The translations under genes were made by a program, and so were the position numbers. A model generated the notes under the pieces. The model was not told the DNA's origin and ran no database searches. It saw only the letters and a program-made list of their open reading frames with translations. 64,000 nt of DNA from Brumimicrobium oceani (GTDB lineage: Bacteria; Bacteroidota; Bacteroidia; Flavobacteriales_D; Crocinitomicaceae), in NCBI RefSeq assembly GCF_003143775.1, contig NZ_QFRJ01000002.1:1-64000 (forward strand), written 5' to 3'. Shown in pieces: positions 1 to 64,000 of this stretch (position 1 is the stretch's first letter; every line of letters starts with the position of its first letter).

Positions 1-20
1 CCCAGCTCGTTTGCGGGGTG

Positions 21-50
21 CAAAGATACTGAGCTTTTTTCCATATCCAA
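21..50 (-). promoter_or_regulatory. Bacteroidota-type promoter for a gene beyond the left edge
   Basis: On the minus strand the sequence TATCTTTG (21-28) matches the Bacteroidota -7 box TAnnTTTG. A TTGG (47-50) lies about 18 bases upstream as a possible -33 element. It points leftwards, so the transcript would leave the window. The gene it serves is not visible. Confidence 0.5.
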
Positions 51-409
51 GCTTTTTCGGAAACTATTATTGAAGTATTTTTAAATTAATGCTTAACTCT
101 CTTAAAATGTTTGATTTAATTTGAAAAGTTTTTTAAAAAAAACTTAGAACCTCGAGCTTGAAGCTCGCGGTAGAGTAGGGAGCTTAAACTCGAACGGGAG
201 GATCGAGATAAAACGAGGTGGTTTTAGAAAAGTATGAACTGTATATATAAGGTATAAAACAAACAGAACTTTCTCAAGACAACATAAAGACTTTGACGCA
301 ATAGAAAATAAAGTAAAGTGGAGATGGACAGATTTACAGTAGCCCTATAAACAATTAGTCATGATCCTGTTTGAGACTATTCCGTTAACTGTTGACCTAT
401 TTATTTTAC
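51..409. other. Intergenic stretch with no gene recognised
   Basis: AT-rich sequence with stops in all frames and no supported ORF. It contains a short inverted motif around 153-170 (ctcgagcttgaagctcg). No tRNA, promoter or mobile element could be supported here. Confidence 0.4.
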
Positions 410-410
410 A

Positions 411-473
411 AAAAAAACTCCCCATAAAATTGGAGAGTCTCTTTTCAATTTAATATTGTGGAGCTGGAGGGGT
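411..473 (-). repeat. Partial duplicate of the tmRNA 3' end plus terminator
   Basis: This segment repeats 528-592 almost exactly: the A-run, the terminator stem, the AT-rich spacer and the last bases of the tmRNA acceptor/T-arm. Identity stops just inside the T-arm, where 'ggtttactt' replaces 'ggttcgaac'. The copies lie about 118 bp apart. tmRNA 3' ends are known integration sites, so this may be a scar of insertion and deletion; a simple local duplication would look the same. Confidence 0.75.
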
Positions 474-526
474 TTACTTCGACTCCTGAAGTCGCTCAGC
501 ATAAACTTCTCACCCATTTTTCCTTC

Positions 527-556
527 AAAAAAAAACTCCCCATAAAATTGGAGAGT
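527..556 (-). terminator. Rho-independent terminator of ssrA
   Basis: Read on the minus strand, a 7-bp stem (ACTCTCC with GGGGAGT, one G-U pair) encloses an 8-base loop and is followed by a T-run. It starts about 20 bases after the tmRNA 3' end. The same hairpin is repeated at 410-438. Confidence 0.8.
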
Positions 557-576
557 CCCTTTTCAATTTAATATTG

Positions 577-977
577 TGGAGCTGGAGGGGTTCGAACCCT
601 CGTCCAAACAATGAAATAATCAGCCTTCTACATGTTTAGTTTATGATTAGATTTTCGATTATGGAACGGACACAAACACCCTTACCATAACTTATCTTCG
701 TTAAATTTCGCAAGCAAACAGAAGCCGTTTACAAACTATTCTCAAATTGTTGATTTCTCGGGGTCCAGCGCTCATGAGACGGGAGAACTGGCGAGAAACT
801 TGTCCCTCTTACTGTGCTTCGGAGTGGATTAAGCCAATAACCTGAGGTTATTATGCTGCAAGATTATATGACGTGTTGTCAATTATCGTGTGTGACCAGA
901 GATTAACGAGACTCACCACATGGCTCGACATGCTTATACTAACTATATGCAGTTGCTGTCAAATCCAGGTCAGCCCC
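577..977 (-). ncRNA. ssrA: Transfer-messenger RNA (tmRNA)
   Basis: The 5' end (977 downwards) reads GGGGCTGACCTGGATTTGAC, the conserved tmRNA start. The 3' end has a T-arm (GGTTCGAACCC) and CAGCTCC, which pairs with GGGGCTG to form the acceptor stem. The encoded 3' end is followed by CAA rather than CCA, so CCA would be added after transcription. A tag frame ends DNTSYNLAA followed by TAA TAA at about 845-880. tmRNA with SmpB rescues stalled ribosomes and tags the product for proteolysis. The tag end YNLAA differs from the common YALAA. Ends are inferred from the acceptor stem. Confidence 0.95.
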
Positions 978-993
978 ATACAATTTAGTTTTA

Positions 994-1001
994 CAAAAAT
1001 A
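994..1001 (-). promoter_or_regulatory. -7 box of the probable ssrA promoter
   Basis: TATTTTTG on the minus strand fits TAnnTTTG and lies 16 bases before the mature tmRNA 5' end. That leaves room for a short leader removed by RNase P. No clear -33 element was seen. Confidence 0.4.
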
Positions 1002-1086
1002 AGAAATTATAATGGATAATTAATAATGTGAAAGTGAATAATTGTTATTTCTTGAAAGACTCTACTCCTAACCTATTGCTATATCT

Positions 1087-1437
1087 TTAATTCTCCATAT
1101 AAAATGGGTTATCTTCTAAATCAGTTACAATAGAACTAAAATGAAAGTTAAAGAAACTCTTAAATAGTTCCCAGGTTAAATCTTTTGGCCAATCATCATC
1201 ATCTGTAGAGATATCAAAAAGTTCATTTTCGAATATAAATTCCCAGTAATTCTCTAAAGCCTCTTCTGCATTATCTTGAAAGCTATCTTCTGCGATTAAA
1301 TATGTATTGTACTCGCTATAATCAGTTGCATTCGTAGGGTCTTCAGGAAAAACAGAATTTGCCCAGTCAAAAAAAGCTTGTTTTGGAATGATTAAAACAG
1401 CATTTCGATTTATTGTTATTGGTTCGTTCATTTGCAA
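1087..1437 (-). CDS. Hypothetical acidic protein, 116 aa
   Basis: I do not recognise a family. The predicted protein is soluble, strongly acidic (many Asp/Glu, including a DDDD stretch near residue 78) and rich in aromatic residues, with no signal peptide or membrane segment. It begins MQMNEP; the second Met is an alternative start. It stands alone between ssrA and the accC terminator on the same strand. Its length, start and codon use look like a real gene. Confidence 0.6.
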   Translation of the reverse strand: MQMNEPITINRNAVLIIPKQAFFDWANSVFPEDPTNATDYSEYNTYLIAEDSFQDNAEEALENYWEFIFENELFDISTDDDDWPKDLTWELFKSFFNFHFSSIVTDLEDNPFYMEN

Positions 1438-1583
1438 TGTATTTTTTAGTGGTTGTCCGAAACCATATTAAAATCAACCACGAGTTTTCGCGACTTTAAA
1501 AATTGGTTCTATTTATTTTATATTTTTCGCCAGTTTCCGTACGGACATATGAGGGTTAGGCTTAAATCATTTAATAAGCAGCT

Positions 1584-1615
1584 AAAAAGGCTTACTCTAT
1601 CAAGTAAGCCTTTTT
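1584..1615 (-). terminator. Terminator after accC
   Basis: A perfect 13-bp stem (AAAAAGGCTTACT with its complement) has a 6-base loop and A/T-rich flanks that give a T-run on either strand. It begins 8 bases after the accC stop codon. It could also stop transcription coming from the opposite direction. Confidence 0.85.
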
Positions 1616-1622
1616 AATTGTT

Positions 1623-3086
1623 TTATTTTCTTAGTTGCTCTGAGATCGCTTCTTGATTATTAGCTTGCGTAACATCATCCCAAATTCTATCAAGCGAGGC
1701 TTCTAGAGCTCTCTTTTCTTGCTCTTGCGCTACATGCATAATTGTAGGGTCAGAGAAATAATGTTTTACGAAGTTTGTATCAAAGTCACCACTTCTAAAT
1801 GATTGGTGTTTCATTACATACTTACCAAAATCTAAGGTAGTTCTCAATCCTGAAATTTCATAGGCGTCGATCGCTTCGATCATTCTATCAATCGATTCCT
1901 CTCTTGTTTTTCCCCATGTCACTAATTTTGCAATCATTGGATCATAGTAAATCGGAATTTCCATTCCCTCTTCAAAAGCATCATCAATTCTGATATAATC
2001 TGCGACTGGTTTTTTATACCTATTTAATGTTCCAATATCTGGCATAAAATTACTCAGTGCGTCTTCAGCATAGACGCGTACTTCCATGGCATGACCATTT
2101 AACTTCACCTCTTCTTGTTTGATTGGTAAAACTTCGTTATTCGCAACTCTAATTTGCATTTCAACTAAGTCCAAACCAGTAATTTCCTCCGTAACAGGGT
2201 GCTCAACTTGCAGGCGAGTATTCATCTCAAGGAAGTAGAAATTTAAATCTCCATCCAACAAAAACTCGACTGTTCCCGCACCAGAATAATCACATGCTTT
2301 GGCTACGGCGCAAGCTGCTTCTCCCATTTCTTTTCTTAGTTCTGGAGTTAAAATAGCACTTGGAGCTTCTTCAATTACTTTTTGGTGTCGACGTTGAATA
2401 CTACATTCACGTTCATGTAAATGAATGACATTCCCATGATTATCAGCAAAAATTTGAATTTCAATATGACGAGGTTTTGTAACAAACTTCTCAACGAAAA
2501 CGGCATCATTTCCGAAAGATGATCGCGCTTCTGATTGCGCCAATCCCATTTGCTCTTCCATATCTTCAGCTTTTTCAACCAAACGCATTCCTTTTCCTCC
2601 ACCTCCGGCAGAAGCTTTTATTAGCACGGGAAATCCGATTTGAAGCGCAATTTCTTTTGCCTCAGAGAAATCAACTACGGCTTTATCAATTCCAGGAACT
2701 AGAGGCACATCATAAGCCTTTACTGCTTGTTTTGCACTGAGCTTATCTCCCATTATCTTCATTGCTTCGGCTGAAGGTCCAATTAAAATAATTCCCTCGT
2801 TTTTCAGTCGTTCCGCAAAATCAGCATTTTCAGATAAAAAACCATATCCTGGATGAATTGCATCCACATTTAAGTTTTTAGCCACCTCAATTATCTTATC
2901 TTGAACCAAATAACTTTCGGCAGATGGAGCGGGACCAATCCTCACGGCTTCATCGGCCTCATGAACAAATGGTGCGTTTTTGTCTGCATCTGAATAAACA
3001 GCAACAGACTTAATATTCATTTTCTTTAAAGTACGTATAACCCTTCTGGCAATTTCACCTCTATTTGCAATTAATACTTTTTTCAT
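1623..3086 (-). CDS. accC: Acyl-CoA carboxylase, biotin carboxylase subunit
   Basis: ATP-dependent carboxylation of biotin on the carrier protein, the first half-reaction of acetyl-CoA carboxylase or a related acyl-CoA carboxylase. The N-terminus (MKKVLIANRGEIARR) is the classical biotin carboxylase start. An ATP-grasp glycine loop (KASAGGGGKGMR, about residue 160) and the motif EMNTRLQVEHPVTE (about 288) are intact. At 487 aa it is about 40 residues longer than E. coli AccC, with a Glu/Gln-rich C-terminal extension common in Bacteroidota. The start overlaps the tamB stop by 4 bases (ATGA), which suggests translational coupling. No carrier or carboxyltransferase gene is adjacent, so the acyl-CoA substrate (acetyl or propionyl) cannot be fixed from here. 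Confidence 0.88.
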   Translation of the reverse strand: MKKVLIANRGEIARRVIRTLKKMNIKSVAVYSDADKNAPFVHEADEAVRIGPAPSAESYLVQDKIIEVAKNLNVDAIHPGYGFLSENADFAERLKNEGIILIGPSAEAMKIMGDKLSAKQAVKAYDVPLVPGIDKAVVDFSEAKEIALQIGFPVLIKASAGGGGKGMRLVEKAEDMEEQMGLAQSEARSSFGNDAVFVEKFVTKPRHIEIQIFADNHGNVIHLHERECSIQRRHQKVIEEAPSAILTPELRKEMGEAACAVAKACDYSGAGTVEFLLDGDLNFYFLEMNTRLQVEHPVTEEITGLDLVEMQIRVANNEVLPIKQEEVKLNGHAMEVRVYAEDALSNFMPDIGTLNRYKKPVADYIRIDDAFEEGMEIPIYYDPMIAKLVTWGKTREESIDRMIEAIDAYEISGLRTTLDFGKYVMKHQSFRSGDFDTNFVKHYFSDPTIMHVAQEQEKRALEASLDRIWDDVTQANNQEAISEQLRK

Positions 3087-6000
3087 TCTTCGTTTTTTAT
3101 CGCGTTTCCTTCAATTAATTCCTCAGGTATAGGAATTCTTTTATCTCTACTTTCTTGTAAATCAACCCAATTCTTTCTTTTTCTGAATATATTTGCAAAA
3201 AACTGAAAGAGTTTAAAGTCCTCTAATGTATGAAAATCTTCTTTATAACTCACACCAACTCCTTGAGTAAATTGTCCTCTACCCTCATTTTGAAGCACAG
3301 TATAGTTATTTGATTCATTAAAAACGTTCATTCTAAATGTTCCTTGCTCATTTAATAAATATTCGACTTTAACGTCACCAATCAATGTATTTTGACTTGA
3401 CATTCCCGCATTATTCGCATTTGCAGTTTTTTGTGTTCCAACTCCAAAAGAGCCTGAAATCAAAAGTCTGTCGTCTAAAAAACCTTTAGAAACACCAAAT
3501 TCTCCTGAAAACTGTCCCGAATAATCATCATTTTCCAAATTTACATTCATTTGATAACCTTCTGAAATTTTATTCAGTAACGCATTAATTTGTGTTGAAG
3601 CTAAATCTAAAAACGCCCCACCTGTTCCACCTCCAGCTCCACCTGTCAAAGGCATAAAGGATTTTGATATCAATATAGAAAAGAATTGTTTATTCAATTC
3701 ATCCTGATCACTTCTAATTCTGGCTATTACTGATCTTCCTGACTCTGATGCTTTCGGGGCGTCCAGGTCAAATGAAATTTGGGGATTCATCATATTTCCT
3801 CTTATGGTTAGATAGGAAAGGATTTCTTCATTATTGGAAGATTGATTTTCAACGACATTCGGCATTACTACAGATAAATTAGCCGTTGTTTTGTAAAATG
3901 CATTGATATCTAACAAGGCTTCAAATGGATCTCCTGCCCATTGCACAGTGCTGCCTGACTCAATACTAAAGTTTTGTTTATATGGTCCCATTGCAAAGTT
4001 ATACACTCCACTTGCAACAGTGAAAGTACCATCCATAGCTAGCTCATTAAATTGGTTTACAGACATACTCAAATTCCCATTTCCTCTTGCTGAAATTTCG
4101 TCTCCAATTTTTTCATCAAAAATAAGCTTGACTTCAGCATCCTCAGTAACATCAAAATTCAATTGTAAATCTACCCCCGTTAGGTCGACTTTCTTTTCAA
4201 CCTCCTCCAATTCACCTGAACTTTTAAAAGAAATAAAGCCATCTTCTTCAATTGTTGTTGGTCCATACATGGGCAAGACAATCTTTGTTCCCTTTTTGGT
4301 TTTAGCATTCACGATAATTGAAAGATTGTCTGTTGTTCCAGAAATATTGGCAATTCCTGTCACATAAGCATCTCCATAATATGCACTATTAATGTCATAT
4401 GCTGTGTTCATAACCTTGAAACGCTCTACAGGGAGTGCCCTTGACCTGTCTGTTGGAATACGTTTAGTAGGATGTTCCTCTAAATTAACAATAATCTCAA
4501 AAAGGAAATCTGTGAAATTATTATGGAATAAAGACCCTGTAATGAACCCTGTATTTCCCTCTACATCTTTGACAGGCATTTGATTAATATAAAACCCATC
4601 TTTTACAGATTCAATTTCACCACTAAAAAACATGTCTGACCCGAGTAAAGCAATGTTGACCATACCTTCACGAAAACCAATTTTACCTTTAACTTCTGGT
4701 TCAGCAAATGTTCCAGTTAGGGTCAAGCTCCCTTCAAGTTTTCCCTGTAAATCACGAACCACATCTGGATCCAAAAATTCATTAACCACTGAAATATCCG
4801 TCGAATTAAAATTCATTGTATAATCCAATCGGCTATTTTCATCCTCTTCCTTTAGTAGGTAATTTCCTTTAAAAGCGAAGGTTTGCTCGTTACGATAAAA
4901 AATATCGCCAAACATCTTTATCTTTTCGCTTTCCGCTTGATAATCTGCTCCAAAACTCACATTTCCTACTTCTGTTTTGTTTATGAAAAATTCTTCAATA
5001 ATCGCCTCACCAAAAAACTGAAGATTAGTTGTAGGCGTTGTAATAAAACCTGCGAGGTTGGCTATTCCAGAAAGGTTGACATCGGGGCCAGCAATGTTGC
5101 CTAATTCATTCAAGTTCAAATCCATAATATCAATATATAACCTATCGAATGTAGAGTTAGAAAGCTGCCCATTCGCTGAAATGTATTGATCTTCATGTTC
5201 TAATTTTAAACCTTCGATAACAAAACAACTGTCTGCATAATTAATTTCGGCAGTTTTTATCAAGTTCCAGCGGTGCTCATTGATATTTATGTAAGATGGC
5301 AGTACATCTATTTCAAACCCACCATTATCACGCAATTCAGTAAACCATTCAATGTTTGATCTAGAGCTTGAAGGATCTTCGAAGAGCAGTTGCGAGTCTA
5401 TTGTTCCCTTTGCTGCCAAGCCCGTAAAGTGAATATCTTTAAAAGCTAAGGAGTCTTTAATTGTTATTGTGCGCACATCGATTAAAGCCAAAAGTTCACG
5501 ATTAGAAACTTCCTGTAAAGCATTGATATTGTTGATACGAATAGAATCATAAGAAACATAATTTGCATTAATATTTACACCTAAATTATTTAATTCTCCG
5601 TTATAATAACCATCTATAATGGCTTGATCTGCAATTTCTAATGATGGAACAAATACAGATAAAAGGTCATTTATTTCCTTAAATTTAATGTCATAATTAA
5701 AATGTGTTAGTTGATCATTCACATCCATGTCTGTTTCGGGGCTTAAGGCTGGAATGATTTGAGCAAGCTGATAGGTAATGTTCTGAGTCACATTTGAATA
5801 ATCAATTTTACCATTTAAGTTGGCATCCACTATTTTTGATTGGATTGAAATACTGTCCTTTACTGCGTTTCTTTCCATAAAACCTAGGAAATTCGTAGTA
5901 TGAAAAGAATTCTCTTCTTCCTCGTAGTAAATTGAATCAATAATTAAATTCCCTTTAAAATCGTCGAAATTTTCCCCAACCAAATCTAGATGAATGGTTG

Positions 6001-7702
6001 TATTGAGCTCTCCTCTATTTGACAAAGCTGGATTCAACTGGTATAAATGAGCACATTCTAAGGCAATTTTCGCCTTAATGTCTAACACATTTCCTAAACT
6101 AGCAAATCCATTAAACGTTAAATCGAAGTTATCATCTCTAACATATATATTTCCTTTGATCTCATTCTGAGAAATAGACCTTTGGTTATTTATTTTGTAG
6201 GAAAGTTGATCTAATATGATGTAATCGTAAGCATAACCAAACAAAGATGTTTCTTCTAAAACACCAGATAAACCATTGGCTGTGAAGTCACCATTTTTTA
6301 TAGTAGCGGATTTCATTCCGATATACCCATTTAAAGCTCCATAATCTGAACTTTTTAAAACTTTACCTATTTCTAGATTGGTTAATTGAATTTGATCATT
6401 AGACCTGCTTCTAGGAATAATGGTAATAGCGGAAAAATTAGTGTCAGAAATCACCCTAAATTCATCTTTAAAACCAAAAGATCCAATATTGGTTCCTAAT
6501 TCATCTAAACTGACATTTATATCTGTCATAGAGCCTTTCAATTTCAAATTACTGGCGCTTATATTCGTCAGCGAACTTATTGCTTCTGGCCATTTAATAT
6601 AATCTATTAAAGCACTTTCAGGTAATTTAAAACCTTCGACATCTTCAATGTTTAATGCTAAAAAATCTAGTTCTTGATCGATATTTGCTTTTGATAGCTT
6701 AGCGAAATCTGGTAGCGAAAAATCTCCTTTTATACTCGTACCTTTACCATATCTAATGTAAATGTCTTCCAATTGCAAGTCCTGAACTGCTTGTCGCGAA
6801 GAACCAGTTAATAAAACTAAATCGTTCATTCCTTTTAATTGTGGAGCGAAGTATGAAACGTCTTCTAAAGAAACATAGGAAGTGTCGAAAAAGCTTTCCA
6901 TTTGAACTTTTTCAACAAAGTCTGAAAACTCTGAAAGTGAATTCGCCTTTAACAAAAAACTATCTACAGCCAGACTGGTGAATTCAGTAATGACAGAAGT
7001 TTCTCTTAAATCTAAACCTTGATTATTGAATTTCGCCTTGGCCGATAATTTCCTCAAATCAAAACCACTGCGTTCATATAAGGCTAAATGTTTGATGTCC
7101 CCCGCGTAACTATCGGGTGAAATAATGATATTTTCAGCATTAAGGTGAATGTTTCGACCATTCAAATGATTGTAATCTACACCAAAAGGCGTGATCTCTT
7201 CATTTTGGTCTTCCAAAGAGAAATGAGCATTTGAAATATTGGCTTCATAAACATTAATCTTGAAATCTGGCGATTTGGATTGCGCAGAATCTGACGAGAA
7301 AGCATCCAAAACAAATTGTAAATTAAAATCTTCTTCTCCTTTGTACTTTTTTAGCGCAAATCGCGCATCCTTCACTCCTACTTCATCAATATGAAAGTTG
7401 AGGTTGAATGCACCAGCAAGATTAAAATTGACAAAAAACTCATCAATATAAATTAAGGTATCCTTTTTTTGATCTTCAATATACAGTTGATCAAAGTAAA
7501 CCCGATCAAGAAAAGTGATATCCACTTTACCGATAGAAACCTCTGTATCTATCATTTCGGCTACATACTGCGCACCTTGTTTAGCCAGAAAAGTCTGGAA
7601 ATAGGAAGTCCTTATCAAAAAGGCGAATGATATGATTAAGATAAGTGAAATCTCAAACAGTATAAGGGTGAAATTCCCTAGTATTTTCAGTAATTTTGTC
7701 AT
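3083..7702 (-). CDS. TamB-like translocation/assembly protein
   Basis: A 1,539-aa protein with one N-terminal membrane segment (about residues 5-28) followed by very long beta-rich repeats. The C-terminal part has TamB/DUF490 features (for example the SILISKSFMPLTGG region and a Gly-rich stretch near residue 1350). TamB-type proteins span the periplasm and are linked to outer-membrane protein insertion or lipid transport. A TTG four codons upstream extends the frame, but I prefer the ATG at 7702, because the -7 box TATCTTTG ends only 9 bases before it. The gene ends in a 4-base overlap with accC. The family assignment rests on overall architecture and the C-terminal signature. Confidence 0.82.
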   Translation of the reverse strand: MTKLLKILGNFTLILFEISLILIISFAFLIRTSYFQTFLAKQGAQYVAEMIDTEVSIGKVDITFLDRVYFDQLYIEDQKKDTLIYIDEFFVNFNLAGAFNLNFHIDEVGVKDARFALKKYKGEEDFNLQFVLDAFSSDSAQSKSPDFKINVYEANISNAHFSLEDQNEEITPFGVDYNHLNGRNIHLNAENIIISPDSYAGDIKHLALYERSGFDLRKLSAKAKFNNQGLDLRETSVITEFTSLAVDSFLLKANSLSEFSDFVEKVQMESFFDTSYVSLEDVSYFAPQLKGMNDLVLLTGSSRQAVQDLQLEDIYIRYGKGTSIKGDFSLPDFAKLSKANIDQELDFLALNIEDVEGFKLPESALIDYIKWPEAISSLTNISASNLKLKGSMTDINVSLDELGTNIGSFGFKDEFRVISDTNFSAITIIPRSRSNDQIQLTNLEIGKVLKSSDYGALNGYIGMKSATIKNGDFTANGLSGVLEETSLFGYAYDYIILDQLSYKINNQRSISQNEIKGNIYVRDDNFDLTFNGFASLGNVLDIKAKIALECAHLYQLNPALSNRGELNTTIHLDLVGENFDDFKGNLIIDSIYYEEEENSFHTTNFLGFMERNAVKDSISIQSKIVDANLNGKIDYSNVTQNITYQLAQIIPALSPETDMDVNDQLTHFNYDIKFKEINDLLSVFVPSLEIADQAIIDGYYNGELNNLGVNINANYVSYDSIRINNINALQEVSNRELLALIDVRTITIKDSLAFKDIHFTGLAAKGTIDSQLLFEDPSSSRSNIEWFTELRDNGGFEIDVLPSYININEHRWNLIKTAEINYADSCFVIEGLKLEHEDQYISANGQLSNSTFDRLYIDIMDLNLNELGNIAGPDVNLSGIANLAGFITTPTTNLQFFGEAIIEEFFINKTEVGNVSFGADYQAESEKIKMFGDIFYRNEQTFAFKGNYLLKEEDENSRLDYTMNFNSTDISVVNEFLDPDVVRDLQGKLEGSLTLTGTFAEPEVKGKIGFREGMVNIALLGSDMFFSGEIESVKDGFYINQMPVKDVEGNTGFITGSLFHNNFTDFLFEIIVNLEEHPTKRIPTDRSRALPVERFKVMNTAYDINSAYYGDAYVTGIANISGTTDNLSIIVNAKTKKGTKIVLPMYGPTTIEEDGFISFKSSGELEEVEKKVDLTGVDLQLNFDVTEDAEVKLIFDEKIGDEISARGNGNLSMSVNQFNELAMDGTFTVASGVYNFAMGPYKQNFSIESGSTVQWAGDPFEALLDINAFYKTTANLSVVMPNVVENQSSNNEEILSYLTIRGNMMNPQISFDLDAPKASESGRSVIARIRSDQDELNKQFFSILISKSFMPLTGGAGGGTGGAFLDLASTQINALLNKISEGYQMNVNLENDDYSGQFSGEFGVSKGFLDDRLLISGSFGVGTQKTANANNAGMSSQNTLIGDVKVEYLLNEQGTFRMNVFNESNNYTVLQNEGRGQFTQGVGVSYKEDFHTLEDFKLFQFFANIFRKRKNWVDLQESRDKRIPIPEELIEGNAIKNEE

Positions 7703-7719
7703 TCGTAATAACAAAGATA
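7691..7719. promoter_or_regulatory. Overlapping divergent promoters of tamB and tsaD
   Basis: The minus strand has TATCTTTG (7712-7719), a perfect TAnnTTTG box for tamB. The plus strand has TAATTTTG (7691-7698), also a match, for tsaD. The tamB box is so close to its ATG (7702) that the mRNA would have almost no leader. The two boxes lie inside each other's transcribed or promoter region, so the two genes may compete for polymerase. Confidence 0.55.
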
Positions 7720-7726
7720 TTCAAAG

Positions 7727-8761
7727 TTGTCAAAAAAAGATATTATCATTCTAGGTATTGAATCATCATGTGATGATACCTCTGCTGCAGTACTCAAAAA
7801 CGAGGCCATTTTAAGTAATGAAATTGCTGGGCAAAAAGTTCATGAGGCCTATGGTGGCGTAGTTCCTGAACTTGCTTCTCGTGCACATCAACAAAACATT
7901 CTGCCCGTTGTAGATGCAGCAATAAAAAATGCTAAAATAAATAAAGAAGACATCGATGCCATCGCTTTTACTCGAGGACCTGGTTTATTAGGGAGTTTAA
8001 TCGTTGGGACATCATTTGCGAAATCTTTTGCCTTGGGACTAGATATTCCAATGGTTGAAGTAAATCACATGCATGGTCATGTTCTAGCACACTTTATAGA
8101 TGAGCCAACAAATGATGGCATTAAAGAAAAACCTTCGTTTCCCTTCATTTGTTTGACTGTTTCCGGTGGACACACGCAGATTGTTTTGGTTCGAGATTTT
8201 TTAGACATGGAAGTTGTGGGAACAACAAAAGATGACGCTGCAGGCGAAGCATTTGATAAAACCGCGAAATTATTGGGCTTACCTTATCCTGGTGGACCGC
8301 TAATTGACAAACATGCTCAACTAGGAAATCAGGAAGCTTATCAATTCACAAAACCAGAAATGGCTGATTTCAATTACAGTTTCAGTGGATTAAAAACAAA
8401 CGTTTTGCAATTCTTACAGCGTGAAACCAAAAAAGACAAGGATTTCGTTGTGCATAACCTAAACGATATTTGTGCGAGTTTGCAAAAAACAATAATAGAT
8501 ATTCTGTTTGATAAATTAATTAAAGCAACAAAACACTTTAACATTAATGAAGTGGCTATTGCAGGAGGCGTTTCCGCTAATTCTGGAATCAGAAAACGCT
8601 TGACTGAAGAAGGTGAAAAGCACAATTGGAAAACCTATATTCCAAAATTTGAATACTGTACAGACAACGCTGCAATGATTGCCATTACTGGAAGATATCA
8701 TTATTTAAATGGAACTTTCGCAGATCAATCAATTAGTCCTATGGCTCGGTTGAAAATTTAA
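7727..8761 (+). CDS. tsaD: tRNA N6-threonylcarbamoyladenosine synthase subunit TsaD
   Basis: Transfers the threonylcarbamoyl group to A37 of ANN-decoding tRNAs, with TsaB and TsaE. The protein is 344 aa, normal for the family. It carries the N-terminal GIESSCDDT motif, the metal-binding HMHGH motif (about residue 113) and the conserved C-terminal stretches GGVSANSG and DNAAMIA. The start is TTG: an in-frame TAA lies 16 bases upstream and no ATG is available before the conserved N-terminus. It is divergent from tamB with very short spacing. Confidence 0.95.
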   Translation: MSKKDIIILGIESSCDDTSAAVLKNEAILSNEIAGQKVHEAYGGVVPELASRAHQQNILPVVDAAIKNAKINKEDIDAIAFTRGPGLLGSLIVGTSFAKSFALGLDIPMVEVNHMHGHVLAHFIDEPTNDGIKEKPSFPFICLTVSGGHTQIVLVRDFLDMEVVGTTKDDAAGEAFDKTAKLLGLPYPGGPLIDKHAQLGNQEAYQFTKPEMADFNYSFSGLKTNVLQFLQRETKKDKDFVVHNLNDICASLQKTIIDILFDKLIKATKHFNINEVAIAGGVSANSGIRKRLTEEGEKHNWKTYIPKFEYCTDNAAMIAITGRYHYLNGTFADQSISPMARLKI

Positions 8762-8766
8762 ATAAT

Positions 8767-8906
8767 CACGAATTTTTCAATTAAGCGTTACGAATTTGGG
8801 ACTTGGCGAGCAGGTCACAAAAAAGCCTAGAGCAACTGCTTAGTTGCAATTTTACTCGCAAAAAGAGCGCGTTAAATTTTCATAATTCCTAACTGAAAAT
8901 TCGTAA
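8767..8906. repeat. Small inverted-repeat element between tsaD and elbB
   Basis: The ends (8767-8783, cacgaatttttcaatta, and 8890-8906) are imperfect inverted repeats, about 13 of 17 matching. The element fills the space between two convergent genes. It could be a MITE-like insertion or a bidirectional transcription-ending structure. No ORF is present. Confidence 0.4.
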
Positions 8907-8917
8907 TTTGTAATTAA

Positions 8918-9598
8918 TTAAACTAACTCAATCCCTGCATTTATCGCATTTGCAATATTGTTTCTTAATGTAATTAAATCGGATTTCATCATGTAGCAAG
9001 GTGCGGTAACTACTTTGTTTACCCTATCCACATTGATTTCATTGGCTAATTTCATTGTTGTGGCCACGCCCGTTTTTGAAAGTCCTTCAACAAATCCATT
9101 GATATCATAATCAGATTCTGCTTTATCTGAACCAATGGTCATAAAGGTTTTCACATTAGAGCCTTCAAACGCCTTGGCTACAACCACTGGACTTACGCAC
9201 AAGGCAACAATTGGTTTTCCAACATTGGCCATGTTTACCAGTAACAATTTTACTTCAGGCAGAATACTTCCATTTGGACCTTCAAATGCCCATGAAGTAA
9301 AGTTTTTCGCACTTCCAAAACCACCGGGAATTACAATCATGTCTAAATCTGCTGGAGTTATATCGTTAATTTCTGTGACTTCACCTCTAGCAATTCTTGC
9401 CGATTCCACCATCATATTGCGGCTTTCCTTCTGTTCTTCACCATTCAAATGGTTTACGACATGGTGTTGATTTTTATCTACACTTATGCAAACCGCCTCA
9501 TGTCCAGCCTCTGCAATTGCCAATAATGCAAATACCGATTCATGAATTTCCGCTCCATCATACACTCCACAACCGGATAATAAAACTCCTATTTTCAT
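8918..9598 (-). CDS. elbB: ElbB-like DJ-1/PfpI family glyoxalase
   Basis: A 226-aa protein whose whole length fits the ElbB group of the DJ-1/PfpI superfamily, described as glyoxalase-like and linked to isoprenoid synthesis. Visible family features are the N-terminal MKIGVLLSGCGVYDGAEIHE, the glycine loop VIPGGFGSAKN (about 91) and the nucleophile-elbow cysteine in VALCVSPVV (about 133). It is cytoplasmic, with no signal peptide. It is convergent with tsaD and divergent from the DCC-family gene. The cellular substrate is uncertain. Confidence 0.85.
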   Translation of the reverse strand: MKIGVLLSGCGVYDGAEIHESVFALLAIAEAGHEAVCISVDKNQHHVVNHLNGEEQKESRNMMVESARIARGEVTEINDITPADLDMIVIPGGFGSAKNFTSWAFEGPNGSILPEVKLLLVNMANVGKPIVALCVSPVVVAKAFEGSNVKTFMTIGSDKAESDYDINGFVEGLSKTGVATTMKLANEINVDRVNKVVTAPCYMMKSDLITLRNNIANAINAGIELV

Positions 9599-9677
9599 AT
9601 TATAATCTTTTGTTCTTTTAAAAATCTCAAGACTTCTAAGATAAAGGATTAAATTTGTTTTTAAATAGAATTAAGCA

Positions 9678-10088
9678 ATGAATTTGGAAGAAGTCCTAAA
9701 ATTAAAGCGAATTGTTTTCTACGATGGCGATTGTGGATTCTGCAATACTTCTGTTCAATTAATTCTCAAAAATCGTAAGACAGACTTCTATTTCATTCCT
9801 TTGCAATCAGATAAAGCTCACCAAATCATGTCCCGATTTAATGAAGAAATAAAGATGAATACTTTATACTTGATCGAGCATCAGAAATTATATAAGAAAT
9901 CTACTGCGGCCCTTCGTATTGCGAAAAATTTAAGAAAGGCCTATCCCCTTCTCTATTATATCGGTTTTATCGTACCTCCATTTATCCGAGATTGGATATA
10001 TGACCAAATTGCAAAACGCCGACACAGTATACGACCAGGTTATTGCGCTATGCCTTTGGAGGAAGAAAAGAAGTTTTTTATGGCTTAA
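9678..10088 (+). CDS. DCC-family (DUF393) thiol-disulfide oxidoreductase-like protein
   Basis: A 136-aa protein with the family signature FYDGDCGFCN at about residues 13-22, in which the D-x-D-C-x-x-C arrangement names the DCC family. The fold is thioredoxin-like, but the biological role of the family is not well defined. A hydrophobic stretch (about residues 93-108) may contact the membrane. It is a single gene with no clear operon partner. The start ATG at 9678 fits the family N-terminus. Confidence 0.85.
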   Translation: MNLEEVLKLKRIVFYDGDCGFCNTSVQLILKNRKTDFYFIPLQSDKAHQIMSRFNEEIKMNTLYLIEHQKLYKKSTAALRIAKNLRKAYPLLYYIGFIVPPFIRDWIYDQIAKRRHSIRPGYCAMPLEEEKKFFMA

Positions 10089-10288
10089 CGAATGATCGGG
10101 TAACAAGGGAAACAATGTGCGAAAAGATATTTTCTATATTTTAGAATGTAAGGTTTTTAATTGACAGAAGACCAAACTGACAAAAGTGTAATTTATCTAA
10201 AGTCCAAAAGTCCTTATCTGATTTATGTTTTCCTTTGGCCTGTTAGATATTACTTAGGCCATAATGATAACTTACTCCTTTTAAAATT

Positions 10289-10870
10289 AATGGGTTACCC
10301 GCTATCTTACCAGCTCTATATAACAGAAATAACTAGCTATAAATTATGACTTTGCAGCTAAATTAATATATGATGATAATCAAAAAGAGATTCCTCAGTC
10401 GTTTAACTCCTCCGGAATGACAGGTGTTATGTACTATTGATTGGGGAAAGTTGCTGAAGCTTTGCTTCAGCAACTTTCCCCACCTAACCAAGCTATCGAT
10501 TGTCATTCCGAAAATACCGAGTATTGAGGAATCTCTTTTGTTGATTAGAAAATCTTCAATAAGTCATTAAGTCATATTAAACTAATCTCAAAGGTTTTAA
10601 ATTGAAATTAGTGGTAACTTTAAGTGGAATCAAAAAATTAATGCTTATTGGGAACTTTACCAGCTACTTAATCTACGACAACAAAAGGAACTCTATTTAA
10701 TTAGGCCAAATCCTTACAGAGTTGAAAACCTTATTTTCAACTGGTTGAAAAAATAAATTTGCAAAGATTCCTGTTAGTTTACCCCTGAATCACATTATGG
10801 TTGGGTTAGATATATTTACTGGTAAAGTATCGGATAGGCATTTAAAAATTAAAAGAAAGAACTTTAAAAA
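10289..10870. repeat. Cluster of dispersed-repeat modules and hairpins
   Basis: This gene-free region between the DCC gene and the outer-membrane-like gene contains three diverged copies of a module close to AATGCyTrTCsGGnnCTTTACCAG. One is near 10291-10316, one near 10639-10664 (both plus) and one near 10818-10846 (minus). A segment at about 10735-10780 matches, inverted, the plus-strand sequence at 21476-21518 (ttcaacaaattgaaaa part). A hairpin is nested inside at 10381-10540. The layout resembles the repeat at 21380-21894, so this is probably a degraded relative. Confidence 0.6.
10381..10540. repeat. Nested inverted repeat with a perfect 19-bp hairpin
   Basis: The outer arms (10381-10422 and 10501-10540) are imperfect complements sharing agagattcctca and cggaatgaca. 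In the middle, 10442-10460 and 10464-10482 form a perfect 19-bp stem with a 3-base loop. The whole can fold into one long cruciform or RNA hairpin. No ORF is present. Confidence 0.7.
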
Positions 10871-10955
10871 ATGAAAGTACAATTATCGACAAATCCCGAT
10901 AGATTTCCTTCGTGTTGTAGACTTATAACTTTACTTTGTGTAATTAAATTTAGAT

Positions 10956-11624
10956 ATGAACTATTTGAACAAATTCCTTTTAGGAATATCCATAATTTCA
11001 CTTTCTTGCCTAGCAAAAGCACAAGAAGAGAGCTCCACTCCTATTTCGAATCCACCAATTTCTATGGAAGCTTTTGTAGGAAATCGAAATTTTTCTTACC
11101 AAATGATTATCAATAAAAAATTACAGAGCTTACCCAAGTTTGGCTTTTTTGGTGTTACGCACCTGCAACCAGAATGGGAAAAGCCAAAGATCGATGACTA
11201 CATGGTGCAAGGAAACCTGACTTATAGCGTCATTAAAGGTATAGACTTATCGAGTGGCTTCATCATGAATCCGATTGACGGAATTCGACCATCGGCAGGA
11301 ATTATTTTTTCTATTGCTAATGAAAAAATATTAGCAGTTTTAAACCCAAGGATTGACTTAACAAAAAATGCAAATTTTGAAACTATAGGACTGCTGGAAT
11401 TCAAACCAAAATTAACCGAAAAACTGCGATTATACACCAGACTGCAAGGAGTATACAAGCACAATATAGGCTTCGACCATCACAGCAGAAGCTACATTAT
11501 GCTTCGTGCAGGAATTAGCTTCAAAGAATTAACTTTCGGAGCAGCAACTAATTTTGATTGGTATGGACCAATGAGAATAAATAAAAACAACTATGGAGGT
11601 TTTGTTTCGGTAAATTTATTTTAG
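10956..11624 (+). CDS. Hypothetical outer-membrane beta-barrel-like protein
   Basis: A 222-aa protein with a cleavable signal peptide (residues 1-22, ending CLAKAQ). The rest shows alternating polar and hydrophobic residues (for example GFFGVTHLQPEW, YTRLQGVYKHNIGF) and ends in Phe (VSVNLF), as outer-membrane barrels often do. I recognise no specific family. The start ATG at 10956 begins the signal peptide directly. It is followed 70 bases later by a methyltransferase gene on the same strand, with no evidence of a functional link. Confidence 0.65.
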   Translation: MNYLNKFLLGISIISLSCLAKAQEESSTPISNPPISMEAFVGNRNFSYQMIINKKLQSLPKFGFFGVTHLQPEWEKPKIDDYMVQGNLTYSVIKGIDLSSGFIMNPIDGIRPSAGIIFSIANEKILAVLNPRIDLTKNANFETIGLLEFKPKLTEKLRLYTRLQGVYKHNIGFDHHSRSYIMLRAGISFKELTFGAATNFDWYGPMRINKNNYGGFVSVNLF

Positions 11625-11694
11625 CGAAGGTATTTTACTACCTGGACTCCTCTGGAATTTAAACCGAACGGATATTTTCATATCTTCACAAACA

Positions 11695-12354
11695 ATGAAA
11701 TTCTATCAGAAAATTTTCGCCTCAAAATATGATTCGTTTATGACGAACATAGAATTGACTTTAGGTCCAATTAGAGAAGAACTGATCAGTGAATTGGAAG
11801 GAAATATATTGGAAGTGGGTTCTGGAACAGGTACGAATTTCAAATATTATAACGCTAAAGCCAGAGTTATCGCCATTGAACCTTCTTCTTTTATGTTGGA
11901 GAAATCAAAAGTAAAGATTCCGGAAAACATTCACATCAGAACTTTCAATTTAGGTATTGATGATATCAAGTTAAACTCAATAATTGATGACCAATCATTA
12001 GACTTCATTGTTTGTACCCTTGTATTATGCACAATTCCAAACCAGAATACAGCTTTTGATAATTTCAAAAAGTGGTTAAAACCTTCTGGGAAACTTATCA
12101 TCTTAGAACATATTCACGCACAAAATAAACCGATGCGATTTTTGTATAACTTAGTGAATCCTGTGTGGAGAATTATTGGTGAAGGCTGTAATTTGAATAG
12201 AGATACAGATGATTCCTTAAAAAAAGCCGGGTTTACAGTAGAAAGTGAGCAGTATTTTAAAAATTCATTAGATTTTTATCAAGGGGTATTTAAGGTTTCG
12301 AGTTTTGACCAAGAAGTAAAAAGCTATTCAGAAGCAAAAAAGTTTAGAAAATAA
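11695..12354 (+). CDS. Class I SAM-dependent methyltransferase
   Basis: A 219-aa protein with the SAM-binding motif I (LEVGSGTGTNFKYY, about residues 38-51), the acidic residue of motif II in VIAIEPS, and a motif IV-like FIVCTLVLCTIP. The C-terminal half (LEHIHAQNKPMRFLYN and the CNLNRDT region) resembles the METTL7/UbiE-like type 11 group that acts on small molecules. The substrate cannot be predicted. It is likely cotranscribed with the next gene, 22 bases downstream. Confidence 0.8.
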   Translation: MKFYQKIFASKYDSFMTNIELTLGPIREELISELEGNILEVGSGTGTNFKYYNAKARVIAIEPSSFMLEKSKVKIPENIHIRTFNLGIDDIKLNSIIDDQSLDFIVCTLVLCTIPNQNTAFDNFKKWLKPSGKLIILEHIHAQNKPMRFLYNLVNPVWRIIGEGCNLNRDTDDSLKKAGFTVESEQYFKNSLDFYQGVFKVSSFDQEVKSYSEAKKFRK

Positions 12355-12376
12355 TTAAGTTTACATTTAAAACGAC

Positions 12377-12877
12377 ATGAAGCATATGCTAATAAATCAA
12401 CTTAAATATTTCGGAATTCTATTCTTTATGCTTTTTGCACTCCCCGCTTTTGGTCAGTCCATTCAGCAAGAAAAAATGCAAGAATTGAGTTTTTTAATCG
12501 GAAATTGGGAAGGAGTTTCAAAAAGCTACAAGCAGGGTGTTGTTGAGAAGCAAGTTCCGGCTTTTACTCAAATTAGTTATAAACTAGATCAATCCATCAT
12601 CACATTAGATTTGCAATCTGAATCATTACAATTGCACACCGTCTTTTATTTTGATGAAAAGACTAATTCTTACTCCTACAATCCATTTTACAAAACGGGT
12701 TCTGGAAGCTATAAAGCAGAATTCATAGAGGGAAAGCTCATTGTTTCTCCTAGCGAAACGAAAAGATTCATATTCACAAGCTCACCAGAAGGTGATTTTA
12801 TAGAATACGGAGAAAACCTTGTTGATGGTGTTTGGGTAAAATATTTTGAAGATGTTTTCAACAGGGTTGAAGAGTGA
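12377..12877 (+). CDS. Exported lipocalin-like (DUF1579-like) protein
   Basis: A 166-aa protein with a signal peptide (about residues 1-26, ending PAFGQ). The mature part starts with MQELSFLIGNWEG, the pattern of small beta-barrel DUF1579/lipocalin-like domains, followed by alternating beta strands. A ligand cannot be inferred. It follows the methyltransferase closely on the same strand. An alternative start is the second Met (residue 4). The family link rests on the N-terminal motif only. Confidence 0.6.
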   Translation: MKHMLINQLKYFGILFFMLFALPAFGQSIQQEKMQELSFLIGNWEGVSKSYKQGVVEKQVPAFTQISYKLDQSIITLDLQSESLQLHTVFYFDEKTNSYSYNPFYKTGSGSYKAEFIEGKLIVSPSETKRFIFTSSPEGDFIEYGENLVDGVWVKYFEDVFNRVEE

Positions 12878-12924
12878 TGTTGACCATTTATAATTGATAA
12901 TTCGAAATTCATCACCCATAATTA

Positions 12925-14694
12925 TCAAATCCTGCTCTGATAAGTGTATAACTCATAATATCTACCTTCCTTTTCCAGCAGCTCTTTGTGCTTTCCGCGT
13001 TCAACGATATTCCCTTCTTCAATAACCAAAATTTGATCTGCCTGCTGAATTGTACTTAATCTGTGTGCAATCACAAAAGTCGTTCTGTCTTTCATTAGTT
13101 CATTTAGACTTTTCTGAATAAATGTTTCACTTTGTGTATCTAAATTTGAAGTCGCCTCGTCTAAAATGATCAGCTTGGGATTTGCGAGTAATGCTCTTGC
13201 AATTGAAATTCTCTGTCTTTGTCCACCCGACAATTTCACCCCTCTTTCACCAATCACGGTGTCAAGTCCCAAATCGAATCTGTCCGTAAATTCGTTCACA
13301 TAAGCACCAATCACGGCTTTTTGTAATTCCTCTTCTGTGGCATTTGGTCTTGGAAATAGTATGTTTTCTCTGATTGTTCCTTCGTAAAGAAAATCATCTT
13401 GTAGCACAACACCAAGGTTTGAACGATAGGAAGATAAATTAACTGTGGCTAAATCTATTCCATCAATCGTCACTTTTCCGCTGGTTGGATTTAAAAAAGT
13501 AGCCACTAATCCAGCAATTGTAGACTTTCCAGAACCTGATGATCCAACTAAAGCAGTTACAGAACCTGCGGGAGCTTCAAAATTGATTGAATGTAAGACC
13601 TCTTTTTCTTCATCGTAGCTAAAACGTACGTCTTTAAATTTCACGTCTCCTACCAAATCTCTGAGAACATGAGTGCGTTTTTCGTTATCATCTTCTTCCT
13701 TCATCTTCATGAGCTCTTGTGTTCTATCGAGTCCTGCCATGGCATCGGTTAACTGCGAACCAATATTGCTCATCTGCACAATCGGGGCAATCATAAAACC
13801 AAGGAATAAAGTAAACATGATAAAATCTCCAGCGGTCATTGTACCATAAATCATGTAATAGCCACTCAACCCAATAATCCCGGCAGAAGCTAATCCAAGT
13901 AAAAAGGTAGAAGAACTGGTTATAAATGAAGTCGTAGTTAAACTTTTCTTCACATTTTGGAACAAGCGCTCCACCCCATCTTCAAACACGACACTTTCTT
14001 GTTCTTCGGCATTAAAACCTTTAATTACTCGCACACCATTTAAGGTTTCCGTTAACCTCCCAGTTACTTCCGCATTGATTTTTCCTCTGGCCCTAAAAAT
14101 TGGTCGAATTTTCTTAAATGATTTCAAGGCAACAATACCAAACACAGCAACAGGAACAATCGTGAAGAGGGTCATCACCCAATTCATATTCAATAAAATA
14201 ATCAAAGAAAAAATGGCAGTTAAGGAACCACCAATTAATTGAACCAATCCTGTTCCCACGAGGTTTCTTACACCTTCCACATCGTTCATGACGCGTGAAA
14301 CCAGCGCCCCTGATTTATTATTATCAAAAAAGCTAATTGGAAGTTTCAATAACTTTCGTTGAACTTCTGCTCTTAAAATAGAAATTAAGCGCTGTGCCTC
14401 CACACTCAACAATAAGGTGAGCAAATAAGAGGTAACCGCTTGCACTAGAACCGCCACAGAAACTACAGCTACCAAAATCATTAAATTTTGCATATTTCCG
14501 CTGGGCACTATATCGTCTAGAAAAATCTTAGTTGAGTAAGGTAAAATTAATCCCGCACCACTTTTAATTAAAATTAAGAATAGCCCCAGAAAGATGAGTT
14601 TCTTTCTTGGCCATATATACTCTTTGAACGCCCATTTAAAGGAAACATTCTTGTTTTTCTCTGTCTTCTGCTCTTGACTTCCCATTCCTCTCAT
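12925..14694 (-). CDS. MsbA-type ABC exporter, fused permease and ATPase
   Basis: A 589-aa half-transporter with an N-terminal six-helix exporter domain (about residues 30-315) and a C-terminal ATPase. The ATPase shows Walker A GSSGSGKST, signature LSGGQRQR, Walker B LIILDEATSNLD and the switch histidine in IAHRLST. It would work as a homodimer in the inner membrane; lipid or drug export is typical, and the substrate is unknown. The -7 box TATCTTTG ends 4 bases before the first ATG, so translation may begin there without a leader or at the next Met (14685). Confidence 0.9.
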   Translation of the reverse strand: MRGMGSQEQKTEKNKNVSFKWAFKEYIWPRKKLIFLGLFLILIKSGAGLILPYSTKIFLDDIVPSGNMQNLMILVAVVSVAVLVQAVTSYLLTLLLSVEAQRLISILRAEVQRKLLKLPISFFDNNKSGALVSRVMNDVEGVRNLVGTGLVQLIGGSLTAIFSLIILLNMNWVMTLFTIVPVAVFGIVALKSFKKIRPIFRARGKINAEVTGRLTETLNGVRVIKGFNAEEQESVVFEDGVERLFQNVKKSLTTTSFITSSSTFLLGLASAGIIGLSGYYMIYGTMTAGDFIMFTLFLGFMIAPIVQMSNIGSQLTDAMAGLDRTQELMKMKEEDDNEKRTHVLRDLVGDVKFKDVRFSYDEEKEVLHSINFEAPAGSVTALVGSSGSGKSTIAGLVATFLNPTSGKVTIDGIDLATVNLSSYRSNLGVVLQDDFLYEGTIRENILFPRPNATEEELQKAVIGAYVNEFTDRFDLGLDTVIGERGVKLSGGQRQRISIARALLANPKLIILDEATSNLDTQSETFIQKSLNELMKDRTTFVIAHRLSTIQQADQILVIEEGNIVERGKHKELLEKEGRYYELYTYQSRI

Positions 14695-14698
14695 CTCG

Positions 14699-14706
14699 CA
14701 AAGATA
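14699..14706 (-). promoter_or_regulatory. -7 box of the ABC exporter promoter
   Basis: TATCTTTG on the minus strand is a perfect TAnnTTTG match. A TTG lies 21 bases upstream as a possible -33 element. The distance to the first ATG is only 4 bases. Confidence 0.55.
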
Positions 14707-15187
14707 GGATTAACTTGGGTTTATTTGCAATGCTAAATTAACGCGCTTTAGATAAATCCAAAATTCAGAAATCAACTATAAAAAGCCTAAAAACACCAAC
14801 AGTTATATTACCAGTTCATTTAGTACAAACTTTGCTATCAAAAAGAAAACCACTTATGCTTTTTGAGCAATCTTTCATTCTGTATTTTCTATTGGATATA
14901 AAAGCTCTGAAAATCAATTAGTAAATAGCATTGGCTGTAGTTCCTTTAAACTATTGGCTTGTCGGTAACTTTATCCAATATTTTATTGATTGCAATAAAA
15001 ATGGAATTCTCTTTAATTATCAATGATTAGGATGGCCATATCAGCTTAAAGGAGTCAAAATAATTGAAATTGTAATAAAACAACTAATTTGTTATACTTC
15101 ATTTTAGCTTTAAATTTTCGTTTATGTAAAGTTATAATGAATCCAGCATTTAACTGATAAGCAATTCTATAGGTGATAAAACAATCG
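14707..15187. other. Gene-free region with one dispersed-repeat copy
   Basis: About 480 bases with no supported ORF. The stretch 14953-14980 (ggcttgtcggtaacttta core) is a further diverged copy of the module found at 10.3-10.9 and 21.4-21.8 kb. The rest is AT-rich with nothing recognised. Confidence 0.45.
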
Positions 15188-16627
15188 TTACTGTTGTTCT
15201 AGGGCCTTATATCTTCTATCGATTTGAATGAAAGTTAATTCTATTGTTTCATAATCGTTATTTGGTCTAGGGGACAATGCGGGAGCGGAAACCACAACCC
15301 CCTCTGCATCCATCAACATATAATGAGGATAAGTAGTCACATTCATTCTTTTTAAGATAGGATTTGTGTTTTCAACAACTGAAAAATCCCAAGCAATATT
15401 GTGTTTTTTAATAAATGGTGATGGGTCTGTGAGCAATTCATCCCCTTTACTTGTGACCAAAACTGTAACAAACTGAATGTTTTTGGAGTATTTCTGCTGC
15501 AACTTGTACAGCAATTCTAAATCATTTAGAGATTTTGGCAGATTTTTATTTACAAATTGTATGTAAGTATGCTTACCATAATAATCGCTTTGATACTTTG
15601 TGGTTCCATTTACGTCAATACTAAAGTCAGGAATTTTTGTTCCAGGAACAAGATCCAATAAGCGATATTTCAAGTTTGATGCGACGGTCTTATTTTGCTT
15701 AAAAAGAGCATAATTAGCTACACTATCCATCATCGTTAAAATATTAGTTTGAGGATAATCTTTGGTAAAAAAAACTTCAGAAAGCATTTTCAACATAATC
15801 AATTCTCTCAACTTTAAATTTTTAAGCGAATAATCGCCACCTAAGGCATTCATTGCCAAACTTGGACTCCTTTGTATAACTGCTTCATAGAACTTTTCAT
15901 TTACTGACTGAGATAATTGTCTTTCATACATTTTATAGTAAGAATCGATATAATCCATATATCGGTCATTGTGATACCAAACAGTTTCTGGCTTTAAGTA
16001 AAAGTCGAATTTCTCATATTTATTTCTGTGGCCAACGAAAGCCAAATCGTCGAGAGAAGCTACTGAGAATTTTACGTAAGTCTTGAAAAATTGACTAGTA
16101 TCTGCTTGATATTGCTCTGCTAAATTAAGTTTAAAAGAATCTAATTTTTGAACAAAAGTTGTAGACTTAACCGATCTGGGCTGATAATATTGTTGAAGAA
16201 AATTATACTGCGCATCCTCAAACATTAAAATTTTGTAATTAATATCAGTAGAATCTAATGACAAGAAAAAGAACTCTACCTCCACTCCTTTAGCGTTAGG
16301 GTCAACATAAGGAGAGCTGGCACCAGCATAAACCTGATAATCGGAACCAGGCTGAAGATAAATATGAAAGAAATTATCTTCTACTTCTACCCTAACTTTT
16401 CGGGTTTCTGAATTATAAAAGCTCAACTTAAAGGTTGAATCTGCTGCAACGTTTGTACTCGCTACTTGAGTTCTTAAATGACTCAGGTAATCATCAATAA
16501 AAAAAACTTTCACTTCTTTGCCTACATAATCATTGGCAAAACCTTCAATTGTTGTTATGGGTTGCTGTGCAGTAGCAAACAAATTTACAGCAATCAAGAA
16601 TAAAAAAGCGAATGAAATTTTGAACAT
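15188..16627 (-). CDS. Exported TlpA-like thioredoxin-fold protein lacking CxxC
   Basis: A 479-aa protein with a signal peptide (about 1-20, ending FATAQ). The middle is helical, and the C-terminal 150 residues fit a TlpA/AhpC-type thioredoxin fold: LVPGTKIPDFSIDVNG before the domain, HTYIQFVNKNLPKSL where the redox motif normally sits, and a cis-proline-like TTYPHYMLMD. The usual W-C-x-x-C is absent, so a redox role is unlikely. Bacteroidota have many such proteins with unknown function. It is a single gene, with no terminator recognised. Confidence 0.7.
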   Translation of the reverse strand: MFKISFAFLFLIAVNLFATAQQPITTIEGFANDYVGKEVKVFFIDDYLSHLRTQVASTNVAADSTFKLSFYNSETRKVRVEVEDNFFHIYLQPGSDYQVYAGASSPYVDPNAKGVEVEFFFLSLDSTDINYKILMFEDAQYNFLQQYYQPRSVKSTTFVQKLDSFKLNLAEQYQADTSQFFKTYVKFSVASLDDLAFVGHRNKYEKFDFYLKPETVWYHNDRYMDYIDSYYKMYERQLSQSVNEKFYEAVIQRSPSLAMNALGGDYSLKNLKLRELIMLKMLSEVFFTKDYPQTNILTMMDSVANYALFKQNKTVASNLKYRLLDLVPGTKIPDFSIDVNGTTKYQSDYYGKHTYIQFVNKNLPKSLNDLELLYKLQQKYSKNIQFVTVLVTSKGDELLTDPSPFIKKHNIAWDFSVVENTNPILKRMNVTTYPHYMLMDAEGVVVSAPALSPRPNNDYETIELTFIQIDRRYKALEQQ

Positions 16628-16703
16628 AATTTTAAATTTTAAACCCTTTCGAAGCTTGAAATAAATATCATTTTATTTAACCCGCTGTTAGTCCAGGGTA
16701 TAA

Positions 16704-17165
16704 CTACTTAACGAGTTTTTCTGAATTGGTTACAAACAAATCAATACTCCCACCACTTTTGTGAATTTCTCTAACAATTGTAGAGTTAATTGGCGTAAAC
16801 TCGGGATCGGTCATGAAGAAAACACTTTCTATGCCAGAAATTTCAAAGTTCATTTGGGCGATACTCCTTTCATAACCAAAATCTTTAGAATCACGTAAAC
16901 CTCGCACGATGAATTCGGCATTAATTTGTTTACAAAATTCCACAGTTAAACCACTAAATTCTTGAACTTTCACTCTTTCATTTCCCTCAAAAATGGATTC
17001 AATATGTGCTTTTCTATGCGATAAATCAAACAAATACTTCTTTGAAGTATTTTGTCCAATTGCAATAATAACTTCATCAAAAAGCTTTAATGCTTTATCG
17101 ATAATACATTCATGACCTTTGGTGAAAGGATCGAACGAACCCGGAAAAACTGCTTTTGTTTTCAT
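16704..17165 (-). CDS. coaD: Phosphopantetheine adenylyltransferase
   Basis: Catalyses the penultimate step of coenzyme A synthesis (4'-phosphopantetheine + ATP to dephospho-CoA). The 153-aa length is typical. The N-terminal PGSFDPFTKGHECII contains the nucleotidyltransferase T/S-x-G-H motif, RGLRDSKDFGYE is the conserved central loop, and INSTIVREI corresponds to the C-terminal ISSTxVRE motif. It lies 23 bases after rsmD on the same strand and is probably the last gene of the DUF3822-rsmD-coaD operon. Confidence 0.95.
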   Translation of the reverse strand: MKTKAVFPGSFDPFTKGHECIIDKALKLFDEVIIAIGQNTSKKYLFDLSHRKAHIESIFEGNERVKVQEFSGLTVEFCKQINAEFIVRGLRDSKDFGYERSIAQMNFEISGIESVFFMTDPEFTPINSTIVREIHKSGGSIDLFVTNSEKLVK

Positions 17166-17188
17166 AGAATTAAAGTTTAAATATAAAG

Positions 17189-17731
17189 TTAAGCATCATG
17201 CTTAAAGAAACTAAACACAACATGACCATATCTTCTGGAATGTTGAAATCCTTTTTGATCCTCAAACTTATTGTGCTTACTGTGTTCTAGAATAAATAAA
17301 CCTTCTTGTGTTAAGATTTCGCTATTCATAACTGCATCAATTAAATCTGCGTGCAATTTATCTTCGAATGGTGGATCGGCAAATATTAAATCATAAGATT
17401 GATGATTGTTGGCTACAAATTTCAAAACATCTGCTTTTACAACATTCATAGCTTTTGCAATATTATGCTCTTTCCCAAAGTCTTTCATAAACTTTACACA
17501 ACGAAAGTTTTTGTCTACAGAAGTAATTTGTCCTGCTTCACGAGAGGCAAACTCAAAAGAAATATTCCCGGTACCTGCGAAAAGATCTAATATTTTCAAA
17601 TTAGACATTGTAATTTCATTTTCCAATATATTGAACAAGCCTTCTTTCGCAAAATCTGTTGTTGGGCGAGATGGGAATCCTTTTGGAGGACTAAACCGTT
17701 GTTTTTTTAATAATCCACTAATTATACGCAC
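17189..17731 (-). CDS. rsmD: 16S rRNA (guanine(966)-N2)-methyltransferase RsmD
   Basis: Methylates G966 of 16S rRNA. The 180-aa protein has the family N-terminus MRIISGLLKKQRF, the SAM motif LDLFAGTGNISFE (about residue 48) and the catalytic FADPPF (about 119). Its start overlaps the end of the DUF3822 gene by 10 bases, which indicates cotranscription and probable coupling. Gene order with coaD is common in bacteria. Confidence 0.92.
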   Translation of the reverse strand: MRIISGLLKKQRFSPPKGFPSRPTTDFAKEGLFNILENEITMSNLKILDLFAGTGNISFEFASREAGQITSVDKNFRCVKFMKDFGKEHNIAKAMNVVKADVLKFVANNHQSYDLIFADPPFEDKLHADLIDAVMNSEILTQEGLFILEHSKHNKFEDQKGFQHSRRYGHVVFSFFKHDA

Positions 17732-18489
17732 AGGGTCTGTAGTTTTAGAATTGAATCAATAGTATTTAACTTAATGCTTTTCAATGGTTTGAGTTGATTT
17801 ACCAAAGCATAAGTTTGTTTCGCAATATCCTCTGTTTTGTCATCTGTATAGTAGAGGCTTAAACTTCCCTCCTCATTGGTTAATCCCTCTTGCTCAATGA
17901 CAAACAACAAGTTATAAAGAATATCCTCAGCGGTTTGATATTCAAAAGCATTAGAAAAAATCAATTCGTTTTTGTGAATAATTGTAATGTTTACATATTC
18001 ATCATTAACGCTAACGGTAATTTGCCGCTTAAATGTTCCCATTTGAAATAATGCACGGAGCGTCATTGCATGCTCATGCTTAAATGCAATCTGCGGATAT
18101 TTAATAATGAAGAAAGATTTTACCCAATCTGGAATTTCAAAAACATTGACCACATTTAATTCCATTAATCGATTAAAATCAATCATCCTTTCATCTAATG
18201 CATCACCAAACATAAGTTGAAAAACAGCTTTAGATGAGGATTCGTTGAAAACACTTAATGGAACAAGTGTATGTTTTGGAGTTGACCAAGCCATGGTATA
18301 TTCAGGATATTCGTCTTGAAGGGTCGTAATCGAATTAAAGATCTCTTTTAGTCTTCTTCGGTAAGCATCGGGTGTTCCTTCCAGCAATTCAAAATGATGC
18401 TGCTGAATAATTTCTTGATTAGAACGAAGAACCTCAGCAACATGTACTGAGGTTCTTGAAATATGTATGGTAAGTTGTGTATTACTCAC
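17722..18489 (-). CDS. DUF3822 family protein
   Basis: A 255-aa soluble protein. Its length, its position directly before rsmD/coaD and its pattern (N-terminal LTIHISRTSVHVAEV, later FAYQ/ILYNLLFVIEQ-like strands) fit DUF3822, a Bacteroidota family of unknown function with an actin/ASKHA-like look. The end overlaps rsmD by 10 bases. No catalytic motif is recognised. The assignment uses context as well as sequence. Confidence 0.75.
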   Translation of the reverse strand: MSNTQLTIHISRTSVHVAEVLRSNQEIIQQHHFELLEGTPDAYRRRLKEIFNSITTLQDEYPEYTMAWSTPKHTLVPLSVFNESSSKAVFQLMFGDALDERMIDFNRLMELNVVNVFEIPDWVKSFFIIKYPQIAFKHEHAMTLRALFQMGTFKRQITVSVNDEYVNITIIHKNELIFSNAFEYQTAEDILYNLLFVIEQEGLTNEEGSLSLYYTDDKTEDIAKQTYALVNQLKPLKSIKLNTIDSILKLQTLCV

Positions 18490-18502
18490 GTTGTTTTAAA
18501 TA

Positions 18503-19399
18503 TTATTCCCATGTTCCTTTATCTGAACTTGTAGACAAGTTACCAAATCCAACAATATTTCTTGTCCCGTCCTCGAATCTAGAAACCGCTTCTTTTCCGT
18601 AAACATAGATTGTAGAAATTGTATCATTTTGAAGGTATGGGAAGTCTTTGCGTGTTTCCATTGTCCATTCCTCTTTAGGATCTGTCATTGGAATATACTT
18701 TAATTCATCAATATCAAACTTTCCTAAACCTAAAGCTTCACGATCTCTTTTTCTAGATCTTGAGTTTAAGAACTCATCTTTATAATACACCTGTAAAGTA
18801 TCACGTTTAAATCCTGCTAAATCTTGGGCATTTGCTGGGTTTCCTAAAACTGCTAACTGAGCTGCTTCACGCTCTGTCATGTTTTTATCAATCGCACGTT
18901 TATCATCGTATAAAGCATCACGTTCTACAACCGTCAATTTACGAGAAGGTACAGACCCTAAGGCTTCAATTTTTTGAATTTTATCATTTTCAAAAAACTC
19001 CTTTAACTCCTTAAAGTCCGCGGCATAATATCCGTTTTTTGACTTATGAGCACGTTGTATGTCTCTAATTTGAATAAGAGAATGACGCATTAAAGCTTCA
19101 GATCTTGCGTAATCCATTTGGTGTTTTTGCGTTCTTTCCACTGAGTTGTATGACTCCACCATAAAGTAAACTGAAGCAGCAATACAAACAAAACCGATTC
19201 CCAGAACGATGTTTCTTCCTAAAATTCCAGCACTAAACAATATAGCCAAAAGCCCACCTATTAAGAGGTTAACAGCCGCCATCATAAACAGAGAATCTTG
19301 ATTGGAATTCATTCCTATTACAACCATTACAACCCCAAAAACAGCAATTATCGCTGCAATTAAGTAGCGCTTTACAAATACAGAAAACTGATTATTCAT
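18503..19399 (-). CDS. Hypothetical membrane protein
   Basis: A 298-aa protein with three predicted membrane segments in the first 105 residues (about 12-30, 37-60 and 64-86), then a soluble domain. The soluble part begins RDIQRAHKSKNGYYAADFKEL, a stretch reminiscent of pilin-like or substrate-binding headpieces, and contains many charged residues. I recognise no family. It lies 13 bases upstream of the DUF3822 gene, so it probably opens the operon with DUF3822, rsmD and coaD. Confidence 0.65.
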   Translation of the reverse strand: MNNQFSVFVKRYLIAAIIAVFGVVMVVIGMNSNQDSLFMMAAVNLLIGGLLAILFSAGILGRNIVLGIGFVCIAASVYFMVESYNSVERTQKHQMDYARSEALMRHSLIQIRDIQRAHKSKNGYYAADFKELKEFFENDKIQKIEALGSVPSRKLTVVERDALYDDKRAIDKNMTEREAAQLAVLGNPANAQDLAGFKRDTLQVYYKDEFLNSRSRKRDREALGLGKFDIDELKYIPMTDPKEEWTMETRKDFPYLQNDTISTIYVYGKEAVSRFEDGTRNIVGFGNLSTSSDKGTWE

Positions 19400-19552
19400 T
19401 ATTCAATCTTAATTAAATTCATTTACTATCTGCACAAATCTACAATAATTTTGAAATGTCATTGAATTAAAACATAGATTTTTTATACCGTTTAATCAAC
19501 AGATTGGCGTTAACATCATTTTAGACCATTAATTCCACCGTAAAAAATCAAA

Positions 19553-19693
19553 TTATTGAATCGTGGCCATTTTTAAAGTATGAAATACTAAGTAGATCAA
19601 GAAAACTACAAACCGAATCAAGGCAAATACACGATCTCCTCTAGCCTCTTTTCTTGAATATTCTTTTTGAGCCGAAAGTGCTGTTCCTTTAAT
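19553..19693 (-). other. Possible small membrane protein or gene remnant without ATG
   Basis: A 46-codon open frame ends at TAA (19553-19555). Its translation contains a charged stretch (SAQKEYSRKEARGDR) followed by one membrane segment (ALIRFVVFLIYLVFH) and ends KMATIQ. The pattern looks protein-like, but there is no ATG or GTG before the conserved-looking part; only ATT or CTT is possible. An in-frame TAA lies directly upstream. It could be a small protein with a rare start or the tail of a decayed gene. Confidence 0.3.
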
Positions 19694-19833
19694 TTAGTTC
19701 TACATTAATACGAGAGCCCATTCAAAAACAGATTAAAATTAACACCCAATTTTCGGGACTATTGCGCCCAGCCACTAAGGAATATTTCGAAGGTAAAAAT
19801 CAATTTTCGAGATAATACCCTTAATTTAGCAGC

Positions 19834-21273
19834 ATGGCGATCCACATAGATTTATACAAAGCTACTTTAAGGCATTTTGAATTTGATATTTCACCCAGTC
19901 AAGATGAATTATTGACACAACTTTGTGATTTTTATGTTCAGCCGAATAGTCAATCCCTCTTTATCCTAAAAGGATATGCTGGAACGGGTAAGACAAGTCT
20001 CTTAAGTGCCTATGTCAAGGCTTTAGGAGAATTAAAACGTAAATCGGTTCTCCTTGCACCAACAGGAAGAGCGGCTAAAGTATTTGCTCAGCGTTCAAAC
20101 AAACTGGCTTTCACCATTCATAAGAAGATATACCGAAGAGAAAAAGTGCCCGGAGGGGGTGTTGTTTTGGCTGTTGCGCCGAACCTTCATACAAATACAG
20201 TTTTCTTGGTTGATGAAGCCTCCATGATTGGAGATTATACTCAAAGTAATGACGGTTCTATCAGTTCGCAGAATTTACTTCAAGATTTGGTCAACTTTGT
20301 ATACAACGGTAAAAATTGTAAACTAATTTTAATCGGTGACGAAGGTCAGCTTCCTCCTGTAGGATCAGATTTTAGTCCAGCTTTAAATATTGAATACATG
20401 GCGGACCATTATTCGCAACTGGAGATTTATGGCTATCAATTATCAAAGGTACTGCGTCAAGCTGAAGGCTCTGACATTCTAAAAAATGCCACGGCACTGC
20501 GTTCGGCACCTGAAAACACCTACCCTTCTTTCGATTTGAGCGGCAAAAATGATTTAATTCGGTTAGAAGGAGGAGATTTGGAAGATGAACTAGACTCTTC
20601 CATTTCTAATTATGGCGTAAATGATACCTTAGTAATTACAAGGAGTAACAAAAGAGCCAACCTATTTAATCAACAAATCAGATCTAGAATATTTTGGTTT
20701 GATGAAAAAGTAGTGGCCAATGATTTATTAATGGTCGTCAGAAACAATTACTTCTGGTTGGGTGAAAACTCACCCTTAGGATTTATTGCCAACGGGGAAA
20801 CCATAAGAGTAATTAGAATAAAGAACCGGGAATCGATATACGGTTTTGATTTCGTTGATGCTGTTATTGAACTTATTGACTATCCAAAAGCGGATACATT
20901 TGAAGTAAAAATCATGCTGGAAGTTCTGGATGAAGAAGGTCCCAACCTCCCAAGAAACAAAATGAAAGAATTGTTTTTTGCTGTGGAAAGAGACTATGCA
21001 CATGAGCGCAACAAGAAAAAACGCTATGAAATGATTATGGCAGATCAATATTTCAATGCTCTACAAGTAAAATATGCCTATGCGGTAACTTGTCACAAGT
21101 CTCAAGGTGGACAATGGGCGTGCGTTTTTGTAGATCAAGGATTCTTAACAGAAGACATGTTGGACAAGTCCTATTTTAGATGGCTTTACACCGCACTAAC
21201 AAGAGCGACAGACAAACTATATTTGGTCAACTTTAATGGTCAGTTTTTTAACGACAATCTGGAAGAGATTTAA
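19834..21273 (+). CDS. RecD-like ATP-dependent DNA helicase
   Basis: A 479-aa superfamily 1 helicase. Walker A is GYAGTGKTS (about 49-57), Walker B is FLVDEASMIGD (about 129), motif III is GDEGQLPPVGSD, and the C-terminal motifs are YAVTCHKSQGGQW (UvrD_C_2 type) and YTALTRATDKLYLV. It lacks the long N-terminal region of full RecD2, as do many Bacteroidota homologues. A role in DNA repair or recombination is expected. It is divergent from the DUF3822-rsmD-coaD operon. Confidence 0.85.
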   Translation: MAIHIDLYKATLRHFEFDISPSQDELLTQLCDFYVQPNSQSLFILKGYAGTGKTSLLSAYVKALGELKRKSVLLAPTGRAAKVFAQRSNKLAFTIHKKIYRREKVPGGGVVLAVAPNLHTNTVFLVDEASMIGDYTQSNDGSISSQNLLQDLVNFVYNGKNCKLILIGDEGQLPPVGSDFSPALNIEYMADHYSQLEIYGYQLSKVLRQAEGSDILKNATALRSAPENTYPSFDLSGKNDLIRLEGGDLEDELDSSISNYGVNDTLVITRSNKRANLFNQQIRSRIFWFDEKVVANDLLMVVRNNYFWLGENSPLGFIANGETIRVIRIKNRESIYGFDFVDAVIELIDYPKADTFEVKIMLEVLDEEGPNLPRNKMKELFFAVERDYAHERNKKKRYEMIMADQYFNALQVKYAYAVTCHKSQGGQWACVFVDQGFLTEDMLDKSYFRWLYTALTRATDKLYLVNFNGQFFNDNLEEI

Positions 21274-21379
21274 GGGTTGATTTCAAAGGTGAGATCAATG
21301 AATATTAAGTGATTCAACCACTTAGCATTCATAAACGAAATTACCGTTTACTTAATTCATCAACATATAACATATAGGC

Positions 21380-21894
21380 AGTGCTTGGACGGAAACACAA
21401 CAAATTTAAATGCCTATCCGGTTCTTTACCAGTAAATATATCTAATCAAGTATGTGATTAAGCGGTGAACCGACAAGATCCTTCGCAAATTTCTATTTTC
21501 AACAAATTGAAAAAGAAATTTACTTCAGGATGACATTAGGCTAGGGGCATATTTCAAACGAGAGGAAAAAAACAAAAGCGCTCTGGCGCTTTTGTTTTTT
21601 TCCTCTCGTTTGTTCTCTAACTCCCACAACTATCATCCTGATCATTGGTGAAAATTATGATTTTCAACAATGGAAGGATCTTGTCAAATTTGAGAGAAAA
21701 CCATTTTCTATTGTAATTTATTAAACTGCTGGTAAAGTTCCCGACAAGCATTCAAATTTAAAATTGAATCTTTTGAGTTTATTTTATCTTTTTTCTTGTC
21801 GGCTGATGCTAAGGCATCTCCTAAAGAAATAAAAATAAAATAATTCTCAAAATCTATACAATTTGTAAAAATCGTCTGTTTCCGACCAAGCACT
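21380..21894. repeat. 515-bp nested palindromic repeat element
   Basis: Successive inverted pairs enclose one another. The outer pair is agtgcttggacggaaac (21380-21396) with 21878-21894, one mismatch. Next comes a module with tgcctatccggttctttacc (about 21410-21440) paired with 21722-21755, then gacaagatcctt (21472-21483) with 21674-21685, then aggatgac with its complement. The core is a perfect 27-bp stem (21555-21581 and 21586-21612) with a 4-base loop. Module copies occur at 10.3-10.9 and 14.95 kb. No ORF is supported. A MITE-like origin or a structured RNA are both possible. Confidence 0.75.
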
Positions 21895-21917
21895 AGGTAG
21901 CTAGCGCATCTAATTCT

Positions 21918-22276
21918 TCATCGGATATTTTTTTTCAAGAAGCCATCAATACTTTCTTGCATTATAGCTACTTGAGCAGCGGTTGTATCTACGATGGGAA
22001 GAGCGTGTCCTTTCAAAAATGAAACAATGTTACCCCCTTTTTCTTTATAGATAGTCATAATCTCTACAACCGAAGGTGCTGTTTTTTCTGCATCTATGTC
22101 ATGACATTTTATGCAGGTCTTTTCAGAAAACAGTCGATTGCCCAAGAATATTTTAGAATCTTGACTTAATTCTCCCCGCTCAGGAACAATGTTGGCTGCA
22201 GGAATAATTGTATTTTATCCGTGCCACAACTTAAAAACAGTAAAACTGGAATTATTGGAATAAGAAGTCTCATCAT
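21918..22276 (-). pseudogene. Frameshifted cytochrome c-type lipoprotein
   Basis: The frame starts at 22276 with a lipoprotein signal (MMRLLIPIIPVLLFLSCGTD; Cys in LSC). It then shifts within an A-run near 22218-22222; the second frame continues NTIIPAANIVPERGELSQ and the heme motif CIKCH (about 22095-22110) to the stop at 21918. One extra A would restore a single cytochrome c of about 118 aa. So it is either a real inactivating deletion or a homopolymer sequencing error. A distal Met ligand is not certain. The downstream frame alone lacks an export signal. Confidence 0.7.
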
Positions 22277-22433
22277 CGTCTATTTTATATAGTTAAAACC
22301 TCTTCTAAAGTACTAAATTCTAAAGTAATCCAATGCAATATATATACTGTAACACACAAGAAAATAGTCATTTATATTGATTTTAAATAAGGTTAAGAAA
22401 ATGGTTTTTCAAACATGAATATTTAATCTGAGA

Positions 22434-23545
22434 TCACTGTAAATTCCTAAAATTACTCCTGTCTATTATTACTTCTTTTGCTCCATACTCATTTACAAAT
22501 GTTCTTGGCAATTTCAAATTATTCTTGGCTTTCCATTTAAATTCAAATCCAGTAATTACACCATCCTTTTCTTCTACTAAATCAACTTCTTGTTGCTGCT
22601 TGGTTCTCCAAAAGTACATTTTAGTATTCGTATTTTTATAGGTGTTTTGTTTCAACCTTTCTGAAATCAAAAAGTTCTCCCATAGCGCTCCTTTATCCTG
22701 TCGTAAATCCAAAGGCTTAAAGTTTCCTATCACAGTATTCCTAACTCCATTATCATAGAAATAAATCTTTTTATTCTTTTTAATTTCGTTCCTTACGTTC
22801 CTACTGAAACTATCCAATTTGAAAACCACATAACCTTTCTCTAAAATATCAATGTAATTTGCCACCGTATTTTTATCGATGCCAATCGTTTTGGCTAATT
22901 CATTATAACTAACCTCATTACCCAGCTGTAGCGCTAATACTCGAACTAACTTTTCAAGGACTTCAGGTTTTCTAATGTTTGAGAATGATAAAATATCTTG
23001 ATATAAATAACTACTAACCAATTGATTTAACAACTCTCTCTCTTCACCAGGATGATTTAAAATATCTGGATAAAAACCATAAAGCAACCGATTTTCTAGT
23101 TGTTGTTCTGCTATTAAATAATTCCGTTTATTTTCAAATTCCTCCCAGCTGACAGGAAACAATTCGAAATCCCATTTTCGTTCTGTTAGTCGTTCGTTTA
23201 AAGCATTAGTTAAATCAAATGAAGAGGATCCACTCACCAATAGTTGAACATCTTTAAATTGATCAGTTATTATTTTCAATGTTAGCCCAATACCTTCGAT
23301 TCTTTGTGCTTCATCAATAAAAATCAATTTATAACTTCCAATAATACTCCTGATCTGTTCAGTATTCGGAGATTTTAGTAAACTCAAAACTGTGGAGTCA
23401 TCACCATCTAAAAATAAGTACTCTTTTTGATTGATGATTTCTCTAATTAAAGTTGTTTCCCAACCTGCCTTGGGCCTGCAAGGATAATTGCTTTCCCTTT
23501 GTTTATTTTAGCTTCTATTACGGATTTAATAGTTCTTTTAAACAT
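22434..23545 (-). pseudogene. Frameshifted AAA ATPase with DUF4143 domain
   Basis: The frame starts at 23545 (MFKRTIKSVIEAKINKGKAI) and reaches the P-loop GPRQVGK, where one A appears to be missing (AAACAA instead of AAAACAA), giving an early stop. In the shifted frame the protein continues TLIREI and, from 23387, as a 317-aa ORF with Walker B LIFIDEAQRI and a C-terminal DUF4143/nuclease-like part (FLISERLKQ, TKQQQEVDLV, FEFKWK). The family is common and of unclear function. As written the P-loop is broken. Confidence 0.75.
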
Positions 23546-23581
23546 GAATTTATTTTTAGCTAGAATACAACTTCTAAACCT

Positions 23582-23651
23582 ATTCACCAAAAGTTATAAC
23601 TATTAGTGATTGTTTTCACCAAAAGATATAACTTTTGGTGAATACAATCAC
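23582..23651. repeat. Palindromic site cluster upstream of the DUF4143 ATPase gene
   Basis: 23606-23625 and 23632-23651 form a 20-bp inverted repeat with one mismatch and a 6-base centre; its core is tcaccaaaag. A third copy of ttcaccaaaag, in direct orientation, lies at 23583-23593. The cluster begins 37 bases before the ATG at 23545 (minus), so it could be an operator for that gene, or a recombination site. Confidence 0.55.
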
Positions 23652-23708
23652 TTTTGATGATGAATCAAATTAGTCCTCGATGGATTTTCTATTACTAGTT
23701 TGCTGTTA

Positions 23709-25946
23709 TTACTCCTCAAAAGTCTTATATTTCACAGAAGTCGCTCCAACGGTAATCCTAGATTTATCAATGGCCTTGTTCAATCTATCGATCACTTTTG
23801 TTGCTTTATCTCGCGGTAAATAATGACCTGCTAAAACATTCAACTCACTTTTCAAAGTTTTTAAAGTGGAGTGAGCTCTGTAAGCACTTAACATTTGATT
23901 TCCGCTTAATTTATTTTGATTCATGAAGCCAAGCAAGTCCTCCTCTTTTGGTTTAAAATTGCTGCGCACAGGATCAGTAAAACTATTCACTTGCATTAAA
24001 ATCTCTCTATCGATATGAATAATCACTTCCGTTGTTCTTAAGGTTTTAAACACTGAATCTTCTTTTGCTGCTAATCGTTCCTCTACCGTATTTCCCGGAT
24101 AATTTGAAAGTTCCTCCGGTGAATAGTTAATTACCACCCTGTCATTTTTCATCATTCCTACTCCTCCTCCACGCGAAATAATTTTAAACGTTTTTTTCTT
24201 GTCTAAAAGCGCCTCAAAAAACTCTACCACAGCTATGGAGTCTTGTTTTTCAAAAAGTGAAGCTTGATTTAATTCGTATTGATCCACATCGAACAAATCA
24301 TTTATGCGCAACTGAACTTGAGACCTATATAAAGGTATAGCATCAGTGATATTGATGTGCAACATAACTTCATCATAATTTTTACTCATGTGTGACAATG
24401 GCATAGCCAACAATGTTACATCGAAAGTCTCTTTTTTCTCTGTTGCAGGAAAAACAAACTCTTGAGTAAATAAGTTAAAACTTGTAGAATCTTCAAATAA
24501 GTAATAACCATCTACCTCTTTGAAAGGAATCCAATTTCTACCAATAAGATCATACATTTTTTGAATTTTTTTACTCAAAATCGATTTACTCCAAAGAATG
24601 TCTTCTTTTTCTTTCTTTAACTTCTTAATTGTGTTTTCAATGCTTTTTAGTTGGTTATAGCTTTGCACAACTTTTTCTTGTCTCTTTTTTCTCTTTTTAC
24701 GTTTCGAATCTGTTTTGTACTTTTCATGATTCGTGATAATTGTGCTATAGCGAATATCGTTGAGTTCTTTTTCTGTTTTATCAATGGTTAGTTTTAAACC
24801 GTCCACTTTACTTTCCAAAAATTTAATTTGATAATCGATTCCTCTTTTCCCACTAATTTTATCTTCAAGATCATTGATATCCTGTTTCACCTTAGCAATG
24901 AGTGAATAATATGTCACGCCACCGCCAAAACTAGAATCGGGGGAAAGAAAACGTGTATTGCTTGCTCCAAAAAGTGGGTAATAATTACCATTTTTTCTGA
25001 TTACGACAGTGGTTTGCTTTTCGGAATTATATCCCCAAACATCCAAATGAATATTTGTTTCTCTACCGCTTCCAGGGGTTTCAAAATTGTGAGTCGTATA
25101 ACCCATAGATAAAACTTCAGCCTTTTTCTTTTTTGAATCTGGCTTTATTCCTATGTAAGGCTCATATGGAAAAAGTCCAACCGCTTTGGGTAATCCTTTA
25201 TTCCATCTTCCGCGCTCGTCTTTCTCTCTTTCTTCGAATAAACCCGAAGTTGTAGACCCATCTCCTGCCGCTGTTAAAACATTTTTGAAGTAATCCGCTT
25301 TACCTCCTAATTGCTTGAATATTTGTTGGGTTCTGTCTCCTACCCACTTGTTTACAGCCTGATTGTACGCAACAATCACTTGTTTTTTCTGCTCTTCTGA
25401 CCAACTTCCAAACCCATCCAAAATAGCAATCTTATCCTTGAAGGTCAACGTTGGGTTGGTCAGTTTTTCGACCCTCTTGTTCATTACCAGGTCTTCTTTC
25501 TTCATGCGTTTTGCTTGCTCCGGAAGCTCGCTCATCAACAAATCCTCAAAACGCTCATAATCGCTTAAATTACCATCTTTAACCAAACTATTACTTCGTC
25601 TTGATTGCAATAATTTGTTCAATTCCCAAATGGCCATTTTGTTGGATAACTCCGCTAAAATCCCTTTGGGTGAACGGCTAATTTCATGAGAATAAATAGC
25701 CAACAGATCAGGCTGATTGATAATTCTTTGTTCGGTTGAGTCATAATTTATATCCCCGTTAGGCAAAGTAATTTCTTCCCCTTGATAAACGATGTATCTT
25801 CCGATATTTTGCTCTAAAATAGGACTTTTACGCACCGTATGATAGAGATAGGCTTTACTTTGAGGAGATAAAAAGTAGTCTTCTTGCGCATTTACTAAAA
25901 ATCCGATTACAACAAAAAAGAGGGTGATCAAACGAAAGTTTTTCAT
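23709..25946 (-). CDS. Large secreted coiled-coil protein of unknown function
   Basis: A 745-aa protein from the ATG at 25946 (MKNFRLITLFFVVIGFLVNA), with a signal peptide ending about residue 20 (VNAQ). An ATG two codons upstream is an alternative start. Residues about 355-450 form a charged coiled coil (IKFLESKVDGL, KKLKKEKEDI), flanked by beta-rich and mixed regions. No enzyme motif is recognised. The C-terminal part (HSTLKTLKSELNVL and on) is helical. Export and size suggest a cell-envelope or secreted role. It is a single gene. Confidence 0.65.
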   Translation of the reverse strand: MKNFRLITLFFVVIGFLVNAQEDYFLSPQSKAYLYHTVRKSPILEQNIGRYIVYQGEEITLPNGDINYDSTEQRIINQPDLLAIYSHEISRSPKGILAELSNKMAIWELNKLLQSRRSNSLVKDGNLSDYERFEDLLMSELPEQAKRMKKEDLVMNKRVEKLTNPTLTFKDKIAILDGFGSWSEEQKKQVIVAYNQAVNKWVGDRTQQIFKQLGGKADYFKNVLTAAGDGSTTSGLFEEREKDERGRWNKGLPKAVGLFPYEPYIGIKPDSKKKKAEVLSMGYTTHNFETPGSGRETNIHLDVWGYNSEKQTTVVIRKNGNYYPLFGASNTRFLSPDSSFGGGVTYYSLIAKVKQDINDLEDKISGKRGIDYQIKFLESKVDGLKLTIDKTEKELNDIRYSTIITNHEKYKTDSKRKKRKKRQEKVVQSYNQLKSIENTIKKLKKEKEDILWSKSILSKKIQKMYDLIGRNWIPFKEVDGYYLFEDSTSFNLFTQEFVFPATEKKETFDVTLLAMPLSHMSKNYDEVMLHINITDAIPLYRSQVQLRINDLFDVDQYELNQASLFEKQDSIAVVEFFEALLDKKKTFKIISRGGGVGMMKNDRVVINYSPEELSNYPGNTVEERLAAKEDSVFKTLRTTEVIIHIDREILMQVNSFTDPVRSNFKPKEEDLLGFMNQNKLSGNQMLSAYRAHSTLKTLKSELNVLAGHYLPRDKATKVIDRLNKAIDKSRITVGATSVKYKTFEE

Positions 25947-25952
25947 AAGCAC

Positions 25953-26354
25953 AAATATGTAAAAAAGATTTAGCTTTTTCAGAACGAAAGAGAGTAGTTA
26001 TTAACAAGCTAATTGTTGTTACTGCAGTCAAAACCAAAGTTAATAGCATGAAAGCCATCAACAAAAGTCAAAAGTACAAGGCACCATATTAAATCACCAA
26101 TCAACCGTTTTATATCAATCTAAAAAATGAACTTAAAAGTGGGTAAATAAAAAAATGAAATTATTTGTAATAAAAATCTCCTAACTGTCTCCTTTCAAAA
26201 TAATAAACTCTCATTAGCAATTATTTATGATTTACAACGCGCTATAAAAGCCTTGAAAGTTAAGGTTAAAACTTTCGTCATTTATTTTCAATAAGCCCAA
26301 TATATTGCGCTTCGATAAAAATTAAATCAGTACATTCGCAATTGAATAAAAAGC
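25953..26354. other. Divergent intergenic region, nothing recognised
   Basis: About 400 AT-rich bases between the secreted protein (minus) and the LptF/G gene (plus). It should hold the promoters of both. A TACATTCG near 26332 is a one-mismatch -7 box for the plus strand. No repeat, RNA or ORF is supported. Confidence 0.35.
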
Positions 26355-27938
26355 ATGAAAAAACTCAGTATTTTTTTCATAAAATCATTTGTGGGGCCGT
26401 TTTTAGCGACCTTTTTTATTTCCATGTTTATGCTTGTCATGCAATTCTTATGGAAATACATTGATGATTTAATGGGCAAAGGTTTGGAAATAAGCATCAT
26501 CCTAGAGCTTTTATTCTATGTCTCTGCGAGCTTATTGCCTTTAGCACTGCCCTTGGCTATTTTACTTTCTTCGTTGATAGTAATGGGAAATTTGGGAGAA
26601 TCTAACGAATTAACAGCTTTAAAATCCAGTGGACTTTCCATTTATCGGATTTTACGACCGTTAACCGCTGTTGTTATTTTTATTGCGATTGGAACATTCT
26701 ACTTTTCAAATTATGTCATTCCCATTGCCAATTATAAATGGCACTCAATAATTTGGGACATACAAGAAAAAAAGATGACTTCCTTTTTAAAACCAGGTTC
26801 TTATACTCAAGAAATTGATGGTTTTAGTATTAAAATTAAAGAGGGTAAAGACAACACATTTAAAGACATCATAATTCACGACCGAAGAGTAAGTAGTGAA
26901 TTAAAAACTATTAGAGCAGATTCTGGGGAATTTTACCAATCTGAAAATGGTGAATTTTTGTTCTTCAAACTTTTTAATGGAGATGTAATTGAAGAGTTGA
27001 AAAGCGCCCCAGATTTTCAAGACAAAAAAGGTGCTACTAGTGGTATATTTCCAAGTAGAAAATCAGATTTTAAAACTGCAACCTACAAAATGGACATGAG
27101 CGGATTTAAGCTGCAGCGCACAAAAGACGACATGTTTAAAAATGATTATGAAATGCTTAATGTTTTTCAAATCAACGAAACTGTAGACTCCTTACACTTA
27201 GTGTATAACAAATTAATGGACGTATTGGCGACAAATACAAAAGGAAAACATCCCTATTTCCAAGCCATTGAGTTTAATAATAGTACTTTATCTGACAGCG
27301 CTCGAATTGAGCAAAGAGAATATTCTGCAAAAATTGATGCCCAAATCAAAAAACAAAATCAAATAAAACGTGTTTTTGCAGGTGAATTGCCAACTGCAGC
27401 AGATGCAGAAGAGCTGGAAACCGATACAATTATTCCAGGTAAAAAAATTGATTCCTCTTTGGTCATTACCCCCGTTTACACTTTTGAAAATATGACAGAA
27501 GAGAAAAGGGTAAACACAATGAGTCACATGAAGACACAATTAAGAAACAACATTAAAGGGCTCGAAGGACATATTGATGTAGAAGAAAATCGACACAGGC
27601 AATTAAGAAAATTTGAAATTGAATTTCACAGAAAATTTGCTCTATCCTTCTCTATTATCGTCTTGTTTTTTGTTGGTGCGCCATTAGGTGCTATTGTTAA
27701 AAGAGGAGGATTTGGTGCTCCAGTTGTTATAGCTGCTCTATTATTTATGGTCTATTTTGTTCTGATCACCATCGGAGACGGAATGGCTAACAACGGGGTC
27801 ATATTACCATTTTTCGGAATGTGGGGACCAAATATTATTCTTACGCCCGTAGCGCTTTTATTATTGCGCAGCGCTGCCAATGATAGAAGTGTTGTTGTTC
27901 TACCAAAAATATTTAAAAAGAAAAAGACGAAGGAATAA
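26355..27938 (+). CDS. LptF/LptG (YjgP/YjgQ) family permease
   Basis: A 527-aa membrane protein with the family layout: three membrane segments near the N-terminus (about 10-35, 50-80 and 100-122), a large periplasmic domain (about 125-420) and three at the C-terminus (about 428-520). LptF/G form the membrane part of the ABC machine that extracts lipopolysaccharide and passes it to LptC/A. The periplasmic domain is larger than in E. coli LptF (366 aa in total), as is usual in Bacteroidota. The stop overlaps the next ATG by one base (taATG), so the downstream glycosyltransferases are probably cotranscribed. Confidence 0.85.
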   Translation: MKKLSIFFIKSFVGPFLATFFISMFMLVMQFLWKYIDDLMGKGLEISIILELLFYVSASLLPLALPLAILLSSLIVMGNLGESNELTALKSSGLSIYRILRPLTAVVIFIAIGTFYFSNYVIPIANYKWHSIIWDIQEKKMTSFLKPGSYTQEIDGFSIKIKEGKDNTFKDIIIHDRRVSSELKTIRADSGEFYQSENGEFLFFKLFNGDVIEELKSAPDFQDKKGATSGIFPSRKSDFKTATYKMDMSGFKLQRTKDDMFKNDYEMLNVFQINETVDSLHLVYNKLMDVLATNTKGKHPYFQAIEFNNSTLSDSARIEQREYSAKIDAQIKKQNQIKRVFAGELPTAADAEELETDTIIPGKKIDSSLVITPVYTFENMTEEKRVNTMSHMKTQLRNNIKGLEGHIDVEENRHRQLRKFEIEFHRKFALSFSIIVLFFVGAPLGAIVKRGGFGAPVVIAALLFMVYFVLITIGDGMANNGVILPFFGMWGPNIILTPVALLLLRSAANDRSVVVLPKIFKKKKTKE

Positions 27939-29110
27939 TGCTTAAGGTATTTCATTTTTCAAACAAACCACCTTTCCCATTAAAAGATGGGGGCTGTATA
28001 GCAATTTCAAGCATCTTGAAATCTTTGCTTTCAACGCCAAGTTTGAAGGTTACACACTTTACCTTATACACCCACAAACACACGTTTAGCGCAGAAAGCT
28101 ATCCAGAATCTTGGTTAAGTAGAATGGATGTTCATGCGGGATATGTAGATACAAAAACGAATATTTGGGGAGCTTTAAGTCATTTAATTCGTAATAAATC
28201 CTACAATGTAAGCCGCTTTTATGATAAGGGAATAGCGAAAAACGTAAAAGAAGAACTGGATAGAGGAAATTACAATGTAGCCATTTTAGAAAGTATATAC
28301 CTACTTCCCTATTTACAGCTTTTCAAAGAAAAAGGAATAAAAGTTATCGTAAGAACACACAACATTGAGCATCAAATTTGGGCTGGAATGAGCGAAAATA
28401 CGCCTTCTTTACTGAAGGGATGGTATTATAGAAAACTAGCTAAACAGTTGCTCACTTTCGAGGTGAATGAACTCTCAAAAGTCGATGGTATTATATCCAT
28501 CACCGAAGAAGACGCGAAATTCTTCCAACAGTTTGAGCCTAAAGTCATGACCACCGCTATTCCTACCTCAGTAAAAACAAATTTTCCTCCAGCAGATTAT
28601 TCAAAATCGGACTTTTATTTCTTAGGAGCTATGGATTGGATGCCTAATCAAGAAGGAATTCAGTGGATGATTAAGGAAGTCATTCCTGAAGGGTTAAAAG
28701 GAACTCAATTTTATGTTGGTGGAAAAAGCTTAAAAAAAGAAGAATTTAGCCACCCTACTCTAGTCAATTGCGGCGAAATTAAAAATGCTATTGAATTTAT
28801 TTCCGATCATGGAATTTGTATTATCCCCATGCAATCTGGAAGTGGTTTAAAAATTAAACTACTAGAAAACATGGCAATGGGAAAACCAATAATCACCACC
28901 TCGGAGGGAATTCGTGGTGTAAATATTTCCCATAACAAAGAGGTTTTGGTTGCCGATGATCCTAATGAATTTCGAGAATTAATGTACAAGCTTCATTTAG
29001 ATGAAAAGTTAAGAAAAAAGTTAGGGACCCAATCCAAATTGTATATTCGCAACAATTATAGTGAAGAAAAAATTACACGAAGACTCCTTGCATTCATCAA
29101 AGACATATAA
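27938..29110 (+). CDS. Glycosyltransferase family 4-like protein
   Basis: A 390-aa GT-B fold protein. The N-terminal domain begins with a family-typical HFSNKPPFPLKDGGCIAI, and a conserved RTHNIEHQIWAG sits near residue 148. The C-terminal domain has FLGAMDWMPNQEGI and a donor-site stretch SGSGLKIKLLENMAMGKPII (about 305-325). It likely transfers a sugar in envelope polysaccharide or lipid glycan synthesis; donor and acceptor are unknown. It overlaps the LptF/G-like gene by one base and is followed by a related glycosyltransferase. Confidence 0.85.
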   Translation: MLKVFHFSNKPPFPLKDGGCIAISSILKSLLSTPSLKVTHFTLYTHKHTFSAESYPESWLSRMDVHAGYVDTKTNIWGALSHLIRNKSYNVSRFYDKGIAKNVKEELDRGNYNVAILESIYLLPYLQLFKEKGIKVIVRTHNIEHQIWAGMSENTPSLLKGWYYRKLAKQLLTFEVNELSKVDGIISITEEDAKFFQQFEPKVMTTAIPTSVKTNFPPADYSKSDFYFLGAMDWMPNQEGIQWMIKEVIPEGLKGTQFYVGGKSLKKEEFSHPTLVNCGEIKNAIEFISDHGICIIPMQSGSGLKIKLLENMAMGKPIITTSEGIRGVNISHNKEVLVADDPNEFRELMYKLHLDEKLRKKLGTQSKLYIRNNYSEEKITRRLLAFIKDI

Positions 29111-30263
29111 GAAATTAGTGGTTATCACTTCGCGTTTTCCTTTTCCACTTGAGAAGGGAGATAAACTGCGTGCATATCATCAAATTAAGGAGTTAGCGAA
29201 GCATTTTGAAGTTCATTTAATTAGTACTTCCGAGCAAAAAGTTGAGGAAAAACACATTGATGAATTAGGTCCATTTTGTAAGGCGATTCATGTTTTCCCC
29301 ATCAATTCCCTTCAAAAGCTCATTGGTGTATCGACAAAACTATTCAGCAGAAAGCCTATTCAAGTGGGCTATTTCCACCATTATTCCATTCAACAAAAGG
29401 TCAACAAACTTCTTTCGGAAATTCAACCCGACCATATTTATTGCCAACTAATACGAGCGGCTGAATATGCAAAAAATTATCATGACTGTCCGAAAACAAT
29501 AGATTACATGGATGCCTTATCAAAAGGACTTGAAAGGCGATCTCTAAATGCCAAATGGATCAAAAAATACATTTTCGAAAGTGAATATAAGTGTTTAATG
29601 AATTATGAAAATTCAATTTTCGAATACTTCGAACACCATACTATAATTTCAAAGCAAGACAAACAGTATATTTTTCACAAAAACAGGTCTACCATTGAAA
29701 TTATTCCCAATGGTGTGGATGACTCTTTCCTAAAGCCGAATCCTAGCATCACGAAAAATGTGGATCTCGTTTTTATAGGAAATATGTCTTATCCGCCTAA
29801 TGTTACCGCTGCACAATTTATCGTTAACGAAATACTCCCTTTACTTTCGGCAGAAATAAAAGTAAAAATAGCAGGCTCAAATCCGTCTAGAGAAGTCACT
29901 AAATTAACTTCAAATCAAGTAGAGATAACAGGATATGTAGACAATATTCAAAATGCTTACAGAAGTGCGGAAATATTTGTTGCGCCAATGTTTTTAGGTA
30001 CTGGACTACAAAATAAGCTGTTAGAATCAATGGCGCTAGGAGTTCCGTGCATTACAACAAGCATGGCCAATAATGCCCTTGGAGCCACTCCCAATCAAGA
30101 GATTTTGATTGCGGACAGTGCAGAGGAGTTTGCAGCTCAAATTCAACGATTGAACGAAAGTCCTGAACTAAAACAGGAAATCATCGAAAATGGACGTTCA
30201 TTTATTGTTAAAAATTATGAATGGAGCAAAGTAACGGACAAACTCGTCCAACTAATGAAGTAA
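29061..30263 (+). CDS. Second glycosyltransferase of the same type
   Basis: A GT-B glycosyltransferase related to its upstream neighbour, with an N-terminal VITSRFPFPLEKGDKLRAYH and a C-terminal donor-site pattern GTGLQNKLLESMALGVPCIT. The listed frame opens with GTG at 29061 and would overlap the upstream gene by 50 bases. There is no ATG, and the GTG at 29118, 8 bases after the upstream stop and just before VITSRFP, fits the family start better. The protein is about 381-400 aa. The pair suggests two consecutive sugar additions in one pathway. Confidence 0.82.
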   Translation: MKKKLHEDSLHSSKTYKKLVVITSRFPFPLEKGDKLRAYHQIKELAKHFEVHLISTSEQKVEEKHIDELGPFCKAIHVFPINSLQKLIGVSTKLFSRKPIQVGYFHHYSIQQKVNKLLSEIQPDHIYCQLIRAAEYAKNYHDCPKTIDYMDALSKGLERRSLNAKWIKKYIFESEYKCLMNYENSIFEYFEHHTIISKQDKQYIFHKNRSTIEIIPNGVDDSFLKPNPSITKNVDLVFIGNMSYPPNVTAAQFIVNEILPLLSAEIKVKIAGSNPSREVTKLTSNQVEITGYVDNIQNAYRSAEIFVAPMFLGTGLQNKLLESMALGVPCITTSMANNALGATPNQEILIADSAEEFAAQIQRLNESPELKQEIIENGRSFIVKNYEWSKVTDKLVQLMK

Positions 30264-30290
30264 TGAGTTTATTATCCGGCTTTATTATCG

Positions 30291-30298
30291 TAAATTTG
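30291..30298 (+). promoter_or_regulatory. -7 box of the ribBA promoter
   Basis: TAAATTTG, a perfect TAnnTTTG match, lies 23 bases upstream of the ribBA ATG. No clear -33 element and no FMN riboswitch were seen in the 58-base gap. Confidence 0.5.
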
Positions 30299-30320
30299 CA
30301 CTAAATTTTAGAAAACAGCA

Positions 30321-31541
30321 ATGCAATATAAATTGAATACGATAGAAGAGGCGCTTGAAGACATAAAAGCAGGTAGAGTTGTTATTGTTATTGACGATGA
30401 AGACCGTGAAAACGAAGGTGATTTCCTTACCGCAGCTGAAAATGTAACTCCAGAGATTATAAATTTCATGGCTACACATGGTCGAGGATTAATTTGTGCA
30501 CCACTTGTAGAAGACAGGTGTGATGAATTAGGTTTAGACCTTATGGTTCAATCGAATTCAGCAGCCTACGAAACTCCATTTACAGTTTCTGTAGATTTAA
30601 TCGGTCATGGCTGTACGACAGGAATTTCTGCAATGGACCGCTACAAAACAGTGAAGGCATTAATAGATCCAGACATCAGACCTGAGGAATTAGGTAAGCC
30701 AGGACATATTTTCCCTTTACGAGCGAAACGTGGTGGAGTTTTAAGAAGAGCTGGACATACCGAAGCAGCAATTGATTTAGCGCGTTTGGCTGGATTTAAA
30801 CCTGCTGGTGTTATTGTTGAAATCCTCAATGAAGATGGGACAATGGCGCGTTTACCAGAATTGGTGAAAATCGGAGAAAGGTTCGGAATTAAAATCATTA
30901 CAATTGAAGATTTAATTAAATACCGTTTAAAGAAAGAAAGCTTAGTTGAACGTCAGGTTAAAATTCAATTACCAACAGAGTTCGGAGATTTCGAAATGAT
31001 TGCCTACGAAGATAAAAACAGCGGAGAAGAACATTTGGCTTTAATAAAAGGTGAATGGGACAAAGACGAACCTGTTTTGGTGAGAGTACACAGCTCTTGC
31101 ATGACGGGAGATATTTTTGGTTCTTGCAGATGCGATTGTGGACCACAACTTCACGAAGCAATGCGCATGATAGAAAAAGAAGGAAAAGGTGTGATTGTTT
31201 ATATGAATCAAGAAGGTCGTGGTATCGGAATGATGAATAAATTAAAAGCATACAAACTTCAAGAAGAAGGCTATGACACTGTTCAAGCAAACGAAAAGTT
31301 GGGTTTCAAAGGCGACCAAAGAGATTACGGAATTGGAGCACAAATTATTCGTGATTTAAATGTGCGCAAAATGCGTTTAATGTCTAACAACCCAACCAAA
31401 AGAACTGGATTGATTGGTTACGGCTTGGAGGTTGTAGAAAATGTTTCTTTAGAAATCGAAAGTAATAAGCACAATAAATTCTATTTGGAAACTAAAAGAG
31501 ACCGAATGGGACATACCATTGAGGTGAAGAATAATGATTAA
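30321..31541 (+). CDS. ribBA: Bifunctional DHBP synthase / GTP cyclohydrolase II
   Basis: Supplies both precursors of riboflavin: the N-terminal half makes 3,4-dihydroxy-2-butanone 4-phosphate from ribulose 5-phosphate, and the C-terminal half opens GTP. The 406-aa length is normal. The RibB part has [11 protein letters not shown] (about 26-36), THGRGLIC and [14 protein letters not shown]. The RibA part has the zinc cysteines in [17 protein letters not shown] (about 257-273) and NQEGRGIG. Both active sites look complete. It has its own promoter. Confidence 0.95.
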
Positions 31542-31551
31542 CTTTTAACTT

Positions 31552-31590
31552 TTAATGTTTAAGGATTAATGTTTAAGGATTAATGTTTAA
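31552..31590 (+). repeat. Short tandem repeat, 14-bp period
   Basis: The unit ttaatgtttaagga occurs twice in full, and the first 11 bases a third time, beginning 11 bases after the ribBA stop. This is the kind of low-complexity tract that varies in copy number. Confidence 0.8.
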
Positions 31591-31654
31591 TTATTAACGT
31601 TGAAGAGTTGGAGTTGGAGTTTTGACTATTTAAAGCTCAATGGTTGAGTTGTTT

Positions 31655-31688
31655 ACAGTAGCATCGTACAGTCGTGAGATGCTACTGT
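31655..31688. repeat. Hairpin next to the REP-type transposase remnant
   Basis: Arms acagtagcatc (31655-31665) and its exact complement (31678-31688) enclose 12 bases. It abuts the end of the truncated transposase frame at 31689. REP-associated transposases act on hairpins of this sort, so it may be a leftover recognition hairpin; it could also end transcription from ribBA. Confidence 0.5.
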
Positions 31689-31862
31689 TTAGATTTGATG
31701 GAACGGTTTATTACTGCCGAATTTCTTTTCTTGACAATGATGTAAACTGTCAATCAAAATATCTTTGTATTCGTTTCTAGTAAATACATCCAACCATTCT
31801 ACTACGGCAAAACTTACAAAATAGGCTGCTTCAGGGTTGTGAAATCTATAATTTCTACTCAT
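31689..31862 (-). pseudogene. N-terminal fragment of a REP-associated tyrosine transposase
   Basis: The 57-codon frame starts MSRNYRFHNPEAAYFVSFAV, which closely fits the beginning of Y1/REP-associated transposases (IS200-like, TnpA-REP) in Bacteroidota, and ends at a stop after NKPFHQI. The HUH motif and the catalytic tyrosine lie further on in intact proteins and are missing, so it cannot be active. Confidence 0.7.
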
Positions 31863-31976
31863 TTGATTTAGATTTATTGGGTTAAAACTTAAGAAGATAG
31901 TGAAAACTATTCAGTCAAAGTGTGGAATGGTGATTTTTTTTGTTGGCTTTTTTGGAGTGAGGTTTATGTTTGGAGA

Positions 31977-32024
31977 CCCAAGGCCACGAGAAGCTGCGCT
32001 AAATTTCGCGGCAGCTTGGGGGCT
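31977..32024. repeat. Palindromic repeat, copy 1
   Basis: The imperfect palindrome beginning cccaaggccacgagaagctg and ending gcagcttgggggct is nearly the same as the sequence after the ParE-type toxin genes at 40031-40083 and 48051-48103. Here it sits where the first half of a yoeB gene should be. Confidence 0.75.
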
Positions 32025-32174
32025 TACACTGGAACTGGTAAACCCGAACAACTTAAACATGAGCTTTCTGGTTACTGGTCAAGAAGAATTAACAAAGAAC
32101 ACCGTATTGTTTACGAAGTTTTTGAAGAAGAGAATAAGGTTGTTGTTCTTTCTTTAAAAGGACATTATTGGTAA
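32025..32174 (+). pseudogene. yoeB: C-terminal fragment of a YoeB-type toxin
   Basis: The frame reads [20 protein letters not shown] and [12 protein letters not shown], ending LKGHYW. This matches the C-terminal half of YoeB, the RelE-superfamily mRNA interferase, including the conserved GKPEPLK, WSRRI and EHRLVY motifs and the terminal HY. The N-terminal half is replaced by the palindromic repeat at 31977-32024 and unrelated sequence, and no YefM antitoxin is present. It is not expected to be functional. Confidence 0.75.
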
Positions 32175-32176
32175 TT

Positions 32177-32205
32177 CCTCGTGGACGAGAGTCTCGCACG
32201 AGCGG
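32177..32205. repeat. Short hairpin after the yoeB fragment
   Basis: Outer arms ctcgt/acgag and inner arms cgaga/tctcg form a compact GC-rich hairpin right after the yoeB stop. It may have been the toxin operon terminator. Confidence 0.45.
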
Positions 32206-32219
32206 TGGTACCAAATTAA

Positions 32220-32708
32220 TCAATTAAAATTGAACTTACGTAACGAATCAGATATGATTCGATTTGCAAGGTAAACTCCTTTATTAATACAATAATAAAA
32301 CCAAAAAAATGAAATCAAAAAGTATACTACAACTGTTAATAGTATTTCAACCCCATTAATTACATTAAAAGCTATCAAAGGTAGTGCTAAGGATAAAAGA
32401 ATTAGAATCAATTGTTTATAGAAATTTAATTGTATAATTATTTCAATCTTTTTTTCTTTAAAATCAATTTCATATTTACCGCTATACTGAACTCTCCTAA
32501 ATGCTCCTAGTTTATCAGAAACATCATTTTTACCAATTTGGTTACGTGAAAAACTCATTAAATTAGATTTTTTATTAATAATATGAAACTCTTTTTCGAT
32601 TAATTCTTTTTCGATAATTTTTAATAAAAAAACCTTAGAGTCAATATCCCGATTGTGTTTATTATAATTAATAATAATCTTATTTTTTTTTATGATAAAT
32701 CCACCCAT
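32220..32708 (-). CDS. Membrane protein downstream of an RHS tail; possible immunity protein
   Basis: A 162-aa, Lys/Ile/Asn-rich protein with two closely spaced membrane segments (about residues 98-117 and 119-140). No family is recognised. The base composition is more AT-rich than its surroundings, as expected for transferred genes. It starts 18 bases after the RHS-tail gene on the same strand, the position usually taken by an immunity gene in RHS/polymorphic-toxin loci. That role is inferred from position only. Confidence 0.6.
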   Translation of the reverse strand: MGGFIIKKNKIIINYNKHNRDIDSKVFLLKIIEKELIEKEFHIINKKSNLMSFSRNQIGKNDVSDKLGAFRRVQYSGKYEIDFKEKKIEIIIQLNFYKQLILILLSLALPLIAFNVINGVEILLTVVVYFLISFFWFYYCINKGVYLANRIISDSLRKFNFN

Positions 32709-32726
32709 TTTTATCTATAAATTAAC

Positions 32727-33617
32727 TTAATAAACCTTATCCTTGTCAGGCATCTCTTCAAAATCACTAGGGTTTACAATTATTATTGGAAGAGCAACTT
32801 TTTGAACCCCCTCTAGTACTGCTTCTGGAATCTGTTTAATTGTTAGCTTTAATAATTTAACTAGATTGTTAAACCCTTGTTCCCCTTCCATAGCGCCGTC
32901 TCTAAGAAATGTATCATAAATGTTTTCACCAAATGATTTTTCACTTGGACTAACAGATTCTTTAGGTTGGGTCGTTGAACCACTGTTAAGATTTTCATTA
33001 CCAATGTACATTTCTTCTCGTTTCCATACGCCCTCTTCTACTTCCTCAATTAAATCTAACTTAAGACCAGAATCATCTAGAAAATTATCAAAAAGCACTG
33101 GAACAGGGTCTTTATTATAATCAGTTTTTAACTCTTCTCCTCCTTTGTTTAATGAGTTTTTAGCCCAATCGACATTCTTATCTTTATCTTTCCAAGGTTT
33201 GCCAACTATTTCCTTTGCTGTAGCCATCAGATTTTCAAAATTCTTATCTTCGTTATAAAGTTTAATAGCAGCTCTCATTAAATCACTTTGTACTTTGGAA
33301 TTAAAAACTAGTTTCATTTCCAAACCCTCTAACTCAATAGCATGTATTAAATTATTCTCACTAAAAGCATAAGGACTATTGTGAGGATATTCAGCTGTCA
33401 AAGGGTCAACAGCAAAGAACCTCCCGACCCTTGGGTCGTGCATACGATATTTGAAGTTTACGCTATTTCCTTCACCCTTAATCTCATCATCAACTTCCTG
33501 TCCTTGGAAGCCATAACGGTATGAACCCACACAACTAATTCCGCTGACATTCAAATTATTACACACCACTTTTAGTGGTGATAAAGTTTCGTTATATGTC
33601 AGTTTCTTGCATCCCAT
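32727..33617 (-). CDS. Short RHS-core protein with variable tail (tail 2)
   Basis: A 296-aa protein that starts [18 protein letters not shown] and continues through the RHS core ([20 protein letters not shown], then [20 protein letters not shown]). After about residue 95 comes a tail with no similarity I recognise. Short orphan RHS proteins of this design are common in Bacteroidota. The first 37 codons lie inside the 8-kb element (up to the core at 33507), while the rest is outside it. This ORF is therefore a junction product. The following membrane-protein gene may be its partner. Confidence 0.75.
33507..33529. repeat. RHS-motif core repeat, left junction
   Basis: The core gaagccataacggta followed by tgaaccca is shared by the left, middle (41527-41549) and right (49547-49569) junctions. 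Left of 33507 the sequence encodes tail 2 (QGQEVDD); right of it, the element. I read it as the left attachment site. Confidence 0.75.
33564..33580. repeat. Small perfect palindrome near the element end
   Basis: caccact and agtggtg flank ttt, about 40 bases inside the element from the core, within the codons for LSPLKVV. It could be an arm-type site for a recombinase, or may simply reflect coding. The copy-2 equivalent is 41584-41600. Confidence 0.4.
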
Positions 33618-33637
33618 TGAGAACTCTAAATTAAGTG

Positions 33638-33677
33638 TTTTTTTCTTTCAAATGAAAATTCTAGTGAAAGAAAAAAA
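33638..33677. terminator. Bidirectional terminator-like hairpin
   Basis: A 13-bp stem of T-run plus ctttca with its complement encloses a 13-base loop, just upstream of the MGCKKLTY start. Long T-runs on both strands would allow termination in either direction, separating the RHS ORF from the non-coding region. Confidence 0.5.
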
Positions 33678-33679
33678 AT

Positions 33680-34400
33680 CACGCCTGGGATAACAGCTCT
33701 TTGACGATGTTTAATAAACTCTTCACAGAGAAAGTTTATTAAAAAAGGAGAAGTCTGGAGCCAGGAAGATCTTAGTTAAAAAAGAAAAAATTGTTTATTC
33801 AACATTGACGAAGAGCCGCCCTCGGCAGGAGCCTGCAGAGCAACCTACCTGAGCTAAGCGAAGGGAAAAAACATCTGATAAGCGGAGTGTGTTCCGACTA
33901 TGGAGTTTACGCAATAGAAGTGGCAAAACGAAGCTGCGAACGCACGCGAATGGAGTGAGGGTGGAAGTTGCAGAAGTTTTGAGGAGTTCCGACGATAAAC
34001 GCAACGACCTATGTTGCGTGCAAAAAATGCACAAGTTTACGAGCATTTTTTTGTAGACAACACAAGGCTGTGGCGTGATTTTTTTGTATTCCATTGAAAG
34101 AAAAAAGACCAACTTTTAGGAACGAAGAAGTTGGGCTAAATTGACTTTACAAAAAGCATGACACAGCCGAAGCCCGAAGCGACTCAGCGGTGAGCCAAAC
34201 AAGAAGTGGCGGTGGATGTAAGCTGTATTGAGGCACGAAAATACGGCTTGCAGACAAAGTAGCCATGAATGACGAGCGCACGCAACGTAATGAATAAAAC
34301 AAGTGAAGTGAAGCAATGCTTGCAAAAGCTTTGTGTAACGAAACGACAAAAACAAGGGCGAAAGCGCAGCGAAGCTCTGTATTACCCTTGTTTTTGTGTT
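33680..34400 (+). ncRNA. Candidate large structured non-coding RNA with boxA-like motif
   Basis: About 720 bases, richer in G+C than the surroundings, without a convincing ORF. On the plus strand GCTCTTTGA (33696-33704) matches the boxA antitermination element of rRNA leaders. Many stems follow: 33710-33743 (11 bp), 33999-34019 (7 bp), 34022-34051 (9 bp), 34220-34249 (10 bp with a G-U) and 34346-34397 (13 bp, followed by gtttt, possible terminator). Two minus-strand frames here (33795-34112, 34116-34355) look like chance. Transcription and strand are inferred. Confidence 0.45.
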
Positions 34401-34451
34401 TTATGAATAAAGTGAGTACGTGAGGAATACCATATTTCCCCCGTTTTTTCT

Positions 34452-34622
34452 TTAGCTATTCCTTTCATTCGAAGCCTTTTTCTTAGCATCTTCTCTAAAC
34501 ATTTTCTGTAATCGCAAAACTTTCTCTGCCGTTTCATTTGGAATGTCAAACCAATGCTTAGAACCATCTTTTTTCAAAATATAAGCTCTTCTTGTGTTCT
34601 CTTCTGTTTTCATGTCTTTCAT
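34452..34622 (-). CDS. Small 56-aa protein at the end of the recombinase operon
   Basis: The frame starts MKDMKTEENTRRAYILKKDG and ends at TAA (34452-34454). The ATG overlaps the stop of the upstream recombinase (ATGA), a strong sign of coupled translation. The protein is highly charged (Lys/Arg/Glu), with a WFDIPNETAEKVLRLQKMF helix. No family is recognised; a small accessory or DNA-binding factor for recombination is plausible. Confidence 0.6.
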   Translation of the reverse strand: MKDMKTEENTRRAYILKKDGSKHWFDIPNETAEKVLRLQKMFREDAKKKASNERNS

Positions 34623-35476
34623 TTTAATGGATGATATTTTTGAACCTCCTTTTTTAACTCCTCAACGTTCGTTTGCTTATATTTCTCGGTAGCTGATGGA
34701 TATTTATGGCCAGAAAAAACTTGAACAACTCTTAAATCATTTCCAGATTTTAAAAGATTGGTGATCACGCTTTGGCGGATGGTTTTTGGATTTAGATTTC
34801 TGTCTAAAAATAAGTGCTTAAACGTTCCCACTAAATAACTGATTTGTTCTCCAGTTTCAGGGTTTCCGAGTTTGTTGATGATTAAAATATTGGATTTTCT
34901 TTTTATGATTTTTGGTCTAACTTCAGTAATGTACTTATGAAAAATGAGGATCTGTTTAGATTTTAATTTCAAAGTTCTACTGTTCAATTTTGAAGAAGAT
35001 TTAATGTAAATTTCAGCCTTTTCTAAATCAAGATCTTTAAGTTCTATTCTTGTTAATTCTCCAGTTGTTAAGCCTTGATAAATCAGTAAACTTAAAACAA
35101 CTTGATTCTTGGTTTTTAAATTAATATACCGCTCTTTTCTGTCTAAAAGCTGTTCTAATTCATCACTTGTAAATAAATCTTGAAGTTGGATATTTCTATT
35201 TTGTTTGTCTTTTAAATTGATAAACTTGCAAGGATGATCTTGCCGAAGGTCGGCAGCCACTAGAAAACTGTAATATTTCTTTAAGCTGTATAAAATCGTT
35301 CTTACGCTCTGCGGATTTTTATACTGTTCTCTTAGCTTTCCGATATAGTCCATAATATCGCTGTAAGTTGCTGTTTTATGGTTTGGATTTGCTTTTTGGT
35401 AAATCTGTATGTCTCGTAAATATCTATCTGCTGTGCCTTTAGTGTGGCGTTTATTTAAGTAGTCTTCTAGTTTCAT
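34619..35476 (-). CDS. Tyrosine recombinase-like protein with degenerate active site
   Basis: A 285-aa protein with the phage-integrase layout: an N-terminal SAM-like core-binding domain (about 1-85) and a catalytic domain. The second His is kept in SGHKY (His257), the nucleophile candidate is Tyr266 (ATEKYKQ), and Arg234 lies in KTIRQS. However, the first Arg (usual GLR) is Thr137 in GLTTGEL, and the HxLRH box reads KTIRQ. With two or three catalytic positions lost, it is probably an accessory partner of the neighbouring recombinase. It starts 15 bases after that gene. Confidence 0.8.
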   Translation of the reverse strand: MKLEDYLNKRHTKGTADRYLRDIQIYQKANPNHKTATYSDIMDYIGKLREQYKNPQSVRTILYSLKKYYSFLVAADLRQDHPCKFINLKDKQNRNIQLQDLFTSDELEQLLDRKERYINLKTKNQVVLSLLIYQGLTTGELTRIELKDLDLEKAEIYIKSSSKLNSRTLKLKSKQILIFHKYITEVRPKIIKRKSNILIINKLGNPETGEQISYLVGTFKHLFLDRNLNPKTIRQSVITNLLKSGNDLRVVQVFSGHKYPSATEKYKQTNVEELKKEVQKYHPLK

Positions 35477-35491
35477 AGTTTATTGTTTTTC

Positions 35492-36373
35492 TTAAAGTTT
35501 ATCCAATTGATTTTTACTCACTTTAGCATAAATCTGAGTGCTTTCTAAAAAGCTGTGTCCTAAAAAATCTCTTACGTTTTCTATGCTTAAACCATTCTCC
35601 AGTAAATGCGTAGCGATGGAATGGCGAAGACTGTGAAGGCTTATATTTCGACTTCGCTCAATATCCGCCTTCTCTAATTGTGCTTTATCTATCAACTCTT
35701 TCAGCGTTTTGACAAGCATTTTTGGATTTACTCTTCTGCCCATTTGTCCTGTTAGAAAAGCTGTTTCCCCTGGCTTTGATCTGCGTTCTTTTAAAGCATA
35801 GTTTAGAAGGTCATTCTTTACGTTTTCACTCATTGGAACAACTCTTCTTTTTGCTCCCTTTCCTTCTCTAACATACAGAAGTGAACTCCTAAAGTGAACA
35901 TCCTTTATATTCAAATTAATTCCTTCAGATCTTCTAAGGCCACAGCCGTAATAAATTCCCAAAACAGCTCTTTGCCAGTGATTTTCGCAAGTCTCATAAA
36001 GCTCACCTACTTCCTTTAAACTTAAGATTTCTCTTGGCTTTGTTTTAGGCGCCTCGAACTCAAGACCGCTGATTGGATTCATTTGTATTTTTCCGTTTGC
36101 TTCCAGCCATTTAAAGAACAGTTTTAAGCCGTAAATATGATGGTTAATGTGGTTTTCGCTCAGCGTTCCGGGTTTTCTTTTATTGGGCCTGGTTTGCAAA
36201 TACTCATAATGGGTTTGGATTTGCTCGGAAGTGATTGCCGGTATATTTTTGATTTGCTGAACCTTTAAAAACTCCTTTACGCAAGAGGGAAGCATTAAAA
36301 CCGTGCTTTTAGAATAACCCAAACGCTCTAAATGACTTTTAAAATTTTTGACTGCCTTTTCAATTTCTTCCAT
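35492..36373 (-). CDS. Tyrosine recombinase / integrase, complete active site
   Basis: A 293-aa XerC/D-like protein. From the ATG at 36373 the catalytic residues are Arg147 (GLRRSEG), His247 and Arg250 (LHSLRHS), His273 (LGHS) and Tyr282 (TQIYAKV), with a Lys in the GKGAKRR strand. The N-terminal domain is the SAM-like DNA-binding fold. A GTG two codons upstream is an alternative start. It is probably the enzyme that joins and cuts the element at the RHS core, together with the degenerate partner encoded downstream. Confidence 0.88.
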   Translation of the reverse strand: MEEIEKAVKNFKSHLERLGYSKSTVLMLPSCVKEFLKVQQIKNIPAITSEQIQTHYEYLQTRPNKRKPGTLSENHINHHIYGLKLFFKWLEANGKIQMNPISGLEFEAPKTKPREILSLKEVGELYETCENHWQRAVLGIYYGCGLRRSEGINLNIKDVHFRSSLLYVREGKGAKRRVVPMSENVKNDLLNYALKERRSKPGETAFLTGQMGRRVNPKMLVKTLKELIDKAQLEKADIERSRNISLHSLRHSIATHLLENGLSIENVRDFLGHSFLESTQIYAKVSKNQLDKL

Positions 36374-36390
36374 ACACACTTTCTTGGGTC

Positions 36391-36453
36391 TTGGGTCGAT
36401 TTCTTCTGTAAGTACTGATTTAATTGGATTTTACACCTTTTAAATCGACCCAA
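36391..36453. repeat. Perfect 12-bp inverted repeat between primase and integrase genes
   Basis: ttgggtcgattt (36391-36402) and its exact complement (36442-36453) are 39 bases apart, with further partial copies alongside (cttgggtc at 36383-36390, cctaaatcgatt near 36461). It lies in the only sizeable gap of the minus-strand operon. It could be a regulator or recombinase binding site, or a replication start used by the primase. Copy 2: 44411-44473. Confidence 0.5.
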
Positions 36454-36491
36454 AACCGAACCTAAATCGATTCATTCATAGATTATTCTCT

Positions 36492-39041
36492 TTATAACTG
36501 GGTTAATTGATTCTTGAGATTGTCCTTGATGCGCTGTTTTAAAGCCGTATTATCATCCCAGTAACTGATCTTATATTTTGTTGCTCCATGCATTCCTGTT
36601 CCCTTTCTTTCGATATATTCTAACTCCAAAAGGTCATTTATAAAACGCTGCATTTGGGTTTTACTAATTCTTAGATCCTGGCGGATTTCTCGCTGTGTAA
36701 ATTCATATTCCTTTCCTCTGGTTTCTACATACGCTTTCAGATCCTCATAAAAAAGCCTTAGACTCCCATCCAGTTCATCCACTTTTAAGATGATGCTATC
36801 AAACATAATTTCAATTGCGATTTGAAGATCTTCTTTTGCTGTAATAAGGCGTTCTTGTTTGTCTTTCTTGCGCTGATACTGGTTGAGTAGCGTAATTTGC
36901 TTTACAAAGCTTTGAAAGTTACTGTTGAGTCTTCGGATTTTAAAAGCTTGCTCTGGTAATTTTATTTTACTGGCAAAAGGATTAATAACTTCCATTGGTT
37001 TTAATAATCGGATACAGTTCTGCAGGAGCGTTTGAATTTTATCTTTTTGATTGGTTTTTATTTCTCCTGCTGCACTTCTGTTTTGATAATCTATAATTTT
37101 GGCCGTCTGTTCCTTACTTTCATCCACCGCTATCACAAAACAACGGCTTAGATTATCCTCATAAATTGCGCCTCTTGTTGTGGCTGCCATACTGCTAATT
37201 GGACCTTTTACAACTCTAATTTGAGTTCTGTAACTTCCATATTCAGTATCTTTTGCACTCACAGAACTTCTTAACTCATCATTACTTTGAAGTTCTCTAA
37301 AAGCAAGCTCAGCTTCATCCTTTAAGCCGTCATAATCTTCAATAACCACCAGTTTATTTTGCAGATCATACTCTCCATAATTATAAAAACTGCTCTCGGT
37401 AACTCTGGTTAAACGAATCACGTTTTCGAGTGGCATAAAATCCGTAATTTGTCTTACAAGATGCGTTTTCCCACTTCCAGAACTTCCCTGAACTAAAGCA
37501 TGGAGTGTGTTTTCAAATTTATGACTGACTGCAATACAAAATAAAAATACTCGGTTTCCCTGTTCTCCAATTACTCCAGACTGACCAATAAGCTGATTAA
37601 TCTTTTGGATCAGATCATCGCTTTTCAAAAGCTTAAAAGCTTCCTCTTTCTCATCTTCAGGAACTACATAATGCTTTTCCTGTTCCTTTTCTTCTTTCTC
37701 TTTTATTTCTTGTTCTCTATATTCATCCAGCAGATCTGCTAAGTAATTTAAATCTTGTTCCAATAAATCTGCTCTTAATTCCAATTTTTCAGAAGCTTCT
37801 CTAGCCGTTTTTTCTACTTGTTTATCTTCGTATAAATCCAGTCTTACACGGCTCTTTTTCCTTGTTTCAAGGTGGATAATATGTAAACTGATTACAAGTC
37901 TGTCCAGCCCGTTTTTGGCTATTCCTCCCTTGATTTCATATTTAGCCGTATCGGTTTGGTATTTTAAATTGTATTTGTGATTTGTATCGAGTTTGTAAGT
38001 GTTTTGGGTAGATTCAGGTAGTTTTTTGTTTTCAACTGTTTCTTGCTCTTTTGAAAGCGTGTCTCCCGAAGTGTCGGGATCGACTGAAAAGAAAAAAGAT
38101 TCAGCTTTATTGATTAAATCAGAGAAAATTCCCTTATCATGACTTCCAGAAAGTTCATTTATATCTGTTCCTTCAGGAGTTTGAACGATTCTAATTGTGG
38201 TTTCTGAAAACAAGCTTTTTAAATACTTCGCATGCTTTAAATTGGCTTCTTTTCCTGACGGATCGCCATCAAAGAACAAAATAAGTTCCTCTAAACTTTC
38301 GATTTGTTGGATGGCGTGAATATGTTCAGCTGTAAGGCCGTTTGTGCCGTAAAGCGATAGTAAAGCAAAGCTTTCTGTAATCTCCTTATTATTTAAAAGT
38401 GAAGCCGTATCAATTACACTTTCGGTTAAAATCAGTTTTTTTGTTCCTCTATTTGGATAGCCTGGATAAAGTCCAATTCTGTTTTTACTATAAAAATGAT
38501 TTCCTCCAGTTGTTCTTACTGATCTGCCATACAAAGAGACAATGTCTCCCTTTTCATTTTTCAAAGGAAAAGTAATGCAACCACGTAAATAATTAAACCT
38601 TGAACTTTTAAAAGCATTGTAACCGACTTCAAGACTCTTCCAATCAAGATTTCGGCTTTCTGCATATTTTCTTGCTGTGCTACTGGCTAGAAAACTGCTT
38701 TGCATTTGTTGGAAGTCGCTTTGGTAGTTTGGTTTTGTTGCGGTTTGGGATTGGGTTAAATTTTCTTGATTTACTTCTCCAGTTCTCTCTTGTAACCAAT
38801 CCAAAGCTTTAGGAAGTTCTAAAGATTTGTATTTCTTCACCAGTTCCACTACATCCATTGTTCCTGCCGAACAATTCCCACTAAAACACGTAACAATTTG
38901 CTTTTCTTTAGAAAACTGAAAGCTTGGTGTTTTATCATTGTGAAAAGGACAATGCGCTTTTCCATGCTTATCGATTTTTATTCCAAGCTCTTCTCCGATC
39001 TGTAGAATGTCGAGTTTGCTTTTGAGGGATGGGATGTTCAT
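36492..39041 (-). CDS. Primase (CHC2-TOPRIM) fused to a P-loop ATPase
   Basis: An 849-aa protein. Residues 31-57 form a DnaG-type zinc finger (CPFH, then TCFSGNC). Residues about 200-275 are a TOPRIM domain with acidic TESVID and FFDGDPSG. Residues about 430-458 are a charged coiled coil. Residues about 495-640 are an ATPase with Walker A GSSGSGKT (519-526) and Walker B VVIEDYDG. The C-terminus (about 770-835) looks like a winged helix. Primase-ATPase fusions are typical of replicating mobile elements and phage satellites, so the excised element probably replicates itself. The promoter faces the XRE gene. Confidence 0.85.
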   Translation of the reverse strand: MNIPSLKSKLDILQIGEELGIKIDKHGKAHCPFHNDKTPSFQFSKEKQIVTCFSGNCSAGTMDVVELVKKYKSLELPKALDWLQERTGEVNQENLTQSQTATKPNYQSDFQQMQSSFLASSTARKYAESRNLDWKSLEVGYNAFKSSRFNYLRGCITFPLKNEKGDIVSLYGRSVRTTGGNHFYSKNRIGLYPGYPNRGTKKLILTESVIDTASLLNNKEITESFALLSLYGTNGLTAEHIHAIQQIESLEELILFFDGDPSGKEANLKHAKYLKSLFSETTIRIVQTPEGTDINELSGSHDKGIFSDLINKAESFFFSVDPDTSGDTLSKEQETVENKKLPESTQNTYKLDTNHKYNLKYQTDTAKYEIKGGIAKNGLDRLVISLHIIHLETRKKSRVRLDLYEDKQVEKTAREASEKLELRADLLEQDLNYLADLLDEYREQEIKEKEEKEQEKHYVVPEDEKEEAFKLLKSDDLIQKINQLIGQSGVIGEQGNRVFLFCIAVSHKFENTLHALVQGSSGSGKTHLVRQITDFMPLENVIRLTRVTESSFYNYGEYDLQNKLVVIEDYDGLKDEAELAFRELQSNDELRSSVSAKDTEYGSYRTQIRVVKGPISSMAATTRGAIYEDNLSRCFVIAVDESKEQTAKIIDYQNRSAAGEIKTNQKDKIQTLLQNCIRLLKPMEVINPFASKIKLPEQAFKIRRLNSNFQSFVKQITLLNQYQRKKDKQERLITAKEDLQIAIEIMFDSIILKVDELDGSLRLFYEDLKAYVETRGKEYEFTQREIRQDLRISKTQMQRFINDLLELEYIERKGTGMHGATKYKISYWDDNTALKQRIKDNLKNQLTQL

Positions 39042-39075
39042 TTGAAAAATATTTTAATTTATTTTTTATGTAACT

Positions 39076-39184
39076 ATTAGACGCAAAAATAGATTATATT
39101 TCCAAAACAACAAGTAATTATCTTATTTTTTATCGTCTAATAATGCCGTATATTTGTAAGGAATTAAGATTAATAGACGCAAAA
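39076..39184. promoter_or_regulatory. Divergent promoters with three repressor-like operators
   Basis: The motif attagacg(caaaa) occurs at 39076-39088 (direct), 39134-39141 (inverted, cgtctaat) and 39172-39184 (direct, aatagacgcaaaa). The first overlaps a TATTTTTG -7 box for the primase (39084-39091, minus). The other two flank TATATTTG (39149-39156), the -7 box for the XRE gene. The layout resembles a phage-type switch controlled by the XRE protein. Copy 2: 47096-47204. Confidence 0.6.
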
Positions 39185-39194
39185 CAGGCTTATT

Positions 39195-39533
39195 ATGGAT
39201 AAAATAGCGATAGTAATGACCAATCTTAGAAAGGAAAAAGGATGGTCGCAAACAGATTTAGCTAATCAAAGCACAGTATCTCGTGAAATGATTAGTAAAT
39301 ACGAAAGAGGGATTGCCATTCCTTCAGTAGATGCTGCAAAAAAGATTGCTGATGCTTTTGATGTTTCACTAGATTATTTAGTTGGAGAAGGCATCAATGC
39401 ATCTTTTGACAAAAGCACATTAAAACGATTACAGGAAATTCAAAATATGAAACCCGACTTTAGAACACATCTCTTTTCTGTGATTGATTCAGTGATTAGA
39501 GATTATAAAACTCGTCAAAACTACGCATCATGA
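39195..39533 (+). CDS. XRE-family transcriptional regulator
   Basis: A 112-aa protein with an N-terminal helix-turn-helix (residues about 5-60: NLRKEKGWSQTDLANQSTVS, then REMISKYERGIAIPS) and a short helical C-terminus for dimerisation. It is divergent from the primase gene, and three operator-like motifs lie between. It overlaps the following antitoxin gene by 4 bases (ATGA). It may control both the toxin operon and element replication. Confidence 0.85.
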   Translation: MDKIAIVMTNLRKEKGWSQTDLANQSTVSREMISKYERGIAIPSVDAAKKIADAFDVSLDYLVGEGINASFDKSTLKRLQEIQNMKPDFRTHLFSVIDSVIRDYKTRQNYAS

Positions 39534-39739
39534 AACAAATCACTTTAAATATCGATGAAACCAAGTTTAAAGCCTTTTTAAGCTTTATCAAGACCCTTGA
39601 CTATGTTTCGGTATCGGATGAAATAGATATTCCTATAGAACAGCAACAAGAAGCTGAGAGGCGATTAAAACTTGTAGAGGAAGGCAAAATGAAAACAAGA
39701 AGCTGGAGTGAAGCCAAACAAGATATTTTTAAACGATAA
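39530..39739 (+). CDS. Small antitoxin-like protein
   Basis: A 69-aa protein starting MKQITLNIDETKFKAFLSFI, a pattern seen in antitoxins paired with ParE/RelE toxins in Bacteroidota; its C-terminal half is charged (RRLKLVEEGKMKTRSWSE). It overlaps the XRE gene by 4 bases and the toxin gene by 1 base, which indicates tight coupling. The assignment relies on size, order and the N-terminal pattern. Confidence 0.7.
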   Translation: MKQITLNIDETKFKAFLSFIKTLDYVSVSDEIDIPIEQQQEAERRLKLVEEGKMKTRSWSEAKQDIFKR

Positions 39740-40032
39740 TGGAGTATTCTTTATCTATTTCAGAAGCTGCCGAGCTCGATATCAGAGATGCTTTTCTTTG
39801 GTATGAAGATCAAAAAGACAACCTAGGTCTCACCTTTGAAAAACACATCTCTAAAACCATCCAAAATATTCAGAAAAATCCTTTGAAGATTCAAATTCGG
39901 TACAATCAAACCAGAGTCGCTTTTTTAAAGAAATTTCCCTACGGTGTGCATTTTAATATCATTGAGAATGAAATCATTATTGTTGCTATTTTTCATACTT
40001 CTAGAAGTCCACAGAAGTGGAGTAAAAGGTAA
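39739..40032 (+). CDS. ParE/RelE-superfamily toxin
   Basis: A 97-aa protein with the ParE/RelE fold pattern: ISEAAELDIRDAFLWYEDQK at the N-terminus, then IRYNQTRVAFLKKFPYGVHF and IIIVAIFHTSRSPQKW at the C-terminus, where basic residues end the fold. The likely target is gyrase (ParE) or ribosome-bound mRNA (RelE); the sequence does not decide. It forms a three-gene unit with the antitoxin and the XRE gene and may stabilise the element. A hairpin follows at once. Confidence 0.82.
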   Translation: MEYSLSISEAAELDIRDAFLWYEDQKDNLGLTFEKHISKTIQNIQKNPLKIQIRYNQTRVAFLKKFPYGVHFNIIENEIIIVAIFHTSRSPQKWSKR

Positions 40033-40083
40033 GCCCAAGGCCACGAGAAGCTGCGCTAATTCTCGCGGCAGCTTGGGGGCTTT
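40031..40083 (+). terminator. Palindromic repeat acting as toxin-operon terminator
   Basis: The imperfect hairpin from aagcccaaggccacgagaag to gcagcttgggggcttt overlaps the toxin stop codon and ends in a short T-run. Near-identical sequence occurs at 31977-32024. It may be a terminator, a mobile palindrome, or both. Confidence 0.6.
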
Positions 40084-40098
40084 GTAATTTGATGCAAA

Positions 40099-40599
40099 CT
40101 AATTATCACCCGTTATACTCTTCAGTAGCGAATTTTTGTTATCATGAACATGTAATAAATGTTTGAACATTAATCTACTTTTATTTCCCTTAATATTTAA
40201 TAAGTAATAACCTTCAAGCTTATCGATACCTGTTGCGGTAGGAACATAATTGTAAGTCCAAAATAAAGTACTGTCGACCTTAATATTAATACCACCCTCT
40301 ATATTAACAGATAACGAAAGGTTGTCAACATCCTGTATTCCAAGAGTACCATAAATCTTTACTGTGTCTCCCAAAATATAATCTATACTTCGAGATAAGG
40401 TTATGGGCACTAAATTCCCTTCAGAGTTAAATTTGTCCGTAATCCATACATTATTATCAATAATATGATTCAAGCTGTCATTCTTCGATTTGAGTAAAGT
40501 AATTTGTTTCTGTAAGGCTTTGTTTTTTTCTAAAGACCCTGAACAACTTATTACTGAAAATCCTAAAATCACCAGTAAGCTGAATGAAATATTTCTCAT
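40099..40599 (-). CDS. Lipoprotein downstream of RHS tail 1; possible immunity protein
   Basis: A 166-aa lipoprotein (signal FSLLVILGFSVISC, Cys19), then a short coiled coil (KALQKQITLLKSKND) and a beta-rich domain. No family is recognised. It starts 9 bases after the RHS-tail gene on the same strand. In RHS-type polymorphic toxin loci the small gene after the tail often encodes immunity. That function is only inferred here. Confidence 0.6.
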   Translation of the reverse strand: MRNISFSLLVILGFSVISCSGSLEKNKALQKQITLLKSKNDSLNHIIDNNVWITDKFNSEGNLVPITLSRSIDYILGDTVKIYGTLGIQDVDNLSLSVNIEGGINIKVDSTLFWTYNYVPTATGIDKLEGYYLLNIKGNKSRLMFKHLLHVHDNKNSLLKSITGDN

Positions 40600-40608
40600 A
40601 TGTTTTTT

Positions 40609-41637
40609 TTATTTTACTCTATTGGAAACCTTATGTTCCTCACCTTTTTTAACTTTTGTTGAATCAATTTTCGAATCTCGACCAGCCGGAGTAATCCACG
40701 TATGCTTTTGTTTTACCCAAATACTATCATTATTAACTCCATTGCTTGGGCTCTCACCACTAGAACTTGAAGAAGCAGAACCACTTCCCGTGCCTCCACC
40801 TCCATCAAGCGGAACAAGTTCATTCAAATCTTGAACCATATCTACGATATCCTTTATTTTATCCGCATCATCACTCCCTAAACTTCCGTTCTTTAATGCA
40901 CCTAATGCATCAAGTAAATCTCCTATGTCTCGACTCTCAACATCATTTTCTGATATCGTTTTTGTGGGGGAAGCTCCGCCATCATCTGAGGTCAACCTAA
41001 ATCCACCAGGTTGTGTTTCTGGAGATAAACCAACTCCCCACGTCCAACCATCAGCTTCATCCTTTATATATCCATTTGGTTTTACATTTGAAGATCCATA
41101 AGAAAGATCAAAATCTTTTATTCCATCCTCATATAGAATTTCATAATTGGTCGTAATAGAAGTCGTTCCATCCTGATGCTGTGTGATTGTTTTAACAGTT
41201 CTGAAATCATAATAATTATTGGAATGAACATCTTTAGAACTACCGAATGCTATTATCTTAGTCGAGTGAGCTGTAAGAACATCCAAACGAGTTGTTTTAC
41301 CTGTCTTTTCGTTAGTAATTATATAAGATAAATATTCATCATTACCATCTGGATCAGTATACATTAAAGGATTGTTTTTAAAAGCTTGATAAGGTGATAA
41401 AAATGGTTTTTTACCTTCTAACGCATCTCTACTTAACCATCTCCCCACTCTTGGGTCATAAATCCTGGCCCCAAAATCATAGCTATTTCCTTCACCTTTA
41501 ATGTTATCATCTTTCTCCATCCCATTGAAGCCATAACGGTATGAACCCACACAACTAATTCCGCTGACATTCAAATTATTACACACCACTTTTAGTGGTG
41601 ATAAAGTTTCGTTATATGTCAGTTTCTTGCATCCCAT
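40609..41637 (-). CDS. Short RHS-core protein with tail 1, intact at the internal junction
   Basis: A 342-aa protein: N-terminal [18 protein letters not shown], core GSYRYGFNGMEKDDNIKGEG and IYDPRVGRWLSRDALEG (about 40-85), then an unrecognised tail with a Gly/Ser linker (GGGGTGSGSASSSSSG, about 285-300) and a basic C-terminus. The N-terminal 37 codons come from element copy 2 and the rest from copy 1, so this gene spans the unit junction. The same junction would exist in a circular form of the element. The product may be a toxin, but no catalytic motif is visible. Confidence 0.75.
   Translation of the reverse strand: MGCKKLTYNETLSPLKVVCNNLNVSGISCVGSYRYGFNGMEKDDNIKGEGNSYDFGARIYDPRVGRWLSRDALEGKKPFLSPYQAFKNNPLMYTDPDGNDEYLSYIITNEKTGKTTRLDVLTAHSTKIIAFGSSKDVHSNNYYDFRTVKTITQHQDGTTSITTNYEILYEDGIKDFDLSYGSSNVKPNGYIKDEADGWTWGVGLSPETQPGGFRLTSDDGGASPTKTISENDVESRDIGDLLDALGALKNGSLGSDDADKIKDIVDMVQDLNELVPLDGGGGTGSGSASSSSSGESPSNGVNNDSIWVKQKHTWITPAGRDSKIDSTKVKKGEEHKVSNRVK
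41527..41549. repeat. RHS-motif core repeat, internal junction
   Basis: Identical to the left junction core. It joins the two copies and equals the junction expected in a circularised element (attP-like). Confidence 0.75.
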
Positions 41638-41657
41638 TGAGAACTCTAAATTAAGTG

Positions 41658-41697
41658 TTTTTTTCTTTCAAATGAAAATTCTAGTGAAAGAAAAAAA
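41658..41697. terminator. Bidirectional terminator-like hairpin, copy 2
   Basis: Same 13-bp stem as at 33638-33677, between the internal RHS start and the second non-coding region. Confidence 0.5.
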
Positions 41698-41699
41698 AT

Positions 41700-42420
41700 C
41701 ACGCCTGGGATAACAGCTCTTTGACGATGTTTAATAAACTCTTCACAGAGAAAGTTTATTAAAAAAGGAGAAGTCTGGAGCCAGGAAGATCTTAGTTAAA
41801 AAAGAAAAAATTGTTTATTCAACATTGACGAAGAGCCGCCCTCGGCAGGAGCCTGCAGAGCAACCTACCTGAGCTAAGCGAAGGGAAAAAACATCTGATA
41901 AGCGGAGTGTGTTCCGACTATGGAGTTTACGCAATAGAAGTGGCAAAACGAAGCTGCGAACGCACGCGAATGGAGTGAGGGTGGAAGTTGCAGAAGTTTT
42001 GAGGAGTTCCGACGATAAACGCAACGACCTATGTTGCGTGCAAAAAATGCACAAGTTTACGAGCATTTTTTTGTAGACAACACAAGGCTGTGGCGTGATT
42101 TTTTTGTATTCCATTGAAAGAAAAAAGACCAACTTTTAGGAACGAAGAAGTTGGGCTAAATTGACTTTACAAAAAGCATGACACAGCCGAAGCCCGAAGC
42201 GACTCAGCGGTGAGCCAAACAAGAAGTGGCGGTGGATGTAAGCTGTATTGAGGCACGAAAATACGGCTTGCAGACAAAGTAGCCATGAATGACGAGCGCA
42301 CGCAACGTAATGAATAAAACAAGTGAAGTGAAGCAATGCTTGCAAAAGCTTTGTGTAACGAAACGACAAAAACAAGGGCGAAAGCGCAGCGAAGCTCTGT
42401 ATTACCCTTGTTTTTGTGTT
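41700..42420 (+). ncRNA. Candidate large structured non-coding RNA, copy 2
   Basis: Same sequence as 33680-34400, including the boxA-like GCTCTTTGA (41716-41724) and all listed stems. It adds no independent evidence, because the copies do not differ. Confidence 0.45.
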
Positions 42421-42471
42421 TTATGAATAAAGTGAGTACGTGAGGAATACCATATTTCCCCCGTTTTTTCT

Positions 42472-42642
42472 TTAGCTATTCCTTTCATTCGAAGCCTTTT
42501 TCTTAGCATCTTCTCTAAACATTTTCTGTAATCGCAAAACTTTCTCTGCCGTTTCATTTGGAATGTCAAACCAATGCTTAGAACCATCTTTTTTCAAAAT
42601 ATAAGCTCTTCTTGTGTTCTCTTCTGTTTTCATGTCTTTCAT
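42472..42642 (-). CDS. Small 56-aa protein, copy 2
   Basis: Same as the gene at 34452-34622, with the same ATGA overlap with the upstream recombinase stop. Highly charged, unknown function. Confidence 0.6.
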   Translation of the reverse strand: MKDMKTEENTRRAYILKKDGSKHWFDIPNETAEKVLRLQKMFREDAKKKASNERNS

Positions 42643-43496
42643 TTTAATGGATGATATTTTTGAACCTCCTTTTTTAACTCCTCAACGTTCGTTTGCTTAT
42701 ATTTCTCGGTAGCTGATGGATATTTATGGCCAGAAAAAACTTGAACAACTCTTAAATCATTTCCAGATTTTAAAAGATTGGTGATCACGCTTTGGCGGAT
42801 GGTTTTTGGATTTAGATTTCTGTCTAAAAATAAGTGCTTAAACGTTCCCACTAAATAACTGATTTGTTCTCCAGTTTCAGGGTTTCCGAGTTTGTTGATG
42901 ATTAAAATATTGGATTTTCTTTTTATGATTTTTGGTCTAACTTCAGTAATGTACTTATGAAAAATGAGGATCTGTTTAGATTTTAATTTCAAAGTTCTAC
43001 TGTTCAATTTTGAAGAAGATTTAATGTAAATTTCAGCCTTTTCTAAATCAAGATCTTTAAGTTCTATTCTTGTTAATTCTCCAGTTGTTAAGCCTTGATA
43101 AATCAGTAAACTTAAAACAACTTGATTCTTGGTTTTTAAATTAATATACCGCTCTTTTCTGTCTAAAAGCTGTTCTAATTCATCACTTGTAAATAAATCT
43201 TGAAGTTGGATATTTCTATTTTGTTTGTCTTTTAAATTGATAAACTTGCAAGGATGATCTTGCCGAAGGTCGGCAGCCACTAGAAAACTGTAATATTTCT
43301 TTAAGCTGTATAAAATCGTTCTTACGCTCTGCGGATTTTTATACTGTTCTCTTAGCTTTCCGATATAGTCCATAATATCGCTGTAAGTTGCTGTTTTATG
43401 GTTTGGATTTGCTTTTTGGTAAATCTGTATGTCTCGTAAATATCTATCTGCTGTGCCTTTAGTGTGGCGTTTATTTAAGTAGTCTTCTAGTTTCAT
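42639..43496 (-). CDS. Degenerate tyrosine recombinase-like protein, copy 2
   Basis: Same as 34619-35476: 285 aa, Thr137 in place of the first catalytic Arg and KTIRQ in place of HxLRH, with His257 and Tyr266 kept. Probably accessory to the intact recombinase upstream. Confidence 0.8.
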   Translation of the reverse strand: MKLEDYLNKRHTKGTADRYLRDIQIYQKANPNHKTATYSDIMDYIGKLREQYKNPQSVRTILYSLKKYYSFLVAADLRQDHPCKFINLKDKQNRNIQLQDLFTSDELEQLLDRKERYINLKTKNQVVLSLLIYQGLTTGELTRIELKDLDLEKAEIYIKSSSKLNSRTLKLKSKQILIFHKYITEVRPKIIKRKSNILIINKLGNPETGEQISYLVGTFKHLFLDRNLNPKTIRQSVITNLLKSGNDLRVVQVFSGHKYPSATEKYKQTNVEELKKEVQKYHPLK

Positions 43497-43511
43497 AGTT
43501 TATTGTTTTTC

Positions 43512-44393
43512 TTAAAGTTTATCCAATTGATTTTTACTCACTTTAGCATAAATCTGAGTGCTTTCTAAAAAGCTGTGTCCTAAAAAATCTCTTACGTTTT
43601 CTATGCTTAAACCATTCTCCAGTAAATGCGTAGCGATGGAATGGCGAAGACTGTGAAGGCTTATATTTCGACTTCGCTCAATATCCGCCTTCTCTAATTG
43701 TGCTTTATCTATCAACTCTTTCAGCGTTTTGACAAGCATTTTTGGATTTACTCTTCTGCCCATTTGTCCTGTTAGAAAAGCTGTTTCCCCTGGCTTTGAT
43801 CTGCGTTCTTTTAAAGCATAGTTTAGAAGGTCATTCTTTACGTTTTCACTCATTGGAACAACTCTTCTTTTTGCTCCCTTTCCTTCTCTAACATACAGAA
43901 GTGAACTCCTAAAGTGAACATCCTTTATATTCAAATTAATTCCTTCAGATCTTCTAAGGCCACAGCCGTAATAAATTCCCAAAACAGCTCTTTGCCAGTG
44001 ATTTTCGCAAGTCTCATAAAGCTCACCTACTTCCTTTAAACTTAAGATTTCTCTTGGCTTTGTTTTAGGCGCCTCGAACTCAAGACCGCTGATTGGATTC
44101 ATTTGTATTTTTCCGTTTGCTTCCAGCCATTTAAAGAACAGTTTTAAGCCGTAAATATGATGGTTAATGTGGTTTTCGCTCAGCGTTCCGGGTTTTCTTT
44201 TATTGGGCCTGGTTTGCAAATACTCATAATGGGTTTGGATTTGCTCGGAAGTGATTGCCGGTATATTTTTGATTTGCTGAACCTTTAAAAACTCCTTTAC
44301 GCAAGAGGGAAGCATTAAAACCGTGCTTTTAGAATAACCCAAACGCTCTAAATGACTTTTAAAATTTTTGACTGCCTTTTCAATTTCTTCCAT
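43512..44393 (-). CDS. Tyrosine recombinase / integrase, copy 2
   Basis: Same as 35492-36373: complete R-H-R-H-Y set (Arg147, His247, Arg250, His273, Tyr282 from the ATG at 44393). Either copy could supply the activity for both elements. Confidence 0.88.
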   Translation of the reverse strand: MEEIEKAVKNFKSHLERLGYSKSTVLMLPSCVKEFLKVQQIKNIPAITSEQIQTHYEYLQTRPNKRKPGTLSENHINHHIYGLKLFFKWLEANGKIQMNPISGLEFEAPKTKPREILSLKEVGELYETCENHWQRAVLGIYYGCGLRRSEGINLNIKDVHFRSSLLYVREGKGAKRRVVPMSENVKNDLLNYALKERRSKPGETAFLTGQMGRRVNPKMLVKTLKELIDKAQLEKADIERSRNISLHSLRHSIATHLLENGLSIENVRDFLGHSFLESTQIYAKVSKNQLDKL

Positions 44394-44410
44394 ACACACT
44401 TTCTTGGGTC

Positions 44411-44473
44411 TTGGGTCGATTTCTTCTGTAAGTACTGATTTAATTGGATTTTACACCTTTTAAATCGACCCAA
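44411..44473. repeat. Perfect 12-bp inverted repeat, copy 2
   Basis: Same as 36391-36453, between the primase and recombinase genes of the second unit. Confidence 0.5.
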
Positions 44474-44511
44474 AACCGAACCTAAATCGATTCATTCATA
44501 GATTATTCTCT

Positions 44512-47061
44512 TTATAACTGGGTTAATTGATTCTTGAGATTGTCCTTGATGCGCTGTTTTAAAGCCGTATTATCATCCCAGTAACTGATCTTATATTTTG
44601 TTGCTCCATGCATTCCTGTTCCCTTTCTTTCGATATATTCTAACTCCAAAAGGTCATTTATAAAACGCTGCATTTGGGTTTTACTAATTCTTAGATCCTG
44701 GCGGATTTCTCGCTGTGTAAATTCATATTCCTTTCCTCTGGTTTCTACATACGCTTTCAGATCCTCATAAAAAAGCCTTAGACTCCCATCCAGTTCATCC
44801 ACTTTTAAGATGATGCTATCAAACATAATTTCAATTGCGATTTGAAGATCTTCTTTTGCTGTAATAAGGCGTTCTTGTTTGTCTTTCTTGCGCTGATACT
44901 GGTTGAGTAGCGTAATTTGCTTTACAAAGCTTTGAAAGTTACTGTTGAGTCTTCGGATTTTAAAAGCTTGCTCTGGTAATTTTATTTTACTGGCAAAAGG
45001 ATTAATAACTTCCATTGGTTTTAATAATCGGATACAGTTCTGCAGGAGCGTTTGAATTTTATCTTTTTGATTGGTTTTTATTTCTCCTGCTGCACTTCTG
45101 TTTTGATAATCTATAATTTTGGCCGTCTGTTCCTTACTTTCATCCACCGCTATCACAAAACAACGGCTTAGATTATCCTCATAAATTGCGCCTCTTGTTG
45201 TGGCTGCCATACTGCTAATTGGACCTTTTACAACTCTAATTTGAGTTCTGTAACTTCCATATTCAGTATCTTTTGCACTCACAGAACTTCTTAACTCATC
45301 ATTACTTTGAAGTTCTCTAAAAGCAAGCTCAGCTTCATCCTTTAAGCCGTCATAATCTTCAATAACCACCAGTTTATTTTGCAGATCATACTCTCCATAA
45401 TTATAAAAACTGCTCTCGGTAACTCTGGTTAAACGAATCACGTTTTCGAGTGGCATAAAATCCGTAATTTGTCTTACAAGATGCGTTTTCCCACTTCCAG
45501 AACTTCCCTGAACTAAAGCATGGAGTGTGTTTTCAAATTTATGACTGACTGCAATACAAAATAAAAATACTCGGTTTCCCTGTTCTCCAATTACTCCAGA
45601 CTGACCAATAAGCTGATTAATCTTTTGGATCAGATCATCGCTTTTCAAAAGCTTAAAAGCTTCCTCTTTCTCATCTTCAGGAACTACATAATGCTTTTCC
45701 TGTTCCTTTTCTTCTTTCTCTTTTATTTCTTGTTCTCTATATTCATCCAGCAGATCTGCTAAGTAATTTAAATCTTGTTCCAATAAATCTGCTCTTAATT
45801 CCAATTTTTCAGAAGCTTCTCTAGCCGTTTTTTCTACTTGTTTATCTTCGTATAAATCCAGTCTTACACGGCTCTTTTTCCTTGTTTCAAGGTGGATAAT
45901 ATGTAAACTGATTACAAGTCTGTCCAGCCCGTTTTTGGCTATTCCTCCCTTGATTTCATATTTAGCCGTATCGGTTTGGTATTTTAAATTGTATTTGTGA
46001 TTTGTATCGAGTTTGTAAGTGTTTTGGGTAGATTCAGGTAGTTTTTTGTTTTCAACTGTTTCTTGCTCTTTTGAAAGCGTGTCTCCCGAAGTGTCGGGAT
46101 CGACTGAAAAGAAAAAAGATTCAGCTTTATTGATTAAATCAGAGAAAATTCCCTTATCATGACTTCCAGAAAGTTCATTTATATCTGTTCCTTCAGGAGT
46201 TTGAACGATTCTAATTGTGGTTTCTGAAAACAAGCTTTTTAAATACTTCGCATGCTTTAAATTGGCTTCTTTTCCTGACGGATCGCCATCAAAGAACAAA
46301 ATAAGTTCCTCTAAACTTTCGATTTGTTGGATGGCGTGAATATGTTCAGCTGTAAGGCCGTTTGTGCCGTAAAGCGATAGTAAAGCAAAGCTTTCTGTAA
46401 TCTCCTTATTATTTAAAAGTGAAGCCGTATCAATTACACTTTCGGTTAAAATCAGTTTTTTTGTTCCTCTATTTGGATAGCCTGGATAAAGTCCAATTCT
46501 GTTTTTACTATAAAAATGATTTCCTCCAGTTGTTCTTACTGATCTGCCATACAAAGAGACAATGTCTCCCTTTTCATTTTTCAAAGGAAAAGTAATGCAA
46601 CCACGTAAATAATTAAACCTTGAACTTTTAAAAGCATTGTAACCGACTTCAAGACTCTTCCAATCAAGATTTCGGCTTTCTGCATATTTTCTTGCTGTGC
46701 TACTGGCTAGAAAACTGCTTTGCATTTGTTGGAAGTCGCTTTGGTAGTTTGGTTTTGTTGCGGTTTGGGATTGGGTTAAATTTTCTTGATTTACTTCTCC
46801 AGTTCTCTCTTGTAACCAATCCAAAGCTTTAGGAAGTTCTAAAGATTTGTATTTCTTCACCAGTTCCACTACATCCATTGTTCCTGCCGAACAATTCCCA
46901 CTAAAACACGTAACAATTTGCTTTTCTTTAGAAAACTGAAAGCTTGGTGTTTTATCATTGTGAAAAGGACAATGCGCTTTTCCATGCTTATCGATTTTTA
47001 TTCCAAGCTCTTCTCCGATCTGTAGAATGTCGAGTTTGCTTTTGAGGGATGGGATGTTCAT
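44512..47061 (-). CDS. Primase-ATPase fusion, copy 2
   Basis: Same as 36492-39041: 849 aa with CHC2 zinc finger, TOPRIM domain, coiled coil, P-loop ATPase (GSSGSGKT 519-526) and winged-helix-like end. Its promoter region again faces an XRE gene. Confidence 0.85.
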   Translation of the reverse strand: MNIPSLKSKLDILQIGEELGIKIDKHGKAHCPFHNDKTPSFQFSKEKQIVTCFSGNCSAGTMDVVELVKKYKSLELPKALDWLQERTGEVNQENLTQSQTATKPNYQSDFQQMQSSFLASSTARKYAESRNLDWKSLEVGYNAFKSSRFNYLRGCITFPLKNEKGDIVSLYGRSVRTTGGNHFYSKNRIGLYPGYPNRGTKKLILTESVIDTASLLNNKEITESFALLSLYGTNGLTAEHIHAIQQIESLEELILFFDGDPSGKEANLKHAKYLKSLFSETTIRIVQTPEGTDINELSGSHDKGIFSDLINKAESFFFSVDPDTSGDTLSKEQETVENKKLPESTQNTYKLDTNHKYNLKYQTDTAKYEIKGGIAKNGLDRLVISLHIIHLETRKKSRVRLDLYEDKQVEKTAREASEKLELRADLLEQDLNYLADLLDEYREQEIKEKEEKEQEKHYVVPEDEKEEAFKLLKSDDLIQKINQLIGQSGVIGEQGNRVFLFCIAVSHKFENTLHALVQGSSGSGKTHLVRQITDFMPLENVIRLTRVTESSFYNYGEYDLQNKLVVIEDYDGLKDEAELAFRELQSNDELRSSVSAKDTEYGSYRTQIRVVKGPISSMAATTRGAIYEDNLSRCFVIAVDESKEQTAKIIDYQNRSAAGEIKTNQKDKIQTLLQNCIRLLKPMEVINPFASKIKLPEQAFKIRRLNSNFQSFVKQITLLNQYQRKKDKQERLITAKEDLQIAIEIMFDSIILKVDELDGSLRLFYEDLKAYVETRGKEYEFTQREIRQDLRISKTQMQRFINDLLELEYIERKGTGMHGATKYKISYWDDNTALKQRIKDNLKNQLTQL

Positions 47062-47095
47062 TTGAAAAATATTTTAATTTATTTTTTATGTAACT

Positions 47096-47204
47096 ATTAG
47101 ACGCAAAAATAGATTATATTTCCAAAACAACAAGTAATTATCTTATTTTTTATCGTCTAATAATGCCGTATATTTGTAAGGAATTAAGATTAATAGACGC
47201 AAAA
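47096..47204. promoter_or_regulatory. Divergent promoters with operator-like repeats, copy 2
   Basis: Same three attagacg motifs (47096, 47154 inverted, 47192) and same TAnnTTTG boxes as in copy 1. The XRE protein from either copy could act on both. Confidence 0.6.
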
Positions 47205-47214
47205 CAGGCTTATT

Positions 47215-47553
47215 ATGGATAAAATAGCGATAGTAATGACCAATCTTAGAAAGGAAAAAGGATGGTCGCAAACAGATTTAGCTAATCAAAGCACAGTATC
47301 TCGTGAAATGATTAGTAAATACGAAAGAGGGATTGCCATTCCTTCAGTAGATGCTGCAAAAAAGATTGCTGATGCTTTTGATGTTTCACTAGATTATTTA
47401 GTTGGAGAAGGCATCAATGCATCTTTTGACAAAAGCACATTAAAACGATTACAGGAAATTCAAAATATGAAACCCGACTTTAGAACACATCTCTTTTCTG
47501 TGATTGATTCAGTGATTAGAGATTATAAAACTCGTCAAAACTACGCATCATGA
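47215..47553 (+). CDS. XRE-family transcriptional regulator, copy 2
   Basis: Same 112-aa protein as 39195-39533, with 4-base overlap to the antitoxin gene. Confidence 0.85.
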   Translation: MDKIAIVMTNLRKEKGWSQTDLANQSTVSREMISKYERGIAIPSVDAAKKIADAFDVSLDYLVGEGINASFDKSTLKRLQEIQNMKPDFRTHLFSVIDSVIRDYKTRQNYAS

Positions 47554-47759
47554 AACAAATCACTTTAAATATCGATGAAACCAAGTTTAAAGCCTTTTTA
47601 AGCTTTATCAAGACCCTTGACTATGTTTCGGTATCGGATGAAATAGATATTCCTATAGAACAGCAACAAGAAGCTGAGAGGCGATTAAAACTTGTAGAGG
47701 AAGGCAAAATGAAAACAAGAAGCTGGAGTGAAGCCAAACAAGATATTTTTAAACGATAA
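47550..47759 (+). CDS. Small antitoxin-like protein, copy 2
   Basis: Same 69-aa protein as 39530-39739; overlaps the toxin start by 1 base. Confidence 0.7.
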   Translation: MKQITLNIDETKFKAFLSFIKTLDYVSVSDEIDIPIEQQQEAERRLKLVEEGKMKTRSWSEAKQDIFKR

Positions 47760-48052
47760 TGGAGTATTCTTTATCTATTTCAGAAGCTGCCGAGCTCGAT
47801 ATCAGAGATGCTTTTCTTTGGTATGAAGATCAAAAAGACAACCTAGGTCTCACCTTTGAAAAACACATCTCTAAAACCATCCAAAATATTCAGAAAAATC
47901 CTTTGAAGATTCAAATTCGGTACAATCAAACCAGAGTCGCTTTTTTAAAGAAATTTCCCTACGGTGTGCATTTTAATATCATTGAGAATGAAATCATTAT
48001 TGTTGCTATTTTTCATACTTCTAGAAGTCCACAGAAGTGGAGTAAAAGGTAA
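47759..48052 (+). CDS. ParE/RelE-superfamily toxin, copy 2
   Basis: Same 97-aa protein as 39739-40032. Two copies of the pair mean that loss of one element would leave antitoxin in place, so loss of both is the event that would be penalised. Confidence 0.82.
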   Translation: MEYSLSISEAAELDIRDAFLWYEDQKDNLGLTFEKHISKTIQNIQKNPLKIQIRYNQTRVAFLKKFPYGVHFNIIENEIIIVAIFHTSRSPQKWSKR

Positions 48053-48103
48053 GCCCAAGGCCACGAGAAGCTGCGCTAATTCTCGCGGCAGCTTGGGGGC
48101 TTT
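48051..48103 (+). terminator. Palindromic repeat / terminator, copy 2
   Basis: Same as 40031-40083, overlapping the toxin stop. Confidence 0.6.
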
Positions 48104-48118
48104 GTAATTTGATGCAAA

Positions 48119-48619
48119 CTAATTATCACCCGTTATACTCTTCAGTAGCGAATTTTTGTTATCATGAACATGTAATAAATGTTTGAACATTAATCTACTT
48201 TTATTTCCCTTAATATTTAATAAGTAATAACCTTCAAGCTTATCGATACCTGTTGCGGTAGGAACATAATTGTAAGTCCAAAATAAAGTACTGTCGACCT
48301 TAATATTAATACCACCCTCTATATTAACAGATAACGAAAGGTTGTCAACATCCTGTATTCCAAGAGTACCATAAATCTTTACTGTGTCTCCCAAAATATA
48401 ATCTATACTTCGAGATAAGGTTATGGGCACTAAATTCCCTTCAGAGTTAAATTTGTCCGTAATCCATACATTATTATCAATAATATGATTCAAGCTGTCA
48501 TTCTTCGATTTGAGTAAAGTAATTTGTTTCTGTAAGGCTTTGTTTTTTTCTAAAGACCCTGAACAACTTATTACTGAAAATCCTAAAATCACCAGTAAGC
48601 TGAATGAAATATTTCTCAT
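48119..48619 (-). CDS. Lipoprotein downstream of RHS tail 1, copy 2
   Basis: Same 166-aa lipoprotein as 40099-40599 (Cys19 lipobox), 9 bases after the RHS-tail frame. Confidence 0.6.
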   Translation of the reverse strand: MRNISFSLLVILGFSVISCSGSLEKNKALQKQITLLKSKNDSLNHIIDNNVWITDKFNSEGNLVPITLSRSIDYILGDTVKIYGTLGIQDVDNLSLSVNIEGGINIKVDSTLFWTYNYVPTATGIDKLEGYYLLNIKGNKSRLMFKHLLHVHDNKNSLLKSITGDN

Positions 48620-48628
48620 ATGTTTTTT

Positions 48629-49603
48629 TTATTTTACTCTATTGGAAACCTTATGTTCCTCACCTTTTTTAACTTTTGTTGAATCAATTTTCGAATCTCG
48701 ACCAGCCGGAGTAATCCACGTATGCTTTTGTTTTACCCAAATACTATCATTATTAACTCCATTGCTTGGGCTCTCACCACTAGAACTTGAAGAAGCAGAA
48801 CCACTTCCCGTGCCTCCACCTCCATCAAGCGGAACAAGTTCATTCAAATCTTGAACCATATCTACGATATCCTTTATTTTATCCGCATCATCACTCCCTA
48901 AACTTCCGTTCTTTAATGCACCTAATGCATCAAGTAAATCTCCTATGTCTCGACTCTCAACATCATTTTCTGATATCGTTTTTGTGGGGGAAGCTCCGCC
49001 ATCATCTGAGGTCAACCTAAATCCACCAGGTTGTGTTTCTGGAGATAAACCAACTCCCCACGTCCAACCATCAGCTTCATCCTTTATATATCCATTTGGT
49101 TTTACATTTGAAGATCCATAAGAAAGATCAAAATCTTTTATTCCATCCTCATATAGAATTTCATAATTGGTCGTAATAGAAGTCGTTCCATCCTGATGCT
49201 GTGTGATTGTTTTAACAGTTCTGAAATCATAATAATTATTGGAATGAACATCTTTAGAACTACCGAATGCTATTATCTTAGTCGAGTGAGCTGTAAGAAC
49301 ATCCAAACGAGTTGTTTTACCTGTCTTTTCGTTAGTAATTATATAAGATAAATATTCATCATTACCATCTGGATCAGTATACATTAAAGGATTGTTTTTA
49401 AAAGCTTGATAAGGTGATAAAAATGGTTTTTTACCTTCTAACGCATCTCTACTTAACCATCTCCCCACTCTTGGGTCATAAATCCTGGCCCCAAAATCAT
49501 AGCTATTTCCTTCACCTTTAATGTTATCATCTTTCTCCATCCCATTGAAGCCATAACGGTAAGAACCCAAAACCAATCCTCTATTACTTCTCCTCATCCT
49601 CAC
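48629..49603 (-). pseudogene. RHS tail 1 without its normal N-terminus
   Basis: From the core to its stop this frame equals the tail-1 gene at 40609-41637. Upstream of the core the MGCKKLTY leader is absent; the open frame runs only to an ATG at 49603 (MRMRRSNRGLVL) that lies inside the end of the neighbouring small-protein gene. It is probably a silent tail or is expressed poorly. Recombination at the core would restore a leader. The flanking codons for the motif carry one synonymous change (TCT for TCA, Ser). Confidence 0.6.
49547..49569. repeat. RHS-motif core repeat, right junction
   Basis: gaagccataacggta is shared with the other two junctions, then one mismatch (a for t), then gaaccca again. 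To the right the sequence is chromosomal. The mismatch marks the chromosomal half, so the exchange point lies within the 15 shared bases. Confidence 0.7.
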
Positions 49604-49817
49604 TAATTACCTCATCACGCCTCTTATGAATACGTTTCGACCAAGTTCTGGCTATTATCAGTGCTAAAATCAACACTCCACCGATGATCATTGCGGTGTC
49701 TGATTCCCAGAAATTGACTTGTTCACTATCGGTTTGAGTTACGTGTTGTGGGGTTTGAGCAAAAGTTGCTAAAGTCATCCAAATTGTGGCGAGTAATAAA
49801 TATATTTTTGTCATCAT
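49584..49817 (-). CDS. Small membrane protein with signal peptide
   Basis: A 77-aa protein with a signal peptide (about 1-20, ending TFAQ) and one membrane segment (about 43-60, IIGGVLILALIIA) followed by a basic stretch (WSKRIHKRRDE) and an acidic end. No family is recognised. It ends 15 bases from the right core of the element and lies upstream of it, 50 bases after the apbE start direction on the same strand. The element has not cut its frame. Confidence 0.6.
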   Translation of the reverse strand: MMTKIYLLLATIWMTLATFAQTPQHVTQTDSEQVNFWESDTAMIIGGVLILALIIARTWSKRIHKRRDEVISEDEEK

Positions 49818-49867
49818 GTTGTGAGTATAATCATTTAAAATTAAATTGGAAAAGGATATGCATTTTT

Positions 49868-50992
49868 TTAATCCATTAAGTACATATTCATTCCTCTATT
49901 ATAGGCACGTTCTATACGTCCTTGTTTATTCTCAAACAATAAATAAGCATCTATGTTTAGATCTGTACTGTCTTTCATTAATTGCATCGATTTTTCTACG
50001 CCCATTACCATAAACGCTGTGGCATAAGCATCTGCCGAAGCTGCATCGTCTGCAACTACTGTAACGCTTAATAAATTATGTCTCACTGGTCGGCCGGTAA
50101 TTGGACTAATGGTGTGGCTGTATTTTCTGCCGTCTAATTCATAAAATTTCCTGTAATTTCCTGAGGTAGCGACTGCTTTATTGGTAATTTCGATGTAGTT
50201 TTCTAACTCTCTATTTTCAAAACCTTCAACTCCTGTATTCTCTTCAACAGGAACGTCTATGCCGATAATCCACTTTCTTTTGTCGTCGTTTATTCCTTTT
50301 ACTCGAATTTCGCCGCCTATTTCTATAAAGTAGTTTTCTTGACCTTTTGAATTTAGAAATTCGGCCACTACATCAACAGCCTGTCCTTTTGCAATGGCAT
50401 TGAAAACTAATTTAAATCGTGGATCAAGTTTCGAGAGTTGTCCTTCTTTGTATTCATACCCCTTTTTATTAAGACCTACAAAGGCCAAAACACTGTCTAT
50501 TTCCTTATCATTTGGTGCAACTTTAATGTCTTTAAAAAAGCCCCACAAACTCACCAAAGGATAAACCGTAGGGTCGAAAGCGCCTTCGGTAGTTTCATAA
50601 ATCTCTTGACTTAAATCGAAACATTCTTTGAAAAACTGAGTGGAATTTAAGTTGATTACAGAATCGTTTTCGTTGAATTCGCTAATTAAAGAATTAGGAA
50701 TGTAAGTGGATAGTTCCAGATTAAAGGCATTAATTAAATCATCAATTTCTTGTGGATCGGTGAGCAGAGAATCATCACTGGTTTTAATAATGAAAGTGGT
50801 TCCCAAGGCATTTCCGGAAATGGTTTTCATGTTATTCCACCACACATTTTCGGTGTTGTTAGAATATTCTACAACATGTTCTTCATCCGGTAAAACTGTC
50901 TCTTCCGAGCTACAAGCTACAAAGAAGAGAGACAAGCCTCCAAGTAAGAGCGTTCTAGTAGTGTTTTTCCAAGTTTGCGTTTTCTGTTCCAT
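49868..50992 (-). CDS. apbE: FAD:protein FMN transferase, lipoprotein
   Basis: A 374-aa exported lipoprotein (LGGLSLFFVAC, Cys27) of the ApbE family, which attaches FMN to Thr/Ser of flavoproteins such as Nqr or Rnf subunits. Family features are AIAKGQAVDVVAEFL (about 203), ATSGNYRKF, the SHTISPITGRPV metal/FAD region (about 290) and DAYATAFMVMG near the end. The start overlaps the end of the giant-protein gene by 38 bases, and no other Met precedes the signal peptide. No flavoprotein target is in the window. Confidence 0.9.
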   Translation of the reverse strand: MEQKTQTWKNTTRTLLLGGLSLFFVACSSEETVLPDEEHVVEYSNNTENVWWNNMKTISGNALGTTFIIKTSDDSLLTDPQEIDDLINAFNLELSTYIPNSLISEFNENDSVINLNSTQFFKECFDLSQEIYETTEGAFDPTVYPLVSLWGFFKDIKVAPNDKEIDSVLAFVGLNKKGYEYKEGQLSKLDPRFKLVFNAIAKGQAVDVVAEFLNSKGQENYFIEIGGEIRVKGINDDKRKWIIGIDVPVEENTGVEGFENRELENYIEITNKAVATSGNYRKFYELDGRKYSHTISPITGRPVRHNLLSVTVVADDAASADAYATAFMVMGVEKSMQLMKDSTDLNIDAYLLFENKQGRIERAYNRGMNMYLMD

Positions 50993-53900
50993 AGATCCAG
51001 TTTTGTTCGGTTATAGGTGAACCATTTTTGCTATATGTTAAGCCATTTCTTGTTTGTGTTCTGATGTAAACTTCTCCTCTTCCATCTGTAACGACAATTC
51101 TTCGCGTTACAATTTTAATTGGAATTCCTTTACTGTCTTCACGCACATAATTTTCTTGTGTTACTCCCTCTGGGTAATCGTCACCAATCGTGTTGGCAAT
51201 TGTTTCAGTAAATTTAATATCGTTATTTTCTAAACCGTCGACATAAGATTGCGTAGTTTGTTTTTCTTTGCTTGCATTGTTATCAATGTTCTGATTTTTA
51301 TTCTCAATTCGGATTTGTTGTCCTTTCAATTCTTCATAGGTATTTTGAAGTTCTTCAATATTTTCTTCACGTAACAATTCCTCTCTTTTGTCTATGCTTT
51401 GAATTTTACTCTCAGTAACTTGGTTCGCCTTTACTTCATCGTTTTCCTGCTTTTGTCTTCCTTTTTCAAAAACGGTCATTCGATTGGTCACGTCCTCATC
51501 TACCACAGTGAGGTCTTTCACATTTTGACGAGCACTTTCCTCTTGAAAAGTTTTAACCCCTTCCACTTCAAGGTAAATCTCTTCAGTTGTATTTTTCTTT
51601 ACCTCAATTCGGTCTTCTTCCTGTCTAAGCTGATCTTGTGCAATGTCTTTTAATTGTTCCACCGCTCTTAATCTCGAATCGTCTTTGCCTTCTTTTGTTT
51701 CCTCAAACTGTTTTCCTGCGGCGGTAAGTTGGTCATCAATGATAATTTGTTCTTGATGCACTTCGCTGGCTTGATCAGCAAGTTTACGTTGCAGTTCGGC
51801 CTCATACACGATGATGTCTTCCTTTAGCATTTGCTGAATAATGTCTTTCTCCTCTGTAGATTCAGAAACTCTCATTTCTGCCAAAATAGAACGATCTTGA
51901 AGGTCGATCACTTTCTCATAAAGGTCATTATTCTCTACGACTTTTCTATCGTCAATTCCATATCTCACCTCATTCACTTGTCGCTCTGTTTCTTGCTGAT
52001 ATTCTTCATTTACAACCAAGAACTCATCAAAAGTGTTGTCCATTTCAACCAATTCTTCACTTGTCGCAGTAACCTTCACATCATGATGGGCAGACTCTGT
52101 AGCATTCAAATTGTTTCTTTCATTTTCGATGGATTTAATTTGTTCAATGGACTCCTTATGTAAAGCTCTAAAATCGGCTTTTTCTTGATCGAAATCGTCA
52201 TTCGCAAAAACTAAAGCTTGACTTGCCCTAGACAGTTCACCTTCTTTAAAACGGTTGTATTCTGCAGCTCCTTTTTCGAAATCTATCATTTGATTATCTA
52301 CCTCATCTGCTATTTCTCTTTTGGTTTGAATATCGCTTATTTTGGTATTGTCTCTAATTTCTTTGATTGAAGTTACTTCATTTTCGAATGCTAAACGTTC
52401 TTCAAAATCACTCAATGAACGATCTGCTTCTTCGCCTTCAAATTTATTTAGTCTGTTGAGTACTTTTTCTTGCTTAATTCTCTCTCTGTCTATCTCCCCT
52501 TGTTGAAGCAATGCAGCTCCTTCTATGATGGAAATATTTCTTTGTTCGCCAATATAGGCTACACTTCCCTGAGCTTTAATTTTTGCATTGATTAACGCTG
52601 TGATTTTAGCCAATTGCGTTTTTGGATATTGCTCATAGTTTCTAAAACCTAAAGCTCTTTTATAGGCGGCTTTTGCACTCTCATATTCTTCTTTCTTGAA
52701 GAAATTATCTGCTTCGCTAACCGACTGGTTATATCTTTTATCTCTTTTCTGGTCGTTTTGCTCTTTCGCTTTATCAATAGAAAGTTGAAGTTGTTCCTTA
52801 GCATAAGCATCATCTTCTTTAATTTTTAATGCATTTCGATACGCTGAAGTCGCTTCTGAATATTTCTCTCCTTTAAACAATTGATCGGCATCAGCGATTA
52901 ACTGGTCAAATTGTTGCTTTAATGATTCGCTTGCTTTTTTAGCTTTTAAAAGATTATCTAAAATCTGCTGCGTTTCATCTATTTTGTCCTTTGCGTCTGA
53001 GTCATTTTCTTTGACAGACAATGCAGATTGATAACTTGTCAATGCATTCTCAAAATCTTTATTTTCGAATTGTGCATTCGCTTTTTCCATAAAGTTTTGA
53101 TACTCCTCTTCGGCTTCGTTCAATGCTTTATTGGTAATTCCTTCTTCTGCTTTTGCAATCTGCTCTTTAGGGTAGACTTCATTTTGCTTTAAGTTTAAAG
53201 CTTCGTTGTATAACTCTATACTGTTTTGGTAATCTGAATTTGCAAATGCTACGTCTGCTTTTTCAATTAATGAAATGTAGTTTGCCTCCAATTCTTTTGC
53301 TGCGCTTGCATTGTCTAAAATTGCTTGATATTTTGTAATCTCAGTTGTTGGAAAAGTTTCTTCCGGCTTAATTCTTTGAGCTTCTTTTAAGAATGCAATC
53401 GCATTTTCATATTTCTCGCCTTGTACTGCAACCTTGGCCAATTCCAATTGCTCCTTATACAATCTTTCGTTTTCTTCCGTTTGATTACTTGCAGCCGCCT
53501 CTTCTTCTATCTTGCGCAGTAAATTATCAATTTCAACAATTTTTGTTTGAGGCAAAGAAGCTTCTGGTCGAATATTTTGAGCTGAACCGAAAATAGATTT
53601 CGCTTCTTCCAGTTTTGCAATGTTGTTGTCTTCCGCAATGGCTTCATCATACTTCGCCAATGCCGATTCTACAAATGCTTTGTACTCTTCCTCCTCTGCT
53701 TGAAGTTCTGCAATTTTAGCTTTTGCTTGCTCTTTGAGTGTTGTCGCTTCTGCATCTGCTGGAAGAACAATTAAAGCATCATCAAAGGCTTTCACAGCTG
53801 CCGAATAGTCTTTATTCTCCATTGCTGTCTTTCCAAGTTTCATTGCCTCGCTATACTCTTGATTGAGGTTTTCTGCTTGAGCCAACTCATCCAGTTTTGC

Positions 53901-56900
53901 TTGCATATCACTAACCCTTGCAGTTGCGGTTGCATCACCTGTTTTAATGCTTAATGCTGCTTTAAAACTTTCTAGTGCTTTTTCATACTCTTCTGCCGAT
54001 GCGAACTCTTCTGCGGCTTCCATTTTAGCATTGTACTCTTGTTCTTTATTTTCTGATGCTGCTATTTCTGCTAATTTTGATTCAATAATTGCAAGGCTGG
54101 CCTCTATTTCAGCATCTGCTTTTAATTGCAGTGCTTCTTCATATTTTGACTTGGCTTCATTCCATTGCTCTTGTGTCAATAATTCATTTCCTGCTTGCTT
54201 TAACTGCTCAAATTGTTCTCCTTGAGATTGTGCTGCTTCATACGCAGTTTTACTTTCTTTTGCTGCTGAAAGAAGTTCTGAAACATCATTTCTAGTATCA
54301 TCGATCGCCAAAGCCTCTTCATATTTTTGAATCACCTCTGTCCACTTATTGTCTGGCTTTAATGCTGAAGCTTCATCCAATAAAGTCTGAATCTGTGCTG
54401 CGCTTTCTTGATTTGCTTGCAAACTAGCCAAGGCCGCATTCACTTCGTCAATTCTTGAATTTACATGTTCTCTATCTGCGAAAATTGCTTTAGCGCTTAG
54501 GTATTTGTCTTTTGCTTCCGTCCAATTTTCATCGTCAAAAGCAGCATCTGCATCTGCAACAATTGCATTAAACTCGGTTTCCAAAGCTTCTTGAGACTGA
54601 GCTGCATCCCATTCTTGTTTACTCACTTTGGCAGCAGCTAACAATTCAGAAACATCTGTTCTTGTGGCGTCCAATGTTAAAGCTTCTTCATATTTCTGAA
54701 TCACATCTGCCCATTTATTGTCTGGCTTTAATGCAGAAGCTCCATCCAATAAAGTTTGAATTTGTGCATTTGTAGCTTCTTGAGATTGCGCTGCATCCCA
54801 TTCTTGTTTACTCACTTTGGCAGCAGCTAACAATTCAGAAACATCTGTTCTTGTCGCGTCTAACGCCAAAGCTTCTTCATATTTTTGAATCACATCTGCC
54901 CATTTATTCTCTGGTTTTAATGCAGAAGCTTCATCCAATAAAGTTTGAATTTGTGCATTTGTTGCTTCTTGAGACTGAGCAGCATCATATTCTTGTTTAC
55001 TCACTTTCGCCGCAGCTAGCAATTCAGAAACATCTGTTCTTGTTGCGTCTAACGCCAAAGCTTCTTCATATTTTTGAATCACATCCGACCATTTATTGTC
55101 TGGCTTTAATGCTGAAGCTTCATCCAATAAAGTTTGAATTTGTGCATTTGTAGCTTCTTGAGATTGTGCTGCATCATATTCTTGTTTACTCACTTTAGCA
55201 GCAGCTAACAATTCTGAAACATCTGGTCTTGTTTCGTCTAACGCCAAAGCTTCTTCATATTTATGAATCACATCCGACCATTTATTCTCTGGCTTTAATG
55301 CAGAAGCTTCATCCAATAAAGTTTGAATTTGTGCATTTGTAGCTTCTTGAGATTGCGCGGCTTCATACTCTTGTTTACTCACTTTCGCTGCAGCTAATAA
55401 CTCTGAAATATCCTTTCTTTCAGGTTTAATGGCTAAGGCTTCCTCGTATTTTTGAATCACCTCTGTCCATTTGTTTTCTGGTTTTAATGCTGTTGCTTCG
55501 CCCAACAAAGTTTGAATTTTCGCTAAATCCTCTTGCTTTGCTAATTCAGCAGCAATTGCCTGCTCTACCAACTCCAATTGTGACCTAACATGTTCTTTAT
55601 CGGAGAAAATGGCTTTAGCTTCTAAGTATTTACCTTTTGCCTCCTCCCAATTTTCTTGTCCAAAAGCAGCATCAGCATCAGCCACAATTGCATTAAATTC
55701 TTCTTCTTGTGCTTGCTGTGATTCTTTCTTCGCTAATAAGTCTTCGGCGTTTTTCTTTCCTGCAATCGCCTCAGTATGATCTGATTTCAGTGCAATAACT
55801 GCATCAAAATCTGTGATTGCCCCAGCATAATCTTCAGTGCTCAACTTTTCGTTAGCACTTGTCATCAAGCCTTCAATTTGATTATTCAGTCCTTCTTGTT
55901 CAATTTTAGCTTCTACTTCCGCAATTCTATTGTTTACATGTTCTTTGTCATCATAAATAGCTTGAGCCGCTAAATACTTAGTTTTTGCTTCTTGCCAAGT
56001 TTTAGCTGTAAATGCTTTGTCTGCCGCAGCAAGCAATTCATTAAACTGGTTTTCTTTCTCTGCCAATGCATTTTTTTCGGCCAATAAAGTTTCCGCTTTT
56101 GCTTTTCCGGCTAATGCTTCTGGATGAGTTGAAACCAAAGCTAAAACACTAGAATAATCTGTAATTGCACTGGAATAATCTTCGGCCGTCATTTTTTCTT
56201 GTGCACTCGCCATTAAAGTAGCAATTTGTTCCTCCTGTTGTTCTTTATTCTTTTGATCTGCTAATAATTGTTTAGCGTTGTCTAACTTTGTTTGCACCGC
56301 TGCATCTTCTATCAAAGCAATTGCTTCGGTATATTTAGCCACCGCAGTTTCGAAATCTTTGGAGATCACACCAGCGTCACCTTCCGCAACTAACTTATTG
56401 AAAGAAGCAATTTTTTCAGCTTCTGCAGCTTTTTCAGCGATAATATCTTGCGCCATTTTAATTCTACCAGGAGGATAAGTAGCTGCACTTTCATAGGTTA
56501 ACGCTTCTTCATATTTAGCGATTGCCCCTTCGTAATCTTCCGCATTATAAAGTTCATCAGCTTCTTTAACCGCTGCATTGTATTTGTCTTTCTGTTCTTT
56601 TATGGCTAATTGTGCATCTAATTTACCACTAATAATTTCCAATTGTTTTTTTGGATGTTCCTCGTTAGGAAGAATCTTCAAGGCTTGTTTGTAAGTATCT
56701 CTTGCTGCCTGTAAACTGTTTTGCTTGAAGAAACCATCTGCTCTTTTTACAATTTTATCGAATTCTTCTTTTTTGGCTGCATTGGCCATTTCAACTTTTA
56801 AATCTTTTACTCGATCTTTTGGATATTGCTCATCAGACTTCATCGCAATAGCCTCGTTATATTTCGCAATGGCCTTGTCATATTCTTTTGTGCTTGCAAA

Positions 56901-57641
56901 ATTGTCAGCCGCAGTGATTAAATTCAAGTACGCTTGATTTTCTTGTTGAAATGCCAACTCCTCTTCCTCTTTCTTTTGAAGCAACTCTTCAATCTTCATT
57001 AATTGAGCATTGGGGTGCGCCTCTTTTTGTTTTCCCTCAATTTGCAGGGCTGCAACATATTTATTGAGGGCTTCTTCATATTTCTTGCTAGCATATAGCG
57101 CGTCAGCATCTTTGATTAACTGGTTATATTCGGCCTCTAAGTTCTTTTCTTTGTCAACTGCAGCTTGTAATTTAGCTTCAATTTTATTTTTAACAGACGT
57201 CATTTGGCCTCTGTTATAATTCATTCGTTCACCGTCCAAAGTCCATTTTACCACTGGTTCGGTTTCCAAGAAAGAGAAATCAGTCCCTGGTCGCTCTTTA
57301 AACAAATCTAAATTAATTGGTGGAAAAATCTTTCCTCCTGCTGGCATGTCCTCTCCAACAACATCAGAAACATCCAACAAAATTATCTTCGTGACATATC
57401 CAGATTTTGTATACTTCACAGTATAATTTTTTCCGGGAAGAAAGTTTACCGAATAAGAACCATTGGGCGAGGTTTTGGCGCTGGTTACAACGGAGCCATT
57501 AGCATAGACCGTGACCGCAACATTAGCTATCGCTTTTTCAGAGTCCATGTCTGTTACATTCCCATCATAGGTTATGTTTTGCCCAAAAGTAAAGGCGATA
57601 GAAATAATGAAAAATGTGAAAATTGAGAAAAAATGCTTCAT
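50955..57641 (-). CDS. Giant exported repeat and coiled-coil protein
   Basis: A 2,228-aa protein from the ATG at 57641 (MKHFFSIFTFFIISIAFTFG), chosen because it starts the signal peptide directly; a Met 8 codons upstream is less likely. Residues about 22-100 form a carboxypeptidase-regulatory/CNA-like beta domain (GNVTDMDSEKAIANVAVTVY). From about 130 to 1650 there are dozens of TPR-like helical units (for example EDYEGAIAKYEEALTY), five of them almost identical. From about 1680 to 2150 it is charged coiled coil. The last 70 residues are a conserved-looking beta piece (GRGEVYIRTQTRNGLTYSKN). A structural periplasmic or cell-surface role is likely. Confidence 0.75.
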   Translation of the reverse strand: MKHFFSIFTFFIISIAFTFGQNITYDGNVTDMDSEKAIANVAVTVYANGSVVTSAKTSPNGSYSVNFLPGKNYTVKYTKSGYVTKIILLDVSDVVGEDMPAGGKIFPPINLDLFKERPGTDFSFLETEPVVKWTLDGERMNYNRGQMTSVKNKIEAKLQAAVDKEKNLEAEYNQLIKDADALYASKKYEEALNKYVAALQIEGKQKEAHPNAQLMKIEELLQKKEEEELAFQQENQAYLNLITAADNFASTKEYDKAIAKYNEAIAMKSDEQYPKDRVKDLKVEMANAAKKEEFDKIVKRADGFFKQNSLQAARDTYKQALKILPNEEHPKKQLEIISGKLDAQLAIKEQKDKYNAAVKEADELYNAEDYEGAIAKYEEALTYESAATYPPGRIKMAQDIIAEKAAEAEKIASFNKLVAEGDAGVISKDFETAVAKYTEAIALIEDAAVQTKLDNAKQLLADQKNKEQQEEQIATLMASAQEKMTAEDYSSAITDYSSVLALVSTHPEALAGKAKAETLLAEKNALAEKENQFNELLAAADKAFTAKTWQEAKTKYLAAQAIYDDKEHVNNRIAEVEAKIEQEGLNNQIEGLMTSANEKLSTEDYAGAITDFDAVIALKSDHTEAIAGKKNAEDLLAKKESQQAQEEEFNAIVADADAAFGQENWEEAKGKYLEAKAIFSDKEHVRSQLELVEQAIAAELAKQEDLAKIQTLLGEATALKPENKWTEVIQKYEEALAIKPERKDISELLAAAKVSKQEYEAAQSQEATNAQIQTLLDEASALKPENKWSDVIHKYEEALALDETRPDVSELLAAAKVSKQEYDAAQSQEATNAQIQTLLDEASALKPDNKWSDVIQKYEEALALDATRTDVSELLAAAKVSKQEYDAAQSQEATNAQIQTLLDEASALKPENKWADVIQKYEEALALDATRTDVSELLAAAKVSKQEWDAAQSQEATNAQIQTLLDGASALKPDNKWADVIQKYEEALTLDATRTDVSELLAAAKVSKQEWDAAQSQEALETEFNAIVADADAAFDDENWTEAKDKYLSAKAIFADREHVNSRIDEVNAALASLQANQESAAQIQTLLDEASALKPDNKWTEVIQKYEEALAIDDTRNDVSELLSAAKESKTAYEAAQSQGEQFEQLKQAGNELLTQEQWNEAKSKYEEALQLKADAEIEASLAIIESKLAEIAASENKEQEYNAKMEAAEEFASAEEYEKALESFKAALSIKTGDATATARVSDMQAKLDELAQAENLNQEYSEAMKLGKTAMENKDYSAAVKAFDDALIVLPADAEATTLKEQAKAKIAELQAEEEEYKAFVESALAKYDEAIAEDNNIAKLEEAKSIFGSAQNIRPEASLPQTKIVEIDNLLRKIEEEAAASNQTEENERLYKEQLELAKVAVQGEKYENAIAFLKEAQRIKPEETFPTTEITKYQAILDNASAAKELEANYISLIEKADVAFANSDYQNSIELYNEALNLKQNEVYPKEQIAKAEEGITNKALNEAEEEYQNFMEKANAQFENKDFENALTSYQSALSVKENDSDAKDKIDETQQILDNLLKAKKASESLKQQFDQLIADADQLFKGEKYSEATSAYRNALKIKEDDAYAKEQLQLSIDKAKEQNDQKRDKRYNQSVSEADNFFKKEEYESAKAAYKRALGFRNYEQYPKTQLAKITALINAKIKAQGSVAYIGEQRNISIIEGAALLQQGEIDRERIKQEKVLNRLNKFEGEEADRSLSDFEERLAFENEVTSIKEIRDNTKISDIQTKREIADEVDNQMIDFEKGAAEYNRFKEGELSRASQALVFANDDFDQEKADFRALHKESIEQIKSIENERNNLNATESAHHDVKVTATSEELVEMDNTFDEFLVVNEEYQQETERQVNEVRYGIDDRKVVENNDLYEKVIDLQDRSILAEMRVSESTEEKDIIQQMLKEDIIVYEAELQRKLADQASEVHQEQIIIDDQLTAAGKQFEETKEGKDDSRLRAVEQLKDIAQDQLRQEEDRIEVKKNTTEEIYLEVEGVKTFQEESARQNVKDLTVVDEDVTNRMTVFEKGRQKQENDEVKANQVTESKIQSIDKREELLREENIEELQNTYEELKGQQIRIENKNQNIDNNASKEKQTTQSYVDGLENNDIKFTETIANTIGDDYPEGVTQENYVREDSKGIPIKIVTRRIVVTDGRGEVYIRTQTRNGLTYSKNGSPITEQNWIYGTENANLEKHY
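54600..55544 (-). repeat. Five near-identical 189-bp coding repeats
   Basis: Inside the giant gene a 63-codon unit recurs with exact 189-bp spacing, each containing AQIQTLLDEASALKP, KWSDVIQKYEEALALD and VSELLAAAKVSKQE. The units differ at a few codons only (for example EYDAA or EWDAA). More diverged units lie on both sides. Such an array can change copy number by recombination. Confidence 0.85.
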
Positions 57642-57665
57642 CTTAGTTATATAGAACGCTCGCAT

Positions 57666-57970
57666 ACAGAAACTGTTACATCTTGCGTTTAAAATTCATG
57701 GTTTAACTTACAAATATCGATAAAAATAAAATAAATCTATTGAATACCGACAATTGAAATGTCCACAATTCATACACATCAGATAAAAAACTGATTAACA
57801 AATCTTTAACGACTCAATCATTCACAGTAGATCACCCAATTTTTTCTCAATTTTTATTAACCTCAACCTTAAAGATAAAAAAAGGTCTAAAACCTCATTT
57901 AAACTTTGGAATTTTAAGCAATATTAGACTTATCCCAATTCCAATCGGAGAAATTCATTAAATTCGCCCC
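57666..57970. other. Divergent promoter region, nothing else recognised
   Basis: About 300 very AT-rich bases between the giant-protein gene (minus) and comB (plus). TAAATTCG near 57959 is a one-mismatch -7 box for comB, directly before its ATG. No ORF, RNA or repeat is supported. Confidence 0.35.
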
Positions 57971-58693
57971 ATGCAGAAAAAATTAATTGAAGTGTGTTAC
58001 ACACCTGCCGATTACGAATATTTCAAAGGTCGGTTCGATATAATAGTAGTGATTGACGTACTGAGAGCAACCTCCGCCATATGCTCGGCAATTCATAATG
58101 GCGTGAACAGTGTTATTCCAGTTTCAACGATAGAAGAAGCCAAGGAATATCAAGACAAAGGCTATTTAGTTGGAGCGGAAAGACAAGGTGAAATCGTGGA
58201 AGGTTTTGACTTTGGTAACTCGCCGTACAGCTATATGAAACCAGAATTAAAGGGACAAGACATTGTACTTTCCACCACCAATGGAACGCGTGCAATTAAT
58301 ATTGCAAAAGATGCCCCAACAGTGGTAATTGGAGCATTAACCAACCTTAACTTCCTTTGTAACTGGCTCATTGAACAAGACAAAAATGTGTTGTGTTTAG
58401 CTTCTGGTTGGAAGGATAAATTTAACTTAGAAGATACCATTTGCGGAGGTGCCATTGCCGAAAGTTTATTGAAAACAGGAAAATTCACTTCAAATGACGA
58501 TTCCTCCGTAGCGGCCAAATATTTATTTCTTGCAGCAAAAGACAATTATTTTGGATTCTTAAAATCTAGTTCACACCGAAGAAGATTAAAAAAACTAAAT
58601 TTGAATGAAGACATTAAGTTTTGTCTTACACCCAATTCAATGGATGTAATTCCAATTTTGAGAAATGACAGAATTGAAAAACTAGAATTTTAG
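57971..58693 (+). CDS. comB: 2-phosphosulfolactate phosphatase family protein
   Basis: A 240-aa protein of the ComB family, with IVVIDVLRATSAICSAI near the N-terminus, a central GNSPYSYM, and STTNGTRAI (about 96). ComB removes phosphate from 2-phosphosulfolactate in archaeal coenzyme M synthesis; in Bacteroidota the enzyme is widespread, perhaps for sulfolactate or capnine-type sulfonolipid precursors, which is uncertain. It is followed after one base by the nuclease gene, so the two may be cotranscribed. Confidence 0.85.
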   Translation: MQKKLIEVCYTPADYEYFKGRFDIIVVIDVLRATSAICSAIHNGVNSVIPVSTIEEAKEYQDKGYLVGAERQGEIVEGFDFGNSPYSYMKPELKGQDIVLSTTNGTRAINIAKDAPTVVIGALTNLNFLCNWLIEQDKNVLCLASGWKDKFNLEDTICGGAIAESLLKTGKFTSNDDSSVAAKYLFLAAKDNYFGFLKSSSHRRRLKKLNLNEDIKFCLTPNSMDVIPILRNDRIEKLEF

Positions 58694-58694
58694 T

Positions 58695-60626
58695 ATGAAA
58701 AATACACTTTTTGCACTCTCCTTTCTGTTTTCTGGCCTATTAACGGCGGGTCAAGCTGACACTAGTAAAGTGGAGTGGATTAAAGTTTATTTTAACAGTA
58801 TTTCAGACCATTCATACGCTTTACCCAACAATGAATCTAACGACCTCTTCGATATGATTCAGCCGCTTGTGGATCGGATTGATAGCGCAAAAACCAGCAT
58901 CGATTTAGTAGCCTACGATTTACAAAATATGCGGGTGGGTCATGCACTTGCCAACGCAGCAAGAAGAGGAGTTCGCGTGAGGGTAATTACGGATGTTATT
59001 CACAGGAGTCACGCACCCAGATTCTTAGAACCGATGTGGGATACTTTAAGATCGGCTGGCATTTATAATATTGATGATAGTGGTACAATTTACCACCCCG
59101 ATGGAAGCATCATAGAATTGTATGAAAGATTGCCCAATTCGGGAGCGAATATGCACCATAAGTTTGCAGTTTTCGATTTGTTAAGTGACAATCCTGAAGA
59201 CGACTACCTTTGGACGGGAACCATGAATATTACTTACACCGGACCATGGAACACCAATGCAACACTCGTTATTAAAGACAGCGGTTTAAGTGGTATTTAT
59301 GGAGAAGAATTTCAACAAATGTGGGGAAGCGATACCGAAATTCCTAATGCCAACAAAGCAAAATTTCATAAGGACAAGCGCAACGTTTCCAACAATCTGC
59401 ACTACGTAAACGATACAAAAGTAGAAGCTTATTTTGGTCCGATTGACAGAGACAAAAGAAAGCCAAGTATTTCTGCCCGCATCACGGATTTAATTAACCA
59501 ATACGCAAAACACGATGTTCACTTTTTGGCTTTTGCTATAAGTCCAAATATTCCCATTAGCGAGGCATTAATCGAGAGATCAGGCAGAGGGGAAATTAAT
59601 CTCCAAGGAGTGATTGATCCCGCTTTTTACGCCCGATACAGAAATAATGGTCAAATTTGGGCTCAACCGGAAATGAATTTTGGGAACAGAAAAATTGCCT
59701 CTGGAAGGGAAGTAAGAAAACTGCATGCAAAAACAATGATTATTGATGCGCAGTATCCTTATCCAGAGAAACACAAAGCACTAACCATTGTTGGATCATA
59801 CAACTTTTCTGCGGCTGCTGAGATTGCTAATGACGAGAATATTTTAATGATTTACGACAATAAAATTGCTAATCAGTTCTTGCAAGATTTTAAAGGAGTG
59901 ATGAATCGTGCAGAAGGTAAAAGCTACCACCATTATCCAAAAATTGACACCAGCGTATGGTATGATAACTTTAGATTTGGTAAGAATGGCAACATCGAAA
60001 TAGAACTAGAAACCAATATTTTCTACCCTGTCTCCTTGTTGGGTGTTAATATGCCCAGGGTTTGGGGTGGGCACAAAGACTCAAGTTATTTCTTTGCCCA
60101 AGAATCCAATACTTATTTGAAGGAATTAATTAAGGGAGCACAATTAAAAGTGAGTGCTGGAAAAGAAATTCCTTCTCACAGATTTAGCCGATATTCTGCT
60201 TATATCACCGCTAAAAAGGGGAATGAAATAATAGCTGTTAATCGAGAAATGATCGCTTCTGGACATGCCTCCTACTCTTTCTATAACAGACAGCAATCAG
60301 ACTCTATTCTAAGTTTTAAAATGGCCGAGAAAAATGCAATAGAGAACAATTTAGGCATGTGGGCATTTCCAGATCTTGTGAAAACAAAAGTATTAACAGA
60401 GGAAGCAAAAATGATGGATAATCTTTTTCCGCTCAACTTAAATAAAGCAACAGCAAAAGAACTGGAGTTAATTCCCTCAGTGGGTCCAAAAACGGCAGAA
60501 TCCATTATCGCGTATAGAGATAACAAAGGAGGATTTAAACAACTTGAAGAACTCACGCAGATTAGAGGAATCGGTATTAAAACATTAGAAAAACTAAAAC
60601 CATTCTTATTCATTAAAGAAGAGTAA
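58695..60626 (+). CDS. Exported PLD-SNase-HhH multidomain nuclease
   Basis: A 643-aa protein with a signal peptide (about 1-19, LLTAGQA). Two phospholipase D-type half sites follow: NMHHKFAVFD with TGTMN (about 153) and LHAKTMIID with GSYNFSAAAE (about 337-375). Residues about 415-560 resemble a staphylococcal nuclease domain (REMIASGHASYSF, AEKNAIENNLGMWA). The C-terminus (about 575-640) is a ComEA-like helix-hairpin-helix pair (NLNKATAKELELIPSVGPKT). It is probably an exported DNase or phosphodiesterase that binds DNA through the HhH part. The order of domains is clear; activity is inferred. Confidence 0.8.
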   Translation: MKNTLFALSFLFSGLLTAGQADTSKVEWIKVYFNSISDHSYALPNNESNDLFDMIQPLVDRIDSAKTSIDLVAYDLQNMRVGHALANAARRGVRVRVITDVIHRSHAPRFLEPMWDTLRSAGIYNIDDSGTIYHPDGSIIELYERLPNSGANMHHKFAVFDLLSDNPEDDYLWTGTMNITYTGPWNTNATLVIKDSGLSGIYGEEFQQMWGSDTEIPNANKAKFHKDKRNVSNNLHYVNDTKVEAYFGPIDRDKRKPSISARITDLINQYAKHDVHFLAFAISPNIPISEALIERSGRGEINLQGVIDPAFYARYRNNGQIWAQPEMNFGNRKIASGREVRKLHAKTMIIDAQYPYPEKHKALTIVGSYNFSAAAEIANDENILMIYDNKIANQFLQDFKGVMNRAEGKSYHHYPKIDTSVWYDNFRFGKNGNIEIELETNIFYPVSLLGVNMPRVWGGHKDSSYFFAQESNTYLKELIKGAQLKVSAGKEIPSHRFSRYSAYITAKKGNEIIAVNREMIASGHASYSFYNRQQSDSILSFKMAEKNAIENNLGMWAFPDLVKTKVLTEEAKMMDNLFPLNLNKATAKELELIPSVGPKTAESIIAYRDNKGGFKQLEELTQIRGIGIKTLEKLKPFLFIKEE

Positions 60627-60649
60627 TAAAACATTCAAAAATAATAGAC

Positions 60650-61129
60650 ATGACAAACAACGATATTTTACGACAAATTAGATATGCTTTTGACTACAGC
60701 GACGATGAAATGATGGCACTTTTTGCTTCGGCAGGAATGGAAGCCACAAGAGCTCAAGTATGCGATTGGTTAAAAAAAGAAGAAGAGGAATCTTATGTAA
60801 AAATGATCGATAAGGAAATGGCAACTTTCCTCAACGGCTTCATCAATGAAAAACGCGGAAAAAAAGAAGGTTTACCCATGCGACCAGAAGACAACTTGAA
60901 CAATAATATCATCTTTAGAAAATTGAAAATCGCTCTGAACTTAAACGATATAGATATTCTAGACATTTTGGATTTAGCAAACATGCGTGTCAGTAAACAC
61001 GAACTAAGTGCTTTCTTCCGTAAACCAACACAAAGACAATACAGAAAGTGTAATGACCAGTTTTTGAGAAACTTCTTGTATGGAATGCAGTTGAAATATA
61101 GAGAGGAAGCCATAAAAAATAAAAAGTAG
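60650..61129 (+). CDS. DUF1456 family protein
   Basis: A 159-aa protein made of two similar halves, each beginning with the family pattern (NDILRQIRYAFDYSDDEMM, about 4-22, and NNIIFRKLKIALNLNDIDIL, about 84-103). This is the YehS/DUF1456 duplication; the function of the family is unknown. The start ATG is 24 bases after the nuclease stop, so it may belong to the same transcript. Confidence 0.85.
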   Translation: MTNNDILRQIRYAFDYSDDEMMALFASAGMEATRAQVCDWLKKEEEESYVKMIDKEMATFLNGFINEKRGKKEGLPMRPEDNLNNNIIFRKLKIALNLNDIDILDILDLANMRVSKHELSAFFRKPTQRQYRKCNDQFLRNFLYGMQLKYREEAIKNKK

Positions 61130-61329
61130 TCAGGAAAGATTAGTTTGTGATCATTTGTACCGCAGGGCACTATTCGTTAAATGCACAAATAAATACTGTA
61201 TACCTTTAACGCTTTAAAACCCTAATCCTACGGCAACATTAACACTTTCAGAAAGCACAGTTAAAACAAAAATCTTATTTTAGCTCAGATTTTAAACGAT
61301 AACATCCAATTTTCACTTTATAAAAACTT

Positions 61330-62100
61330 ATGATTCAAGTCGAGAACATACGCAAGGAGTTCGAATTAACAAAAAAACAGCAAAAGGAAAACAATACAAC
61401 AGACAAAGTTGCCTTAGCTGTGAAAGACGTTAGTTTTGAATGTCAACCCGGACGCATATTTTCATTGCTCGGTCCAAACGGAGCAGGAAAAACAACAACT
61501 TTAAGAATGCTGGCCGGAATAATAAAACCCACGCAAGGCAGTATTAAAATAAATGGAATTGATGTTCAAAAAAAGCCAAACGAAGCCAAGAAAGACATCG
61601 GATTTTTAACTGGATCTACTGGACTTTATGAGCGCTTAACAGCGAACGAGATCATTGCATATTTCGCTAAGTTGTACCGAGTTTCAGATGCTGATTTTGA
61701 AGAAAGAAAAGAAAATTTATATTCTCTTTTGGGAATGCATGACTTTCAAGACAAGCGCATTGGAAGGCTGAGTACCGGAATGAAACAAAAAGTTTCGATT
61801 GCGAGAACAATGATTCACGATCCTAAAGTGGTTATTTTTGACGAACCCACTAGTGGTTTAGATGTAATTACCGCCGAAAACATTATTAAACTCATTAGTG
61901 ATTGCAAAGTACAAGGAAAAACAGTCATTTTCTCCTCTCACATTATGAGTGAAGTAGATTTATTGTGTGATGATTTAGCCATTATTCATAAAGGAAATAT
62001 TGTTTTGAGAAGTACCATGCAAGAGTTTAGAGACAACATGCAAACCGACAGTTTAACGGCAGAATTTATCCGTGTAATCAACGAAAATACGAAGTCATGA
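61330..62100 (+). CDS. NatA-like ABC transporter ATP-binding protein
   Basis: A 256-aa ABC ATPase with Walker A GPNGAGKTTTL (about 49-59), signature LSTGMKQK (about 145) and Walker B VVIFDEPTSGLD (about 168). Together with the next gene it fits the NatAB type of ABC-2 exporters, first described for sodium efflux; the substrate here is unknown. It overlaps the permease gene by 4 bases (ATGA). The start ATG at 61330 precedes the conserved VENIRKEF. Confidence 0.88.
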   Translation: MIQVENIRKEFELTKKQQKENNTTDKVALAVKDVSFECQPGRIFSLLGPNGAGKTTTLRMLAGIIKPTQGSIKINGIDVQKKPNEAKKDIGFLTGSTGLYERLTANEIIAYFAKLYRVSDADFEERKENLYSLLGMHDFQDKRIGRLSTGMKQKVSIARTMIHDPKVVIFDEPTSGLDVITAENIIKLISDCKVQGKTVIFSSHIMSEVDLLCDDLAIIHKGNIVLRSTMQEFRDNMQTDSLTAEFIRVINENTKS

Positions 62101-63290
62101 TTTTTACAATATTTAAAAAAGAATTAAAAGATACATTGCGTGATCGCCGAACGATTATTGCAATGATTGTTGTCCCTGTTTTGGTTTTTCCAATTCTTTT
62201 GGCCTTGTCTACAACAGTTACAAAATACTTTGACGACAAACAAAAGGAAGAGGTTTTAAAAATAGCTTTGGTTTCTGATCACACGGAAAACCAATTCACC
62301 CAAAGACTTTCCGCAATTCCTGATTCTTTAGGACCAAAAGAACTTATTTTCAGACAAGATACTTTAGGATTGAAAAAGGAAATCAGTATGGATTCAATTC
62401 AATTGGCCTTTATTATTCCTTCAAACTTCGATGCTGAACAAGCGGATAATCGACAAACTACAATTCAGGTTTATCATAAAGGTGTGAACTTAGGAAACAA
62501 AGACAGAGTAGAAAACTACTTGAGCATAATTGAAAATACACTTCTTGCAGAACGTTTTGAAAGATTAAATCTAGACAAACAACTAATTGATCCTATTAAT
62601 CAGCAGTACATAGATATTTCGAGCGAAAAAGAAATTATTGGAAAAGTGGCAGGAGGGTTCCTCCCATATCTATTCATTATCTTTGGTTTTATTGGTTGTA
62701 TGTATCCAGCAATCGATTTATTCACAGGAGAAAAAGAAAGAAAAACCTTAGAAACGTTGCTCACTACTCCTGTTCCCCGTTGGAAAATTCTTATCGGTAA
62801 AATGTTGGTGATTTCCTTATCTGGAATCGCGGCAGCTGTTTTCGCTTTGTTAGGAATGTTTGCTGGACTTCGTTTATTCAATATCGTAGATGTACCCGGA
62901 TTGAGTTCAATTATAGACGGAATTTTAACCCCTTCGTTCATATTGGGGCTTTTGGTTTTATTAATTCCATTAACGATATTCTTTGCAGGCATCATGATTC
63001 CAGCTACCATTTACGCAAAATCATTTAAGGAGGCTCAAAGTGTACTGACTCCAGTAAACTTTATCATTTTCCTTCCAGCGTTTGTTGGTTTACTTCCAAA
63101 TATCGAATTAGATTATACCACAGCTTTTATTCCAATCGTAAATATCGTTTTGGCCACAAAAGAAATGGTCGCAGGAACAATTGACCCAATTCTTCTTATC
63201 ATTAGCTATATCGTAATGGTTGCAGTGGCGGCTATCGCGGTATTATTTTCTTATAAGCGATTTGGTAAGGAAAGCAATATTATCAGTTGA
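62097..63290 (+). CDS. NatB-like ABC-2 type permease
   Basis: A 397-aa membrane protein: a first membrane segment at about 18-40, a large extracytoplasmic domain (about 45-170) and five segments in the C-terminal half (about 180-390). The KELKDTLRDRRTII start and ERKTLETLLTTPVPRWKIL loop are typical of the NatB/ABC-2 family. It is translationally coupled to the ATPase gene and followed by a strong terminator. Confidence 0.87.
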   Translation: MIFTIFKKELKDTLRDRRTIIAMIVVPVLVFPILLALSTTVTKYFDDKQKEEVLKIALVSDHTENQFTQRLSAIPDSLGPKELIFRQDTLGLKKEISMDSIQLAFIIPSNFDAEQADNRQTTIQVYHKGVNLGNKDRVENYLSIIENTLLAERFERLNLDKQLIDPINQQYIDISSEKEIIGKVAGGFLPYLFIIFGFIGCMYPAIDLFTGEKERKTLETLLTTPVPRWKILIGKMLVISLSGIAAAVFALLGMFAGLRLFNIVDVPGLSSIIDGILTPSFILGLLVLLIPLTIFFAGIMIPATIYAKSFKEAQSVLTPVNFIIFLPAFVGLLPNIELDYTTAFIPIVNIVLATKEMVAGTIDPILLIISYIVMVAVAAIAVLFSYKRFGKESNIIS

Positions 63291-63326
63291 TATTTGAATT
63301 AACAGCTTTGATCAATTGATCGCATT

Positions 63327-63375
63327 TACACTAACAAAAGCATGGCTTCGGCTGTGCTTTTGTTAGTGTATTTTA
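63327..63375 (+). terminator. Terminator after the NatAB-like operon
   Basis: A perfect 16-bp stem (tacactaacaaaagca and its complement, 63327-63342 with 63355-63370) is followed by tttt, 37 bases after the permease stop. Confidence 0.85.
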
Positions 63376-63564
63376 ATAAGATCTTAGAAGCTAAAACAAT
63401 TTTTAGCTTATTTCCCGGACCTAAACAAAGTGCGCTATTTTAGGATTTAAAAAGTGTGTTGAATTCTAAATAGAGATTTCACGATTTTAACCCTAATTCA
63501 AAAAGGATACAGAAAAATCTTTTTCAATGTCAAAACCAACTTAAAAAAAACTAAATTTGTTTAA

Positions 63565-64000
63565 ATGGAAACGAAAAATCTTTACATAATTTCTGGATGT
63601 AATGGTGCTGGTAAAACAACGGCATCATATACCATTTTGCCAGAAATAATCGAATGTAAAGAATTTGTAAACGCTGATGAAATTGCAAAAGGACTATCTC
63701 CTTTTCAACCTGAAAAAGTTGCATTCGAATCTGGTCGAATAATGATAAACAGAATCAACGAACTATTGAAAGAAAACGAGAGTTTTGCATTCGAAACAAC
63801 ACTATCAACAAGGAGTTATCGAAATAAAATAATTCAAGCAAAAAAACAAGGATACATCGTTACTCTACTATTTTTTTGGCTTAACAACATAGAACTCGCA
63901 ATACAAAGAGTATAAATTAGAGTAAAAGAAGGAGGACACAATATTCCCGAAAACGTAATCGAAAGAAGATATCTTAAAGGAATTTATAATCTATTTGACT
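63565..64000 (+). pseudogene. Zeta-toxin-like P-loop kinase gene with in-frame stop, cut by window edge
   Basis: The frame begins METKNLYIISGCNGAGKTTA (Walker A) and has NADEIAKGLSPF and FAFETTLSTRSY, the pattern of small zeta-toxin-like kinases in Bacteroidota. At 63913-63915 a TAA interrupts it, but the same frame goes on IRVKEGGHNIPENVIERRYL to the end of the window, which is the expected continuation. A single base change (for example AAA to TAA) explains it. No antitoxin gene precedes it. Confidence 0.72.

Follow-up and report, generated by a model that had tools for sequence, protein, structure and literature searches.

Gene content of the locus

The window analysed here comprises 64,000 nt of Brumimicrobium oceani contig NZ_QFRJ01000002.1, and all coordinates below are window positions. 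The interval 33680-34400 is situated between a divergent Rhs-type gene (32727-33617, minus strand) and the 3′ end of a block of recombinase and primase-like genes (34619-39041, minus strand). As a preliminary description of this DNA had noted, the interval is richer in G+C than its surroundings (0.437 versus 0.353 for the window) and carries plus-strand structure: its predicted folding on that strand is better than that of 20 out of 20 dinucleotide shuffles (z -5.46), and the minus strand also exceeds all 20, less markedly (z -2.63). The structured region was said to lie in both copies of a repeated element, which agrees with the sequence, as the two copies, in tandem at an offset of +8020, are identical across 708 bases. 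The features of the locus are as follows.

32727..33617, minus strand: short Rhs-type protein with a variable tip, beginning MGCKKLTY...; divergent from the putative RNA, with an N-terminal part matched in other loci
33462..49569, no strand: two tandem 8020-bp units carrying the putative RNA, delimited by sequence comparison
33639..33680, no strand: A+T-rich palindrome in the gap that separates the 5′ end of the Rhs-tip gene from the putative RNA, from sequence
33696..33704, plus strand: boxA-like GCTCTTTGA, present in the window, not conserved and outside the putative RNA
33740..34447, plus strand: putative large structured RNA, copy 1; 3′ part placed by homology and covariation, 5′ end approximate
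34109..34134, plus strand: middle hairpin CCAACTTTT/..AAGTTGG, from sequence; the consensus there is CAAGTGTG/CACTCTTG, with weaker covariation
34147..34447, plus strand: conserved 3′ domain, copy 1 (nhmmer E 9.1e-54; covariance model R1, 89.5 bits on 34147-34282)
34619..35476, minus strand: tyrosine recombinase 'XerA', 285 aa (PF00589, E 2.5e-20); gene and putative RNA converge, their 3′ ends 172 bases apart
35492..36379, minus strand: tyrosine recombinase 'XerB', 295 aa (PF00589, E 1.1e-32)
36492..39041, minus strand: primase-like protein with a CHC2 zinc finger and Toprim; NTP-binding motif recognised by eye
41760..42467, plus strand: second copy of the putative large structured RNA, with the same sequence as the first; model R1 matches both
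42167-42467, plus strand: conserved 3′ domain, copy 2

The protein at 32727..33617 has no Pfam match, and we take it to be of the Rhs type from its motifs; Rhs-annotated genes occupy the equivalent position in locus L231. Each tandem unit contains a Rhs-type tip, a candidate immunity gene, an HTH gene, a ParE-like toxin, the primase and the two tyrosine recombinases. The units differ at 13 positions in 8088 bases, 12 of which fall at 33477-33506 in the Rhs tip, so that the differences gather at the start of the tip as if tips had been swapped there.

Borders and covarying structure of the element

The preliminary description had proposed a covariance analysis of homologues lying next to related recombinases; homologues were found in such places, and more often elsewhere, and their stems covary strongly. 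When 240 genomes of the window's family were searched at the DNA level, 30 gave matches, in part to the adjacent Rhs leader; a homologue from another genome used as query matched 60 of the 240 at E 1e-4. A profile of the last ~330 bases gave 72 matches in the loci collected at that stage, of which 58 cover nearly the whole domain. Alignment A2, which holds 49 sequences of the 3′ domain, was derived from these 58 by dropping copies of more than 92% identity and the second window copy, removing L170 because of its long insertions, and adding L206 by hand; alignment A3 consists of 28 of the 49.

A conserved fold of the 3′ domain is very well supported by these comparisons. RNAalifold predicts 37 pairs from the 49 copies, 31 with changes on both sides, and 36 of the 37 were used in the covariation count. 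In A2, 97.6% of 1752 cells pair, compared with 77.0% in shuffled alignments and 41-53% when the pairing is slid along the alignment. Changes on both sides occur in 30 of 36 pairs and in 337 cells (21.8 and 86.1, respectively, after shuffling; 32-67 cells after sliding), and the covariation score is 0.565 (0.181 shuffled, 0.089-0.145 slid). None of 500 shuffles equals A2 on any covariation measure; kinship alone can lift sequences above shuffles, and the number of different pair types, like the slid control, is a safeguard against this. Four helices are specified here, all with respect to the 49 copies.

34206-34210/34262-34266, plus strand: helix 2, 5 of 5 pairs changed on both sides
34213-34221/34248-34256, plus strand: helix 3, 7 of 7 pairs changed on both sides
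34296-34301/34397-34402, plus strand: long-range helix 4, AAAACA/TGTTTT, 7 of 7 pairs changed on both sides; encloses the last stem
34348-34358/34385-34395, plus strand: helix 6, the last stem, AAAAACAAGGG/CCCTTGTTTTT, 9 of 12 pairs changed on both sides; once read as a terminator

In homologues, AAAACA/TGTTTT is replaced by CTTTTT/AAAAAG, and the last stem by TTTGCAAGGG/CCCTTGCAAA or CCCGAAAAGCC/GGCTTTATTCGGG. Because the paired bases of the last stem change jointly, it is best regarded as a helix inside the molecule and not as the terminator-like hairpin it had been taken for; the T-run is missing there in several homologues (e.g. those with TTTGCAAGGG/CCCTTGCAAA), and conserved sequence continues for ~40-50 bases past it. 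The unpaired positions of the 3′ domain consist of A (0.34), G (0.28), C (0.19) and U (0.19) and include conserved A-rich stretches. In the middle part of the element, both-side changes occur in 10 of 15 pairs (4-7 when slid) and in 53 cells (10-19 when slid). One 5′ block shows them in 4 of 14 pairs, within the 2-6 of the slid control, but in 31 cells compared with 6-15, and the other 5′ block has 3 pairs only. Taken by itself, the structural support for the 5′ domain is thus weak.

Both ends of the element recur. The 5′ end reads ...AAAAGGAAAAACAGCCTTGAGC in 44 of 57 copies within 6 errors, with a further 5 copies carrying the motif at 7 errors, at least one of them (the window's) by chance, and the 3′ end reads GAAGACC..TTTTCC. 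The window copy has no recognisable 5′ motif, the best match of the motif search being chance-like (7 errors, at 33400), and its 5′ end was set by eye where AAAAAAGGAG..GGAGCCAG at 33741 resembles the conserved 5′ block. The element extends from ~33740 to 34447 rather than from 33680 to 34400, as initially delimited; the first ~60 bases of that interval are therefore foreign to the element, and the element's last ~47 bases lie outside the interval. The two ends also pair with each other. Among the 41 of 57 copies with recognisable ends (the window copy excluded), the duplex formed by a copy's own combination of ends has a mean energy of -10.16 kcal/mol, compared with -7.42 (sd 0.38) for permuted combinations, none of 5000 being as low. 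The own partner ranks among the best 10% in 16 of the 41 copies, and in some copies the pairing extends far into sequence that differs between copies.

Upstream signals were counted in 58 copies with the 1000 bases preceding the 3′ domain. The boxA-like GCTCTTTGA, originally assigned to the RNA, is exact only in the window's two identical copies and is located 5′ of the conserved RNA, for which reasons it was rejected as a part of it; with one mismatch it occurs in 7 of 58 copies, and shuffles average 4.2 (range 1-8). A promoter consensus that we take to be of the Bacteroidota type lies upstream in only 9 of 58 copies, compared with 2.5 in shuffles.

Distribution, island genes and cargo

Model R1 was built from the first half of the 3′ domain (28 sequences, 154 positions). 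Among 399 genomes of the order it matches 67 at E 0.01, including 7 that lie outside the window's family, where two of the matches are weak; at E 0.001 it matches 8 of 395 genomes in a sample of the phylum, namely the source genome of the window and seven from other orders of the class. Two matches are on plasmids of Cytophagales: one of 64.8 bits in Marivirga, 2 kb downstream of a broken copy of the gene c0 described below, and a weak one in Aureibacter (18.1 bits, E about 0.008). In the window's own genome a third match lies at C1:72273-72440, with a c0 gene 6 kb upstream of it; a second c0 (C34) is followed by a 3′ fragment only (L205). A scan of a species-genome collection with the exact 3′ motif pattern returned 5 stretches only, because this motif varies. 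With positions 33462-36400 as query, blastn gave no match in 50,697 phage records and nothing useful among plasmid records; blastn is blind to diverged copies.

The element is found recurrently in variable gene islands of Bacteroidota, often downstream of c0 or beside a recombinase pair. c0 encodes a protein of ~250 aa and is present in 73 of the 240 family genomes. Of 100 R1 matches in the family (a table from which matches outside the family were excluded), 60 lie no more than 30 kb from a c0 gene. The strand is shared in all 60 and c0 is upstream in 59, with a median separation of 3.9 kb; in the one exception c0 lies between two RNAs. The remaining 40 have no c0 within 30 kb. Conversely, 39 of 97 c0 genes (weak and partial rows excluded) have no RNA match downstream. 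Contig ends explain part of these unpaired cases, but some are on long contigs, e.g. G216:C2, G058:C2 and G102:C19. One genome, G060, carries six c0 genes and six RNAs, paired one to one. Among 43 c0 loci, a gene of ~90 aa, F1, comes next in 39, and a divergent HTH-like gene of 63 aa precedes c0 in 27. The order HTH-c0-F1-RNA also occurs in other families and orders (L272, L273, L279 and L280). This recurrent synteny is well supported by the loci compared.

The c0 protein has no match in phage records and nothing useful in viral contigs, its best matches to PDB sequences and to Pfam both have E 0.15, and a structure predicted without an alignment has a mean pLDDT of 33. Among the small neighbours of c0, Pfam yielded only a sub-threshold DNA-binding match for one 92-aa protein. 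Many islands, including L172, L173 and L181, hold a gene of the DUF6943 family (~139 aa; F3, 17 members) in antisense between c0 and the RNA, the label coming from a Pfam search with one member, in L066.

The other recurrent setting is the one seen in the window. Here XerA, the last gene of a primase-XerB-XerA row, points its 3′ end at that of the RNA; L091, L100, L284, L285 and, on a short contig, L079 share this order, and L281 combines both settings (primase-XerB-XerA, RNA, c0). Many Xer units have no RNA at that place (e.g. L087, L096 and L097), and in L095 the RNA is on the primase side of the unit; the RNA is therefore not essential to Xer units. The majority of the fetched RNA copies do not adjoin Rhs or Xer genes. 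L231 (Aureibacter plasmid pAT2, 1-18816) contains a tandem unit of like kind, of ~8.17 kb with a Rhs tip, an HTH gene, a CHC2 primase and two recombinases, which comes after a full-length 7-kb Rhs gene; in a gap of ~1 kb the RNA model matches weakly (18 bits).

Variable genes occupy the stretch from c0 to the RNA as well as the DNA past the RNA, and include defence reverse transcriptases, type I restriction, OloB and PDC-S60 proteins. A claim of enrichment in defence genes was rejected, since PADLOC (1e-10) labelled 6 of 20 genes just downstream compared with 3 of 10 window control genes. The cargo has a preferred orientation: the first mechanically called ORF of at least 100 aa beyond the RNA 3′ end is convergent in 39 of 54 cases (p 0.0007; 57 non-redundant copies, 3 left out as too near a contig end).

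Separate copies of the RNA 3′ end, which cover between 52 and about 200 of the profile's 328 positions, were found in L064, L065 (two), L073 and L189, only downstream and on the same strand among 60 copies examined; in L064 the first RNA copy is also incomplete. The remaining same-strand matches are the tandem window copies, the reciprocal match in L073 and a weak one in L067, and L075 has one 19-base match upstream on the other strand. L168 is different: upstream of its full RNA lies a fragment from the beginning of the domain (profile 6-98). These 3′ pieces could reflect repeated integration at the 3′ end of the RNA gene; tandem duplication followed by deletion could also produce them. In L073 (4323-8888), a recombinase-like gene, a Rhs-type tip, the RNA 3′ part, a second Rhs-type tip, a small gene and a full RNA in antisense form a row that resembles cassettes, each ended by RNA. 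In L065 (5912-16495), three RNA 3′-end copies on one strand, two without the rest of the RNA, divide blocks of cargo.

Nature of the element and a possible role

The locus carries a previously uncatalogued folded element of ~600-900 bases, which is most likely an RNA. We consider a family of large structured non-coding RNAs of this size (~600-900 nt), residing in variable gene islands of Bacteroidota, to be the best explanation and a probable one, judged from sequence comparisons. Points against it, besides the scarcity of G.U discussed below, are the weak support for the 5′ domain, the few upstream promoter matches, the window copy's lack of a recognisable 5′ motif, the modest rank of most own end pairings, and the c0 genes, Xer units and RNAs that occur apart from one another. 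This reading upholds the initial proposal of a large non-coding RNA, comparable in size to ROOL and GOLLD and identical with neither: the stems covary strongly, no reading frame is conserved, and Rfam has no match. No Rfam 15 family passed its gathering threshold in the window, and none did so at the RNA of 8 homologous loci; with the cut-off relaxed to E 10, the segment 33400-34620 gave only six chance-like matches to unrelated families (best E 0.57). Known Rfam RNAs (ROOL, GOLLD and OLE) were rejected for want of a covariance-model match, and the Rfam searches, which include intron models, likewise returned no group II intron.

The predicted better fold of the plus strand, the excess of G.U over A.C cells in the 3′ helices (32 versus 4) and the A-rich unpaired positions point to an RNA fold. 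The main rival is a folded single-stranded DNA site for tyrosine recombinases, resembling attC/attI or an origin and giving no stable RNA. G.U cells amount to 1.8% in the 3′ helices. The control, RNase P RNA from the same bacterial family, has 10.0% (25 copies used of the 30 retrieved, out of 56 genomes with a match; the other 5 had been cut without the conserved motif). Constraint at the DNA level would produce such a scarcity. The window element is adjoined by two tyrosine recombinases and a primase-like protein, the ends are complementary, 3′ ends recur separately in four loci (L064, L065, L073 and L189), and cargo 3′ ends tend to face the element, all as expected of such a site. However, the same 3′ helices favour G.U over A.C, the plus strand folds better, and unpaired A-rich stretches are conserved. 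G.U reaches 9.0% in one 5′ block and 7.2% in the middle part, although it is 2.9% in the other 5′ block and A.C is also higher in these parts. Moreover, of 43 c0 loci only 6 show a relative of the L175 integrase upstream, although the upstream DNA covered was short for many of them, and the element is far larger than attC sites. On balance we regard a DNA site as unlikely. As a separate observation, G.U is about five times rarer in the 3′ helices than in RNase P RNA even though both-side changes abound.

Two further readings fare worse. Since the window element fills the gap between the Rhs-tip and recombinase genes, it might be a cluster of cis-regulatory leaders or terminators of these genes with no free-standing RNA; yet it lies on the strand opposite both, and homologues keep their recurrent ends in many loci in which tblastn finds no Rhs or Xer genes, which makes this very improbable. 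That a small protein drives the conservation is scarcely credible. An ORF of 105 aa does exist in antisense (33795-34112, minus strand), and open runs are longer antisense than sense. Against this, stops interrupt five of the six frames in 49 of 49 copies of the 3′ domain and the sixth in 46 of 49, only 132 of 618 indels relative to the window row are multiples of three, and the helices covary. Protein coding was accordingly rejected: no open frame is conserved in the 3′ domain among the 49 copies, in keeping with the early impression that ORFs here arise by chance.

If the element is an RNA, as we favour, it would be transcribed from the plus strand, probably from its own promoter because antisense cargo separates it from c0 in many islands, and it may fold as one closed molecule. 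It could then work in trans as the structural RNA of the island, probably in a ribonucleoprotein with an island-encoded protein. Because the variable cargo tends to point its own 3′ end at that of the element, the RNA gene may mark the place at which cargo is joined; the cargo facing this end is the Xer/Rhs unit in the window and defence genes in some islands. A bolder and quite improbable version holds that the RNA is the core of a new kind of mobile island, forming complexes with c0 (and with XerA/XerB in Rhs units), the 3′ end of its own gene setting the junction for toxin or defence cargo, as an RNA-marked analogue of an integron.

According to one study, ROOL, GOLLD and OLE are RNAs named 'ornate', 'giant' or 'large' whose functions are poorly understood (PMC12286853). 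The same study presents ROOL as encoded by phages and prophages, with 659 nt in the solved example, a complex predicted fold and no function described, and GOLLD as having many members above 800 nt with a universally conserved 3′ region and a less conserved 5′ region; both are located in phages or prophages, often near tRNA islands (PMC12286853). The element resembles ROOL, so described, in size and in its complex predicted fold, and GOLLD in its conserved 3′ and less conserved 5′ regions. It differs from both in having no Rfam match and in its neighbours, which, as far as seen, are c0 islands and Xer-Rhs units rather than phages or tRNA islands: the window has no tRNAs, and 2 of 8 homologous loci have single tRNAs, away from the RNA. 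Like large ornate non-coding RNAs, the element has a covariation-backed secondary structure over several hundred nt, weakly so in the 5′ domain. The titles and abstract openings surveyed, from few subscription journals, contained no description of it, and the accessible part of a Flavobacterium psychrophilum transcriptome study (PMC9723704) held nothing bearing on it. Few bacterial RNAs are so large and structured, and the element would add a family from several Bacteroidota orders. Its recurrent protein-gene neighbour should make its role approachable genetically, and it would tie an RNA to variable cargo, namely Rhs tips and some anti-phage defence genes.

With respect to the proposed junction, tRNA and tmRNA genes serve as attachment sites. 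The element is similar in that the 3′ end of a putative RNA gene faces cargo and 3′ fragments lie downstream in a few loci; it differs in its large size and in its multiple copies per genome (six in G060), and integration here would be our interpretation of the gene order. Integron attI/attC sites are likewise structured sites by a tyrosine recombinase, with variable cargo in a preferred orientation. The element is far larger, its cargo is often multi-gene, and its recombinases match the general Phage_integrase family.

Other sequences in the tandem unit may also be sites of recombination. Palindromes similar to that at 33639..33680 occur before Rhs-type starts in L091 (2244; 2264-2298) and L084 (near 8982), with half of one in L074 and none at the second Rhs-type start of L091 or in L097; such A+T-rich palindromes, directly upstream of some MGC-type Rhs-tip genes, are candidate recombination sites of the Xer unit. 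A G+C-rich hairpin repeat of ~49 bp, CCCAAGGCCACGAGAAGCTGCG..., is located at 31977, 40034 and 48054: each tandem unit has one, and the third lies past the left end. It sits next to a toxin remnant that is presumably YoeB/RelE-like, and could mark the borders of the units.
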